From assembly GCA_030407315.1 (NCBI GenBank), contig JALQPE010001840.1:36570-100569 (forward strand): DNA of 64,000 bases, given 5' to 3'. The position numbers were made by a program, and so were the translations under genes. Below, piece by piece: positions 1 through 64,000 of this stretch. The stretch's first letter is position 1. Each line of letters opens with the position of its first letter. Source of the DNA: Asparagopsis taxiformis. Taxonomy: Eukaryota > Rhodophyta > Florideophyceae > Bonnemaisoniales > Bonnemaisoniaceae. Below the pieces are notes generated by a model. It was not told the DNA's origin. It was given only the letters and a program-made list of their open reading frames with translations, and made no database searches.

Positions 1-2
1 TC

Positions 3-2171
3 TTCACTCATGCCACAACTCCACACCGCATCAGACACCTTACTTCTGACAATGCAAAAGAGTTCTACACTCAAAGACTCAATAACCTTTACACCTCCGA
101 ACACATCGACACCCATCCCAGCATTCCTCATACTCCACAAGAAAATGCGCTTGCCGAACGCATCAATCGTTCGATTCTAAACACTGCCCGAGCCACCCTT
201 CTCGCATCTGGACTACCATTGGAATTATGGGACTTCGCTGTACTCTCCGCAACAGATGTCCATAACCACACACCCCACAACTCAACCCAACAACTTCCAG
301 CCGCTCTATGGTTCGCCGTCAAACCAAACGTTATCACTCTCCTTCCTTTCGGTACAACAGGCTATGTCCACAACCCAGCTCCCCTCTCGAAACTACAGCC
401 GCGGGCCACTCTACTTCACTACATTGGTCGCTGCGATGCACGTCACTACTACACATATGATCCTACAACGCACAAAACAGGTCGCTGCCGTATGGCTGAC
501 TTTAAACCATACCATCCAACCACTGATCCCGTCCGAGTTATTTCATCTTCAGCCCACACAGCAGTTTCTCTCGCTACCGAGCCCAAAACTCTCTCAGAAG
601 CACGCGCTGCTCCTGATGCCCAAGAATGGTCAATAGCATGGAATAAGGAACTTGACAGCCTTGAAAAACGAGGCACACTTACTTTCATCCACAAATCCAA
701 ACTTCCCCCAGGAGCCCGCCTACTACCCGTCACTACCGTTCTCAAATTGAAACGAGACAGTGACGGAAATCCCATTCTTCGCAAGGCACGTTGCACCGTA
801 CGCGGTGATCGCCAGATACCCGATGTACATTTCGATCCAAATGATATCTCTAGCCCCGTTGCCAACCGTGACGCCATTCGCTCCGCTCTTGCTATGGCCG
901 CTGCCCATGGCTTTTCCACCTTCCACTGGGATCTGGAGTCCGCTTTTCTCCATGAGCGATTCACTGAAGACCGCCAGATTTACCTCCACCAGCCTACACG
1001 CTTTGACGGTTCACAAAAATATCCCGACCATGTCGCAAGGCTTACGGGAAATATGTATGGCTGCAAGCAGGCCTGCAAAATATTTACCGAGGGTCTAGCC
1101 ACATTCCTCCTGCAAAACAACTTCACCCGCCTCCCATCCGATTCCAGTTCGTTCATCCAATACCACCCTACTGAAAAGTCACTCTTCATACTCCTCGTCA
1201 TTACGGTTGACGACTTCCTTGTCATTACCAATCACATCCCTCTCGCCAACAAGGTCAAACAAACCTTGCGATCTAAATACTCCCTCAAAGACCTTGGGCA
1301 AGTGAGCCACATTCTTGGCTGGAAGGTTGACCATTCTTCTTCAGGAATTACAATTTCACAGCCTGGCTACATTTCCTCACTGCTTGATCGCTTCCAGCTC
1401 TCCAATGCAAAAACGTTCACCTCCCCGATTGCAACTGAGCTTCTAGTCCCGTCTTCCACGTCCAACACACTCCTGGACACATCTAAGTTTGACTACAAAA
1501 GCTTAATCGGATCTCTGCGCTACTTAGCGGATTCAACCCGCCCTGATATCTCCTTTATAGTGAGCTACCTTGGTCGAGTCGCACACAATCCGACTTCCCA
1601 CGACTGGAAAGCGGCCATCCGCGTCCTTCGTTACCTCAAAACCTCCATTACGTCCGGCATTCACTATTCTCGCCGCTTCACGTCATCCCTTGAAGCCTTT
1701 TCAGACTCAGACTATGCATCTTGCCCCACTACAAGACGTTCCACTACTGGTTCCATTATCTTTTACAATGGTTCCCCAATCGCCTGGCAGTCCCGTCGAC
1801 AACGCTGCGTCTCACCTTCTACTTTTACTGCAGAATACATTGCAGCCTTTCACACCACGCAGCTCCTCAAGACCACAGCTAATTTTTTTGCCGACGTTGG
1901 TATCCGTGTATCCGAACCCATTCCCCTGCACATTGATAATGCCGCTGCCATCACTGCTGCTACATCGAAATTCCCAACCCCCAAAACCCGTCATGTGGAT
2001 GTTAAATACCACTGGGTTCGCGAACAAGTTACTAACGGCCTTATTTCTCCCACTCATATTCCTTCTGACCGTAATCCTGCAGACCTCCTTACAAAAGCGC
2101 TCAAGCCTGCGCAATTTACTTCCAAACTGCCCCTCCTTCGCCTATCAGTGCCCTCGCCACGCGGCGACTGA
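3..2171 (+). CDS. Copia pol polyprotein, partial (integrase, RT, RNase H)
   Basis: The frame is open from the first complete codon of the window to a TGA at 2169-2171, so this is the C-terminal ~720 residues of pol. The integrase core shows LTSDNAKEF (second catalytic Asp) and, about 38 residues on, PQENALAERINRS with the catalytic Glu. The reverse transcriptase follows, with LPVTTVLKLKRD, the segment FHWDLESAFLH and a VDDF active-site motif preceded by VIT. RNase H shows SDSDYASCPTTRRSTTGS and KTRHVDVKYHWVREQ near the end. No internal stop or frameshift is visible, so this part looks intact, unlike the Copia element at 56-61 kb. Its RT is related to that element's RT (shared GNMYG-KQAC segment), so both belong to one broad group. 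Confidence 0.9.
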   Translation, partial: FTHATTPHRIRHLTSDNAKEFYTQRLNNLYTSEHIDTHPSIPHTPQENALAERINRSILNTARATLLASGLPLELWDFAVLSATDVHNHTPHNSTQQLPAALWFAVKPNVITLLPFGTTGYVHNPAPLSKLQPRATLLHYIGRCDARHYYTYDPTTHKTGRCRMADFKPYHPTTDPVRVISSSAHTAVSLATEPKTLSEARAAPDAQEWSIAWNKELDSLEKRGTLTFIHKSKLPPGARLLPVTTVLKLKRDSDGNPILRKARCTVRGDRQIPDVHFDPNDISSPVANRDAIRSALAMAAAHGFSTFHWDLESAFLHERFTEDRQIYLHQPTRFDGSQKYPDHVARLTGNMYGCKQACKIFTEGLATFLLQNNFTRLPSDSSSFIQYHPTEKSLFILLVITVDDFLVITNHIPLANKVKQTLRSKYSLKDLGQVSHILGWKVDHSSSGITISQPGYISSLLDRFQLSNAKTFTSPIATELLVPSSTSNTLLDTSKFDYKSLIGSLRYLADSTRPDISFIVSYLGRVAHNPTSHDWKAAIRVLRYLKTSITSGIHYSRRFTSSLEAFSDSDYASCPTTRRSTTGSIIFYNGSPIAWQSRRQRCVSPSTFTAEYIAAFHTTQLLKTTANFFADVGIRVSEPIPLHIDNAAAITAATSKFPTPKTRHVDVKYHWVREQVTNGLISPTHIPSDRNPADLLTKALKPAQFTSKLPLLRLSVPSPRGD

Positions 2172-2229
2172 CGAATAACTATTCCTTAACGCGCCGAGCC
2201 CACTGCTAGCCGTCTTGACGAATAACTAT
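2169..2229 (+). repeat. Duplicated LTR-start motif, 47-bp spacing
   Basis: The 14-mer TGACGAATAACTAT occurs at 2169 and again at 2216. The first copy begins with the pol stop codon itself, directly after CGCGGCGAC; the second looks like the start of the 3' LTR. The same arrangement, with the same spacing, occurs in the Copia element at 56.1 kb. Confidence 0.8.
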
Positions 2230-2330
2230 ACACATTACACCACTTTACAGTACCTCACAAGTATTTATTGACGCTCGTCGTCCTGCCACGAGCTACAAGT
2301 AAATGGACTAAGCACATCATTTCTTTCACA
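2216..2330 (+). repeat. Probable 3' LTR of the Copia-like element
   Basis: It starts TGACGAATAAC and shares with the LTR at 55,970-56,089 (minus strand) the early ACACCAC-TTACAGTA segment and a GTATTTAT element at a similar position. The right end at TTTCACA is tentative because no 5' LTR is available for comparison. Confidence 0.45.
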
Positions 2331-2918
2331 TGCCGCAGACGAAGACCCCTTTGTTTTGTTCAGAGATGCTCGGCCCGAGTTGGCCGCCGACGTCTCCGTA
2401 GAGGTAGTATATGTGCTCGAAACATTCTGCCACCAGTTGGAAATGGTCCATTCATCGGGGGTACTTTCACGGCATTTCTTTCCTGTCAAGTTTCTGCAAA
2501 TGCCTGTGCAACTAGTTTTGTCATTCAAGGCTTCGGATGTGCTTCTATTCGATTCACTGCAACTCGAAACTGTGTGTTCTTCATCTCCACTACTGGTTGC
2601 AGAGGTGGAGTTCCAAGGTTTGTCTTTGCAAATGCTCTCAGGACACTTCAACGCGTTCCTGGATTCAGATCTACGTTCGGAAGAACTCAGTTCTCTTTCT
2701 CTAGATTTGGAGTCTCGTCATTGACAATATTTTTCCAGCCTGCTGCAGCAGCGACTTTGCCAACATCTGGCCCTCCTACCGCTTCCCCATTACCTTCTCC
2801 AGCCATCACTACTCTACCGCCGACGACTACTCCATCGATAGGACCAACGTTAGCACCTACGCTATCTGCATCACCCTCTGATGATGGAATGGTAACCGCC
2901 ATGCCCGTAGCGTCGTGA
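2331..2918 (+). other. Possible exon of a secreted-type protein (Cys-rich then Pro/Thr-rich)
   Basis: One frame stays open to a stop at 2916-2918. It reads a Cys-rich stretch (Cys spaced like a PAN/apple domain: SANACATSFVIQGFGCASI, then RNCVFF) and then a Pro/Ser/Thr linker (PLPSPAITTLPPTTTPS), a make-up common in extracellular proteins. No in-frame ATG precedes it; the frame opens upstream into the LTR. If real, it is a gene fragment cut by the retrotransposon or an exon whose start I cannot find. Competing frames on both strands are also open here. Confidence 0.25.
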
Positions 2919-4409
2919 TCTTTTTTGGATAACCATTTTAGTACATCTCTCTAGTTGTCTTTGTCTCCCTCTCTCCTACTCTAGCTGTGGTAGTGCTATC
3001 CATGTATCGTGTTGATGAGTAAATCATTTTGATGTTGGGCATCAGTTTTATTGATTCGATCTTGCAAAGATAAATTCATTTTTCTTTTGGTTGGACTGAA
3101 TCTGTGATGTATCGCTTAGTTTTTCTCAATAGAGATGTAATGCGTTTGGTCGTATTCTAAAGCGTTTATGACAAAGGCAATACAATACCCTTGACCTCGA
3201 GATTCCCAATAAGGAAAACAAGATATATCAATCAAGCTGGATAGATTGTGGTGTTTGGAAGCACTGGACGCAGAAGAGTAATGTAAGACGGCTTAGCATA
3301 TACACCTGGTATATAATGGGTTGCGAACGAAATGTCAGATGCTCACCCACCTTACAGAATGCGAGCTCAACTTACGCAAGGGCTGGTCTGTACGAAAACT
3401 AGGTTCTATTTGTCCACTTGTCAGAAGCAAGAATCCTCCGACAGAAGAGCCATCCATGAACACTTATCACCATTCTGTTGGCCACAATGTTGCGCAAGCA
3501 CTCTCCATTGGCTACTTACTGTATACGCCCAATTACGGCGCGCCCGGAGAGCTTGACGAGGCGTCCTTGTTGAATGGACACATGGCTATCTGTCATGGCG
3601 TGACCTTCTGGTAACTACTGGACGCTTCTTCGCTATAGGCTGCCACTTGCGACTTGTGATGATTAGCATGCACGACCAGGGAAAGTGAGCGAGTCACTGT
3701 ATGGTGGTGCGGGCCAACGTATCAAAGACAGGGTGTCCCAACGAAGCGTGCGAGGCCATTGGTGCGTCGTGTAGTGTAAACTCGGCTGCGAGCGACGCGA
3801 GATCTATCGTCGGGTGGAAGCTGCCGCGGAAGGGTTGGAAAACAATGAGTAGCTATTGATCAATTTTCAACCTTTTCTCTGAGAAATTATCACTCTTGTG
3901 ACGATCGCGGTTCAATATACAGAAAACGTTTGTATGTTCACCGTCCTGCCATGCCGCTCAGGTTGTGACCTACCGCTGCAAGCGTTGAAATCCATCAGCG
4001 CAAAACCGTTCCGTTGTCCATCCGGTGAACCCCCGATTGGATTGGTAGCGTGTCCACGTGTCATGGTTTTACGCACATTACAACTGCACGAGGCGTGTTT
4101 TCCTGTTAAATCTCGAGACATTACTGCTGACTGCGTGCGTCATCACGGATTTCCAGCAGTGAGTTGCTCTCACCGCCCATGCGTCGCGCCGACTATTGCA
4201 GAGCAAAGTGACGCAATGTAACGACGCAAGCTGGCAACTCTGTTGCCTTATCGTCACGACCAATAGGTCTGTGTAAACCTCGCCAAACAGACTGGCGAGC
4301 CATTACTCAATCCAAATTATCCCCCTACTTGGTCCAAATGACGCGATATCGAATGCCTATTTCAAACAGTTAAATCGTATGAAATCTGACCGCCTGGCCA
4401 CCACATGGC
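2919..4409. other. Intergenic, nothing convincing
   Basis: About 1.5 kb with a few short open frames (for example 3321-3614 and 3898-4221, plus strand). None shows a motif, a consistent composition or a plausible start. I see no RNA gene or repeat. Confidence 0.5.
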
Positions 4410-4416
4410 TATAAAT
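4410..4416 (+). promoter_or_regulatory. TATA-like box of the DUF2235 gene
   Basis: TATAAAT lies about 110 bases upstream of the ATG at 4521, a typical distance for a short 5' leader. It is inferred from position and sequence only. Confidence 0.4.
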
Positions 4417-4520
4417 TCCACTGCCGTACACAAATCCACCTCTGCACCGCACCGCACCGTCCCGACCCTACCAACCGTCAATCACACACATCCCAAAACC
4501 AGTCCACTACACACGCCTCA

Positions 4521-5648
4521 ATGACAACAACACGACCGGTATCCAACACGCCCCCGGAGCGCATCAAGCGTCTCTGCATCCTCTCCGACGGCTCGTGGGC
4601 AAGGTAAGCACTGCACCGCCATCGTTGCAACATCCGCGACGCACGCCGACACGCAACTCAACTGACCGCTCACAGTCCGCATGAGAAGACGCGTACCAAC
4701 ATAGTCCGTCTAGCCTCCGCGATAAAGTACGAAGGAAAGGGCCAGATTCAACAGGTGGTGCGTTACGACCCGGGTGTCGGCACCGCCGGTTCGCAGTTTG
4801 ACCGTTTGAAAGGCGGTGTAGCCGGCGATGGAATCGACGCCAATATCATGGAACTGTACATGTTTCTCGCGCTCAACTACCATCCCGGCGACGAAATCTA
4901 CCTCTTTGGTTTCTCGCGCGGCGCATACACCGTGCGCTCATTGGCCGGTATGATCCATGAGGCGGGACTGGTACATCGCGACCAAATGATGTTTGTCGAC
5001 GACGCGTACGATTTGTATCGTGACAACGTCGGCGCTGATAGTGATACCGCCGTGGCCTTTCGGAAGGAACATGGCGATCGCGTGCCCATTAAGATGCTCG
5101 CGTGTTTCGACACCGTGGGCTCGCTCGGTCTACCGTGGGAAAGCCCGCCGTTTGTGCCCGATTGGCATCGAGCGTACCGGTTTCATGACGTGAAACTGGG
5201 AACAGCTATCGAAAATGCTGTGCATGCCGTCAGTATCGACGAGGACCGTCGAGCCTTTCGACCGACATTGATGGAAGTGGCCGATGGTGATAACCAGGAT
5301 AAGCTGTTGCAGCGCTACTTTCCAGGCGGACATGGTATTGGCGGCGGGAGTGCAGATGAGGAGGAAGAGAGATTGGCATATAATGCGCTGAGATTCGTCG
5401 TGGATGCTATTAAGAGTCGTACCAATTTAGAGTTGGATGAATCACTGATTCCGGACGGAGGTCATGTCGATGTCGAACCGGTTGAGAGATCACTGGCGTA
5501 TAATGCGATTCGATTTCTGACCGGCGTTCATGTGAGAGATATTAGCTCGGTGGACTTGCTGCACGAGACGGCGGTGAAGAGATATGCGCGAGTGGAGAAA
5601 TGGCGACCGGCTGCTCTGGCCAAGTTGCATGACCGATTGAAGAACTGA
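4521..5648 (+). CDS. DUF2235 (alpha/beta-hydrolase-like) protein, two exons
   Basis: Two exons, 4521-4603 and 4676-5648, joined across a 72-base GTAAGC...CACAG intron, give a 351-residue protein. The ATG at 4521 is in frame, and splicing restores the expected family start: LCILSDGSWAS followed by TRTNIVRLASAI and YDPGVGTAG. GFSRGAYT at residues 106-113 is the nucleophile elbow, with Ser108 as predicted nucleophile. ACFDTVGSLG and an ending with AVSIDEDRRAFRP also fit DUF2235, a family of hydrolases that includes bacterial type VI secretion phospholipase effectors; fungi and algae have non-secreted relatives. The substrate is unknown. A short C-terminal duplication is present: LAYNALRF at residue 261 and LAYNAIRF at 301. 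No signal peptide or membrane segment is seen. Confidence 0.85.
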
Positions 5649-6005
5649 AAGAATTAGTGTGGTAGTAGATAATTGTAAACATTGTTGACATGCATGAGCT
5701 GAACCGCAACGTTCACATGTGCACTGTGATTTTTATTCGTTTTTCAGGTGGCCATTTACCACGTGTCTCTGATGGGTGACGAGAACAATTCATTCGGATA
5801 CGCGGCCGTACACGTGTGCCAGCAGGGCCCACATCTTGAACAACTACCATGATCAGCGCGGTGATTGGACACAAGATCGGCATGGCATTGGCGACGTGTA
5901 TTACGTGTACAACTGTACAGCGCTTGGCGTACAGCATTGAACTGACATGCACGCAAGCAAGTGTGTGCGTTCCGCAATGTCGTTTACCAAAACCTATGTA
6001 CAAAA
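5649..6005. other. Intergenic between convergent genes
   Basis: It holds the 3' flanks of the DUF2235 gene (plus) and the RRM-like gene (minus). Small open frames occur on both strands but none is supported. Confidence 0.5.
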
Positions 6006-6764
6006 TCAGCCCTTGTTCAACATGGACATCGTCATCATCATCAAGCCACGAAACAAGCCGACGACATACTTGCACAACAACACTTCATCGCTCCACGGCG
6101 GCACGCCATCCGTCCTCTTCCTCACCTGTCTCAAATCGGGGCCTCTGTACCAATAAAACACATAGGCCATGTCTCGGGTATCCAAAAGCTGCGAAATCTC
6201 TCTCTGATCCACATGCATTCTCACGCAGCATTTGCGGCCGCGCTTGAGCGCAGCCGCCTTGACGGGGCGGCGTTTCTCCACGCGCACGCGCTTCTTCACC
6301 ACACGCTGCTCACACGCGTGGAGCACGGGGCGGTCGCGCACGACGCGACGCGCGACAAGGTCGAGGGCGTGGTAGCCGCGCTCGTGCACGCAAAAGGCGA
6401 CGAGAGCGAGGGGGGGTTTGAACACGCCGATGGAGTTCCACAGGGCGTTTGCGGCGTCGTCAACGCTGCGCATGACGACGATAGCGCAGAAGGCGCGTCG
6501 ACGCACGGCGGAGAGACGGACGACGAAGCGGGCGGCGGTGTAGCCGGTCGCGTGGCGGAATAGCTCGTGCAGACGGTGGGCATCGTGCAGCGCGGCGGTG
6601 ATACCCTCGAGCACGAGCAACGGCACGTGAGCGATGCAAAGTACACAGACGGTTTGTTGCGATATGGCAGCGATTGGCGCGTGCTGATCGCAACAATGCA
6701 CGGTGATTTGCGTCGTTTCAAGCGCAATTTGTACGGCATGCGCTGCGTGGTGACGACATGACAT
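6006..6764 (-). CDS. Hypothetical protein with a possible RRM-like fold
   Basis: A 252-residue frame from an ATG at 6764 to TGA at 6006. It does not match a family I know outright. Residues 48-112 follow the order of an RNA-recognition motif: PLLVLEGI (48-55) in the place of RNP2, a helix DAHRLHELFRHATG, RAFCAIVVM (90-98) in the place of RNP1, then the helix SVDDAANALWNS. RNP2 lacks the usual aromatic. The C-terminal half is basic (VVKKRVRVEKRRPVKAAALK) and ends in an aromatic segment, YVFYWYRGPDLRQVRKR. The gene is divergent from the one at 7195, with 430 bases between them that may hold a shared promoter. A long open frame on the opposite strand (5961-6563) is low-complexity and looks like a shadow. 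RNA binding is an inference. Confidence 0.5.
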   Translation of the reverse strand: MSCRHHAAHAVQIALETTQITVHCCDQHAPIAAISQQTVCVLCIAHVPLLVLEGITAALHDAHRLHELFRHATGYTAARFVVRLSAVRRRAFCAIVVMRSVDDAANALWNSIGVFKPPLALVAFCVHERGYHALDLVARRVVRDRPVLHACEQRVVKKRVRVEKRRPVKAAALKRGRKCCVRMHVDQREISQLLDTRDMAYVFYWYRGPDLRQVRKRTDGVPPWSDEVLLCKYVVGLFRGLMMMTMSMLNKG

Positions 6765-7194
6765 GGCGGTGGCGACGACGCATTGCCGGGGAGCTTGCGG
6801 CGCTCGCGGACGGATGATGTGTTGATGGGTCGAAGTTGCGTGACAGTGTGCTGCATTTTGTGCCGCGCGATGTGTCGGAGATGTGTTGCGTATGATTGGA
6901 CTGGACGTTGTTTACAGATGGAATGCAATTGGATGCGATTGATGGCCACTTGTCGATCTGCAGTTGGTGAGCGCTCTGGGTCATGGACACGAGGCACGCG
7001 TGTAAGCATTACACGATACGATCGCTGGTAGGACATGCGGGGCAATATACGTGTACACGTAACAAAACAAGACAGACTGTCCAAATCGACGTGTCATTTC
7101 TCTAAACAGACGATTATGCGCAAAGCGAATATGCATGTGCTAACTTGGCGACGAATACCAATACACGAGTAGTACACGACACAATGCGTGCAAA

Positions 7195-7809
7195 ATGTCG
7201 TCGTCAACACACGCTATGGACCCGCCGCAACTACCGACACTGCCCATCGTGACGCAGCTGACGCAACTCGTCGAAGCGGCGTTGACGACGCGCAAGGGCG
7301 TGTCGTCGATGCACATGCTGCTCGACACGCCGATGAATCTATCGGCATGGGCGACCAAGCTCGCGGCGAGCTCGATCAGTACGACGGGACCGACGACAGG
7401 CGCCAATGTGCGACAGGTCGCGTCGCTCGCGCAGCTCGACTGCAAGTTTGACGTCGTGGTATCGTTGTTCGTCGCGACGACCATCGTCACCGACGAGCAT
7501 GCCGCAGACTATTTCGACCGTCTCGCTACGCTCGCGTCGCCCGGCGCTCTCCTCCTCGTCGCCGACTGGCACGTCGCTTGTCGACAGGACCGTCTGCGCA
7601 CCATCGGCTTGTGGAGCGCGTGCGTGCAGCGCGAGAGCGATGCGCGCTGGCTGGACAGGGTGTGGGGAGAACTGCGACCCAGGGATGAGGAATTGGTGCT
7701 GGAGTTTTTGCAATTGGCCGGGTTCAAGACGGTGACCAAGTTGTTTCAGTTGCTCGTTTATGGCGTGTGGATGGCGGAGAGGGGCGAGGACGACCCGTTT
7801 GAATATTGA
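7195..7809 (+). CDS. Methyltransferase-like protein lacking motif I
   Basis: A 204-residue protein from the ATG at 7195. Residues 85-124 (FDVVVSLFVATTIV, then YFDRLATLASPGALLLVADW) look like the middle strands of a class I SAM-dependent methyltransferase: acidic strand-4 residue, helix, and a PG turn before strand 5. LQLAGFKTVTKLFQ near the end matches the AGF...V helix-strand common in this fold. The Gly-rich motif I that binds SAM is absent from the N-terminal half, so it may be a catalytically dead relative or an unrelated protein with similar strands. It is intronless in this reading, divergent from the RRM-like gene, and followed by about 400 gene-free bases. Confidence 0.5.
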   Translation: MSSSTHAMDPPQLPTLPIVTQLTQLVEAALTTRKGVSSMHMLLDTPMNLSAWATKLAASSISTTGPTTGANVRQVASLAQLDCKFDVVVSLFVATTIVTDEHAADYFDRLATLASPGALLLVADWHVACRQDRLRTIGLWSACVQRESDARWLDRVWGELRPRDEELVLEFLQLAGFKTVTKLFQLLVYGVWMAERGEDDPFEY

Positions 7810-8210
7810 TTGGGGAGAAAAAATGAAATATTTTCAACATAGAATAAAAATGGGAAATTTAATTGGGACAAGTATTATCGCCAAGTTTCGTAATTGTATA
7901 TAGTGACGCAAGTGTCGAGTCATCCAACTCGATATACCGGAAAGCGATCACAAGTCGCGATGTGACGTATGTTGCCTGCTAAAAGCCTCATGTCCCACGT
8001 ACCGTTTGTATGATGCTCCCGCTCCATCCAAACCGACTATACACATGCAATAAAACCGGCATGCACACAAGACTCACTCATCCCCAAACATCCTTCCCAG
8101 CCACCGCTCCAGCCGACACTGTCCGCTGCTTAACGATCCCCGCTATCCAGCACCTGCTCGACCGCAGCTGACAACGCCAAATTCCCGAGCGCTTGTTGGC
8201 CACATCAGCA
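7810..8210. other. Intergenic upstream of the methyltransferase gene
   Basis: AT-rich just after the previous stop (including AATAAA at about 7843, a possible polyadenylation signal), then more GC-rich towards the next gene. No gene is seen. Confidence 0.45.
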
Positions 8211-9193
8211 ATGCACCGCAAACCGACACCGACACCGACACCCGCCCCCGACCCCAGGCGCCACTCGTGGTATCATCATGCGAGCAACCCACCCCCATCG
8301 CGCCGCCGCTTCCCCTCCCTACGCCAGCATGTCCGTCAAACAGCACCCCCGCTTCGCTTTCCTGCGCTTCGCCCCACGTCTCGTCTGCGAAATCCTCGCC
8401 GTCGCCGTCGTGTTCCGCTATCTCCAGCGTCCCCGTCCGCCGCACAACCCCGCTGCTGCGGCCCCGGCTGTCGCCAGACCCTTTCCCAGGCCGCCGCACA
8501 CTACGACGTAGCCTACTTTGAGTGGCAGACCAAGCTCGGGCTGGAGAAGGCGCAATCGAATGATTTCAACACTTTGTTTGCTGTGTCCCCGAATGATACC
8601 GTGGCCGACCTCGGCGCTGGCGGTGGGTACGTTTTCTTTCTTTCTTCTGCCTGCAAATTTGTACGCGCACTCCGCCCCCGTGACTAGCTCACTGACTCCA
8701 ACGTCCTCTCTGTAGACATATTCTCGCAACACTCAACGCAAAGCGCAAGATTGCCGTGGAATTGAACGACTATGCGCGCCGCCAGATTAAGCGCAAGTAT
8801 CCTGATATTGAATCGTTCCGCTTTGTGGAGGATTTGGCCGACCAGTCGGTGGACATTTTCTATTCTACTAGTGTCATAGAACATATTGAATGTCCGCTCA
8901 CAGAATTGACCGAGCTCTATCGAAAGGTGCGCCCCGGCGGACGGTTCATTGTCGGTATCAAGAACGAGGGCGTCCAGTATCTGCGAGAGTATAGAACCGG
9001 TGACAAGGACATGCATCTGTACACATGGAATGCACTGTTGCTCGGCAATCTCGTCGCATCGGCCGGCTTTCGTGTGGAGAGGGTTCTACCGGAGAGGGAC
9101 CGTGCGTCACAAACCGCTAAAACATGGAATGAATCGCATGTAGCTTCCTATCATGCTTTCATCTATCATTGGGTCTTTGCTGTCAAGGATTAA
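8211..9193 (+). CDS. Class I SAM-dependent methyltransferase, two exons
   Basis: Exon 1 ends at 8626 and exon 2 runs 8716-9193. The 89-base intron has GTACGT and TCTGTAG ends, and joining rebuilds motif I without a gap: DTVADLGAGGG followed by HILATLNAKRKIAVELN, with the acidic IAVELN end of strand 2. Then come VDIFYSTSVIEHIE (strand 4) and LYRKVRPGGRFIVG (strand 5). The substrate is unknown. The start is uncertain. The ATG at 8211 is in frame and gives 297 residues, but the first ~100 are Arg/Pro/Ser-rich and could be a targeting peptide or not coding. An ATG at about 8334 opens a different frame with a hydrophobic stretch (LVCEILAVAVVFRYL) that would need a frameshift or another intron to join. 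The gene is convergent with FANCI; the two stop codons are 11 bases apart. Confidence 0.8.
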
Positions 9194-9204
9194 CTCGTGT
9201 ACGC

Positions 9205-12200
9205 CTATGCCTCGTCTAATGGTGCGATAAAATCTTCCAGATCGGCATAGTTATCATCCCCATCTTCACCGTGTAACCACTCATCAATGTGCCGATTTCT
9301 ACTACGCACCCGTTGTTTCTTGCGCGGATATATCGCCGCGCGAACCTCTTCCTCGCCGTCTTCGACACTCGGTCCGTTGCGACGTTTTGCGCAGATGCGC
9401 AGCAACGAGGCGTGCAATTCTTTCACTGTCTCGTCGTTCGCACTTGCTGTTTGTAGATTTGCTATGGCAACCTCGACTGTTTCAATGTTACAGCCACGTC
9501 TAGATATCACGCCATTTTGTAAACTATCTACACATGCATTGGTGTAAAGCAATGTGACAATTGTCGGCAACATTTCCATCATCCGGCCAGCAACTTTCTT
9601 CTCAGATGCATCTCCAATCTGTCGTACCATCACTTGGGATATTTCGCACAACATGTGCACAATCTTCACGCCCTTTCGTCTCAACACCAACGGCCATCTT
9701 GGTTCATGTCTCGCAGCATAGTCGCTTTCGAAAAAGGCACAACACGTGCGTAAAACATTTGCAATAATTTCATTTTCAGCCAAAATATTTCCCGCTTCCT
9801 CTAAAATTTCACTCAGCATCGACTCGACATACGCCACGCAAACCGTCAATGCCACCACCGCCGCTTCGTTCGACTCGTTCAGACACAATCCTTTCACCGC
9901 ATTTCCATCCATCGCATCCTCTTCCACGCGCGATCTCACGCATCCCTCATCCCCCACATCTGCATCCGCCCGCTCCCAATCGACAGCCTCGGCGATGATA
10001 TCCTCGTCAAATTGCGAAACGTGCAATTGCCGCGATTCATCTCCGCAAAGCACATCGTCATTTCCGAGCCATTCGATCACATCACACGCAAATCGCACGC
10101 CGTCGTCCCGCTCGCATGTCTTGAAAACCAACCCGACCATCGGCCTGAGCACTCTCGAATGCGCGATACAATACTCACGTAACAGACCCAGCATACTGTC
10201 TTTCACAATGCTGCGTACCGCCATTCCCTCATCCCCATCGTTATCGCGGTCCAGCAGACAGCTCATAACCTCCAGATAGGCTATTGTGAGCCGTGTTGTC
10301 AAACTATTCTCAAATTCAATGCGAAGCAGACGTGTTAGATCCTGCATCACACAAACATGCATATCATCTGCTTCTGAGGCTTCAGGTTGGCTTCCGCGAC
10401 GAGATTCACGTGCCATCATGTGTTGCACGACCTTCCATGCGTTGATTGACGCGTCTGTTGTCACGATTTTCACGACGAGTTGCAGCGCGCATTGGCGTAT
10501 CGACAAACGCAAACTTGTGCTTGTCTTGCGCAGATGCGATTCGACGAGCGCTTCTTTCGCTTCATTGTCCGCAACTAGACGATGCATCGATTCGGGAAAC
10601 GCCTCCTGCAGACGATCATCAATTGTGCGATTGTCATCGCTCACCATTTTGTCTGTACGGTCACGAGCACTTGTCAAGGTTGAATTAACGGCGCTATCTA
10701 CAAGCGGACAACTCGAGATGAAACATGCGATAATGACATCGATACTTTTCACAATGTCGGCGACGGTAGCTGCGCGTGTGTCATTCCTTTCATTCACGGT
10801 GAAACAGGATAGTACAACGTGCAAGAGTTCAGATCGAACCACAACGGTCGCCAAATTCTCCTCACATTGTTCCAATTTGCGCAAAATCGAAAGCAACGAT
10901 TCGATGCCGTTCACACCGCCGTCCACCCGGCTCTGAAGTTTGACGCCTTCCAAACCAGACAGTGCAACTTCGCGAGACGTCATGGTTTGAAGCAATTGTT
11001 CGCCAATTTCAGTGGGTGCGATACCCCGTGACTCGGATTGTCGTGTTTGTTTGTGCTTGGGAAGCAGATAGTCGCGCAGAATGAGTGTAAAAGCGTATGG
11101 CGTCACAAAGTCGCTCAGTGAATCGATTTGAATGCTGATTACGGTTTCGAACAATGTGCTCAGAAATGCGATACGTGAGCACACAGATGCGTCGCACATC
11201 TCGTGCAGACTGCATGCATCGCGTACGGCTCCGTTAGAGTCGGACAGGTAGGAGATTAGATTGCACAGAAATGCGTCTGCCTTTTTGTTTCTGACTCGTA
11301 GTTGCGAACAGAAGTGCAACAGTAGCGGATATGGATCACGCGGCTGTGTTTCGGCATGGAATTCGTGAAGACATTTGGTGAAATTCATCCTAGCCTCACT
11401 CGAAGGTTGCGATGGGTCATGTTCCGTGCCCATGATCCAAATGCGCTCCAAAACGCAATCGAACAATCGCGTGACACGCGCCGAAAACGATGCAGCTGGT
11501 TTGGCCAGATGGAGCAGCAATGATATCAAATGAGACCTGACGTACATATCCGACGCCTTTATCATCATTGTCAACGTATCACACACCTCTGCAACGGTAT
11601 CATCCGGCACGTTGCGCTGTGCAATGACAGTGAGAAAAGCTGAACACGCGACGCGTTGTAATTTGCGTGAGCGTGAAGTGGAGATTTTGCGAAGAAAGAG
11701 CATGAGATCGTCATGTAAACTCGGGGTCATAACCGCTACGGGAACAATCGCGTTAACGATACGACAATCCACATGCGGTGACATGAATTGTACAAAGCCG
11801 AACCAATTTGTCAGCGCCGACTTGAACTCCATTAAAATATAAACCGACGACGCATCATCCGTCAATGCTTGAAACAACAACGCAAAAGATTCTAGTACAT
11901 AGCTCGGCGGCGCCGATGCCGATATGGCAGCAAGAATCGACTCGAGAATTCGCTCGCGACACGGCGCAATCCAGACGAAGACCTGGACCAACAATTTCTG
12001 CGCGGCGCCTCGAAGACGAGTATCGGTCGTCCACATTTGACTCTCCAGAAAATCAGCGATACAATCACTGCGACACGCCATTTCCGCAAGTGTTATACAT
12101 CGAATCCAAACGGCTTGTCGCACGTCACTGCAGGCCGACGACGACGCTGACGCGACGACGCCCGTCTGGTATGCAACGGAATCAGCTGCGTCATTTCGTA

Positions 12201-13038
12201 ACAAACGACGTAATATGTCATGCACATCGGTTCGATCTTTCTCACACGACGCCGATCGAAGCAGTGTGAACAACATCGCTAAATGACAATGGCCCATTTT
12301 GACGCGACGAGATATCGCTGTCTGCATCGCTGATAAAACACGCATACAGATCTGCGCATATTCGGCATGCAAAACTTCCAAAACCGGTAGCAACGCTTCG
12401 CATGATTCCACGCGTCCGAAAACATCCACCACCAATCCAGCAAACCATCCCACGCGTTCACTACCGCTCTTCTCCGTCGCCAAACCGGCCAGAACGGCGC
12501 GTAGAAAGCGCGGCAATTGTTCAGATGTCAACTCCGATACCACTGCGGACACCCAATTTCGAAACCTGCGATCATCATCATCGACAAAACACGCGCCACC
12601 TTCCAGAGCTGCAACCACAACCTCCGCGCTACATCCGCTCGTGCTCGCACTACAAACGCGCCACACAGAGCGCCAGACGCGACGCGACAGACGATGTGCG
12701 CGCGTTCCGCCAATATCCAGCGCGCTGCGCGCCAGATGGATGAGAACGGACGCGTGTTGAACGGCGTGTCGTGCCGCAGCATCCGCGTACACGATGGACG
12801 CGCAGCGTGCTATGTCGGACACGCGTGCATAACGTGTCAATAGTTCATCGCGAGCTTGGCGACGTAATTGTAATTCAAGTTCCGTGTGTAGATCGGTGTG
12901 CGAGAGACGAGCGACTGCTACGAGCAATTGTGGACGCGACGATGCTGTTTGGAAATGCGCTTGAAGATGGGCGTGCGCCTGTCGTCGTGACAGAGCTGAC
13001 AATTGAACATTGAGAGGGTGTTCGGTAGTTGATGGCAT
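9205..13038 (-). CDS. FANCI: Fanconi anaemia group I protein homologue
   Basis: An intronless 1277-residue frame from the ATG at 13038, rich in alpha-helical repeats throughout. FANCI pairs with FANCD2 and is mono-ubiquitinated to clamp the pair on DNA during crosslink repair in the nucleus. The identification rests on the order of helices against human FANCI as I recall it. RLRGAAQKLLVQVF with RERILESILAAIS matches the HACKLGANILLETF region, and LMLFLRKISTSRSRKLQRV matches the helix holding the ubiquitin-acceptor lysine, human Lys523; the equivalent here is Lys451 (codon 11,686-11,688). Length is close to human (1328). The cluster of SQ phosphorylation sites that follows this lysine in vertebrates is missing. 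The C-terminus has a basic stretch (YPRKKQRVRSRNR), a likely nuclear signal, and an acidic tail. A condensin or other HEAT protein is the alternative, but the lysine context argues against it. Confidence 0.82.
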   Translation of the reverse strand: MPSTTEHPLNVQLSALSRRQAHAHLQAHFQTASSRPQLLVAVARLSHTDLHTELELQLRRQARDELLTRYARVSDIARCASIVYADAAARHAVQHASVLIHLARSALDIGGTRAHRLSRRVWRSVWRVCSASTSGCSAEVVVAALEGGACFVDDDDRRFRNWVSAVVSELTSEQLPRFLRAVLAGLATEKSGSERVGWFAGLVVDVFGRVESCEALLPVLEVLHAEYAQICMRVLSAMQTAISRRVKMGHCHLAMLFTLLRSASCEKDRTDVHDILRRLLRNDAADSVAYQTGVVASASSSACSDVRQAVWIRCITLAEMACRSDCIADFLESQMWTTDTRLRGAAQKLLVQVFVWIAPCRERILESILAAISASAPPSYVLESFALLFQALTDDASSVYILMEFKSALTNWFGFVQFMSPHVDCRIVNAIVPVAVMTPSLHDDLMLFLRKISTSRSRKLQRVACSAFLTVIAQRNVPDDTVAEVCDTLTMMIKASDMYVRSHLISLLLHLAKPAASFSARVTRLFDCVLERIWIMGTEHDPSQPSSEARMNFTKCLHEFHAETQPRDPYPLLLHFCSQLRVRNKKADAFLCNLISYLSDSNGAVRDACSLHEMCDASVCSRIAFLSTLFETVISIQIDSLSDFVTPYAFTLILRDYLLPKHKQTRQSESRGIAPTEIGEQLLQTMTSREVALSGLEGVKLQSRVDGGVNGIESLLSILRKLEQCEENLATVVVRSELLHVVLSCFTVNERNDTRAATVADIVKSIDVIIACFISSCPLVDSAVNSTLTSARDRTDKMVSDDNRTIDDRLQEAFPESMHRLVADNEAKEALVESHLRKTSTSLRLSIRQCALQLVVKIVTTDASINAWKVVQHMMARESRRGSQPEASEADDMHVCVMQDLTRLLRIEFENSLTTRLTIAYLEVMSCLLDRDNDGDEGMAVRSIVKDSMLGLLREYCIAHSRVLRPMVGLVFKTCERDDGVRFACDVIEWLGNDDVLCGDESRQLHVSQFDEDIIAEAVDWERADADVGDEGCVRSRVEEDAMDGNAVKGLCLNESNEAAVVALTVCVAYVESMLSEILEEAGNILAENEIIANVLRTCCAFFESDYAARHEPRWPLVLRRKGVKIVHMLCEISQVMVRQIGDASEKKVAGRMMEMLPTIVTLLYTNACVDSLQNGVISRRGCNIETVEVAIANLQTASANDETVKELHASLLRICAKRRNGPSVEDGEEEVRAAIYPRKKQRVRSRNRHIDEWLHGEDGDDNYADLEDFIAPLDEA

Positions 13039-13546
13039 TGTGATCAAGCCACGACCAGGCAGGGTATGTCGCGGATTGGGATCAATTTATTTGGCGGGAA
13101 TTTATGATGCCGCAATTTTCAACTGTTTTTGGGTTTCAGGAAGGCTGATCTTACGGAGGTGAAGGGGTGATGTACCCTTAGCACCAGAACACTTGAACTT
13201 ACGTTCCAGACGGAATGGACTCTTAGGGCCTTTCCATAGGTTTTGCACGAAAACGTGCATGAACGTCAACGAGCTTGAACGCTCATAATTTGGCCAGTTA
13301 TGCGGTCTCTTTAATAATAAACGTCGTAAGCAATATATTGATCGTGAACGTATGAGAACGTAAGGCGAAAGACACTTGGCGTTGAGTGGGAGGGTGGTCA
13401 CTGCAAGTTCTCTCCGCGGTGATGTCAGTATCCTGTGCAACAAAACAGCATGTGTGGATGTAGTTGCAGGATACTGAAAACAAACAGTATGGCAACTGTA
13501 TCCATGTATGGTACAGTAGAAAAAGATGAGATAAACATTGCTGCCG
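13039..13546. other. FANCI 5' flank and left flank of the Harbinger element
   Basis: No supported gene. A minus-strand frame at 13,102-13,557 has no recognisable content. I looked for Harbinger terminal inverted repeats here and found none that matches the sequence beyond 16.7 kb. Confidence 0.4.
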
Positions 13547-14917
13547 ATGAACTGCACATACTATGGTCAATGTTCCGTTGTTGGTACTAAACCAGGCTTT
13601 CGTCCGACACTCAGGCACATCATGGAGCTTTCCCAGACAAGTTTGATATTATCAGAAAATGAATTCGAAGATAATGGCGAAGACGATATTCTCTTCCTTC
13701 GTTTCTTGTGGTACGGGCTTCAACACCGACGGGCATGGAGTGCAGCAAATTCACGAAATATTCAAAGGACGACTGGCAAACTACCGCGCTTCCGAATACT
13801 TTCTTTCCAATATGTAACAAGTATGCTGAATGAGAGAGAGTTCTGCACAACATTCCGAGTCTCCCGTACTAGTTTTCAAAACCTTTTGAGTATGGTGGAA
13901 GAGTATCAGAATGATGGAGAAACGGAAAAATGTATGGCTTACTACGAAGTACCCTTGGATATATGTTTGGCTATTACACTTCGTATGTTAGCAGGAGGAA
14001 GCTACTTGGATTTAAAACTGTGCTACCGGATTGGAAAGAGTGCAGTTAACAAGCTATTACACAAAATGTGTGAGCAGCTGATGGAAGTTCTTCCCCTTGA
14101 AGGGCTTCCTGGAGATATAAAAGAGCTGGAAACACTATCGTATAACTTCAAAGCGTCACGAAGAAAAGTGAACCCATTGACGGGCTGTGTCGGTGCATTA
14201 CATGGCATCTCCGTGAAAATAGCTAAGCCACACGTGGAAGAACGTCCAGCAGCCTACTATTTTAGGAAAGGATACTACGCATTGCCAGTGCAGGCATTAG
14301 TGGATGCAGATTACCGTTTCAGATCATATTCTGCTCGCTGTGTGGGGTCAACCCACGACGCTCTAGCTCACTCCGTGTCTGGACTTGCAGAACACATACA
14401 GAATGGCGGGATACCAATGGAATTCTGGATATGTGGTGACGAAGCGTAACTTTGTAGCGAATGGCTTATAACACCATATCCCAAATCACAAAGCGGTGAA
14501 AAGGAAGAGAATTTCAACTACTTCTTATCTTCAAACAGGGTGCACGTAGAACAAGCGTTTGGAAATTTAACAGCTCGATGGAGAGTGCTCAAGTCTGGAT
14601 TGGAGTTTTCTCTACAAAGAAACTCTCGAATTATATGCTTATGCATGAAGCTTCAGAACTTCTGCATTGATAATTATGATAGAGTAGCGCATCATAATGA
14701 GAGGACGGTTTCAGAGCTTGCGATGCTCTCTGCGGAAATTGATCTCAGGAAATATGAATGTAGAACACTAGAACAAGATCAGATGGGTGTAGGGCAGTCG
14801 AGGCCAGGGAGTTCAAGGGTTGCTTTGGCGAAAAGAGATTTGCTCAGAGATCTCGTCTGGGCTAGTGGCTGTAGACGTCCAGAAGAATTCATCGAATCTA
14901 TTGTTGACAGCGGATAA
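13547..14917 (+). pseudogene. PIF/Harbinger transposase (DDE_4), nonsense-mutated
   Basis: The frame runs from an ATG at 13,547 (another in-frame ATG at 13,622) to a TGA at 14,917, interrupted once by TAA at 14,447-14,449. The stop falls in GDEA-stop, where Harbinger transposases have GD-AY, so a Tyr codon has become TAA by one base change; the frame then continues with HVEQAFGNLTARWRVL, the conserved C-terminal block. Upstream, GCVGALHGISVKI (CAT at 14,201) matches the family's GAIDG motif but has His where the first catalytic Asp is expected. VDADYRFRSYSARCVGSTHDA is well kept. With both lesions it should make no active transposase. The partner protein gene is convergent at 15.1-16.7 kb. 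Confidence 0.85.
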
Positions 14918-15106
14918 ATGGAGTAAACGTCCTCAGATCCTTTTAAAGAAATCTTACCAACTGGGTGATAGCATTGATGGAATAAATTTGATACAAACAT
15001 GGTTTCTAAAAGCGATTGATATGAATGAACTATATGCTTTCAACTTTAGAACAGACGAGAAGGACATTACATCGTAACAAAGTAGAGAATCATAAACCTT
15101 TCTAAC

Positions 15107-16723
15107 CTATTTTTCTGCTTCTGACATCATTTGGAAGTATCTTTCTTCCATGTTGTCGAAATGTCTTTGTGCCGCGGCAACGAACCTCGCATTGCCAGAC
15201 TCTTTAGCTCTTTCGAGAGTTATAGCTGCCTTTGCTACAAGAGACATTATTTTGGCTTCCTGTTCTGCTGCAGTTACCATGCCGCTCAATTCATTGTATC
15301 CCCCACTCGTACTACGTTCATTTGAACTTCGCACGTTTTCATCGGCTTTTTTGGCACCTTGTAGCTGCATAATTCTCAAATCGGTGAGCTCCACCATTTT
15401 GTTACATGTTTTTTCAAATTGCTCACCACCACTCCCAACTTCAGCATCTACGCTGCGCCGTTTGTGTTTTAACATAGAGTTTTGTGGTGAATCACATAAT
15501 GTTCTCTTATTTGTCTTAGTACGCTCACCATTTGTACCACATGCGGCAGATCCACACTCGTCGTATCCGATTTCATCGTTTCCTTTCGTGTCTATTGTAT
15601 TACATACTAGACGGAGGAATGAGTCATCTGCGCTTTGTGATCCTAGTCTAGCAACTGTGAAAATTATATACGCGCGCTTACCACCTGCAGATAATTCTCC
15701 ATTTTCAAGACGACGCAAGAAGTTTGGGAAGCATTGCGGCTCATTCTGGCCAGATTGCTGCCATCGCTTCATTGGGGCCGTGAATGCTGAACGCCCATCA
15801 AGAAAGGCGTCTTTGAGTTTGGAAGCTTCTCGATACGATTTAGGTTTGAGGTCCGCCTCCAGTCCGTCTATTCTTCCTCTGAAATCTTCTTTGGCTGCTA
15901 TTTCATCGTTATTAAACTGGCTCTCGAATACTTCCCAGAACGAGTCTCTGGAAATTTTTCGGTCTAGCTGGTTCCTATTCAGTGTGCTTTCTGTAGCTTG
16001 CATCACTGCAGCACGTGTTTTTTGGTCATCTCGCAAGATTACCATCAGTCTGGCAAACTCATGCAGAGTAAAAGGGCTACTGTCATTCTTTCCTTGCACA
16101 TTCTTTGTTGAAGACAGAGGAGATATATCAATTATCTCATTAGATTCATGATCACTCAACCAACCATACTTGTCTCCGTTACCCTTTCTTTTCTTCCAAG
16201 CCTTTCGGAGCTGATGGGCTTCGGGACCACTGAGCACTTCAAGCATCTCTTCCATTGATGGTGCTCTGAATACAATCTCAGGACACTTGTTAATGTTCTT
16301 CAAGAACCGATTGGTGTCCCTGCACTCGGTATTTTCCGATAGAATGTCCGATAGAGACTTTCCAGACGTATGCAGAAGGTAGATCTTTATCATGGCTCTT
16401 GCGATGAGCACATTTTTGACACCTCCAACTCGCATGTTCCATCCTCTGTTGATATCGCGCAGTTCACGATGAGTACACTCACACAAATACGAATACAATA
16501 TGTCTAAACTGTCTGTGGGGTCGCCGAATGGTTCCGAACCTTTCAGATATCTGGGATTGACTGAGATTGAAATGGAATCATTACGGACTTCGTTTTGTCC
16601 ATCTGTACCATTTTCAATAACGTCACGAATATCCATTACAAGACTGGATGTGGAGAAGGGCAATGACGAACTAATAGAACAGAAACAGGAAAGATGGTCC
16701 TCTGTGTGATGTTTACATGGCAT
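15107..16723 (-). CDS. Harbinger second-ORF protein (probable DNA-binding partner)
   Basis: An intact 538-residue frame from the ATG at 16,723. Harbinger elements typically carry a second gene next to the transposase, whose product binds DNA or carries the transposase to the nucleus; position and convergent orientation suggest this role. I do not see a clear Myb/SANT domain. Residues ~80-113 (THRELRDINRGWNMRVGGVKNVLIARAMIKI) resemble a SAP-type DNA-binding helix pair. Residues 250-370 hold a helical Trp/Phe-rich segment (SFWEVFESQFNND, PMKRWQQSG). A basic KHKRRS signal lies near residue 430 and a long helix at the C-terminus. That this frame is intact while the transposase is dead may mean a recent death, or that the product is used in trans. 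Confidence 0.55.
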   Translation of the reverse strand: MPCKHHTEDHLSCFCSISSSLPFSTSSLVMDIRDVIENGTDGQNEVRNDSISISVNPRYLKGSEPFGDPTDSLDILYSYLCECTHRELRDINRGWNMRVGGVKNVLIARAMIKIYLLHTSGKSLSDILSENTECRDTNRFLKNINKCPEIVFRAPSMEEMLEVLSGPEAHQLRKAWKKRKGNGDKYGWLSDHESNEIIDISPLSSTKNVQGKNDSSPFTLHEFARLMVILRDDQKTRAAVMQATESTLNRNQLDRKISRDSFWEVFESQFNNDEIAAKEDFRGRIDGLEADLKPKSYREASKLKDAFLDGRSAFTAPMKRWQQSGQNEPQCFPNFLRRLENGELSAGGKRAYIIFTVARLGSQSADDSFLRLVCNTIDTKGNDEIGYDECGSAACGTNGERTKTNKRTLCDSPQNSMLKHKRRSVDAEVGSGGEQFEKTCNKMVELTDLRIMQLQGAKKADENVRSSNERSTSGGYNELSGMVTAAEQEAKIMSLVAKAAITLERAKESGNARFVAAAQRHFDNMEERYFQMMSEAEK

Positions 16724-16814
16724 TGTTTTCTTATTTTGTTGCAGTTGGCCAATGCTTTGCTAGGACGCAACCAATGTTGGTCTACAGAGGCACGTAACCT
16801 GCGAAATTCACTAG

Positions 16815-17415
16815 GTTAGGCCAGTTTTGCTGGTATCGAGTGTCGTACCGCCTGGCGGTCCTCCCAATCTGAGCGTGTCACTTCCCTATTGGGTACCCAC
16901 TTAAGGGATGTGCCAATCACAAGGCACCAGCCAACTGGGCGTGTTTCCTGTAATTGGGACAAGCGCAAGGCTGAAAATACCCCACTCGGGCCTATCGGCC
17001 CCGGCCAAGACCCCACAAGGGGCAAATTTTAACTTAGGGTGATCAGCCATACATTACAATGTAAGCCTATTGGCAATGACCTCGCGGGTAGGCGGACGCC
17101 AGTAACTGGGTTCTGATTGGTCACTAACTGGATATTTATTCCTAACCACTAACCCTAGCTTACAGTAGATTTAGTATAAAACTGCCACTGGAATAGCCAG
17201 TAGGCACGGTTTCTAGAGTAACGTAAACTCAAGTGGAATTACGACCCATTGGAACAGTGTTTGCATACCTAGTGTTTAACCCTCTCAGGGACAACCTTAG
17301 GGTTAGCTAACAGCTCGACGGATTACGTCACTCGCTCCATCTATACGCACCTAGCGTGATCATTCCTATTCGCCTAACCCCTTCCGGGTAGCGACCCGTT
17401 CTCTCATACGGGACT
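16815..17415 (+). mobile_element. LTR-element fragment: pol/gag 3' tail plus LTR
   Basis: About 225 bases of a coding 3' tail end with GPIGPGQDPTRGKF and a TAA at about 17,032, overlapping a purine-rich tract. An LTR-like sequence begins TGATCAGCC at 17,040. A diverged copy lies inverted at 53.6-54.2 kb, where the tail reads GPIGTTKDPTRGKF. This fragment is cut at its left side and ends at 17,415, where the giant element begins. Confidence 0.65.
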
Positions 17416-17640
17416 ACGTCTGTGTTCTCGGAAATGGACGCGGACGTCCACAACCTCTAGTACACCTAGTATTACTAGGCGGACGTCCATGTTCTCCAGT
17501 ATTTTTGGATGTCCGCCTAGAACCGGACGTCCATGCGGTCTAGTACGTCTAGTATTACTAGGGCGACATTCATTGTTTCTAGTACCACGGATGTCCCCCT
17601 CGGGATGGACTTCCGCCATGTCTATGTCCACCTAGGACGG
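17416..17640 (+). repeat. Left subterminal palindrome cluster
   Basis: Several copies of GGACGTCC (a perfect palindrome) alternate with CTAGTATTACTAG (perfect arms) and related CTAGTA pieces. Clustered short motifs just inside the ends are what CACTA-type transposases bind; that role is inferred here. Confidence 0.7.
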
Positions 17641-17769
17641 GCGCCGGTTCAGAAATTCAAAAATTTCGAGCCCAGAAATTTCTGCCGCCGTGCTCGACAT
17701 GGATGTCCGCATCCATCACGGCGACCACTCTATTTTTCCTTGTCGGTCGACTCCAATTTCGTCTTTAAT

Positions 17770-18720
17770 TTTTTCATCCTCTCGCTCACACCCCCTTCCA
17801 GTTGGTGCTCACCTCCCCCGTACTGTACCTCAAACACCCCCAATACCACTCTAGCACGCATTTTCAGCTACCTATCCCCGCTTCCACGGTGCACACCTCC
17901 ATTCCATACCTACTTTTCTGCTCTACCGTACAGATTTCGTATAACCAGTCCTCATACTACCTCAGAATAGGGAAAAACACCCCTATCTCCTCGACCATGC
18001 TCTCCCCCATCACCTTTGAAACGTATTGTTCTTCAATACCCTCTCTCCTCTACCTTCAACCCATCTCCTTCGCCCTCTCCACAAACTTCCCCTACAGCTT
18101 ACTCTTCCAGAACCTCTCACTCCCATCCCGTACCCGACCTGCTCCACCCCTCCCTCCCTCACCTGCTACATGCCCCCACGCCATCCGCATCTTCGATACC
18201 GTATACACCACCACCACCACCACCACCGGCCCACGCTCCCGCTCCCCCGCCGTCTCCCCAGAAACCTCCCCGCTCTGAACCACATATCAACCTTCCACTT
18301 CGCACCCATCCTCCCACTCCCCTCCCTCCCCAAATACAATAACCCCCTTCTTCTCCATCACATCCCCACTAACCACAGCCAGAACAGACGCCACCCCCCT
18401 CCCCCTCTTTCTCCTCACTTTCCTAAAACCCCCTCCTCTCGACGACTTCAACCGCACCCTCCTACGGTCCCACCTAAACACCTCCTCCGCCCTCACTACC
18501 CCAACACCCCGCAGCGTCTCCCCAATCCCCATAATATGCTTGTCGGCACTCCTCTCCGAATCACACTCCATTCTAAACCCGCACTCCGTACATTTCCACC
18601 TCCCCCTGTACCATCCCAAGATTCCATCCCTCCACAGAACACATCCTCATACCACAGAAGAATTTTCTTCCTCTCATACCCCATCCTTAAAACCTCCATC
18701 TGCTCCATGTAAATTTCGAT
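17770..18720. other. Pyrimidine-rich region with possible Zn-finger frame (left arm)
   Basis: The plus strand is strongly C/T-rich, which opens many Pro/Ser-rich frames that I regard as composition artefacts; a (CCA)n run lies at about 18,207-18,228. On the minus strand at about 18,580-18,440 one frame reads RWKCTECGFRMECDSERSADKHIMG, with a Cys pair and a following His. It resembles half of a zinc finger but has no start codon of its own and a stop about 30 codons upstream. Confidence 0.3.
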
Positions 18721-19082
18721 GTAAATATTTTCTCCACTATGCAATCTCAAACATGTATGAGCCTATGACTTTCCGCTTTGTCAACCCTGAATATTGGTAC
18801 TCATGTATTCATAAAATAGGGCCACCCACATCCCTATCCCGTTCTGCAAGCTTTACAAACCACTAGACGCATACTCCACAACTATACAACAAACACTACT
18901 CGCTATTTCAGACGACGCGGTACACAAGTAGCGTAGTCTCAACCTTCCGTGCAGCCTTCCCTGATGCGTACAAGTGCGAAACACGTCTAGACTACTACTA
19001 CTACTACTACGATATAGTATATCAGAAGTGACTGCGGGAATTTTCGGCAGAGGAGATGCTAGGCCACCAAATTGATTTTTCG

Positions 19083-19398
19083 GAAATTTTAGAATTTCTG
19101 GGCTGGCCAGCAGTGCAATCGAGCTGGACATCCACCGGACGTCCATTTCAGGTTGGTCGTGAGAGAGTGGGGCGGGACCATGATGAAACAAGGACCAAGA
19201 CCTGTCCCTGGCGTATTGAGCCTGAAATCGACCCTTCGTGAGACGCGATTTTGGCTTACAGTTGGTGCTTATAGAAGCCAGTGATAGCCCCGATCGGGGC
19301 GGCGGCCGGTTCCGGCTTACAGTTGGTGCTTACAGACGCCAGTGATAGCCCCCGATCGGGGCCGGCGGTCGGTTCCTGGGGCCGTTGTGGCCAAATTA
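19083..19398 (+). repeat. Palindromic repeat copy F1 (3' part)
   Basis: Begins in the AGAATTTCTGGGCTGGCCAG segment and runs through GGACGTCCATTTCAGG, the GTGAGAGAGTGGGGCGGGAC tail and two GCCCCGATCGGGGC palindromes. The first half of the unit is missing. Confidence 0.8.
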
Positions 19399-19400
19399 GA

Positions 19401-19611
19401 CACCCTGATTTGAATTAAAATTTGGGCTATTCTCAAAAACATGCACATGTGAACATGTTTTTGAGATGGGGGTGTGCCGTACGGCACAATCAACCGCCCA
19501 AATCGATGTTTTTTGCAATATGTTTTGTGCCCGAAATATTACAATTTCTGGGCTGGCCAGGAATGCATCTGAGCTGGACATCCACCGGACGTCCATTTCA
19601 GGTTGATCGTG
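19401..19611 (+). repeat. Palindromic repeat copy F2
   Basis: Full unit. It holds the stem CTCAAAAACATG/CATGTTTTTGAG around a 10-base loop, the 16-bp palindrome TGTGCCGTACGGCACA, CTGGCCAG and GGACGTCC. It is followed by unique sequence up to the ParB pseudogene. Confidence 0.9.
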
Positions 19612-19879
19612 TATCGTGCACGTCCACCCATTACCGGAAGCAAGTAGGCGATGAAGCACGTACAAACCCAATTGTTCAGCTATTTCTAGCATAGACCATC
19701 GAGTCTAGAGATGTGAGGGAATCGTCCTGGAAATCATGCTCCAACCCACGAGGGAATGGACAATCTAGTTTGAAAGCATGGAACGGAAGTACATTATAGT
19801 AGGTTCATAGATTGAAAGTGATAAAGGAGATGATTATATTCTCGATAATTGTTTCCTAAAGTAGTTGTTGTTAAGCTAT

Positions 19880-22800
19880 CTAGCCGTCGGAAAACTGTTC
19901 TTCCTCTTCGTCCCCACTATATTCAGGATCTCCCGGCAGAACAGGCGTTACCGGCAACTGTGGAGTTGAATAGCTCAAGACTACTAGTTCATCGTGTGTG
20001 AGGGCTCTCCTCTTGCGAGGTGCTGTCGTCTTCATCCGCATCATTCCGAGCTGCCCTGTCTTCGGCCTACGATCTTTCTTGACCGGGATGGGAAGAACTG
20101 TCTTGTGGCGAACATTGACAGGTGCCGGTTGACTTTGCCTGGCAGACCGGCGCGGAGCATTGGGGATTACTTCTTCTTCGAATCCCAACCGCCTGATGAA
20201 ACCAAACGAAACATTGTCGGGAATCGGATACGACGCATTCCTGAAATACGTGTGATACCTCGTTGTCGTGTGTGACACAACTCTGTCGACATGCCCTGCC
20301 CCGGCATGTTGTACATGGCCGTGACCGATGAAGACTGAACGTGGCGGAACGATTACCTTCTTCAGCTTCATCGTCTTGGCGTACATATCTAATTCCAGCG
20401 CTTTGGAAAAGACGTACTTGTGGGACCCTGGACACACCCAGATAGGGAATGGGTCATCTCCGTTGGCAATAACAAAGTAACCCGGAAGTTGATCTTTGCG
20501 GCCGCGAGGAGGAACAGGGAAATCATTGTGTGGGACCTGCCGAGGACACCCCTTTCCCGTTATCAAAAACCGTCCCCCAGATGCCGGCATGACAAGTTTT
20601 TCTCCCGGTAAACCGCACTCCTCCAGCCCTATCAGCCGGACAAGGATTCCCAACCACACATCCAGCAGGGCTCGCCGCGTCACAAACTTGAACCGGTCGA
20701 TATGCGTCTCATCGTTCTCGGGATAGTCAACCAGGCAGTGGCGCGTAGACGTGAAGCGAGCCCTCCCCTCATTCCGGTTCTTCTCATCTGTTTCATCGTC
20801 CCCAGTATTGACAATGGGACTCCACAGCTGCCGGTTCCCAGGGTCCTTGTGCACCTCCTCCCCCTCCCATGTTCCCAAGAAGTACCGAAACAATTCCTGG
20901 TTAGGAATTTCTTCCATGAGACCCAAGTCAAATGGGAACTTGTCCGACGCATCGAGGTAGCTTACATCCGCGAAATTGTGCATCACCGTATACCCTCGCT
21001 CATTGATTTCCGTTCGGCAATTGTGGAAGTACGCCATACCAGTGCCGGCCTCATACGAATCCTTCCAGCTTGTAGACATTCGCGCAACCTGGGCGAAGTC
21101 CAGCCTCGAGGGTAGAAACGTCGATGTAGGCTCACACATCGCCTTGGCAGCCATCTTCCACGCTGCGAAAAACATCTGATAGATGGTGTTGATCTCGAAA
21201 ACAAGATGACGAGCCCGATGTTGTTCCGGAATATGCAGCCCCTCAAACACAGGGTCCATCGCCACTTGCTTCAAATACCTCACCTCTCTGCCCTCCTCAT
21301 CGATTTCCACACTCTCCAATAACAACCTGAGCTCAATCGGGGGCAGACAGCCAACCCTCACCGATGCGATGACGTCCGCGGGACGCTGCGCCAGATGATG
21401 CCCTTCGGCTCGGTCTTTGACTTCGAAATCGTCGGGAAGAGATGGCATACGATCGTCGAACAGGAGGTCGTGTTCAGAAGGAGAGTCACGAACGATGTAA
21501 CCGTCTTCATCGACTTCGACTCCTTCCGGAACAGTGAGTGTAATTGTCACTTCGCGGACCCCCTTGCTTTTGACATGGCCCTCGTCTGCACTGTTGTTTT
21601 CTTCCTCGTCCGAAACGTTATGGACAGATTCTTGGTTGGAAGGAGTCGCACCAGCACGTTGGTTATCTTGGGGGACAATTTCAACGGCAGAATCGGGGGA
21701 ACGGGCGGAGTCTTCGTCAACCTCATCACCGGAAGCAGGGGCTTGTTGTTGATCGGTGGGTTTATCAACAACGGCCTGTTCTTCTTCCCCGGCGGATTGT
21801 TGTACCACAACCGGCTCTTCTTCCTCGAGGCGTGTGCTCCCCGTCGAGCGAAGTCGCTGTGAACGGCGGCGGATGCCATGCGAAGCAGGCTCATGTTCGA
21901 CATTCCGCTGCTTCTTGTGAGTGAGTCTCACATTGGCAGCAGAAGGGCGGCGTTTGCGTCGAGCCTTAGTCTTCTTCTTCAATGTCGGATTGAAAAACTC
22001 TTTCAAGTTCGTTTCCAAATCCTGTAAACGCGTGGTTCTCCGTCGCATTCGAACCTCACTGCTCCGGTCGTCCCCTCTATACATTGCAATGGCATTGGTG
22101 AGATGCCATTGCAACTCCTTCGGCTGCTTAACCGACCCAATTGCCATCTCTGTGCTCAGAAATGACTTGCGCATAATACTCTTTGGGCGCCCATACGCAG
22201 CGTACAGAGAATTTGCTATTGCAGTCACGCGACGGACGTATGTATAGAAGTCGTTCACGTCAAAGCGTCCATCCGGACGTCCACCATGAGCAGGGTTCAA
22301 GTACTCCGAAAGACCACGCAAGACGAAGACAAAGTTTTCTTCCAGCAACTCGCGCACTATCTTGTGGTCCAGGTGCGTTATCCCAATCTCGTTGCGGCGC
22401 TCAGAATTGTTCAGCTCACGCAACACTTCGTCGAGAACAGGATGCTTCAGCGTTGCTATAGCCAAACGCGTCCACCGCCGGGCCGTGTTCGTTGAATTCA
22501 TCATCCCCATGAACTGCGCCTCGAACAATGTTCGGATGACATCAGACTCACGCAAGTCGCCAGCGTTTTCCACGTTATTTGCAACAGCAATCGTACGGAT
22601 GAACTGCTGGATGGACGACAAGATTCGAACCAGGGAGCGCTCCGTCAGTTGCGTCCCAGTCGTATGGTTCGACTCTGCACTCTTGTGGATGATCTCATGA
22701 GGCTGAAGATCACTGTCGTCCTTGCGGCGAAGGTAGTACACATCCAGAGGCTGAGTAACCCAGCGCAAGCGGTTTGCGTCCTGTGGCAGCTTGGTTCTGT

Positions 22801-23837
22801 GCATACGGGTGAGGCGCGTGAAGTCATCCGCAATGCTATGCATAGCATTGAGACGATGCAGTCCGTCGATCACGGTCACGTTCGCATTGGCATGGAATTT
22901 GCCATTCTGGAACAGACGCGTGTCGGCGGGCAGATGCGTGTTCTGCGACCTCAGCACCGTCACAGTGATACGCGAAGAGCTCACATACCCCACAGCCAAC
23001 ATATTGTTGCGCAGGTCCTCCACGTGGTCTTCTTTCACATCCCGAAGGGTCACGGCCGGTTCCACTAGCTGCCTCACCAGCACAATCGCTCCTTCTCCGA
23101 CGTAATCCGACGTCACAAACTTTGGCACCGTAATTTGCGTCCCCTGCTGCTCACGAATGCTTTCCGCCACCTCCGGTTCGTCGTCCACTTCGGTTACGTC
23201 CTGCGTAGTAGCTTCGGTGACGTTGGAGCGAGCAGGGTGCTTCGTGCCTCCACTGGAGGGTCTTGCAGAGCGAGCAGGGCGCTTCGTGCCTCCCGAAACC
23301 GGAGTAGAGCGTGCTGGATGCTTCGTACCCCCCGAACCAGTGATTTCGCCTGCCGGACCGGTACTGGGCATCCGTCCCGAGCTGGCCTGGTTCGTCGCTG
23401 CGTTGAAGTTTGACGCTGCAGCAGGGGTACCGAATGTCGCTAGGGCCATCCTCCGCAGCGGGGCGCATCATCCGAGTATCCCAAGGGTAAAACGCCGCGG
23501 CGTATGCTCCACCCATCGTCTCCGGCGGTCCCTCGGCGCCATCAAACATGTACGGGAACGGGAGGTCCTTGAACTTGTCCTTAGTCGCAATGTTTCGCAC
23601 GACGATATAGTCCGCCTCGTCGGTTTCCGGCAGCTGGTGGTTGTGCAGCGTGCGCGGAAGGCCAACATCGCCACCAGCAGTGCTCACCGAAGCCGTCCCA
23701 ATATGCACAGCTGCACCGTCCACGTCCGCAAACAAATTGACATCGACGCCGCGCTTGAGTCCGCGCGACTCCGCTGACGCGCTCACTTGATCGCCGCAAA
23801 CCGTTGAAAACAAACTGCTGAAATGCGTATCCGTCAT
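19880..23837 (-). pseudogene. ParB-dioxygenase gene, left copy, frameshifted
   Basis: Inverted twin of the gene at 41,883. The ATG equivalent to the right copy is at 23,837. At about 23,427 an extra G (TTCGGTACC against TTCGTACC) shifts the frame after SDIR, so full-length translation ends in a nonsense frame at 23,151. The remaining frame, 19,880-23,449, has its own ATG and is open for 1189 residues, keeping both the ParB-like and dioxygenase-like domains. A shortened protein is therefore possible; pseudogene is the cautious label. Other differences from the right copy are scattered substitutions (e.g. QITV for QIMV, PQDANR for PQEANR) and a few small indels in the acidic linker. The promoter side shares its sequence with the right copy and with the coiled-coil gene at 34.6 kb. 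Confidence 0.8.
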
Positions 23838-24116
23838 GGTTGTTGAGTTGGAAAGGAAAAGAGATGGTTGACGTTGACGTATTGGAGTGATGTGGATGGT
23901 ATGTTTCACGTTGAAGAATGGTCGTGAACGCCAATCGCTGGAAATAATAACACAATACAACCGAAATTTTGTTAGGTACACACCTATCGTGACCGCTGGA
24001 ATGCAAGACAGGCAATCGAGATGTGAGTGTCCGTTCGGAACGGGCCCGAGTCGGGCTCTCGAAACCTGACGAGGTGGCGTGAAGCAGGCAGTGTCCTGAT
24101 GTATAATGTGTTAAAA

Positions 24117-24178
24117 TTACAGCTGTCAAGCTAGGCGGCTTTTGGGCGGCTGCGAGCACCCCTTTATCCGGGGAACAC
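24117..24178 (-). promoter_or_regulatory. Shared upstream module of cargo genes (left arm)
   Basis: TTACAGCTGTC(A/G)AGCTAGGC, then GCGAGCACCCCT and a TCCGG segment, ending at the first base of a palindromic repeat. The same module lies upstream of the right ParB gene (about 41,535-41,600) and of the coiled-coil gene (34,809-34,860). A promoter role is inferred from that position. Confidence 0.4.
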
Positions 24179-24385
24179 CCTGATTTGAGTTAAAATTTGG
24201 GCTATTCTCAAAAACATGCACATGTGAATATGTTTTGAGATGGGGTGTGCCGTACGGCACAATCGACCCGCCCAAATCGTTGATTTTTGCAATATTTTTT
24301 GTGCCCGAAATTTTAGAATTTCTGGGCTGGCCAGCAGTGCATCTGAGCTGGACATCCACCGGACGTCCATTTCAGGTTGGTCGTG
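24179..24385 (+). repeat. Palindromic repeat copy F3
   Basis: Full unit, upstream of the left ParB pseudogene. It is followed by about 270 bases (TGCTGCCTACATCC...CGGGGCGGCGGCC) that also follow repeat copies in the right arm. Confidence 0.9.
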
Positions 24386-24677
24386 TGCTGCCTACATCCA
24401 CGCATTGCAGCAACTAAGCAGGCGGGTTCACTACTAATATAAAGTGCACGGAATATGAGTAACGTGATGGGTGAGTAGTGTTTGTGTTGAGGGAGTAAGG
24501 CGGGACCATGATGAAACACGGAAGAAGATGTCACCCTAGCATAACTTAGGCTTGAAGCCTGGAATCGACCCATCTTTCGGCGCCATTTAGCCTCACAGTT
24601 AGTGCTTACAGAAGCCAGTGATGGCCCCGCTCGGGGCGGCGGCCGGTGCCTGGGGCCGTTGTGGCCAAATTAGACAC

Positions 24678-24886
24678 CATGATTTGAATTAAAATTTGGG
24701 CTATTCTCAAAAACATGCACATGTGAACATGTTTTTGAGATGGGGGTGTGCCGTACGGCACAATCGACCCGCCGAAATCGTTGATTTTTTACAATTTTTT
24801 TGTGCCCGAAATTTTAGAATTTCTAGGCTGGCCAGCAGTGCAATCGAGCTGGACATCCACCGGACGTCCATTTCAGGTTGGTCGTG
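24678..24886 (+). repeat. Palindromic repeat copy F4
   Basis: Full unit with the GTGAGAGAGTGGGGTGGGAC tail variant. Confidence 0.9.
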
Positions 24887-25067
24887 AGAGAGTGGGGTGG
24901 GACCATGATGGAACAAGGACCAAGACCTGTCCCTGGCGTATTAAGCCTGAAATTGACCCTTCGTGAGACGCCATTTAGCCTTACAGTTGGTGCTTACAGA
25001 AGCCAGTGACAACCCCACTCGGCGCGGCGGCTGGTGCCTGGGGCCGTTGTGGCCAAATTAGACACCA

Positions 25068-25230
25068 TGATTTGAGTTAAAATTTGGGCTATTCTCAAAA
25101 ACATGCACATGTGAACATGTTTTTGAGATGGGGGTGTGCCGTACGGCACAATCGACCCGCTGAAATCAAGGTTTTTTGCAATATTTTTGCTGCCCGAAAT
25201 TCTACAATTTCTGGGCTGGCCAGTAATGCA
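25068..25230 (+). repeat. Palindromic repeat copy F5, 3' truncated
   Basis: Breaks off after CTGGGCTGGCCAGTAATGCA, where the second direct repeat (25,231 onwards) begins. F8 at 35.3 kb breaks at the same base. Confidence 0.85.
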
Positions 25231-26354
25231 ATAGCTATCTGCTCTAAACCGATTCTAACAAGCAGAAAGAATCCTCTCCTTCATGACGATGCTCTCGAAT
25301 TGAGTGCAATGCAACGGACTCCCTCCAAGAGAACGATAAAGCATCGTCTTTTCCAAGGCATTTCCGTACGAAAAATAATCGAAAAACATATTGACTTTAA
25401 CCTAACAGCTATCGCGAGCACCGTACTCAGCTATATTTCCTCTGTAATTTCCTTCCTCCAACCAATCAATAGCCGCTTGGTCACAGGCTTAAAAGCCTTC
25501 CACTATGTGTCCTATCCATCGAAGACCCTCGGAGGGTTCGATCCAGGCCTTGATCACCCATGATGGGTGTGCAACCCGAGAAACGAAAATGGAACATATT
25601 GCGACAGGGACGAGATATCATTCAATGAAAGAGAAGTTCTCTTTCGTTTACTTTTTTCTAACAAGATTCTAAACGTCTACAAACCCTATGTCGTCCGTCG
25701 TTTTCATCCGGAGAGATGTGGATGTGAGGTAAGACGCAGTGGTGATATTGTGTTGATTCCCACAGACGGAGGTGGAGGAGGTGGCTACGGAGGAAGCCTG
25801 GAGAACTTCTCCGGTACTGACATCTCACATGTTGAGAACATGTGAGATGTCAGTACCCATGGATGAGAAGAAACACATGTTCAGGTCTGGTTCGGATATT
25901 CTTTCCATTAAAGGAGGTGGAGGAGGCTATGGTGGAAGCCTGGAGAACATGTGAGATGTCAGTACCCATGGATGAGAAGAAACACATGTTCAGGTCCGGT
26001 TCGGATATTCTTTCCATTAACGGAGGTGGTGGAGGAGGCTATGGTGGAAGCCTGGAGAAGAATAGAGTAGTCCTATACCCATGGATCACAAGAAGACGTT
26101 GTTGGGCTCCTTTTCGAAGCCCATTCGTCTCTTGAATAAATTTAGCACCCAAATCATATACGATTGCCGAGTTGACACCCCGTATGTCTCGTTGGTAGAA
26201 ATAGCAGGGGTTCCACCACTCAGCTGGCGGGAAGTAGTTACTGATTATATGAGATATGGCTTAGCTCCCGCCAACCGATAGCTCTGGGCTCAGGTTCTCC
26301 AAATGTGGTTATACGAATGTGTTCTGACAATGCTAGAAGACGAATATCTGCATC
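25231..26354 (+). repeat. 1.1-kb direct repeat, copy A
   Basis: Same orientation as copy B at 35,411-36,507. It contains a tandem array of ~108-bp units encoding, in one frame, GGGGGYGGSLENM and a stop. Bounded on both sides by palindromic repeat copies. Confidence 0.85.
25760..26060 (+). repeat. ~108-bp tandem units in direct repeat A
   Basis: Units of CAGTACCCATGGATGAGAAG (for example at about 25,852 and 25,960) followed by a GGAGGTGG-rich run. The repeated peptide is Gly-rich; each unit ends in a stop, so this is a minisatellite rather than a gene. Confidence 0.75.
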
Positions 26355-26535
26355 CTGATTTGAATTAAAATTTGGGCTATTCTCAAAAACATGCACATAT
26401 GAACATGTTTTTGAGATGGGTATGTGCCGTACGGCACAATCGACCGCCAAAATCGATGTTTTTTGCAATATTTTTTCGGCCCGAAATTGTAGAATTTCTG
26501 GTCTGGCCAGCAATGCATCTGAGCTGGACATCCCA
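26355..26535 (+). repeat. Palindromic repeat copy F6
   Basis: Lost its 3' part after GAGCTGGACATCCCATGTCC, where the 43-bp tandem array region begins. Confidence 0.85.
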
Positions 26536-26620
26536 TGTCCACTTTCTCGTCCATATGTCGGAATACTAGGTACGACATGCACCTGTGACATACCTATGGG
26601 ACTGCAGTCACAGCCAGTAC

Positions 26621-26945
26621 ATGGCGGAATACTAGGACACATCCACTTTCTCTAGTACATATGGCGGAATACTAGGACCCGACATCCACTTTCTCTAGTA
26701 CATATGGCGGAATACTAGGACCCGACATCCACTTTCTCTAGTACATATGGCGGAATACTAGGACCCGACATCCACTTTCTCTAGTACATATGGCGGAATA
26801 CTAGGACCCGACATCCACTTTCTCTAGTACATATGGCGGAATACTAGGACCCGACATCCACTTTCTCTAGTACATATGGCGGAATACTAGGACCCGACAT
26901 CCACTTTCTCTAGTACATATGGCGGAATACTAGGACCCGACATCC
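26621..26945 (+). repeat. 43-bp tandem array, about 7-8 units
   Basis: ATGGCGGAATACTAGGACCC recurs at 26,621, 26,661, 26,704, 26,747, 26,790, 26,833, 26,876 and 26,919: the first step is 40 bp and all later steps are 43 bp. Each unit has CTAGTA...TACTAG inverted arms and a GACATCC motif, like the motifs at the element's ends. Confidence 0.9.
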
Positions 26946-27068
26946 AGTATACAATATATCAGCGAAAACCGGGAGGGAAGAAATTACAGCGGATGGTAAA
27001 TTCAGGGCCCATATCGGACCGTATTTTATTCTCTCATTTAGGAAACTGCTCGTATACAATACGTCTCT

Positions 27069-27176
27069 CTAGAATAGGGAATACATATCTGGTCAGAATA
27101 GGAAATAAATACCCGGTTAGAATAGGAAATAAATACCCGGTTAGAATAGGAAATACGTATCCAGCCAGAATACAAA
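27069..27176 (+). repeat. 24-bp tandem repeat (RIGNKYPV octapeptide)
   Basis: Four to five units of AGAATAGGAAATAAATACCC plus GGTT. They lie in an open frame (26,993-27,406) as RIGNTYLV, RIGNKYPV, RIGNKYPV, RIGNTYPA, but the rest of that frame looks random, so I do not call a gene. Confidence 0.8.
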
Positions 27177-27479
27177 ATACCTGTCAGCATATCGTCGATC
27201 ACCCATCTCCCTCACTATCGCGTTCTCCCTACCATCCGAACGCCATGCACCACCATCCGCACATACTGCAAGAACCCTCACGACCTAGATTACAAAAAAT
27301 ACGCTCCTTCCCAATACCATCCCCGCTTTCCTCGACACCACCCCAGCCCATTAAATCATCAAGACATCAAACACGAACATGGTCAGCAAAATCTTACACC
27401 ACTTGAAACGCACTCTCACTTCTATCGTATGCCCCAAAATATACACATACCAGAAACACCTCACAGCTTCATTCCCCAT

Positions 27480-28560
27480 CTTCCTACATCCCTTCTTCAC
27501 TCTCCTTCAGTCCTGCCGTTCCTGCTTCACCACTCCTGCATCACATACACAACATCAGAATCAACCACAACAGTCAGACTCAAAAGCAACGCTTACCACG
27601 ACAGATATCCTAGAAACTCCCTTACTTACCTCTCCGAGAGGATGACTGAATCATCCATCCTACACAAAATACAAACCATGATCCAAAAACCTTGCAATGA
27701 ATAATCAAAGTCAGCAGTCCATATCTTCGCAAAACAAGTCTTGGTGCTCAGTAAAACTTACCTTCTGTCATCAACATTCCTGCATCATCTACACAACATC
27801 GGAATCAACCACAACAGTCAGACTCAAAACCAACCTTCCATCACAGCATACTTTCAAAACTCGCACACTTACCTTCGCTCCACACAATACACACCATGAC
27901 TCAATAGGCTTCCAATGAAAAATATCGCATCAACGGAAATAGTCAGACTCAAAACCAACCTTCCCTCGCTGCTTACTTTCAAAACTCGCACACTTACTTT
28001 ACCTGTTCCATCCTGCACACAATAAAAACCATAAATCACGTAATCGTGTAGCCAAGAAAAGTAGTCAGCATTCCGCATCTTCGCACAACCGGTCTGGGCG
28101 CCCAATGTGACTTACCTTCCGTCATCACTATTCCTCCATCACCTACGCAACATCGGATTCAATCGCAACAGTCAGATTGAAAACCAACGTTTCCCTCGCT
28201 ACATACCCTGAGAACTCGCAAATGTACCTCTCATCCATCCTACACACAATACAAACCATGATCCAAAAACCTTGCAATTAACAATAATCATAGTCAGCAG
28301 TCCATATCTTCGCAAAGCACATCTTGGCACTCAATGAAACTTACCTTCCGTCATCAACATTCCTGCATCATCTACACAACATCGGAATCAACCACAACAG
28401 TCAGACTCAAAATCAACCTTCCCTCACAGCATACTTTCAAAACTTCACGTACCTCTCTTCCATCCTCCGCTCAATACACACCATCAGTCAACAGGCTTCC
28501 CATGAAAAATATCGCATCAACGGAAATAGTCAGACTCAAAACCCACGCTTCCCTCAACGC
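27480..28560 (+). repeat. Degenerate ~240-bp repeats
   Basis: CATCTACACAACATCGGAAT and CACAACAGTCAGACTCAAAA recur with variation at about 27,545, 27,785, 28,130 and 28,370, with shorter echoes (GTCAGACTCAAAACC...CTTCCCTC) between. Apart from this array I see nothing coding between 27,180 and 29,225. Confidence 0.75.
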
Positions 28561-28561
28561 A

Positions 28562-28628
28562 TACCCTCGAGGGTAGAGGATGGAACGAAGGTACGTGCGC
28601 GAATCTTGATCAAGATTCGCGCACGTAC
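28562..28628. repeat. Two adjacent perfect palindromes (14 bp and 38 bp)
   Basis: TACCCTCGAGGGTA at 28,562-28,575, then a perfect 38-bp palindrome at 28,591-28,628 starting GTACGTGCGCGAATC and centred on TTGATCAA. It lies at the end of the degenerate array and about 600 bp left of the transposase-like gene. Confidence 0.9.
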
Positions 28629-29225
28629 AAAGCAAAGTCGGTCAAAGAAGATCAGTCGGTGATGAGGGCGGAGTGGAGCCTGCGGCGTCGACCGGACAGC
28701 TTTCTGCGTCCGCTTAAGTCTTGCTGTGCATACTCGAAATCATCGCCGGCAGTGAGATTGAGTATGGCCCAAGCCATGGTCTCTGATTCCCCGAACAAAG
28801 AGATCCGGATCGAGAACAACGAATATAAACATATAATCATATATATGAGAATCCATTTGCTTTCCTTACATGATCTGTGGCATATCCGCTGTAAAGCACA
28901 TTCAGATTCCACGAAGTTTGGAAATAAAAAAGTTTATTATTACAAATGAATTAATTGAAAATTCATCTCCCAGGGCAGTCGTTCGTCCTTCCATGCACAC
29001 GTTGCCAGCACGCAATGTGATGTAACAGTTGGAAATGATTGAACTCTCGGTTAAATTCCACCGTTGGGATGTCAGCTGGAGTGAGCACAAAACTACTACC
29101 CAAAAAACTACGAACACGTTACATTCCAAGTCTCGAAAGCACCACAAAAATAAAATTGGTCGCATCTGGACGGCACAGTCTCCCCTGTTCAGCTCGCAAT
29201 CCTCCCTTTTGCGTCAAAACTCGAC

Positions 29226-32200
29226 ATGGAATGCAAGTATGAAGGGTGCTTCTACTACTGCGTAGATGCTTATGCGCTCGCGCTGCATGAGCGAACGTGT
29301 CGCTACCGTTTCAACCCCTCTCCCCAACATTTCAACAACGCTCGTGTCCCTGCCGTCACCCATGAGCCTGCTCGAAACGGCGACCATGATTCCCCGCAAC
29401 CCAGCTCCCCAGACCCAGAATCTGGTCGTGCTTCCTCCAGCGACTCACCCTGTGACGCTTCACTGCCACCAACCTCAACCCCCTCCCGCGCAGACCTCCT
29501 CGTGCAATCCCTCGCCGCCAGTCTCACAACCCTCGAGTACAAGGCCGGCGCTGGCCGCGTGAGCGAAGTCATCACCATCCTACAAGACCCCGCATTCTCC
29601 CTAGAAAAGTTCAACAGCGCCGTTCGCACCGTAGAAGAATGTCGCCACGTTACCGCTTCCATGGTCGAAACACATTTCCGCACCGAAGGTTACAAGAGCC
29701 ACATCATTCCAGACAAAACTGGTAAGTACTCGGCACAGCTGTACCTCCGCGACCCAGTCGACATGCTCCGCAGGCAGTTAGCACTGGCTAACGACCAAAA
29801 TACTCTCTTCCACCCCTCCCCACAGACCGCCCCAGACGGCACCGCAATATTTTCTCATCCCCTACACACAGAATTCGCGAAAACGCTGCACCAGGTTACT
29901 AGACAGCGCGTGCAGCTCTCGGAAGATCCACAGGTCGTATGGGCAGAGGAAAATGATCCCACCGCTTCCTCCTTTGCCGGCCTCCTCCAAGTGTACTCCG
30001 ACAAGAGCAGCACAAGCCTCAAGAGCTCCGCAATCGTCGCATACCCCATACACGTCACACTGCTCAACTTCTCCGCCCCCCTCCGTCGCCACTGCATCCG
30101 TACCGGCCTCACCATCGTCGGGTATCTTCCGTACATTGTTAACCCTTCGTCCAACGCCTTGTTCGGTGATGAAATGCCGACAACCTCTAGTTCTGCTAGT
30201 CGCGCTCGCAAAATTGATATTCTTCATAAAGCACTCGAAAAAGTGTTTTCGTCCCTATCCACCGCGTTCTCTTCCGGGTTCCCCTGCACAGACTCCACTG
30301 CAACTGCCCGCCAATGCTTTCCCATCCTAGCCAATTATTGCTGCGACTTTCCAGAGGCCAAAGAGCTCTCATGCACTCGCAACAGCACTACCACCACACA
30401 TCCCTGCCACCGCTGCTACATCCCCGCCACTCAACTTGAATCCAGCGCGCCACACCAGCCCCGCTCCCTCGATGATACACGCTCTGCACGCCAAGAGAGC
30501 GCTCAGGAGCATACAACTGCTCCGCTCGAAGCTCTCTCCCTCCTCGAACAACACTCTGTCCTCGAATCGACCGCTCTTTTACCCACCAACAGTCCCCTAG
30601 ACCCCTACAACATTTTCTCCTTCGAGCCTCTGCACAATCTCCACCTCGGCATCTCAAAGCTCATCAAACAGTGCATTGTCCACCGCCTCAGCTCCCCAGA
30701 CCTCACCACCACTGCCTCCCATTCCGGGACACCTCGCACCTTCAAGAAGGTGAAAAAATCCATCCTCGCCGGCTCAAACAGCATTCTGTCCGCTATCGAA
30801 CGCGACTACTACATCACCGGTCTTCATGTCGACTTCTCCAAGGGTGAGAAGGGCACCAATTTGAACGGCCTCTTCACGGAGGACGGCATACGCGGCATGC
30901 TCGCAGCCAAAGACTATCACCATGTCGACATGGTGTTCCCTTTCATCGCAGCATTCATTGACACATGCTGTGACGAAGTAGATACAGCCCCCCTCACTTC
31001 CATCTGCACGCAATACTCTGACCTCGTCGCATGGGTCATGAAACGCGGTCGCATCAAGCACTGGACTGCCGCCGAACTAGAAAGCCTCCAGAACTCCATT
31101 TCCTATTTCAAACAATCAATGCTCTCCACCCTCGGCCCATTCCACACCACAGGTCTCAAAACTTTCAAGTTCCATCTTCTAGACCATCTTCCCGGTGACT
31201 TGCAGAGATATGGCGCCCTGGAACACATTGATGCAGGCCCCTACGAACACTCGCATCTTCTGTTCAAACAGAGTTATAGGAAAACCTCTCGAAGGCGCTC
31301 CACAGCCATGGAAGAGACTATTCGCCACATGGAATTCTCCTTGGCCACTCCAACTGGTCATACCCCATCGAACACATTGGGAAACGCACGCATGATATCG
31401 CCCACAGACGGTGCAGTACTCGTTCGCGACGGATTCACCGTTGCACTGCACGACTTTGCCTCCCTGCTGCCCGATGCAACCCTCCTCGTTGCAGATATCG
31501 ACGGACAGCCCGATCCTGCCACTCTTTTGCCGCTGCACAACTCCTCGTTCCCGTCTGGCACCATAACGCTATTCCAGCAACTCGGTGACACAGCTGCACA
31601 AGCGTTCCTCACCCTCGCTAGACTGCGCGCCACGGCAGAAGGCCCTCCAATACATGACATGGACATTTCCGTCACCGTGGTAAAGTCCGCCTACGTCATG
31701 GGAGGGTACGTCCCAGATGCCGACGACTTTGACCCGCACAGTGGCATGCTTCGCCCCACAAACGTGTCGAGGCACAAGCAGCAGCGCGTCTTTGCAACTT
31801 CATCGTTCGGCCCCGCAAAGAGATCGCAGTACTCCTTTGTCGTCATCTCCGGAACTGCCGATGACTACAGAACCATATGGGTAGGGCGCGTCCTGGCACT
31901 GGTACGCCTGCAGTCTCCAAACCTGTTTCAACCTGTAGAACTCGCTTTCGTTCAGTATATGACCTGCTTTGCCCCAAAAACCGCTGTGGAAAAATCACTT
32001 GGGTGCATTTGTTTAAAGTGGTCCACATGGGACCCGGACAACGGATCCGTTGACAGCAATGACACTGCATCCCACAGTGCAGGTGGTCCTTGGTTTGACC
32101 TCATTCCTGCATCTACTATATCTGGCACCGTGCACATCGTACGAAGTAACTTTCCAGTCAAGCCATTTACGAAACAAATGCACTGGTCGGACCACCGTTT

Positions 32201-32264
32201 CTATCTCAACCGCTTCTACACCAACACTGATTACCAATTCACAGATGATAATGAAGAAGAATAA
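29226..32264 (+). CDS. KDZ/Plavaka-like (CACTA-related) transposase
   Basis: An intact 1012-residue frame from the ATG at 29,226. Residues 3-25 form a C2HC finger (Cys3, Cys8, His21, Cys25), typical at the start of these transposases. Residues 464-483 (FSFEPLHNLHLGISKLIKQC) match the family's D-LH-LH-G-FK block, though with Glu467 where Asp is usual. Around 648-690, KFHLLDHLPGDLQRYGAL and EHSHLLFKQSYRKTSRR match the block that in fungal Plavaka elements reads like KLH-L-H...FG...E--H---K--YR-TN. A CHRC pair is at about 395-398. Cut-and-paste transposition of its own unit or of the whole 32-kb element is inferred. The next gene is convergent, 77 bases away. The superfamily is fairly well supported; the exact subgroup is not. 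Confidence 0.6.
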   Translation: MECKYEGCFYYCVDAYALALHERTCRYRFNPSPQHFNNARVPAVTHEPARNGDHDSPQPSSPDPESGRASSSDSPCDASLPPTSTPSRADLLVQSLAASLTTLEYKAGAGRVSEVITILQDPAFSLEKFNSAVRTVEECRHVTASMVETHFRTEGYKSHIIPDKTGKYSAQLYLRDPVDMLRRQLALANDQNTLFHPSPQTAPDGTAIFSHPLHTEFAKTLHQVTRQRVQLSEDPQVVWAEENDPTASSFAGLLQVYSDKSSTSLKSSAIVAYPIHVTLLNFSAPLRRHCIRTGLTIVGYLPYIVNPSSNALFGDEMPTTSSSASRARKIDILHKALEKVFSSLSTAFSSGFPCTDSTATARQCFPILANYCCDFPEAKELSCTRNSTTTTHPCHRCYIPATQLESSAPHQPRSLDDTRSARQESAQEHTTAPLEALSLLEQHSVLESTALLPTNSPLDPYNIFSFEPLHNLHLGISKLIKQCIVHRLSSPDLTTTASHSGTPRTFKKVKKSILAGSNSILSAIERDYYITGLHVDFSKGEKGTNLNGLFTEDGIRGMLAAKDYHHVDMVFPFIAAFIDTCCDEVDTAPLTSICTQYSDLVAWVMKRGRIKHWTAAELESLQNSISYFKQSMLSTLGPFHTTGLKTFKFHLLDHLPGDLQRYGALEHIDAGPYEHSHLLFKQSYRKTSRRRSTAMEETIRHMEFSLATPTGHTPSNTLGNARMISPTDGAVLVRDGFTVALHDFASLLPDATLLVADIDGQPDPATLLPLHNSSFPSGTITLFQQLGDTAAQAFLTLARLRATAEGPPIHDMDISVTVVKSAYVMGGYVPDADDFDPHSGMLRPTNVSRHKQQRVFATSSFGPAKRSQYSFVVISGTADDYRTIWVGRVLALVRLQSPNLFQPVELAFVQYMTCFAPKTAVEKSLGCICLKWSTWDPDNGSVDSNDTASHSAGGPWFDLIPASTISGTVHIVRSNFPVKPFTKQMHWSDHRFYLNRFYTNTDYQFTDDNEEE

Positions 32265-32341
32265 ATCTAAATCGCAGCACTCTATTGATAATGTACTACA
32301 TGATAAACCTTCTAGTCAACGTCACATTTACTGCACTAATT

Positions 32342-34626
32342 TCAACCATCCTCCATTACGCCAAAACCGTTATCAGCAGTGGCTGCATGGCGCCGCTCCA
32401 TGCCCCCATACTGTGGGGCATTGATTTCGACATTCAGGTTTGCAGTCAGGTGTCCAGCATATGGGTCAACGACGAAAAGTTCTGCGCCAATTAGTCCTTG
32501 CGCAATCACACAATCCATTACAGCACCGAGGTTTGACGTAATATGCGATTGAATCCAATCCTCGGACACTAGAACAAGTGATGAGCAGCGGTTTACATCA
32601 TCAACGACATGAACAATTCCAGACCCCTCTCCGCTTTGCCACACTTCAACAGCCTCTCTCGTCACAGTACGGCTTGCAAACACATGCCGTGACTGTGCAC
32701 TAGTCCGCTGTTCGCTCTCGACAACGTCCGTTTCTTCCCTTGCTTGCGAGCCTTGGAGACAAGACATGCAGTACACCACCATACCAACTAATTGCTGAAA
32801 AGCTACCCCCACATATTGACTGTACCGCCTTGTAAACTCCTTCTGCCGTGCACCTCCTTTCCCCTTCGGTTCATCCAAACACTCCACAGTAGTCACTAGC
32901 CAAGCATCCAGGCGCGCCAGCGTTAGTATGCTCGTCTCTATGTCCATTACTTGTTCTGGTCGTATCGAATAACCCCTGAAGATGTCCAGCACATTCACAG
33001 CTACTCGGTTGTTAAACCATGCATCACCATTCACTTCCATTTCGAAGCTGTCAGGAACCAAGCCTTTGCTGTATCGCAGCTCTGAGAACGGTGCCGTTCG
33101 CCACCTCCCCATATCCAAATCACCGTTACTTTCCCGTTTCAAAAGCTTCTCAGACGCTTCGCGCTTTTGTTCCTCTCGCTCGTCCATCTCAGCTCGCGTC
33201 GTCAGCATCGTGCATCTAGACATTAATTTCGTGTACCCCAGCGAACCGAACAATCTGTCCCTCGCATTACGCTTCCGTGCACTCATCACGTCGGACAGTT
33301 TCTGCGTCACCTTCACTTTCAATTCCTTGCTCCCCGCCACAGCCTCTTGACAGCACACACGCTGCTCCTCATCGGAAAACACATCACACCACGGACTTTG
33401 ACGCAGTACGTGTCGCACCAAGTCATTCAGCAGATCACTCTCGTCCCTGTACGAAGGTGTATACCACTGCAGATTCTTGATGATATAGCCCGGAGGGGTA
33501 GCAATATATCCTACACCGTTTTCGCTCCAAAGTGCCCCTTCTACCGGCTCTACCTCGATGGTACGTCCAGTCCAACGTCTCTGCGTTTGTTCCGCTATAG
33601 GGTCCAGCTCCATAGTCTCGTTCTTGCACCACTTTGTCAGGTTTTCCTCAACCGCCCTAAGAACTCCAAGGTATTTCACAGGAATGGCTTTCTGTATTTT
33701 CGACTTACCGCCACCGTGATCACTGATTCTACCTGTTCTCGCAATTGCAGTAAGGCTGGCATTTTCCGCCTGCAGAGTCTTCACCTTAGCCTCCAACGCA
33801 ACAATCTCCGTGGTGAGCGCCTTGTTTGCTATGTCCTGGCTAAACACTTTTTTTTCCAGCTCCGCGATCTTCTTCTTCTGCGCATTGATGCGACTCGCCA
33901 TTAAATCGATGGATTCCGGCGGATGCAACCTCTCTGCCCTCACCGTCCCCCCATCTCCCACGCTATCGGGAATATGATGTCCTCCATCGCCAATAGCCTG
34001 ACGTCGCGGGGGCGTTACGCGCATATTTGGCACCAATGACACTCTGTTGTGACGAGGCCCGCACTCCGGCTGCTCTCTCCCCTCAGTACCACCTGACCGC
34101 CGATGATAGTTGGCATCCTGTGAACGTTGCTCAGAAACAACATCCCTTGCCGCTATCCTCGGGTCCCTGACTGCATTACCTGCTGGGGCTGATGTACTCG
34201 GCATAGTTGGCGCAGTGGGGGTCACAGCCTCCAGTGTCTCGGAACCCCCGGCTGGGACTCCGTCTGCAGCACCTCCGCATCTGCCAACCCGGGAGGAACT
34301 ACCTTTGCCATAGCACTCTGCCGCAATTCCAACATGTTTTGAGCCACTATCATGTCATCATCATGATGTTCACTGTCCCTGCGAGCACGCTTGCCTCGGT
34401 CAAGCCCCATCTCTCTCCGCGCCGTTCCTCCTTCCTCACTTTCTCGCTGCGGATCCCCAGTTCTGCGCCGGTCCGTCTTGCGACTACCGGACCGCGGTTC
34501 AATGCTGCCGGTAGGCCCAGACCGCTTCTTCGCACGGGATTGTCGGGCACTCGATACAGCAGCTGCTGACCGGGTTTTCTGGAGGCCCGGAGGCTTTGGA
34601 GCTTTCTTCGCAATACGCGGCGGCAT
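32342..34626 (-). CDS. Coiled-coil protein, partner of the transposase-like gene (frame break)
   Basis: Two overlapping minus-strand frames look like one gene. The first starts at the ATG at 34,626 (PPRIAKKAPKPPGLQKTRSA, Lys/Arg-rich, nuclear-type) and stops at 34,222; the second is open from about 34,225 to 32,342 for 627 residues and lacks a convincing ATG at its beginning. A one- or two-base shift, or a very short intron, would join them to about 760 residues. After a disordered N-terminus, a coiled coil of about 50 residues begins MASRINAQKKKIAELEKKV and continues EIVALEAKVKTLQAENASL. The C-terminal ~450 residues are globular and unrecognised. Its upstream DNA is the module that also precedes the ParB-dioxygenase genes, so it may be co-expressed with them. 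Confidence 0.55.
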
Positions 34627-34808
34627 AATGAAGCTTTCCCGGAAGCGATGGAACGATTGAGTTGCACGAGATACAAAAAAGATTGCTGTATAGTGTCGGT
34701 AACCACAACGGTCTGCGATGAACGTTCAGGTCAGGTCAAGTACCGGATAATACGCCAACAGCCCAGATTGTATACGGTAGGCAGTCATCAACAGTATTTA
34801 ATGAGGTA

Positions 34809-34860
34809 CAATTACAGCTGTCGAGCTAGGCCGCGAGCACCCCTATGTCCGGAAGACGTC
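34809..34860 (-). promoter_or_regulatory. Shared upstream module of cargo genes (coiled-coil gene)
   Basis: ATTACAGCTGTCGAGCTAGG then GCGAGCACCCCTATGTCCGG, directly abutting repeat F7. It matches the module upstream of both ParB-dioxygenase copies. Confidence 0.4.
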
Positions 34861-35069
34861 CTGATTTGAATTAAAATTTGGGCTATTCTCAAAAACATGC
34901 ACATGTGAACATGTTTTTGAGATGGGGGTGTGCCGTACGGCACAATCGACCGCCCAAATCGATGTTTTTTGCAATATTTTTTTGTGCCCGAAATTTTAGA
35001 ATTTCTGGGCTGGCCAGCAATGCAATCGAGCTGGACATCCACCGGACGTCCATTTCAGGTTGGTCGTGA
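34861..35069 (+). repeat. Palindromic repeat copy F7
   Basis: Full unit with the GTGAGAGAGCGGGGCGGGAC tail and, downstream, a CCCCGCTCGGGG variant of the GC palindrome. Confidence 0.9.
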
Positions 35070-35248
35070 GAGAGCGGGGCGGGACCATGATGGAACAAGG
35101 ACCAAGACCTGTCCCTGGCGTATTGAGCCTGAAATTGACCCTTCGTCAGACGCCATTTAGCCTTACAGTTGGTGCTTACAGAAGCCAGTGATGACCCCGC
35201 TCGGGGCGGCGGTCGGTTCCTGGGGCCGTTGTGGCCAAATTAGACACC

Positions 35249-35410
35249 CTGATTTGAATTAAAATTTGGGCTATTCTCAAAAACATGCACATGTGAACAT
35301 GTTTTTGAAATGGGGGTGTGCCGTACGGCACAATCGGCCGCCCAAATCAAGGTTTTTTACAATATTTTTGCTGCCCGAAATTCTACAATTTCTGGGCTGG
35401 CCAGTAATGC
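35249..35410 (+). repeat. Palindromic repeat copy F8, 3' truncated
   Basis: Ends at CTGGGCTGGCCAGTAATGCA like F5, followed by direct repeat copy B. Confidence 0.85.
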
Positions 35411-36507
35411 ATTAGCTATGTGCTCTAAACCGATTCTAACAAGCAGAAAGAATCCTCTCCTTCATGACGATGCTCTCGAATTGAGTGCAATGCAACGGAC
35501 TCCCTCCAGGAGAACGACAAAGCATCGTCTTTTGCAAGACATTTTCGTACGAAAAATAATCGAAACACATATTTGACTTTAACCTAACAGCTATCGCGAG
35601 CACCGTACTCAGCTAAATTTCCTCTGTAATTTCCTTCCTCCAACCAATCAATAGCCGCTTGGTCACAGGCTTAAAAGCCTTCCACTATTTGTCCTATCCA
35701 TCGAAGAGGGTTCGATCCAGGCCTTGATGGGTGTGGAACCCGAGAACTTGAAAATGGAACATATTGCGACAGAGATGAGATGTCATTCTCTTTCGTTTAC
35801 TTTTTTCTAACAAGATTCTAAACGTCTACGCAGCGGAACGAACCCAATGTCGTCCGTCCGTTTTCAGCCCGGTGAGATGTTTTTGCCATTAACGGAGGTG
35901 GAGGCGGCTATGGAGGAAGCCTGCGGTTCGGGTATTCTTTCCATTAACGGAGGTGGAGGTGGCGGCTTTGGAGGAAGCCTGGAGAACATGTGAGATGTCA
36001 GTACCCATGGATCACAAGAAAAACATGTAGAGGTCCAGTTTGGATATTGTTGCCATTAACGGAGGCGGAGGAGGCGGCTACGGTGGAAGCCTGGAGAGCA
36101 TGTGAGATGTCAGTACCCATGGATCACATGAAGAACATGTTGAGGTGCGGTTCGGATATTCTTTCCATTAACGGAGGCGGAGGAGGCGGCTACGGTGGAA
36201 GCCTGGAGAAGAATAGAATAGTCCTATACCCATGGATCACAAGTAGACGTAGTTGGGCTCCTTTTCGAAGCCCATTCGTCTCTTGAATAAATTTAGCACC
36301 CAAATCATATACGATTGCCGAGTTGACACCCCGTATGTCTCGTTGGTAGAAATAGCAGGGGTTCCACCACTCAGCTGGCGGGAAGTAGTTACTGATTATA
36401 TGAGATATGGCTTAGCTCCCGCCAAAACCGATAGCTCTGGGCTCAGGTTCTCCAAATGTGGTTATACGAATGTGTTCTGACAATGGTAGAAGACGAATAT
36501 CTGCATC
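35411..36507 (+). repeat. 1.1-kb direct repeat, copy B
   Basis: Same orientation as copy A at 25.2 kb. Its tandem units (about 113 bp; e.g. CAGTACCCATGGATCAC at 35,999 and 36,112) differ in number and sequence from those in copy A. Confidence 0.85.
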
Positions 36508-36695
36508 CTGCTTTGAATTAAAATTTGGGCTATTCTCAAAAACATGCACATGTGAACATGTTTTTGAGATGGGGGTGTGCCGTACGGCACAATCGACCGC
36601 CGAAATCGATGTTTTTTGCAATATTTTTTCTGCCCGAAATTGTAGAATTTCTGGGCTGGCCAGCAATGCATCTGAGTCGGACATCCCCACGTCCA
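36508..36695 (+). repeat. Palindromic repeat copy F9
   Basis: The last forward copy, about 330 bp upstream of the methyltransferase-SET start codon. It deviates after GAGTCGGACATCCCCACGTCC. Confidence 0.85.
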
Positions 36696-37021
36696 GTGGC
36701 CGTCCGGATGTCGCTCACCTGGTAAGCGTGAGGCACCTGTGTCAACCTATGTGACTGGCGGCCTTGCAGTACAACACTCAAAGGCAGGGAATCACAATCT
36801 TTTTAAAATTTTTTCTCTACCACGTATCCGTCACAACTTATTACCTACACCGGTTACGGGTTTCAAGACCTTTCCAGTGCTGTGTACCCGTATACTCTGT
36901 TCCGTTCGATATCAACCAGTGTTCCTCACGAAAGAGTGCAAACGTCACGAGATACGTCGTCAAATTTGACTGTCTCGCCGAGCGGTCGCCATCCTGTACC
37001 GAATTTTCCACTCATTCCATT

Positions 37022-40000
37022 ATGACGAATAAGCGCAGGCGCAACAGCAATCCGATCGTTGACGACGCAACCGTGCCAATTCTGCGCGAACCCGCTAGCC
37101 CTTGGGAGGATTCTAGTGACATGGGTACACGTCGAAACGTAGGTCGCGCCGCCCGCGAAACTACTCTCGCTGGCAAAGACTTCCTCCGCCTCTTGCTGGA
37201 TTTATTCGCCCACTCAAGTTTCGCAGACTTGACGGACAAGCCGGGAGGTTTCACATACGCGGACCTTGGCGCTTGGGTTGCGCAGGGCACGGAAGAACAA
37301 TTTGTGGCGCTGCAAGGTCGACTCAGCATGTCCTTCAGCGGTCGTTCGAAGAATGCTGGAGTCGAGGCGGATGTTGCCGAAATCGTCATGGCAGAGATGA
37401 ACGTTGAGCGAGCCAAGCAGATTGTTCGTCTGGCATTACCCATTGCCGAGTTTTCAAGACAGGATGAGCGTATCGGGCAATGGGTTGAGCACTGCATCCT
37501 TTCTGGGATCGTGCCGCAGACCTTCCTTATTGGATGTAACATGCTTCCTTCGCCACTACAGGCGCCGCAGCGCGGGGAACCAAGCGCCTTCGTTCTTGCT
37601 CCACCGGAAACGTTCGAGGTATTGATGTATTTCCAAGCGTTGTCTATCATCCGAAATCACAACAAGAACCTGCCGCGTCGCCGAATAGGAGATGCGGCCG
37701 AAGAGGGGAACGAAGCCGCACGCGTCCCAGCCCATCGGAAAAGCACTAATCGAGCTTGTTACGTGGTTCAAGTTTTATACCATGCTTGGACCGATGTGGC
37801 CTACGCCGCAAAGTTTTCCAGCTTCGAAGAGTTGATGGCGCCGTACATCATTTTCGACAGCAGTGAGCATTGGTTTGACGTGCTCGATGAAGGTCTATTC
37901 GCACCGATGGAGCAGAAGCTAGATCTCTACCACAACAAAGCTCCCCTATCTCATCCTGATGGATATGGTGGAAAAGTAGAGACAAGAACCAGTGCGCAGC
38001 ACAGTGCATTTAGGGACCTTGTGAGGAAGTTCTTCGACCGGTTGCAGTTTCTTATCGTCAACCCGGACCTGTACACCTGGCCGGAGTCCGACCGCTGGGG
38101 GGCACTGGAAATATACTTCTCAAGCGGAAATCCGGACAAGCTGCCAGCGTATTTTGACACCCTCGACGAAGACGTTATGGCTGTCCTCCGCCCGGCACCA
38201 CAAGCCGCGGACGCAGAAAAGGTCCCCAAGCCGGTTGATGACACTCCCACTCGTCGCAACACAGGAGGGAGAGGTTTGGTTCCGTCGACAAGACACACAA
38301 CCAGGCTTCAACTTGGACCTGGGAGGACCAGTCTTACTGCCCAAGGGCCGTCTCCCCCGTCACCGTCACCCCATGCGACAGAAGAGCAGGAAAGTGAAGG
38401 GCAGGCTCTCGCAAAGGACTTTCTTTCGAAAATGAGTCAGTATTGCCGGGTGTACGACGTCCCTTTCGAAGATTTGGTCAGTGCCGACGAGAGCCGAGAA
38501 CACGTGCCCATCACGGGCAACGTTCAGCTCATTCTGACTGATCCGCCCTACAATGTTCGTCGTAAGAGGAACGATTCCAACTCTTCGTACGACAGGCTAA
38601 CTGCAGAAGATATGCAGGCTAGCATCGAAGTGTTTGACGAGCTGTTGCGCCCCGGTGGCCACGGCATCGTGTTCTGCTCGGTTTTGCAGTTCTACGAATG
38701 GTTCCATTACTTGGAAACGTACAAAGGACCGCAGTCAGAAGGCCCAACCGATACTGCTGCCAGTGATGACGGGTCGGATGAAGAAGAGGTTACGTCCATG
38801 AATTCGGACTCCGAAGCATCGCAGCACAGTGGCGAAGAAAGTGCGGATGAGGAGGAGGACGAGGAGGAGGAGGACGTCGTTCGGAATTCAGTTTTCTTCG
38901 TTGACGAGGTACCTCTGTTGTTTGTCCGACTACCTGGGCACCTCTATCAAATGCCGGGGCGGAAGAGGTACCAACGCATGAACATGGCAGAGGTCGCTAT
39001 CCACTTCTGGAAGCGAGGTGTTCCGTTCAAGACCGGAAGCGAGATGGTGGCCTATAGGAACCACGGATACATGGACGGCACGTACCCGGCGTGGTGCAAC
39101 GTCACCATCAATATGCCCGCCATCGATTCGAATGAGATGGTGTGGCGAACAAGGAGCACAACCGGTGCTACGGTCAGAGTTCGTGCAGAGCAGAAGAGCG
39201 TCGCTCTCATGATGGAGTTGATCAGCCAGCATTCACAGCCTGGTGATATTGTTGTCGATCCATTCTCTGGCACTTTCGCAACGGGAAAAGCAGCTATGAG
39301 CTTGCCTGAGCACCGTGTTTTCGTCGGCAGTGACATGGACAAATTGTGTGTGGTACGATCGCTTCCAAAGCTGTGTGCAGTCATGTCACGTGTAATTCTT
39401 TCAAACAACACTGACATGAGGGTCACGACAGAAGCGAAACAGAGTGCTGAGAAGTTCTTGGCGTCCCCCTCTGTCACGATGCGTACGCAGAGGGAACGCA
39501 GGATCATCGAACCCCCACCTGGCCTTCCCCTGTACCAGAGGTTCCCGAAATATATTCGGCAGTACCTCTGGCAGCTGTGCCCAGAGTCGATTGCGTCGCG
39601 CGAGCACATGGAGAAACCGGTACATTATTGGCCACCTTCCCTGCGCCGCTGGTTGCAAACTGAAAACCCTCGCGTGATGCGGGCACACGATTGTGTTGCG
39701 AAAAAATTGAGCGTTCGACCATCGCTGATTAAGCATCCAAATGCAGGAAGAGGGCTCTTCGCTGAACAGACATTTAATGTTGGTGACGAAGTATGTGCAT
39801 ACTACGGAACTGTTGTGTACTCTGATATGAGCAAGGAGTCGATGAGGTTCGCGTACGGAGAGGGTCACATGGCGATAACGAAGGAAACATTCTTGATGTA
39901 TGCTATCAAGCTGTATGCAACAGCGGAGGACGACGAAAACATCGAGCATCCAATTTGGATTGTTCCGGCTCCGTTCTGTTCGGCGCAGTTCATCAACGAC

Positions 40001-40219
40001 CCGCGGTATTTGCGAGGTGAGGACACTCCGGCGGAAGACACCAGGCGGATGGCCAACGTCGAGTTTGTCGAGAACTACAGCAGCGGTTCGACGGGGAAGA
40101 AGCTCAAGGCGAAGGACCTAGAAAATCCGAAGATCATTGTAGTACGTGCAATCCGCGATATCCGTCCGGGGCAGGAGCTCTACGTTCATTATGGGACAGC
40201 GTTTAGAGCATGGAATTAG
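37022..40219 (+). CDS. Beta-class DNA amino-methyltransferase fused to SET domain
   Basis: An intact 1065-residue protein; the ATG at 37,022 is the first in the frame. Residues 1-430 are helical and unrecognised. The methyltransferase follows: motif IV LILTDPPYNVRRKRN with DPPY at 507-510, then LLRPGGHGIVFC, an acidic insert (DEEEDEEEEDVV), and motif I DIVVDPFSGTFATGKAA starting at Asp746 with VGSDMD after it. Catalytic motif before SAM motif is the beta-class order of bacterial N6-adenine/N4-cytosine methyltransferases; DPPY favours adenine but does not settle it. Residues ~900-1062 are a SET domain: GRGLFA (909-914), GDEVCAYYG, FINDPRY with NDP in place of the usual NHS, ANVEFVEN and a C-terminal ELYVHYG with the catalytic-type Tyr. 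One protein could thus mark both DNA and a histone lysine. It sits alone at the centre of symmetry of the giant element. Specificity and activity are unknown. Confidence 0.85.
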   Translation: MTNKRRRNSNPIVDDATVPILREPASPWEDSSDMGTRRNVGRAARETTLAGKDFLRLLLDLFAHSSFADLTDKPGGFTYADLGAWVAQGTEEQFVALQGRLSMSFSGRSKNAGVEADVAEIVMAEMNVERAKQIVRLALPIAEFSRQDERIGQWVEHCILSGIVPQTFLIGCNMLPSPLQAPQRGEPSAFVLAPPETFEVLMYFQALSIIRNHNKNLPRRRIGDAAEEGNEAARVPAHRKSTNRACYVVQVLYHAWTDVAYAAKFSSFEELMAPYIIFDSSEHWFDVLDEGLFAPMEQKLDLYHNKAPLSHPDGYGGKVETRTSAQHSAFRDLVRKFFDRLQFLIVNPDLYTWPESDRWGALEIYFSSGNPDKLPAYFDTLDEDVMAVLRPAPQAADAEKVPKPVDDTPTRRNTGGRGLVPSTRHTTRLQLGPGRTSLTAQGPSPPSPSPHATEEQESEGQALAKDFLSKMSQYCRVYDVPFEDLVSADESREHVPITGNVQLILTDPPYNVRRKRNDSNSSYDRLTAEDMQASIEVFDELLRPGGHGIVFCSVLQFYEWFHYLETYKGPQSEGPTDTAASDDGSDEEEVTSMNSDSEASQHSGEESADEEEDEEEEDVVRNSVFFVDEVPLLFVRLPGHLYQMPGRKRYQRMNMAEVAIHFWKRGVPFKTGSEMVAYRNHGYMDGTYPAWCNVTINMPAIDSNEMVWRTRSTTGATVRVRAEQKSVALMMELISQHSQPGDIVVDPFSGTFATGKAAMSLPEHRVFVGSDMDKLCVVRSLPKLCAVMSRVILSNNTDMRVTTEAKQSAEKFLASPSVTMRTQRERRIIEPPPGLPLYQRFPKYIRQYLWQLCPESIASREHMEKPVHYWPPSLRRWLQTENPRVMRAHDCVAKKLSVRPSLIKHPNAGRGLFAEQTFNVGDEVCAYYGTVVYSDMSKESMRFAYGEGHMAITKETFLMYAIKLYATAEDDENIEHPIWIVPAPFCSAQFINDPRYLRGEDTPAEDTRRMANVEFVENYSSGSTGKKLKAKDLENPKIIVVRAIRDIRPGQELYVHYGTAFRAWN

Positions 40220-40445
40220 GGTCACGAAAGATGTTTTCATTTCGACTACAAATAAAGCTACGTTCCAGAGTTGAAGTATATCATATAATGCAGAATGTCC
40301 AGCCACCATTAGTCCAGGGTGAAACCTATTCGGCAGTACTCGCCTGTCAAAAACCAATCGTTCACACTCTAGGTGCACTTCGTCCGAGCAGTGAACCTGA
40401 CTGCTTGGTTGCTGTTATGCGTGCAGATGCAAAATACAAGACCAA

Positions 40446-40645
40446 GTTGAAATGGACGCCCGGTGGATGTCCAGCTCAGTTGCATTGCTGTCCAGCCCAG
40501 AAATTCTACAATTCAGGGCAGAAAAAATATTGCAAAAAACATCGATTTCAGCGGGTCGATTGTGCCGTACGGCACACCCCCATCTCAAAAACATGTTCAC
40601 ATGTGCATGTTTTTGAGAATAGCCCAAATTTTAATTCAAATCAGG
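40446..40645 (-). repeat. Palindromic repeat copy R1
   Basis: First reverse copy, about 230 bp after the methyltransferase-SET stop. Its 3' part is diverged (GACGCCCGG for GACGTCCGG; CTGTCCAG for CTGGCCAG). Confidence 0.85.
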
Positions 40646-40824
40646 GTGTCTAATTTGGCCACAACGGCCCCAGGAACCGACCGCCGCCCCGAGTGGGGTT
40701 GTCACTGGCTTCTGTAAGCACTAACTGTAAGGCTAAATGGCGTCTGACAAAGGGTCAATTTCAGGCTCAATACGCCAGGGACAGGTCTTGGTCCTTGTTC
40801 CATCATGGTCCCACCCCACTCTCT

Positions 40825-41033
40825 CACGACCAACCTGAAATGCACGTCCGGTGGATGTCCAGCTCGATTGCACTGCTGGCCAGCCCGGAAATTCTAAAAT
40901 TTCGGGCACAAAAAAATTGTAAAAAATCAACGATTTCAGCGGGTCGTTTGTGCCGTACGGCACACCCCCATTTCAAAAACATGTTCACATGTGCATGTTT
41001 TTGAGAATAGCCCAAATTTTAATTCAAATCAGG
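40825..41033 (-). repeat. Palindromic repeat copy R2
   Basis: Full reverse unit, mirror of F4. Confidence 0.9.
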
Positions 41034-41325
41034 GTGTCTAATTTGGCCACAACGGCCCCAGGAACCGGCCGCCGCCCCGAGCGGGGTCATCACTGGCTTC
41101 TGTAAGCACTAACTGTGAGGCTAAATGGCGCCGGAAGATGGGCCGATTGCAGGCTTCAAGCCTAAGTTATGCTAGGGAGAAATCTTCTTCCGTGTTTCAT
41201 CATGGTCCCGCCTTACTCCCTCAACAGAAACACTACTCACCCATCACGTTACTCATATTCCGTGCACTTTATATTAGTAGTGAACCCGCCTGCTTAGTTG
41301 CTGCAATGCGTGGATGTAGGCAGCA

Positions 41326-41533
41326 CACGACCAACCTGAAATGGACGTCCGGTGGATGTCCATCTCAGATGCACTGCTGGCCAGCCCAGAAATTCTAAAA
41401 TTTCGGGCACAAAAAATCTTGCAAAAATCAACGATTTGGGCGGGTCGATTGTGCCGTACGGCACACCCCCATCTCAAAAACATGTTCACATGTGCATGTT
41501 TTTGAGAATAGCCCAAATTTTAACTCAAATCAG
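41326..41533 (-). repeat. Palindromic repeat copy R3
   Basis: Full reverse unit, mirror of F3, directly followed by the shared upstream module of the ParB-dioxygenase gene. Confidence 0.9.
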
Positions 41534-41534
41534 G

Positions 41535-41605
41535 GTGTTCCCCGGATAAAGGGGTGCTCGCAGCCGCCCCAAAAGCCGCCTAGCTTGACAGCTGTAATTT
41601 TAACA
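41535..41605 (+). promoter_or_regulatory. Shared upstream module of cargo genes (right arm)
   Basis: Mirror of the module at 24.1 kb: GGGGTGCTCGCAGCC, then GCCTAGCTTGACAGCTGTAA. It lies 280-350 bases upstream of the ATG at 41,883. Confidence 0.4.
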
Positions 41606-41882
41606 CATTACACATCAAGGACACTGCCTGCTTCACGCCACCTCGTCAGGTTTCGAGAGCCCGACTCGGGCCCGTTCTGAACGGACACTCACATCTCGAT
41701 TGCCTGTCTTGCATTCCAGCGGTCACGATAGGTGTGTACCTAACAAAATTTCGGTTGTATTGTGTTATTATTTCCAGCGATTGGCGTTCACGACCATTCT
41801 TCAACTTAACGTGAAACATACCATCCACATCACTCGAATACGTCAACGTCAACCATCTCTTTTCCTTTCCAACTCAACAACC

Positions 41883-44800
41883 ATGGCGGATACGCATTTC
41901 AGCAGTTTGTTTTCAACGGTTTGCGGCGATCAAGTGAGCGCGTCAGCGGAGTCGCGCGGACTCAAGCGCGGCGTCGATGTCGACTTGTTTGCGGACGTGG
42001 ACGGTGCGGCTGTGCATATTGGGACGGCTTCGGTGAGCACTGCTGGTGGCGATGTTGGCCTTCCGCGCACGCTGCACAACCACAAGCTGCCGGAAACCGA
42101 CGAGGCCGACTATATCGTCGTGCGCAACATTGCGACTAAGGACAAGTTCAAGGACCTCCCGTTCCCGTACATGTTTGATGGCGCCGAGGGACCGCCGGAG
42201 ACGATGGGTGGAGCATACGCCGCGGCGTTTTACCCTTGGGATACTCGGATGATGCGCCCCGCTGCGGAGGATGGCTCTAGCGACATTCGTACCCCTGCTG
42301 CAGCGTCAAACTTCAACGCAGCGACGAACCAGGCCAGCTCGGGACGGATGCCCAGTACCGGTCCAGCAGGCGAAATCACTGGTTCGGGGGGTACGAAGCA
42401 TCCAGCACGCTCCGTCCCGGTTTCGGGAGGCACGAAGCGCCCTGCTCGCTCTGCCAGAGCCTCCAGTGGAGGCACGAAGCACCCTGCTCGCTCCAACGTC
42501 ACCGAAGCTACTACGCAGGACGTAACCGAGGTGGACGACGAACCGGAGGTGGCGGAAAGCATTCGTGAGCAGCAGGGGACGCAAATTATGGTGCCCAAGT
42601 TTGTGACGTCGGATTACGTCGGAGAAGGAGCGACTGTGTTGGTGAGGCAGCTAGTGGAACCGGCCGTGACCCTTCGCGATGTCAAAGAAGACCACGTGGA
42701 GGACCTGCGCAACAATATGTTGGCGGTGGGGTATGTGAGCTCTTCGCGTATCACTGTGACGGTGCTGAGGTCGCAGAACACGCATTTGTCCGCCGACACG
42801 CGTCTGTTCCAGAATGGCAAATTCCATGCCAATGCGAACGTGACCGTGATCGACGGACTGCATCGTCTCAATGCTATGCATAGCATTGCGGATGACTTCA
42901 CGCGCCTCACCCGTATGCACAGAACCAAGCTGCCACAGGAGGCAAACCGCTTGCGCTGGGTTACTCAGCCTCTGGATGTGTACTACCTTCGCCGCAAGGA
43001 CGACAGTGATCTCCAGCCTCATGAGATCATCCACAAGAGTGCAGAGTCGAACCATACGACTGGGACGCAACTGACGGAGCGCTCCCTGGTTCGAATCTTG
43101 TCGTCCATCCAGCAGTTCATCCGTACGATTGCTGTTGCAAACAACGTGGAAAACGCTGGCGACTTGCGTGAGTCTGATGTCATCCGAACATTGTTCGAGG
43201 CGCAGTTCATGGGGATGATGAATTCGACGAACACGGCTCGGCGGTGGACGCGTTTGGCTATAGCAACGCTGAAGCATCCTGTTCTCGACGACGTGTTGCG
43301 TGAGCTGAACAATTCCGAGCGCCGCAACGAGATTGGGATAACGCACCTGGACCACAAGATAGTGCGCGAGTTGCTGGAAGAAAACTTTGTCTTCGTCTTG
43401 CGTGGTCTTTCGGAGTACTTGAACCCTGCTCATGGCGGACGTCCGGATGGACGCTTTGACGTGAACGACTTTTATACATACGTCCGTCGCGTGACTGCAA
43501 TAGCAAATTCTCTGTACGCTGCGTTTGGGCGCCCAAAGAGTATTATGCGCAAGTCATTTCTGAGCACAGAGATGGCAATTGGGTCGGTTAAGCAGCCGAA
43601 GGAGTTGCAATGGCATCTCACCAATGCCATTGCAATGTATAGAGGGGACGACCGGAGCAGTGAGGTTCGAATGCGACGGAGAACCACGCGTTTACAGGAT
43701 TTGGAAACGAACTTGAAAGAGTTTTTCAATCCGACATTGAAGAAGAAGACTAAGGCTCGACGCAAACGCCGCCCTTCTGCTGCCAATGTGAGACTCACTC
43801 ACAAGAAGCAGCGGAATGTCGAACATGAGCCTGCTTCGCATGGCATCCGCCGCCGTTCACAGCGACTTCGCTCGACGGGGAGCACACGCCTCGAGGAAGA
43901 AGAGCCGGTTGTGGTACAACAATCCGCCGGGGAAGAAGAGCAGGCCGTTGTTGATAAACCCACCGATCAACAACAAGCCACTGCTTCCGGTGATGAGGTT
44001 GACGAAGACTCCGCCCGTTCCCCCGATTCTGCCGTTGAGATTGTCCCCCAAGATAACCAACGTGCTGGTGCGACTCCCTCCAACCAAGAATCTGTCCATA
44101 CCGCTTCGGACGAGGAAGACAAACAGGGTGCAGACGAGGGCCAAGTCGAAAGCAAGGGGGTCCGCGAAGTGACAATTACATTCACTGTTCCGGAAGGAGT
44201 GGAAGTCGATGAAGACGGTTACATCGTTCGTGACTCTCCTTCTGAAGACGACCTCCTCTTCGACGACCGTATGCCGTCTCTTCCTGACGATTTCGAAGAC
44301 CGAGCCGAAGGGCATCATCTGGCGCAGCGTCCCGCGGATGTCATCGCATCGGTGAGGGTTGGCTGTCTGCCCCCGATTGAGCTCAGGTTGTTATTGGAGA
44401 GTGTGGAAATCGATGAGGAGGGCAGAGAGGTGAGGTATTTGAAGCAAGTGGCGATGGACCCTGTGTTTGAGGGGCTGCATATTCCGGAAGAACATCGGGC
44501 TCGTGTGCTATTCGAAATCGATCACGTCTATCCGATGTTCTTCGCAGCGTGGAAGATGGCTGCCAAGGCGATGTGTGAGCCTACATCGACGTTTCTACCC
44601 TCGAGGCTGGACTTCGCCCAGGTTGCGCGAATGTCTACAAGCTGGAAGGATTCGTATGAGGCCGGCACTGGTATGGCGTACTTCCACAATTGCCGAACGG
44701 AAATCAACGAGCGAGGGTATACGGTGATGCACAATTTCGCGGATGTAAGCTACCTAGATGCGTCGGACAAGTTCCCATTTGACTTGGGTCTCATGGAAGA

Positions 44801-45815
44801 AATTCCTAACCAGGAATTGTTTCGGTACTTTTTGGGAACGTGGGAGGGGGAGCAGGTGCACAAGGACCCTGGGAACCGGCAGCTGTGGAGTCCCATTGTC
44901 AATACGGGGGACGATGAAACAGACGAGAAGAACCGGAATGAGGGGAGGGCTCGCTTCACGTCTACGCGCCACTGCCTGGTTGACTATGCCGAGAACGATG
45001 AGACGCATATCGACCGGTTCAAGTTTGTGACGCGGCGAGCCCTGCTGGATGTGTGGTTGGGAATCCTTGTCCGGCTGACAGGGCTGGAGGAGTGCGGTTT
45101 ACCGGGAGAAAAACTTGTCATGCCGGCATCTGGGGGACGGTTTTTGATAACGGGAAAGGGGTGTCCTCGGCAGGTCCCACACAATGATTTCCCTGTTCCT
45201 CCTCGCGACCGCAAAGATCAACTTCCGGGTTACTTTGTTATTGCCAACGGAGATGACCCATTCCCTATCTGGGTGTGTCCAGGGTCCCACAAGTACGTCT
45301 TTTCCAAAGCGCTGGAATTAGATATGTACGCCAAGACGATGAAGCTGAAGAAGGTAATCGTTCCGCCACGTTCAGTCTTCATCGGTCACGGCCATGTACA
45401 ACATGCCGGGGCAGGGCATGTCGACAGAGTTGTGTCACACACGACAACGAGGTATCACACGTATTTCAGGAATGCGTCGTATCCGATTCCCGACAATGTT
45501 TCGTTTGGTTTCATCAGGCGGTTGGGATTCGAAGAAGAAGTCATCGCCAATGCTCCGCGCCGGTCTGCAAGGCAAAGTCAACCGGCACCTGTCAATGTTC
45601 GCCACAAGACAGTTGTTCCCATCCCGGTCAAGAAAGATGGTAGGCCGAAGACAGGGCAGCTCCGAATGATGCGGATGAAGACGACAGAACCTCGCAAGGA
45701 TGTAATGCACACACCGAGTGTGGCCCCGGTAGTGCCTCTTCTGCCGGGACAACCTGGATATCTAGTTCACTATCATAGTGAGGACGAAGAGGAAGAACAG
45801 TTTTCCGACGGCTAG
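41883..45815 (+). CDS. ParB-like domain fused to 2OG-Fe(II) dioxygenase-like domain
   Basis: An intact 1310-residue protein; the frame is open further upstream but 41,883 is its first ATG. Residues 168-204 hold three copies of SGGTK(H/R)PARS. Residues ~250-345 match the ParB/sulfiredoxin-like fold: VKEDHVEDLRNNMLAVGY, then VTVIDGLHRLNAMHS at 320-334 with the signature DG-HR. A helical region follows, then a basic nuclear-type stretch (KKKTKARRKRRPSA, about 618-632) and an acidic linker. The C-terminal third carries a dioxygenase iron site: His1100-N-Asp1102 in PRQVPHNDF, IWVCPGSH, His1174 in HVQHAGAGH, and Arg1190 in TTTRYHTYF as likely 2-oxoglutarate ligand. ParB-like domains coupled to DNA-base-modifying enzymes are known from phage and bacterial systems, so oxidation of a modified base is a fair guess; protein or small-molecule substrates are not excluded. 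A frameshifted twin lies at 19,880-23,837. Confidence 0.8.
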   Translation: MADTHFSSLFSTVCGDQVSASAESRGLKRGVDVDLFADVDGAAVHIGTASVSTAGGDVGLPRTLHNHKLPETDEADYIVVRNIATKDKFKDLPFPYMFDGAEGPPETMGGAYAAAFYPWDTRMMRPAAEDGSSDIRTPAAASNFNAATNQASSGRMPSTGPAGEITGSGGTKHPARSVPVSGGTKRPARSARASSGGTKHPARSNVTEATTQDVTEVDDEPEVAESIREQQGTQIMVPKFVTSDYVGEGATVLVRQLVEPAVTLRDVKEDHVEDLRNNMLAVGYVSSSRITVTVLRSQNTHLSADTRLFQNGKFHANANVTVIDGLHRLNAMHSIADDFTRLTRMHRTKLPQEANRLRWVTQPLDVYYLRRKDDSDLQPHEIIHKSAESNHTTGTQLTERSLVRILSSIQQFIRTIAVANNVENAGDLRESDVIRTLFEAQFMGMMNSTNTARRWTRLAIATLKHPVLDDVLRELNNSERRNEIGITHLDHKIVRELLEENFVFVLRGLSEYLNPAHGGRPDGRFDVNDFYTYVRRVTAIANSLYAAFGRPKSIMRKSFLSTEMAIGSVKQPKELQWHLTNAIAMYRGDDRSSEVRMRRRTTRLQDLETNLKEFFNPTLKKKTKARRKRRPSAANVRLTHKKQRNVEHEPASHGIRRRSQRLRSTGSTRLEEEEPVVVQQSAGEEEQAVVDKPTDQQQATASGDEVDEDSARSPDSAVEIVPQDNQRAGATPSNQESVHTASDEEDKQGADEGQVESKGVREVTITFTVPEGVEVDEDGYIVRDSPSEDDLLFDDRMPSLPDDFEDRAEGHHLAQRPADVIASVRVGCLPPIELRLLLESVEIDEEGREVRYLKQVAMDPVFEGLHIPEEHRARVLFEIDHVYPMFFAAWKMAAKAMCEPTSTFLPSRLDFAQVARMSTSWKDSYEAGTGMAYFHNCRTEINERGYTVMHNFADVSYLDASDKFPFDLGLMEEIPNQELFRYFLGTWEGEQVHKDPGNRQLWSPIVNTGDDETDEKNRNEGRARFTSTRHCLVDYAENDETHIDRFKFVTRRALLDVWLGILVRLTGLEECGLPGEKLVMPASGGRFLITGKGCPRQVPHNDFPVPPRDRKDQLPGYFVIANGDDPFPIWVCPGSHKYVFSKALELDMYAKTMKLKKVIVPPRSVFIGHGHVQHAGAGHVDRVVSHTTTRYHTYFRNASYPIPDNVSFGFIRRLGFEEEVIANAPRRSARQSQPAPVNVRHKTVVPIPVKKDGRPKTGQLRMMRMKTTEPRKDVMHTPSVAPVVPLLPGQPGYLVHYHSEDEEEEQFSDG

Positions 45816-46082
45816 ATATCTTAACAACAACTACTTTAGCAAACAATTATCGAGAATATAATCATCTCCTTTATCACTTTCAATCTATGAACCTACTATA
45901 ATGCACTTCCGTTCCATGCTTTCAAACTAGATTGTCCATTCCCTAGTGGGTTGGAGCATGATTCCAGGACGATTCCCTCACATCTCTAGACTCGATGGTC
46001 TATGCTAGAAATAGCAGAACAATTGGGTTTATACGTGCTTCATCGCCAACTTGCTTCTGGTAATGGCTGGACGTGCACGATA

Positions 46083-46291
46083 CACGATCACCTGAAATGG
46101 ACGTCCGGTGGATGTCCAACTCAGATGCATTCCTGGCCGGCCCAGAAATTCTACAATTTCGGGCACAAAAAAATATTGCAAAAAACATCGATTTGGGCGG
46201 TCGATTGTGCCGTACGGCACACCCCCATCTCAAAAACATGTTCACATGTGCATGTTTTTGAGAATAGCCCAAATTTTAATTCAAATCAGGG
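46083..46291 (-). repeat. Palindromic repeat copy R4
   Basis: Full reverse unit, mirror of F2, downstream of the ParB-dioxygenase gene. Confidence 0.9.
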
Positions 46292-46583
46292 TGTCTAATT
46301 TGGCCACAACGGCCCCAGGCACCGGAACCGCCGCCCCGAGCGGGGTCATCACTGGCTTCTGTAAGCACTAACTGTAAGGCTAAATGGCGCCTAACGATGG
46401 GTCGATTCCAGGCTTCAAGCCTAAGTTATGCTAGGGTGACATCGTTTCCCCTGTTCCATCATGGTCCTGCCTTACTCCTCCACGACAAACACTACTCACC
46501 CATCACGTTACTCGTATTCCGTGCACTTTGTATGAGTAGTGAACTCGCCTGCTTAGTTGCTGCAATGCGTGGATGTAGGCAGC

Positions 46584-46793
46584 ACACGACCAACCTGAAA
46601 TGGACGTCCGGTGGATGTCCATCTCAGATGCACTGCTGGCCAGCCCAGAAATTCTACAATTTCGGGCACAAAAAATCTTGCAAAAATCAACGATTTGGGC
46701 GGGTCGATTGTGCCGTACGGCACACCCCCATCTCAAAAACATGTTCACATGTGCATGTTTTTGAGAATAGCCCAAATTTTAATTCAAATCAGG
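46584..46793 (-). repeat. Palindromic repeat copy R5
   Basis: Full unit, first of the three extra units of the right arm; preceded by the CTGCAATGCGTGGATGTAGG flank also seen at R3 and R7. Confidence 0.9.
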
Positions 46794-46973
46794 GTGTCTA
46801 ATTTGGCCACAACGGCCCCAGGCACCGGCCACCGGCCCCGATCGGGGCTATCACTGGCTTCTGTAAGCACCAACTGTAAGGCTAAATGGCGTCTGACGAA
46901 GGGTCAATTTCAGGCTCAATACGCCAGGGACAGGTCTTGGTCCTTGTTCCATCATGGTCCCGCCCCGCTCTCT

Positions 46974-47183
46974 CACGACCAACCTGAAATGGACGTCCGG
47001 TGGATGTCCAGCTCGATTGCATTGCTGGCCAGCCCAGAAATTCTAAAATTTCGGGCACAGAAAAATATTGCAAAAAACATCGATTTGGGCGGTCGATTGT
47101 GCCGTACGGCACACCCCCATCTCAAAAACATGTTCACATGTGCATGTTTTTTGAGAATAGCCCAAATTTTAATTCAAATCAGG
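46974..47183 (-). repeat. Palindromic repeat copy R6
   Basis: Full unit, second extra copy, with one more T in the CATGTTTTTTGAG arm, which breaks the perfect stem. Confidence 0.9.
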
Positions 47184-47474
47184 GTGTCTAATTTGGCCAC
47201 AACGGCCCCAGGAACCGACCGCCGCCCCGAGCGGGGTCATCACTGGCTTCTGTAAGCACTAACTGTGAGGCTAAATGGCGCCGAAAGATGGGTCGATTCC
47301 AGGCTTCAAGCCTAAGTTATGCTAGGTACGCATCTTCTTCCGTGTTTCATAATGGTCCCGCCTTACTCCCTCAACACAAACACTACTCACCTATCACGTT
47401 ACTCATATTCCGTGTACTTTGTATTAGTAGTGAACCCGCTGGCTTAGTTTCTGCAATGCGTGGATGTAGGCAGC

Positions 47475-47683
47475 ACACGACCAACCTGAAATGGACGTCC
47501 GGTGGATGTCCAGCTCAGATGCACTGCTGGCCAGCCCAGAAATTCTAAAATTTCGGGCACAAAAAATCTTGCAAAAATCAACGATTTGGGCGGTCGATTG
47601 TGCCGTACGGCACACCCCCATCTCAAAAACATGTTCACATGTGCATGTTTTTGAGAATAGCCCAAATTTTAATTCAAATCAGG
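47475..47683 (-). repeat. Palindromic repeat copy R7
   Basis: Full unit, third extra copy of the right arm; followed by the double GCCCCGATCGGGGC block that also adjoins F1. Confidence 0.9.
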
Positions 47684-47694
47684 GTGTCTAATTT

Positions 47695-48004
47695 GGCCAC
47701 AACGGCCCCAGGAACCGACCGCCGGCCCCGATCGGGGGCTATCACTGGCGTCTGTAAGCACCAACTGTAAGCCGGAGCCGGCTGCCGCCCCGATCGGGGC
47801 TATCACTGGCTTCTATTAGCACCAACTGTAAGCCAAAATCGCGTCTCACGAAGGGTCGATTTCAGGCTCAACACGTCAGGGAAAGGTCTTGGTCCTTGTT
47901 TCATCATGGTCCCGCCCCACCCTCTCGCGACCAACCTGAAATGGACGTCCGGTGGATGTCCAGCTCGATTGCATTGCTGGCCAGCCCAGAAATTCTAAAA
48001 TTTC
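47695..48004 (-). repeat. Palindromic repeat copy R8 (3' part)
   Basis: Mirror of F1. The unit stops at the AAAATTTC position, as F1 does. Confidence 0.8.
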
Positions 48005-48329
48005 CGAAAAATCAATTTGGTGGCCCAGCATCTCCTGTGCCGAAAATTCCCGCACTCAGTTCTGATATACGTCTAGACGTGTTTCCCACTTGTACGCATC
48101 AGGGAAGGCGTCACGGAAGGTTGACACTACGCTACTTGTGTACCGCGTCGTCTGAAATAGCGAGTAGTGTTTGTTGTATAGTTGTGGAGTATGCGTCTAG
48201 TGGTTTGTAAAGCTTGCAGAACGGGATAGGGATGTGGGTGGCCCTATTTTATGAATACATGAGTACCAATATTCAGGGTTGACAAAGCGGAAAGGCATAG
48301 GCTCATACATGTTTGAGATTGCATAGTAG

Positions 48330-49280
48330 AGAAAATATTTTCATCGAAATTTACATGGAGCTGATGGAGGTTTTAAGGATGAGGTATGAGAGGAAGAAAA
48401 TTCTTCTGTGGTATGAGGATGTGTTCTGTGGGGGGATGGAATCTTGGGATGGTACAGGGGGAGGTGGAAATGTACGGAGTGCGGGTTTAGAATGGATTGT
48501 GATTCGGAGAGGAGTGCCGACAAGCATATTATGGGGATTGGGGAGACGCTGCGGGGTGTTGGGGTAGTGAGGGCGGAGGAGGTGTTTAGGTGGGACCGTA
48601 GGAGGGTGCGGTTGAAGGCGCCGAGAGGAGGGGTTTTTTAGGAAAGTGAGGAGAAAGAAGGGGAGGGGGTGGCGTCTGTTCTGGCTGTGGTGAGTGGGGA
48701 TGTGATGGAGAAGAAGGGGGTTATTGTATTTGGGGAGGGAGGGGAGTGGGAGGAAGGGTGCGAAGTGGGGGGTTGATATGTGTTTTCAGAGCGGGGAGGT
48801 TTCTGGGGATACGGCGGGGGAGCCACCCCGCAGTGCGGGAGCGTGGGCCGGTGGTGGTGGTGTATACGGTATCGAAGATGCGGATGGCGTGGGGGCATGG
48901 AGCAGCTGAGGGAGGGAGGGGTGGAGCAGGTCGGGTACGGGATGGGGAGTGAGAGGTTTTGGAAGAGTAAGCTGCAGGGGAAGTTTGTGTAGAGGGCGAA
49001 GGAGAGGGGTTGAGGGTAGAGGAGAGAGGGTACTGAAGAACAATACGTTTCAAAGGTGATGGGGGAGAGCATGGTCGAGGAGATAGGGGGTGTTTTGCCC
49101 TATTCTGAGGTAGTATGAGGACTGGTTATACGAAATCTGTACGGTAGAGCAGAAAAGTAGGTATGGAATGGAGGTGTGCACCGTGGAAGCGGGGATAGGT
49201 ATCTGAAAATGCGTGCTAGAGTGGTATTGGGGGTGTTTGAGGTACAGTACGGGGGAGGTGAGCACCAACAGGAAGGGGGT
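48330..49280. other. Purine-rich region with possible Zn-finger frame (right arm)
   Basis: Mirror of the left-arm region. The plus strand is G/A-rich. The CTECGF...SADKHIMG segment is at about 48,470-48,540 with one substitution (MDC for MEC). The match between arms in this frame is close, but most of the DNA is equally well conserved, so it does not prove coding. Confidence 0.3.
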
Positions 49281-49434
49281 GTGAGCGAGAGGATGAAAAA
49301 ATTAAAGACGAAATTGGAGTCGACCGACAAGGAAAAATAGAGTGGTCGCCGTGATGGATGCGGACATCCATGTCGAGCACGGCGGCAGAAATTTCTGGGG
49401 TCGAAATTTTTGAATTTCTGAACCGGCGCCCGTC

Positions 49435-49654
49435 CTAGGTGGACATAGACATGGCGGAAGTCCATCCCGAGGGGGACATCCGTGGTACTAGAAACAATGA
49501 ATGTCGCCCTAGTAATACTAGACGTACTAGACCGCATGGACGTCCGGTTCTAGGCGGACATCCAAAAATACTGGAGAACATGGACGTCCGCCTAGTAATA
49601 CTAGGTGTACTAGAGGTTGTGGACGTCCGCGTCCATTTCCGAGAACACAGACGT
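49435..49654 (-). repeat. Right subterminal palindrome cluster
   Basis: Exact inverted counterpart of the left cluster, with the same GGACGTCC and CTAGTATTACTAG series. It ends at 49,654, after which the sequence turns GC-rich and unrelated. Confidence 0.7.
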
Positions 49655-51860
49655 CGCTTCGACAGCGCTAAGCGCGCGTTCGCCCGTTTCCCTGCGGCCG
49701 AAGGAGCAGCCTCGCACGTTTCTTGGAGTGTCGTGATCATCGCACGATTGCCGCTGGCACCCGTTCGTAATTCGCCACGCGTTCTTGCAAGTCGCCGATG
49801 TACTTGTGCAATCCGCTCGATCCGCGTCGCATCTTTCCCCGGCCTTGCGCTCTAACGTCGCCTCGGGCCAGGCCGCGTCCTTAAAATGTCTTTTCAGCCT
49901 CGTGCCGAGACTCCACGCTTCGTCGCGCGTTGCGTTCGCTTGCTAAGGCGGCGCTGCAGCGTCGTCGCGCACTTGCGCAATCGTCGTCACCCGCGCCACC
50001 GCCTCGTCACGGCTTCTGCTCGAACGACGCCAGAACGCGCCAGCGCTTCGCTGCGGCCCTCCACGCGGAGCCATTGCGCCAAGCATCGTCGCGAGCTCCT
50101 TCAAGCAACGACACGCGCGCCAACGCCTCTTCCCGGCCCTTTTCGGCGGCGGCAAGCTGGCCCCGCAACACGTTCGCGTCTGTTCGGCCAAACAGCACCC
50201 GCCTCGTTTGACGCGTTCGCCGCGTCACTTGCCGCCACGTATCAGCCGTTGCCATCGCCTGCGCCCGTGCGGGCTGCCCGCAGCAGCAAACCGTCACCTG
50301 CGCCGCTCTTCGCCGCGCTGCTGACGCCCGCCCCGCGTCGCCCCGCACTGCTGGACGCCGCAGCCCCGCCGTGGCCGGAAGACCCGCTTCAAGGCCTGCA
50401 ACTCGTTGTAAAACCTTCACGTACTCCGCGCGCAGCGCCGCGTCGAGTCGCTCGACGTCGAAGGAGCGCGCGGCGGCTCGGAGAAAAGAGAATACCGGCC
50501 GTCTCGGAAGCGCCGACGCTCGATCGCCAACAGCGCCGCCATGCCAAGATACTGCGCGTACTCGCCGAATCGGTCGCGGCGCATAACGTGCAGTTCGTTA
50601 GTTGATAGCGCGGATAAAACTGCATCACGGTAACGACATCGCGCGCTTCTAAATTCGCAAACGCGGCGCGCGACGGATTGCGCGGCGACTTGAGAAGGAG
50701 ATGTGGATTTCAGTATGCCGGTGAACGCCAAGCGAACCATGCGCCAGTCGACGACGCCAACTCCGCGCTCCAGGGCGAACCATTGCCCGCCCTCCTTGAA
50801 ATCCATACCAGGCGCGAGATCAAAAACCGGAGTTTCGTCCCACGCGCAGCGCGCGCGATGCTCCGTCAAGAGACTTTCGAGATGCGCCGCCGTATACGTT
50901 CCGCCCCGCACCGATCGCCGAAACGCCGACGCGCTCGATTCCCCGCGATCATTTTTTCGCTAAGCGCAAGAAGCGAACGTTCGACGTAAGCGACGTGAAG
51001 CCCGCGGCGGCAACCATCACCACCCACTCGCTTAGAGCGATAGCCCAATACGAACGAGCCTCGCCGGAACGTTTCGCGCCCGAGCAGTACCGACGGCGCG
51101 TAATGGAACACGCAGGGAAGCGGCACCGACAACGAGTCGGGCGCTTCCGGCCAATCGCGAGCATCGTAACGCGGGAAGAAAGCGGCGACGCGGTCATCAG
51201 GAAACTCGCGAAATTCGATATCGCGATACGTAACGAAGTAGCCCGACGTGCGCCGCAAACGCAACTCGCGCGGCGCTTCCGGGCGCATATCCGCGTTCAG
51301 GAACCATGGCACGCTCGCCTCCACCTTCGTGCTCGACGTCGTTCCACGGAACGCCGCCGTCAAGTAAGAAGCCGCACTGGGCGCCGCGGCCCATGGGTCG
51401 ACGCGCGCAAATTCGTCGCGACGCATCACGCAAACCGGGCCAAGTGCGCACGAGTCGTTCGTCGGCTTCGTCCTCGAGAAAGTACGGCGTCGCACGGTAA
51501 GTTCGCGGGAACCGGCAAATCGCACAACGCCGATTCGCGCCGCGCGTCCCACACCGCTTGCGCATCCTTGTGGCCGGGTAACACGGCATAGCGTGACCAC
51601 ATAGCGATGCGCGTCCACTGAAAGCGCTGCGGGTAGAAGTGGCGACGGCCCAATTCCGCCCACGTCGGCATTGGGCGGGGCATAAATCGAACGCGATCGG
51701 GTCGTTGTAGCGCGCGCGCGGATCGATACGGGAGCATCTTGCGCAGCCGACGGAAGCGAAACGGACGCTGGCGCAGAAACCGAACGAAGTGACGCCGCTC
51801 CAGAGCGCGCAGCAGACGCAGAAGTTGGAGTCGCGTTCGCATCTACCGTAGCGACAACAT
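49655..51860 (-). pseudogene. GC-rich frameshifted coding relic, family unknown
   Basis: On the minus strand, stretches that read like real protein sit in different frames. In 5' to 3' order: an Ala/Ser/Pro-rich start near 51,850; RHFYPQRFQWTRIAMWSRY (about 51,640-51,580); RATPYFLEDEADERLVRTW (about 51,500); a long part with VPWFLNADMRPEAPRE and YFVTYRDIEFREFPDDRV (about 51,310-51,190); DLAPGMDFKEGGQWFALERG (about 50,810); and a coiled-coil piece with LRGQLAAAEKGREEALARV near 50,160. At least three frame changes are needed to join them. Base composition is much more GC-rich than the giant element next to it. It may be the gag-like gene of an old retroelement, but I recognise no domain. Confidence 0.4.
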
Positions 51861-53599
51861 CAGACGCGACGACGCCACTGTCGCCACGGCCGCTCGCGGT
51901 TACGGGTATGGTGAGCAGGATGCTCGCGCCATGGACGTATAATAGGGGCTCTCCGGCTTGAAAGAGAGGAACGCGATGCGCGCAGTGCGAGGAGACGCGT
52001 TCGTGGGCGTCGACGGTTCGTCGCGAGGCCAGCGCCGGCGCGAAGCCAACTCGGCAGAGCGTTATTATCGCGCGACATCACGAAGCGCGAGCGCGTATGG
52101 CGGAGTAACGGAGCGAACGCGCGCGGGATGGAGAAGAAGGATGGAATGGAACAGAGGAATGGAAGAGAAGCAGAAGGATGGAAGAGAAGAAGAAGATTGG
52201 AAGAGGAGAACAGACAGAAGAGAGCTGAAGGTGTGCACAAGAACGTTTCGCGCGAGGACGCGCTGTGAAGTTAGTCGGGGGAGTGTGGTGCAATTTAAGT
52301 TGGTCGATGGAACCGACGCGAGCGCGCGCGTTACGTTAGTCCGCAAGCATCCGTTTGAGTTAGTTAGTAAGCGAGCGTACGCGTGGCGCCTTGATTACGT
52401 GTCACGGAGCGTCAAAGCGAGCGCGTGCGCGCGTACGTTGCCACGAAACCGCGAGCCGCGCCACGTGTAGCGATTTTCCGCGAATTTCCCTTTTTTGGGT
52501 TTTTTATGACGAAAGTCTTTTTCCAAAATATTTCCCTTTTTGCGTCCGAGCGTGCGGCCGCCGCCGGCCGGCCACACAAGGACAGCCTGTCCCAAGTAAG
52601 TTAGCTATTAGTGGTCGCATGCTTCGCACCCTACCAATAAACAGTCAGCACTTTCGCAGCTACGAGTTAAGCGTTGAGCGCGTCGCGAGGACCGATTGCG
52701 TTACAACGTTGCGTGCTGATTGCTCACGATCGCCGACATACGTGCGCGCGCGCCGCGTTTACCAACTGTCGAATTGCGTCGCGCCGCGAGACCGCTCGTT
52801 GCGTCGCCTACCGCTAGGCCAGGGATTTACGACCCCTGCGTGGATCGTGCTGAGCTCGAGTTTACTCGGTGATCTCACCCTGAGATCACGGCTTGCGCCG
52901 GCCCGCGAATCCCGTGTTGCGATCGACCCTGCGCGTTCCGCCGTTGTACCACCCGATCGCCTCCGCGCGACCGAGCGACGTGCGAAACGCAAGTTCACGA
53001 GCGCGTTACGGTTCAACACACGCCTGACAAGGCAAGCGATTCTAAACTCTCTTAGTGACCACCATCCCGGCTGGTCCTACAATACCGTTACCGTTTCGTG
53101 AGGGGGGATCTATCGGTCCGCAGGTCGGATGAATGTTTTGGGCGACTTGGGGGCGTGTGTGGTCGGACGGTGCGTGGCTGATTTTGTTTTGGAGATGGCG
53201 CATGCGCTGCAGTTTTATGTTCGCGGTTGGGGCATTTCTGTTGTGTGCTAATGCGGGGAACATGGGTGGGACCTTTTGTGGAGTATGGCGGGGTTGGCGT
53301 AACCCATTTGGAGGTGAAGGTCGTGGTTGGGTGGTGGTGAGTGTGTGGGTGGTAGTACGGTGTCATGTGTGGGGCTGTGAATGATGTCGAGGGTGTTCCG
53401 TTGGGTGTTGTTGGCGGTAGGCATGGGCTGGGTTGGATGGGAGCGGAATTGTGGAGGGAGGGGTGAGTGTTGTTTTGTAGTTGCGGCCGTAGGTGAATGT
53501 GGAGTCGGGGCAGGTTTTGGTTGGTGGTGTATGCGTTTGTTGTGGCGGAGGGATGGTATAGGGGGGTGAATATTGTAGTAGGTAGAAATCCGCAAAGCG
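51861..53599. other. GC-rich non-coding stretch, possible LTR
   Basis: No supported gene; the plus-strand frame at 51,958-52,470 is Arg-rich composition noise. The part from about 52,587 (TGTCCCAAG) to about 53,060 could be an LTR: it starts with TG, ends near CACCA, and lies beside the coding relic, but I find no second copy. From 53,100 to 53,599 the plus strand is G/T-rich, giving Pro/His/Thr-rich minus-strand frames of doubtful meaning. Confidence 0.3.
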
Positions 53600-54225
53600 G
53601 CAAAACCACCTACAGGTGTCCCGAGCCTGGGTAGTGTGGTAGAGCAAGCGAATCTTGCGTCAACCGCCAATGGCGAGTATACCACGAAAGGTCTTCCGGT
53701 AATGCGGGGTGAAGTTGGGGTGCTCACGCACGAAGTGCGTATTGATGGAGCGAAAGACGTAACCCGTCGAGCTGTATAGCTAAAGCTAATTCGTCCTGGA
53801 AGGATGGAATAGAGAAATGCAAACACTGTTCAGTGGAGTCGTAAATTCCACGTGAGTTTACGTTACCTCTAAAAGGTTAAGCACTCTGGCTAATCCAGAG
53901 GCATTTTATACTAAACTAAGTTACTGTAAACAGTTAGGGGTAGGTAGACAGTTAGGAATAAATATCCTTATGTGCACCAATCAGATCCCTGATTACGGCG
54001 ACTGCGGGAGCCCGCGAGATCACCGACTGTTAGTGTTACAGTGTCAAGGTTGGTGGGTCAGCTTAATTAAAATTTGCCCCTTGTGGGGTCTTTAGTTGTC
54101 CCAATGGGTCCCTCTTCCTCACTGGTCTGAGGTACGGCGAGGCTGTTTCCATTAGTTATTCCCGAACCGGGGTCGTCCAATAGGATGTCGACACGACCCC
54201 ACCAGGGCAGACCACTCTGTGGTAT
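53600..54225 (-). mobile_element. LTR and coding tail, same family as 16.8-17.4 kb, inverted
   Basis: Minus strand: a coding tail (GRVDILLDDPGSG ... GPIGTTKDPTRGKF, stop at 54,067), a purine-rich tract, then an LTR-like sequence from about 54,060 down to about 53,600. Aligned with 16,815-17,415 it shares AAGACCCCACAAGGGGCAAA, GGATATTTATTCCTAAC, TTTAGTATAAAA, GAACAGTGTTTGCAT and ACAGCTCGACGG, with many differences between. Family assignment (Copia, Gypsy or Bel/Pao) is open. Confidence 0.65.
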
Positions 54226-54599
54226 GACAAATATGTGGTGCGGTAGATCGCTGGGGGTTTGGTTCGTGTGCGTGGTGTTGGCGTGGTATGTGTTTTGCGC
54301 CATGGGCGGGGTAGTCTGCTTCTTTGTGTTTTCTGCGGGCGTTTTGTGACGGTGCGTCTGGTGCGGGGTGTTGGTGCGGTTTCGAACTGTTTTTCTAGAG
54401 GGAACTGGTTGTAGCTCTGCTGGAGGAGGTGTTGGATGGTGGTGCACGTGTATTGGATGATGAGGAAGAGGATGTATGGTGTGGCAGGATGCGTGATTGT
54501 TGGTGTGAGAGGGGTGTTTATTGTCGATGACGTATTGGCAGTTTGTGAAGGAGGCAATCTGGGACTGTGTGGTTGGTCGGGGTGCGGTGATGAAGGCAG

Positions 54600-55747
54600 C
54601 TTTGTTGGTGAACGTGATGGGGCCGTGGTGTTTGGCGAGGGAGTTGACGATATGAGGTTGTGTTTGATATCCGGTGCCACTACAGCGTTAGGAAGTGAAA
54701 GTGACGAGATTTCGTCGGAAACTGGAATGGTCCACAGTGTGTGATACGGTGAGGCGGTAGTGGCTGTTGTGGTGAACCATGGTGTCTTGACAGGGGACAT
54801 ACCTGCTTGTGGTTGGTGGAGGTGCGAGGGAAAAGCGCCAGAGTCCAGTATGAACTGTTTTCATCGGTGTCATGTGGGTTGTCATAGTTTGGGATGGTTT
54901 GTGGTGGTGCATGGATGTGTGCGGCGTGGGCGGTGGATGTACTTTCATGGGTGCCTGGGCTTTGCATTCGCGATCGGTATGAGTGGCGGATTTATGGTAA
55001 GTGCATCATTTTTTGGGTTTTGGGGTTTGGCGTGGAGACCAGCGTGCGTGTGGGGTGAAGGGTGGTGATGGGAGTATGTGCTTCCGCTCTTTAGACGCGA
55101 GGCTGCGCTTGCGCGTCGGATAGAAGTTGCGAAGTCTGTGATGGTGGATGGTGGTGTGTGGGAGAATATTGCATGCGTGAGCTGGAACTCGGTGGTGTCG
55201 GATTCCGTGGATCATGAAGCGGATGTTGGTTGCTTCATTGTTGATCATGGGGTAAGAGGCACGGAGCATTTTTGTGCGCATGGTTTTTTGTTTCTGAATG
55301 TATTCTTCGAGGTCGTCTCCGATGTGGGAGGTGATGGATCGTGCCTCTTCTTCGAGTGTGATGGGGTCGATCGTTGTGATTTTCTTGGACGATGTGGTAA
55401 TTTTCTGTAGTAGGAGGAATGGTGGGAGCTGGAGGGCGTCGGTTGAGAGAGTGGAGGTGATTTGCTTGGGAAGGCTGGAGAGGATGATAACGGTGAGGCG
55501 GTCGTTTTGTCGTTTAAAGGTGGCGAATTCAGCAGGTTCGGTGGGGGTAGTGTTGGATGCGCTGAGGTGGTTGTCGAGAGAGAGATTGGATGCGAGAACT
55601 TCGAGAGTTCGTTTCCAGAGGGGGAAGTTGTCTAGTTCGAGAGGAGGGGCGCGTGTATTCCATTGTAGGGAAGGGGAGAATGCGTGTGAGTTGAGGAAGA
55701 AGATGGGTGGAGCATCGTGGGTAGTGGGCGCGATCCGGCTGATAACC
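54600..55747 (-). pseudogene. Copia-like gag-protease remnant
   Basis: Minus strand. The protease site reads FILDSGAFPSH (Asp codon at 54,845-54,843), followed in another frame by SLSLPNAVVAPDIKHNLISS, the usual L-N-V--PDLKHNLLS block after Copia proteases. Upstream, to about 55,700, are gag-like helical stretches spread over several frames. Integrase and RT are absent: the sequence passes into the other LTR element at about 54.2 kb. It is a truncated, mutated copy. Confidence 0.6.
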
Positions 55748-55871
55748 TGTTGGAAGAGAGACTCTTGGTTAGGTTATTCGGTTCTATTGTTACGTTGTTT
55801 TATATGTACTTCTGATCTCAGGACCGTCGGCGGTCTCTTCGACAGGCTGTCCATTATTATTATCCCTGACA
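55748..55871 (-). repeat. 5' LTR of the truncated Copia-like element
   Basis: 124 bp, TG...CA at both ends, with a TATAAAA on the minus strand. It ends CCAACA next to GGTTATCAGCC; the 56-61 kb element ends GCAACA next to GGTTATGGACC. Same size class and same primer-site start. No second LTR of this copy is found. Confidence 0.6.
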
Positions 55872-55969
55872 AGCACAAACGGTGAACGGGAAGAACTTTT
55901 CCTATTAAAATTATATTTTGACCCAGTACTAGCGACTACTACGATATCTCCTCTTCAACATTCCGTAGT

Positions 55970-56089
55970 TGTTGCTGAAGGAGTAGTCCCTTAACTCTTT
56001 ACTACGTCGGCGGCGTCAGGTGGTGAACGTATAAATACTATTTTGTATTCTACTGTAATGTGGTGTATGATCTGGGTGATCATCCGACA
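55970..56089 (-). repeat. 3' LTR of the Copia-like element (120 bp)
   Basis: Plus-strand reading TGTTGCTGAAGGAG...CATCCGACA. It differs from the 5' LTR at one base (AAGGAG/AATGAG) and by one G (GTCGGCGG/GTCGGGCGG). Confidence 0.9.
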
Positions 56090-56136
56090 CGAAGGATTAC
56101 GGTAGCTTGACGCGAAAGATGGATTGATCATCCGAC
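56077..56136 (-). repeat. Duplicated LTR-start motif, 47-bp spacing (second element)
   Basis: On the minus strand TGTCGGATGATCA occurs at 56,136 and again at 56,089, where the LTR starts. The first copy follows CGCGGCGAC, as in the element at 2169. No polypurine tract precedes the LTR; the last bases are GTAATCCTTCG. Confidence 0.85.
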
Positions 56137-58102
56137 AGTCGCCGCGCGTCATGATTAAGTAAGCCGTAGTAATTTGACTTGTTGACGGTATTGTGCCGGC
56201 TTCAAGGCCTTTGTCAGAACGTCTGCAGCGTTGTTGGTAGATGGTATGTGTTGCAAGTCGATGCGGCTGCGTGCTATTTGTTCTTTGAGGTAATGGTACT
56301 TCACATCAATTTTGTTTGGATTTGGGCGTGGGATGTGGCGTGTTGGCTGTTATGACTGCTCCGGCGTTATCCATGAAGAGCGGAGTAGGTTTTTGTTCTG
56401 GGTGTTGTAGATCGGCGAGTAGATGGCGAATACATATGACGTGCTGGGCGGTGTGGTAGCCCGCGACGTATTCCGCAGCCCAGGTGCTTGGTGCTACGAA
56501 TTTCTGCCTTTTTGACTGCCATGCAATGGGGACATCGTTGTACATAATTACCGTGCCGGACGTTGATCGTCGAGTAGATTCACAAGTGGCAAAGTCGCTG
56601 TCGGAGAATGCCTTAAGCGAGCTTTGGATTGTGTTCGGTAGTGGAGGCCTTGATTAGGCGTGTCTTGAGGTATCTGAGGACTCGGAGTCCCGCTTGCCAG
56701 TGGAGTTTGGTCGGGTTGTGGCTATAGCGGCCGAGGAAATCCCGTGATATAGGAGATGTCTGGACGTGTGGAATCGGCCAGATAGCGAAGACTACCTACG
56801 AGTGACGTGTAGTTAAACTTGCTGTGTCGAGTGGTTCCGCTCAAGTGTTTTGTGGTATTGAGTATATCGGAGGCGACAGGAGAACTTGCTGGTTTTGCAC
56901 CTGTGAGTCCAAAGTTTGGGAGCAGCGTTGCAATGTATGCGGGTTGGCTGACGTGAATGCCGGTATTGTCGCGATTAACTTTCCATCCGAGGGGTGTTTG
57001 ACAGGTCCGAGGTCTTGTGATGACGTATTTGGACTCTAGTTGTTGCTTGGCTGTTTCACGCAGCCGGGAGCAATTGGATACCACTAGAATTCATCAATTG
57101 TGATAACAAAAAAGACAAAGTTGTCTGGGTGTGTTTTGGATCGTAGGGGAATGTGCAGCTTTCACTGGATAAGCGTGTAAAGATGTGCATTTTCCAGGTG
57201 CTGTGATAATCCACGTGCGAATGTGCTGCACGCTTGTTTGGCACCGTACATGTTGCCAGTCACTTTGCAGATGTGACCGGGATACTTGTAGGTGCCGTCA
57301 AAGCGTTGTGGCTGGTGTATGTAAAGGGGCTTGTCGGTTCCAAACGTCTCGTGTAAAAGGCTGATTCTATGTCCCAATGGTGTACCTCATAATTGTGTGC
57401 AGCGGAAATGGCGAGTGCAAGTCGGATTTGCATCTCTGTCTGAACTGGGGACGTGATTGTGTCCGATCATAGTGCTCGTGAGGTTTCTGTAAGTCGCCGC
57501 GAAGGTTACACCTGGTTTTGCGGGAGATGGGGATACCGTTGCCGTCCACTTTGGTTTTAAGAACCATTTTTGACCGGTAGAAGTTTTGTGTTAGGTGGCA
57601 GTTGTGTATGTGGAATGTATGTAAGCGTGCCGCGGCGTTCTAGTGAGTCCAATTCCGCGTTCCAGGAGATTTCCCATTCATCTGCGTCCGGTGCCTTTCT
57701 GGCCTCTGACAGCGTTTTGGGATGGCTGAACGAGGTAGTTGGGGGTAGGGTGTGGGTTGTAGTAGGTGCGGGGGCAGGTGCATCTTGGGTAGTGTGGTAT
57801 GTGACGTATGGATCTGTATTGGGATCATACCTTTTGAAGTCTGCTGTACGGCAGCGGCTAATTTTGCCCGTTTTAGGGTCATAGAGATGATAATGGTGAG
57901 AGTCGAGACGGCCTACGTAATGTAGGAGTTGTGCGCGAGGCTCAAGTTTTGTTCGTGGTTTGCGGTCGTGAACATGGCCAAGTTGACCAGACTTGAGGAA
58001 GGTGGTGACGTCAGGCGTTGGCCAGTCCATAATGATATAGGCGTTTACCATGAGCCGCATGGGGTGAATGATTATGGTGGTCAACGGCTGCGTGCAGGGC
58101 AT
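56137..58102 (-). pseudogene. Copia RT-RNase H, multiply frameshifted
   Basis: In minus-strand order: SLERRGTLTYIPHTQLPPNT and LKTKVDGNGIP (RT N-terminus), LYIHQPQRFDGTYKYPG and TGNMYGAKQAC (RT fingers/palm), NYTSLVGSLRYLADSTRPD (end of RT), then IAWQSKRQKFVAPSTWAAEY and MDNAGAVITANT (RNase H). These lie in at least five separate frames between 58,102 and 56,306. The part around the RT active-site Asp pair is not legible. No functional polymerase can be made. Confidence 0.8.
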
Positions 58103-58910
58103 AGTCCCATAGTATGAATGGGAGTCCTGATGTGATCAGGAGGGAGCGCGTTGTGTCCATGAGACTGCGATTGATGCGTTCCGCGAGCGCGTTCTCTTGG
58201 GGGCTGTGCGGTATAGTGGCGTGTGTTGTGATATGCTGCGAGTGGAAATAATGTTGGAGGGAATGACTGAAGTAATCTTTTTGCGTTATCCATGGTAACG
58301 TCATGACGCGTAGAGGAGTTAGTGTGTGGATGCGATCGATATATTGTTGTATGTGTTCCGCAGCTTTGTTTTTCTGAGGGGCTAGATGAACATGTAAGAA
58401 GCGGCTATGTTCGTCGAGGAAGGTGGCAAAGTAGCGGTTCTTGTGGATGGATGGGGGGTTGAACGGGCCACAGACATCAGTATGGATGTTGCACAAAGGG
58501 GTGCCGTGCGCGCTCTTGGTCGAAATGGAGCTGATGTCTGTTTGCCGAGAGCACATCCGGTGCACGTACAGTCAGTTTGGGTGGTGGTGATTTGAGCGTG
58601 TTGGGGAGGCCTGTGACGAGCCTTCGGACGGCTAATTGTTGTATGCGGCGGGGTGAAGATGTCCAAGTCGAGTGCCATTCGTGATAATCTTGTACGATTT
58701 GTGATGCGTGTTGTCGGCTGTGGACGGGGCGGTAATGTGAGCTGTGTGGGTTGCTTTAGTGCCAGATTCTTTATTCTTGTCGGGAGTGGCGTCCTGCATC
58801 GTGCTGGACAAGGGGCTGACGATTTTTGTTGGGTGTTGTATGCGTCGTGGTGGGATTGGCGTCGCAGGGATTTCAGTGTCTTCTGTGCGTGTGGATTTGT
58901 GCCTATTCAC
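58011..58910 (-). pseudogene. Copia GAG-pre-integrase and integrase, frameshifted
   Basis: GTRLGHLHPAAYNN (58.6 kb) and CTGCALGKQTSAPF (58.5 kb) form the zinc-binding entry to the integrase in shifted frames. One 184-residue frame (58,011-58,565) then holds NIHTDVCGPFNPPS with the first catalytic Asp, a core of normal spacing, and PHSPQENALAERINRSLMDT with the catalytic Glu. The middle DN motif (usually TSDNAKEF) is degraded. Confidence 0.75.
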
Positions 58911-59099
58911 GAGGAAGGGTGGGAATTCTTGATTGTTTGATGAGTGGGGTCTGTGCTTTGGCTTGGTGCGGTGGATGTAAGTGGCTGGAGAAGGTGACCT
59001 TTCTTGGTATTTTGGGGTGGTACTGTGACCGATGTGGCCGTCGATAGTTGTTGTTCTGTTTCGTCTTATGGTGAGGCTGTAAGACGAAATGGTCGCGGC

Positions 59100-60986
59100 T
59101 TAGTTGACATTGGGTTTGTATGCGCGTGGGGTTGCGGTGGGTGCCGTTGTTTTGGTGGAAGTGGGAGGATTGTTTTGGCTTTTTTTCGCAAGAGGGGGGA
59201 GGGAGGGAACGTGCTCCATTACATTGGTTGTGATGGGAATGCCGGGGTGACAGGAGAGGTGGGAAGGAAATAGAGATTGTCCCTGCATGGTGCTGTGGCT
59301 ATGATTTGGGATGGGTGAGGCGGTGGCTGTCGCTTGTAATGTAAGCCGCTCGTCGCTGGAATATGACGTCGTTGTCGGAGTTAGTTGTCCCACTGACAGT
59401 AATTGTGTTGTGCGGACGGCATTGCTACCGCCCGAAGGGATTTTCAAAGACTTGTTGGTCGATAGAGGTATGGTTAGAGGTCCCTGGTGTGTGATTGTCG
59501 CTTTCTGTCCGTTTGCTGTGGTGGTTTGCGACGTTGTCGGTGTCATTTGGGGTTTGGGTCACGAGTGTGTGTGGGAGCAGCGCCTGAGTCCAGAAGGTAA
59601 TAAGAAGGAGGGAAGTTTATTTGGTCTTGTGGTGGAGAGTCACCGACGGGGTTGTACGCTGGGGAGCTAGTGAACTGTGTTTTCAGGCGATGGGGGCAGC
59701 ATTGTTTGTGGGGTGCCATTGGATGGCTGCGGAGAATGGAATGGGGGATGGTGCATCCTCGGTTGTTCCAAGGGGTAGGCGGTAAGTGAGGGAGATTGCA
59801 GCATGTAGTTCGCGTGTTGCGAGGTTGACGGTGTGTTGTGCTGCTGTAGTAGCATTGTTGTCTGGTGTGACACATTCCGTCGTGTGGTTCTTGCTGCCAT
59901 GAAGTGTGCACCAGGGGCCCTTGTAGTCGCGTGGTGGTTGACGTTGTTTGGCAAGGTTATACGTGTATTGCGTCTCAGCTGTGGGATGGGGTTAATGGCA
60001 TCAGTGTACCATGATGTGTCAGTGAATGCAACGGTGGATATCGTATTGGATGTGGAGGGTGGCAATACATTGGAGAGGTGTGTTGTGCCCATACGGAGGA
60101 TGGGATGGCGTGTGTGTTGGATGGTTATCCGTGTTGTGGCTTGGCGCTGCAGCATTTTCATGCTCTATCAGCATAGTGATCACTAAGTCCAGCTTGGGCG
60201 TTTTCCGTCATGGAAATGATGGTAGTTCGCGAGATCGCGAAGCAGGGAGGCGTAGTCTGGTGCTTCGTATAACCCACTGAGTAGAAACTGAACGGTGGTT
60301 TGTTCATCTGCAATGTTCGGGAATGAAGATTGTATCATTTGTTCTCGCAATTCGGTGTGCTGGTCGATGTAATGATTGTATCGTCGTGCCTGGGGTGTAC
60401 TTGATTTGGTGAGCACGCCTGCGTAGGTTAGCTTCCGAATTTCGTGGGTGTACTGCCTTCAGTTTATCCTGGAGGTGTTGGTAAGGACGGTGTGGGCTCG
60501 TGAGAACAGATGGGCTCACGGTTCTTAGAATCTCAGTGAGATATTTGGGAGTATGAGGAGACGCGCCAGAGCGGTTTCTGCTCATGGATACGGAAAGCGT
60601 AAGGGTCAGTAGGAGTTAGCGGAGGAGGATCCTCGAGGTACGGTGTTAGATCTTTGAGGGTGGCATGACACTCTATTGTATTGCACCATTGAGCTAAGTT
60701 GGAAGAGGTGAGCAGGGGTATATCGATCCGTAGTGGGGAGAGAGGAGTGTCGGGATAGGATCGGAGGTGGAGGAGGTGGAGTGGGTTGTGGATGTGACAT
60801 GTTGCGTGTCGTGTCTTGTTCAAGTTCGAGCAGTGCCTGCTGGTAGAGATTAGTGGCAAGATTTCGTATCTCTTCTGTTTTTCGCGAGGTGCCGTGAGCG
60901 TGCTTTGGCGTATTTGGCGCGGCGGTCGGCGCGTGAGGCCGGTGTTCGGCTGTCAATGATGTGTGGTGATGGTGCGGTCGCCGCAA
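59100..60986 (-). pseudogene. Copia gag and protease, frameshifted
   Basis: Protease: SYYLLDSGAAPTH at about 59,595, then KSLKIPSGGSNAVRTTQLLSV in the neighbouring frame (59,100-59,546). Gag: a helical frame with YNHYIDQHTELREQMIQSSF and TTVQFLLSGLYEAPDYASLL at 60,183-60,416 and other gag-like pieces up to about 60,950. Overlapping plus-strand frames here are G/T-rich shadows. Confidence 0.65.
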
Positions 60987-61033
60987 TCAGCATGTGGGCT
61001 GTTCGGGAGAGAAATTTTGGTGCGCGGTGTAGT

Positions 61034-61047
61034 CTGGGTCCATAACC
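61034..61047 (-). promoter_or_regulatory. Primer-binding site: half initiator tRNA-Met
   Basis: Directly inside the 5' LTR. The plus strand reads CTGGGTCCATAACC, which matches the anticodon arm of eukaryotic initiator tRNA-Met (CTGGGCCCATAACC, anticodon CAT) but for one base. Drosophila copia is known to prime from a tRNA-iMet fragment cut in the anticodon loop. Confidence 0.75.
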
Positions 61048-61168
61048 TGTTGCTGAATGAGTAGTCCCTTAACTCTTTACTACGTCGGGCGGCGTCAGGT
61101 GGTGAACGTATAAATACTATTTTGTATTCTACTGTAATGTGGTGTATGATCTGGGTGATCATCCGACA
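61048..61168 (-). repeat. 5' LTR of the Copia-like element (121 bp)
   Basis: TGTTGCTGAATGAG...CATCCGACA on the plus strand. It is nearly identical to the 3' LTR and abuts the tRNA-iMet-type primer site. Confidence 0.9.
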
Positions 61169-62398
61169 GTGGTCGACGGCGTGGCCTTGTGACAGCCTGT
61201 GCCTATTGAGTTCAGTGTGCGTAGTGACACTGAGCATGTTTCAATACTGTAATGTGTAGCGAACGGTAGTTTCACACGTCCCTAACAAGACAATAACGTA
61301 ATTTCATTCGCCCAAGTGTTTTTTGGAGAGAACGAATCCTATTGGTACAGAGTGAGACGAAAAAGTTGCACCACACTTATCGCTCCTAAAGGCGTTTTAA
61401 TGGTTCACGGGTTATCTAATTTTTAATTTGTTATTATGAGGACCCAAGCCTAGTAGGTCTCATTCGCGTACGCTCTCTACATGGGGTTGAATGTGTTCTC
61501 AGCCTTTCCATTTCTAGCTCTCTTCAAAGGAGTATTCAAAAAAAGGGGACGAACACAATCGAGACGTTACTATAAGTCCAAGTGCTTTTTGCCTGAAGGT
61601 ACCTCATTGGCGGAGACAACAGTTTCACGTCCTTTGATTTACCGTTCCCTATCTGGCAGCTATTTTCTGTTCATCGGTATCCAACATGCACGTTTCATCG
61701 GTGCATCGGCCCGGATGCCTTCATCACACGATCGGAAACCGGGAGGGAAGTAATTTGATAACTATATTTTTTTGGTTATTCTCAGTGTCTGGTCGTATGC
61801 GCCACGGTCCACTGAATTTGTTTTTGAAGGAATGGCTCGCCCCCGCATTTGTCGAGCCGTCCTGCCCAGCGTCCCTCGAGTTATAATCCTCTGTGGTGTA
61901 CTTCGGCCTCTCCAAACACTCCCATATGTTGTGTTTGATGACTGGCTTCCTACCCGCAATTACTCTGAGAGGAACACGAATAGCCAAGCTGAAAGCCACC
62001 AGCAACTTTGGGAATAGATGAATTTCTAATCACTAATAATCTACCTCTCCTTTTCCCGCACGCCCTGACTGTATTTTCCCCTACCCCGCTTTTCTCCACG
62101 CCCTGCGCGATCACTAAAAAGGTTAATTTCATATCGTCGAGGTTTATTCTACTTCTTTCCAGTTCACTCAAAAAAATGAAAGAATTCAGAACTGGTAGAA
62201 TATGTAGTTTCAACTTGATCACGAAACTCGATCACGGTACGAAGGGAGAGTATAATTGTGTGAGCCATTGCGAACTTCATAGCATCGGAATACCCGTATG
62301 CAGAGAGATTTGTAGTGAGTGTTGTCGATTTTGGTAAATTAAAAGCGGCACGTGAAGGTTGCATCTTGCGACACTGATAGGAGCGGGAAAAATAGAAT
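61169..62398. other. No supported gene
   Basis: AT-rich compared with the elements to the left. Short frames (61,481-61,753 plus; 61,950-62,222 minus) have no recognisable content. Confidence 0.45.
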
Positions 62399-62746
62399 GT
62401 GCATCGAATCTTGTTTTCCAAATTTATCACGTCCAGAAATAACGGTAAGCTTGGCGATGATGGATGGGATTCACCAAAGTTCCTCTCGCTCTTCCTAAGC
62501 GTTTACCCAGCTTTTCGTAAGGAACTAGCTCTACAAAAGCAAAAGTGGAATTGGAGGAAAAGAGCAGAAGATTTATTCATTAAACTATCGCAACCTAGAA
62601 ACACTTTCGATGCAATCTCAACACCAAAAGACTTTGGTTGGGATTTATACGTTTGCCTCAAACTATTCAATGAACCATCACTGCTCAGAAAGATATTTGT
62701 TGGGTACTCTCGCCTCTATGTCTCAAATGTTACGAGAGAGGAATGA
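62399..62746 (+). other. Possible small coding fragment
   Basis: A 115-residue frame with a charged, protein-like composition (LALQKQKWNWRKRAEDLF, KDFGWDLYVCLKLFNEPSL). No family is recognised and the start codon is uncertain. It could be an exon or a transposon relic. Confidence 0.25.
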
Positions 62747-63457
62747 GGGGAGGAAAATCGTCCAGAAAGTCATCGTCCAGGTGGCCTACTTCCATGATTT
62801 GAAAACATAGCCACAAGGTCTTCCATAATAGGAGCTCCCTTTCTTTTTTCTCTCCGATAGTCATTGTAGAATCGCAAATCAGTTTCAGTTCGTGTAATGG
62901 ATCCTGCAAGGGGACTAGTCCATATCCAATCCAATCATAGTTCATGTAATCAAACGATACTGGAGCAGGATTTTCTTCTATAGCCATTTGTTTTGCGCTG
63001 TTCCTGCTCCAATCAATTGCCTTTCCATCTCTCCTGCGCTAGTAACTCTCCTGTGCGCTTCTTCTTATTGAGTTCCTTTTTTTCCGTCCTGATTCAAGTA
63101 AATTTCACAACCGGATGGTCGCAAGGTATTGAATAAGGTTCTTTCCTTTTGGGGCAGCATTACCGGCAAGCTTCCTCTTGTCAATAGTGTTCCAAATAGC
63201 AATGTGTTCCTCAGGGCCTTTGTTTTTCCAAGAGTCTTCGTCAGACAGGGCTTCATCAATTAGGAGTTGCGGTAGTATGTCCACACTGGGAAGAAAGCAT
63301 GGCCGGCCGACGACCCAGGGGCAGACCTCTTACGAATAACTTCTTGGTTATTTGACATGTATGAATCCAACGCAGCAACACAGCGTCTAAGATTTATGTA
63401 CGTGGATTTCCAGAAGACCCCGGTACGCATCGGGTAGCTGCGTAGCGGGGTTTTCAT
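62730..63457 (-). pseudogene. Minus-strand gene relic, unknown family
   Basis: Three pieces in different frames: a 65-residue frame from an ATG at 63,457 (RRCVAALDSYMSNNQEVIRK), a segment at about 63,250-63,110 reading EEHIAIWNTIDKRKLAGNAA then KGKNLIQYLATI, and an 85-residue frame from an ATG at 62,987 (PVSFDYMNYDWIGYGLVPLQ). The second segment looks like a small conserved DNA- or protein-binding module, but I cannot name it. Confidence 0.3.
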
Positions 63458-64000
63458 CGGCCCTTAGATCCATGCCGCAGTAAGCGAGAGCGGTCGGTCG
63501 GAATCATGTTGTTTGTTGTGATGATGATGAGAGGCGGGGGTGAAGGAGGTGGTGGGGGAAGTTGGGGGCTTTTATTGAGTTGAGTAGGTGGCTTTCGGCT
63601 CATGAAAGGGCGAGTCATTGCGTGCAATTGCCGGGAAATGGGGAAATCTCAGTGGAAAAGCACTGTCGCACGGCGGTTGACAGTGTTTGAGGTCGAAATG
63701 AGGTGTACGGTCCATATTAGGGCGGCAAAGCAATATTGTTTGTAAGAGGGCTTCTGAGGTGGTTTTTAAGCGATGAATAACGCGTACGCTGGAGGCACTT
63801 ACCGACAGTGGATTAGTGACATGATGATGTGTCGAGTATAATAGCGAGGTCGTCAACGCCCGAAAATGGGGCACTATTGCATGAATTTGGGAGTAGCAGA
63901 GGGCATTTGAAGGGTATTGATGTCGTACTAACAGTCCGGCCAAATTGAGCGCTGGGAGCTACATTTTGTATTAGCGGCCGCGTTTTTTACCTGGGCGGTT
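63458..64000. other. Window end, nothing convincing
   Basis: A 123-residue minus-strand frame (63,572-63,943) is open but shows no motif. The sequence ends in GC-rich DNA with a NotI-type GCGGCCGC at about 63,974. Confidence 0.4.

Follow-up and report, generated by a model that had tools for sequence, protein, structure and literature searches.

The transposon and its genes

The window, by which we mean the whole 64,000-nucleotide stretch of DNA analysed here, contains a giant transposon of the Plavaka type, the arms of which enclose three genes (Table 1): that of a Plavaka transposase, that of a probable coiled-coil protein on the opposite strand, and that of a protein joining a DNA amino-methyltransferase (MTase) to a SET domain, called MTase-SET below. 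Self-comparison resolved the inverted arms into two pairs of blocks, 17416-19612 against 49654-47475 (95.5% identical) and 19316-25231 against 46378-40480 (96.0%). The element has both the transposase and the terminal inverted repeats expected of Plavaka, and its termini read TCTGTG..CACAGA; for Plavaka elements, a 2-3 bp target-site duplication and termini TGT..ACA or CATCA..TGATG are described (PMC12730594). It is bordered on the left by a high-copy repeat and on the right by a different repeat.

Table 1. Features of the transposon, in window coordinates
Feature	Position	Strand	Basis
Whole Plavaka-type transposon, ~32.2 kb	17419..49651		Self-BLAST inverted arms; termini TCTGTGTTCTCGG...CCGAGAACACAGA, CG outside both ends
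Left terminal inverted repeat, 7.8 kb	17419..25231	+	Inverted blocks 95.5% and 96.0% identical to right arm
ParB-N/dioxygenase gene, left-arm copy; frame without 5' part, one frameshift	19880..23449	-	ORF, comparison with right copy
Repeat array 1, between left ParB-dioxygenase gene and transposase; four GTGCCGTACGGCAC copies	24175..26604	+	Self-comparison, motif count
Plavaka transposase	29226..32264	+	PF18759, E=1.6e-24
Probable coiled-coil protein, divergent to MTase-SET gene	32342..34225	-	ORF; Pfam matches all below cut-off, several coiled-coil families
Repeat array 2, directly upstream of MTase-SET; three palindrome copies	34854..36757	+	88% direct copy of 24672-26604
MTase-SET: predicted beta-class DNA amino-methyltransferase (residues 501-774) and SET domain (909-1058)	37022..40219	+	ORF, Pfam, family alignment, structure models, genome copies
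Repeat array 3, upstream of right ParB-dioxygenase gene; three palindrome copies	40373..41625	-	Self-comparison, motif count
Right terminal inverted repeat, 9.2 kb	40480..49651	-	Self-comparison
Intact 1310-aa ParB-N-like (DGLHR) and probable 2-oxoglutarate-dioxygenase (HxD...H...R) protein	41883..45815	+	Right arm; sequence and structure comparison
Repeat array 4, inside right arm; four palindrome copies	46082..48027	-	Self-comparison, motif count

The MTase-SET protein and its relatives

The MTase-SET gene occupies an uninterrupted open reading frame (36764-40219, forward strand), and its ATG at 37022 opens a protein of 1065 amino acids without a stop. A first-pass annotation had placed the gene at 37022-40219 and read six motifs in one frame, and it proved exact: DPPY lies at residues 507-510 (DPPYN at 507-511) and DPFSGTFATG at 746-755 (DPFSGT at 746-751), with GRGLFA, FINDPRY, ANVEF and ELYVHYG downstream of these MTase motifs. 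Motif IV (DPPY) thus precedes motif I (FxGxG) within one domain, the beta-class order that had been recognized at the time. The profile search and structure prediction then proposed as checks also came out in favor of both domains. In Pfam, N6_N4_Mtase (PF01555, E=3.4e-15) and the C-terminal SET domain (PF00856, E=1.0e-6) both exceed their curated cut-offs; the MTase half matches the beta-class amino-MTase fold, and the SET core yields a good structure model matched by Foldseek to SUV4-20 (E=2e-5) and SET7/9 (E=1.2e-4), the nearest solved SET domains including histone enzymes. An acidic insert of ~50 residues appears, on reading the sequence, to split the MTase domain between DPPY and DPFSGT. 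The N-terminal 500 residues match no Pfam family at E<=1, and there is no chromodomain, the hallmark of the rotifer N4CMT group, among the Pfam matches of the protein at E<=1.

The closest curated bacterial models are those of the adenine MTases PRK11524 and CcrM, with scores far under their cut-offs, and among the sequences of solved structures phmmer ranks first an adenine enzyme entered as DpnA (M1.HpyAVI). The bacterial N6-adenine MTases CcrM, M1.HpyAVI and M.BceJIV share with MTase-SET the fold, the motif order, DPPY, QK and FxG, but they have neither a SET domain nor the 500-aa N-terminal region, and no comparable acidic insert was noticed in the alignments. The strongest single prediction is that the MTase half works on adenine as a DNA amino-MTase. 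Ranking after it, the SET half, of a kind of enzyme that frequently marks histones, is predicted to methylate a lysine, the putative substrate being a chromatin lysine (histone) or possibly the transposase.

A full-length search, in which the 7992 candidates with the most shared words were scored, returned a single protein, P0001, which is 98% identical and represents 13 sequences. When residues 690-1065 were used as the query, 12 proteins were found, 11 of them distant (26-38% identity, with 81-99% of the query stretch covered). In an alignment of 13 members, two of which are the window's protein and the 98% identical P0001, Pfam detects PF01555 in all 13 and SET in 11 (E<=0.01). DPP[YF] is present in 11, the exceptions being P0003 (EPPS) and P0010 (EPPR); QK is kept in every member and FxGT (motif I) in 12. 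The pseudoknot motif of SET domains is canonically Asn-His. All 13 members instead have Asn-Asp (N992, D993) and therefore form a divergent SET group. N1012 is likewise invariant, and Y1057, which we take to be the tyrosine at the C-terminal catalytic position, is found in 12 of 13. P0010, with its altered motif IV, also lacks this tyrosine and the motif I glycine. At least 33 loci in viral contigs are related to MTase-SET; their best segments all fall within residues 484-890, short of the SET domain.

The partner gene and the repeat arrays

Each arm carries a copy of a gene whose product combines a ParB-N fold and DGxHR-type motif with a probable 2-oxoglutarate Fe(II) dioxygenase domain containing HxD...H...R. 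Set against the right copy, the left one is frameshifted at about codon 136, and the other four internal indels are multiples of three. The dN/dS ratio between the copies is 0.26 over the first 1110 codon pairs (bootstrap 95% 0.17-0.42), and 0.41 over all 1166, a value raised by the variable C-terminal end. The partner gene has accordingly been under purifying selection. The partner frame matched no Pfam family at E<=1, TET/JBP included; Pfam likewise found no TET/JBP match in eight relatives of the partner, and comparison of a partner profile with PDB sequences gave nothing meaningful (best E 1.3). Among viral contigs, none of 17 pattern matches to the partner was confirmed; among prokaryote genomes one locus of 49 was (L034), on a 3.4-kb contig in a cyanobacterium bin, and it is probably a eukaryotic stray.

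The four repeat arrays are built of units of ~390-500 bp and adjoin genes, occurring also in the outer arms; array 2 sits between the probable coiled-coil gene and the MTase-SET gene. All 15 copies of the perfect 14-bp palindrome GTGCCGTACGGCAC that the window contains fall inside the element, and 30 shuffles yielded none. Fourteen copies are inside arrays and the 15th is at 19474 in the left arm; genome-wide there are 8237 copies (control 0). The element also has 19 copies of the sequence GGACGTCC, located in arrays and in subterminal regions, and the rest of the window has none; 0.9 would be expected in the window. A search with the palindrome's flanks only, the palindrome itself not being used, returned the same 15 places to within one base, together with four partial matches lacking the palindrome (~17714, 19023, 47163 and 48051). 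When the 15 units, which were picked by their palindrome, are aligned, eight other windows of 14 columns equal the palindrome in invariance. Since other core stretches are equally invariant, what is conserved may be the whole unit core, not the palindrome alone. The arrays could serve as a shared two-way promoter, as a ParB site or as a transposase site.

Abundance in the host genome

In the genome to which the window belongs (141.5 Mb, 3156 contigs), 13 matches to phycobilisome genes were found, 11 of them on one contig. On this plastid contig one phycobilisome gene recurs with equal score 177,170 bases apart, as in an over-assembled circular plastid. The presence of phycobilisome genes on a plastid-like contig points to a red alga as the host. 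The host is probably Asparagopsis taxiformis, of which the published lineage 6 assembly comprises 142.47 Mb in 3308 contigs with a 176,936-bp plastid, ~70.7% repeats and 33.48% DNA transposons (PMC12115072). A bacterial or phage origin of the window is ruled out by its Plavaka, Copia-type RVT_2 and FANCI matches together with the plastid-bearing genome. No C5 cytosine MTase was matched in the genome, in a search whose controls were detected in 10 of 14. A search for MT-A70 also gave no match, but there the controls too were nowhere detected.

The 18-bp terminus of the element has 656 + 648 = 1304 exact matches in the genome (reversed control 0); counted as two ends per element, these amount to about 650 element equivalents. 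Four assumed end pairs elsewhere in the genome span 16 to 40 kb, and the terminus is common to 30 fetched ends and five assumed end pairs. Five far ends whose positions were guessed were not found, because element size varies. In all 30 single ends CTGTG is preceded by nCGT, which is ACGT in 27, although the A is biased because the query started with ACGT. CG is also present at both ends of all five assumed pairs, namely that of the window and four found by a pattern without the leading A. This fits a 2-bp CG target-site duplication; the invariant CG could instead belong to the element. No empty site was seen among 24 loci examined, where uninterrupted copies of the flanks continue differently.

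The 43 scored copies of MTase-SET, a lower bound (at least 43, from 4133 first-look candidates, the window's own copy not being among them), are all identical in protein and free of internal stops. Over 3198 bases, six of eight copies compared show no nucleotide difference and the other two carry two and four silent changes; in an ungapped comparison of the flanks of these eight, 1.5 kb upstream is identical in four and the downstream stretch in one. The element is very abundant and probably recently amplified, with MTase-SET as its cargo. A chance fusion or frame artefact is ruled out, because the alignment with 11 distant homologues extends across the two domains and every one of the 43 scored genome copies is intact.

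The genome holds at least 150 matches to PF01555, scored among 2605 candidates and falling into several score classes, with stops in five of the 150. One representative from each of four classes was taken as a sample of this wider family. That of the class with most matches (L114) has PF01555 and SET by Pfam and, by eye, an N-terminal ParB-like stretch with DGAHR for which Pfam gives no match at E<=0.1; over 882 columns it shares 23% identity with the window's MTase-SET. The same genome thus apparently also encodes a related ParB-MTase-SET protein. The other three (L115, L116 and L117) are MTases with no Pfam match to SET; DGxHR can be seen by eye in their N-termini, where Pfam finds no ParB, and L115 and L116 appear by eye to have a cysteine-rich tail. 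This suggests an order of events in which a bacterial-type ParB-MTase was the start, SET joined it, and ParB was then split off onto the dioxygenase protein in the window's element.

Possible functions of the two proteins

The domain fusion, its conservation, the transposon context, the copy number and the palindrome arrays are observed, and the enzyme activities, the SET substrate and the direction of effect are inferred. Our preferred reading, held tentatively and falling a little short of an even call, is that the transposon encodes its own means of anti-silencing or self-recognition, a two-headed writer and a ParB-dioxygenase that keep promoters and ends accessible. The MTase half would modify DNA with 6mA, while a lysine on chromatin (of a histone or possibly of the transposase), near the place where the protein is held, would be methylated by the SET half. 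The ParB-N and probable dioxygenase protein may bind the palindrome arrays in the fashion of parS, and its dioxygenase part may oxidise a methyl mark there, on DNA or protein. With both proteins, the element could place marks of its own and remove those of the host, so that promoters and ends stay accessible. The element itself is taken as their probable target because of the transposon setting and published examples. Transposon TET enzymes are thought to aid escape from silencing (PMC12730594), and 6mA in other eukaryotes accompanies permissive chromatin (PMC12695648). Because of these two precedents, we favor anti-silencing or self-recognition over silencing with moderate confidence. A more far-reaching version is possible but rather doubtful: a self-contained chromatin programme in which one polypeptide writes both a DNA methyl and a histone-lysine mark while a ParB-type protein, spreading along palindromic arrays that resemble centromeres, oxidises marks, in which the host, where no C5 cytosine MTase was matched, may carry 6mA mainly via its transposons, and in which the relatives run from ParB-MTase through ParB-MTase-SET to the split pair.

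It could also be that the MTase licenses transposition through marks on element ends or arrays by which the transposase discerns its own, newly replicated or occupied DNA, with SET methylating the transposase or another protein and not histones. Dam methylation plays a comparable licensing role for bacterial IS10. The presence of the palindromes in the arrays and of GGACGTCC both there and in subterminal regions, the transposase encoded in the same element and the identical copies, which suggest recent activity, all agree with this; however, licensing alone would leave the SET domain of distant relatives and the dioxygenase-like partner unexplained, and we regard it as unlikely.

The first-pass annotation had suggested that the fusion perhaps silences or protects the element carrying it. 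This interpretation is supported in part: the carrier element has been found, in the form of the Plavaka-type transposon, and silencing has fared badly. 6mA and a histone mark could tame the element, limiting damage to the host, or shut down competing elements, and for rotifer 4mC with SETDB1 silencing has been proposed. Nevertheless, ~650 element equivalents and identical copies are unlike a tamed family, and the dioxygenase-like partner suggests removal of marks, which makes silencing of itself or of rivals quite improbable. Just as improbable, in our judgement, is that a single domain works: either the MTase is active while SET has degenerated into a reader of chromatin or peptides, or vice versa. 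The Asn-Asp of the SET motif and the changed motif IV of P0003 and P0010, the latter with its further losses, would agree with this, but the conservation of N992, D993, N1012 and, in 12 of 13 members, Y1057 argues that function is kept, as does the well-modelled SET core. That the genes merely hitchhike without benefit to the element, as large transposons do pick up genes and as the stops at some PF01555 places and the frameshifted left partner copy might suggest, is very improbable given purifying selection on the partner gene, catalytic residues conserved across divergent relatives and intact frames in every scored copy.

Relation to known systems and significance

Fungal DNA transposons, including Plavaka, carry, like the window's element, an enzyme acting on DNA methyl marks; theirs is a TET/JBP eraser, whereas here a writer of DNA and lysine marks is predicted beside a ParB-dioxygenase without TET/JBP match in Pfam, and Phytophthora HarbingerS and MuDR share with it a transposon-borne SET methyltransferase, although the passage on them does not mention a DNA methyltransferase joined to it (PMC12730594). 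The first-pass annotation had cited a rotifer precedent: bdelloid N4CMT is a bacterial beta-class amino-MTase in a eukaryote with a chromatin domain, but this is a chromodomain reader in a host gene with SETDB1 separate, whereas the window's SET is in the same chain and transposon-borne; orthologues of N4CMT are stated there to be absent from other sequenced eukaryotes (PMC8885841). The 'Plavaka giant repeats' of Amoebidium resemble the window's element in being intron-poor gene clusters that reach 50 kb and include a Plavaka transposase, and matches to red algae are mentioned; they differ in having tyrosine recombinases, and neither MTase-SET nor ParB-dioxygenase is mentioned in the section on them (PMC11244446). 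Dinoflagellate and charophyte retrotransposons also bring their own DNA methyltransferase, but these are cytosine-C5 enzymes, with no SET fusion mentioned in the excerpts available (PMC5890265). Transposons with one epigenetic enzyme are known already; for an amino-MTase and SET in one chain, borne by a transposon along with a ParB-dioxygenase, our full-text literature search found no report, though an earlier mention is possible.

The published Asparagopsis taxiformis assembly was built from PacBio reads (PMC12115072), so that, should the host be this species, the raw reads may allow the DNA-methylation half to be checked, provided that their kinetics were kept. The fusion would couple two writing steps that usually reside on separate eukaryotic proteins in one polypeptide belonging to a mobile element and not to the host; if both activities are real, it comes close to something new in kind. 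This would bear on how transposons escape control, on a possible source of eukaryotic 6mA outside the MT-A70 family, and on how bacterial ParB and methyltransferase parts have entered eukaryotic chromatin.

Features within and around the transposon

Inside the giant Plavaka-type transposon, a probable coiled-coil protein could be an accessory factor in transposition. Outside it, the single-frame FANCI-like gene fits a host with few introns. On its left side the transposon is flanked by sequence (window 17116-17415) that is itself repetitive, with at least 40 scored matches among 1223 candidates.

Further features of the window inside and outside the transposon
Feature	Position	Strand	Remarks
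Coiled-coil protein, probable	32342-34225	-	transcribed away from the MTase-SET gene, with array 2 between the two
Minisatellite within transposon	26621-26946		43-bp unit, 7.7 copies, 98% matches
FANCI-like gene	9205-13047	-	PF14676, E=1.5e-11; one long frame
Tle1-like hydrolase domain	4755-5648	+	PF09994, E=1.6e-59

Relatives of the transposon proteins

In the whole-genome search of the A. taxiformis assembly, C5 cytosine methyltransferase (PF00145) was not found; PF01555 was scored at no fewer than 150 places, of 2605 candidates. Among the loci fetched for the PF01555 score classes, L114:619-4083 (G000:C353) encodes another MTase-SET class, from the same genome as the window and apparently the commoner one. 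Because a ParB-like stretch bearing DGAHR is recognizable by eye at its N-terminus (none is reported by Pfam), it is a probable ParB-MTase-SET triple fusion. Three more MTase classes (L115, L116 and L117), without a Pfam SET match, carry DGxHR in their N-termini, again by eye, and in two of them the C-terminal tails are cysteine-rich and zinc-finger-like.

A relative of the ParB-dioxygenase (30%) is encoded on L034, a contig of 3.4 kb from a bin assigned to the cyanobacterium Moorena; this contig is likely a eukaryotic contaminant there.

On the contig of the mbb (bromoform) cluster of Asparagopsis taxiformis, the legend of the mbb-locus figure labels genes as site-specific and adenine-specific DNA methyltransferases (PMC12115072). 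These genes possibly belong to the transposon families treated here.
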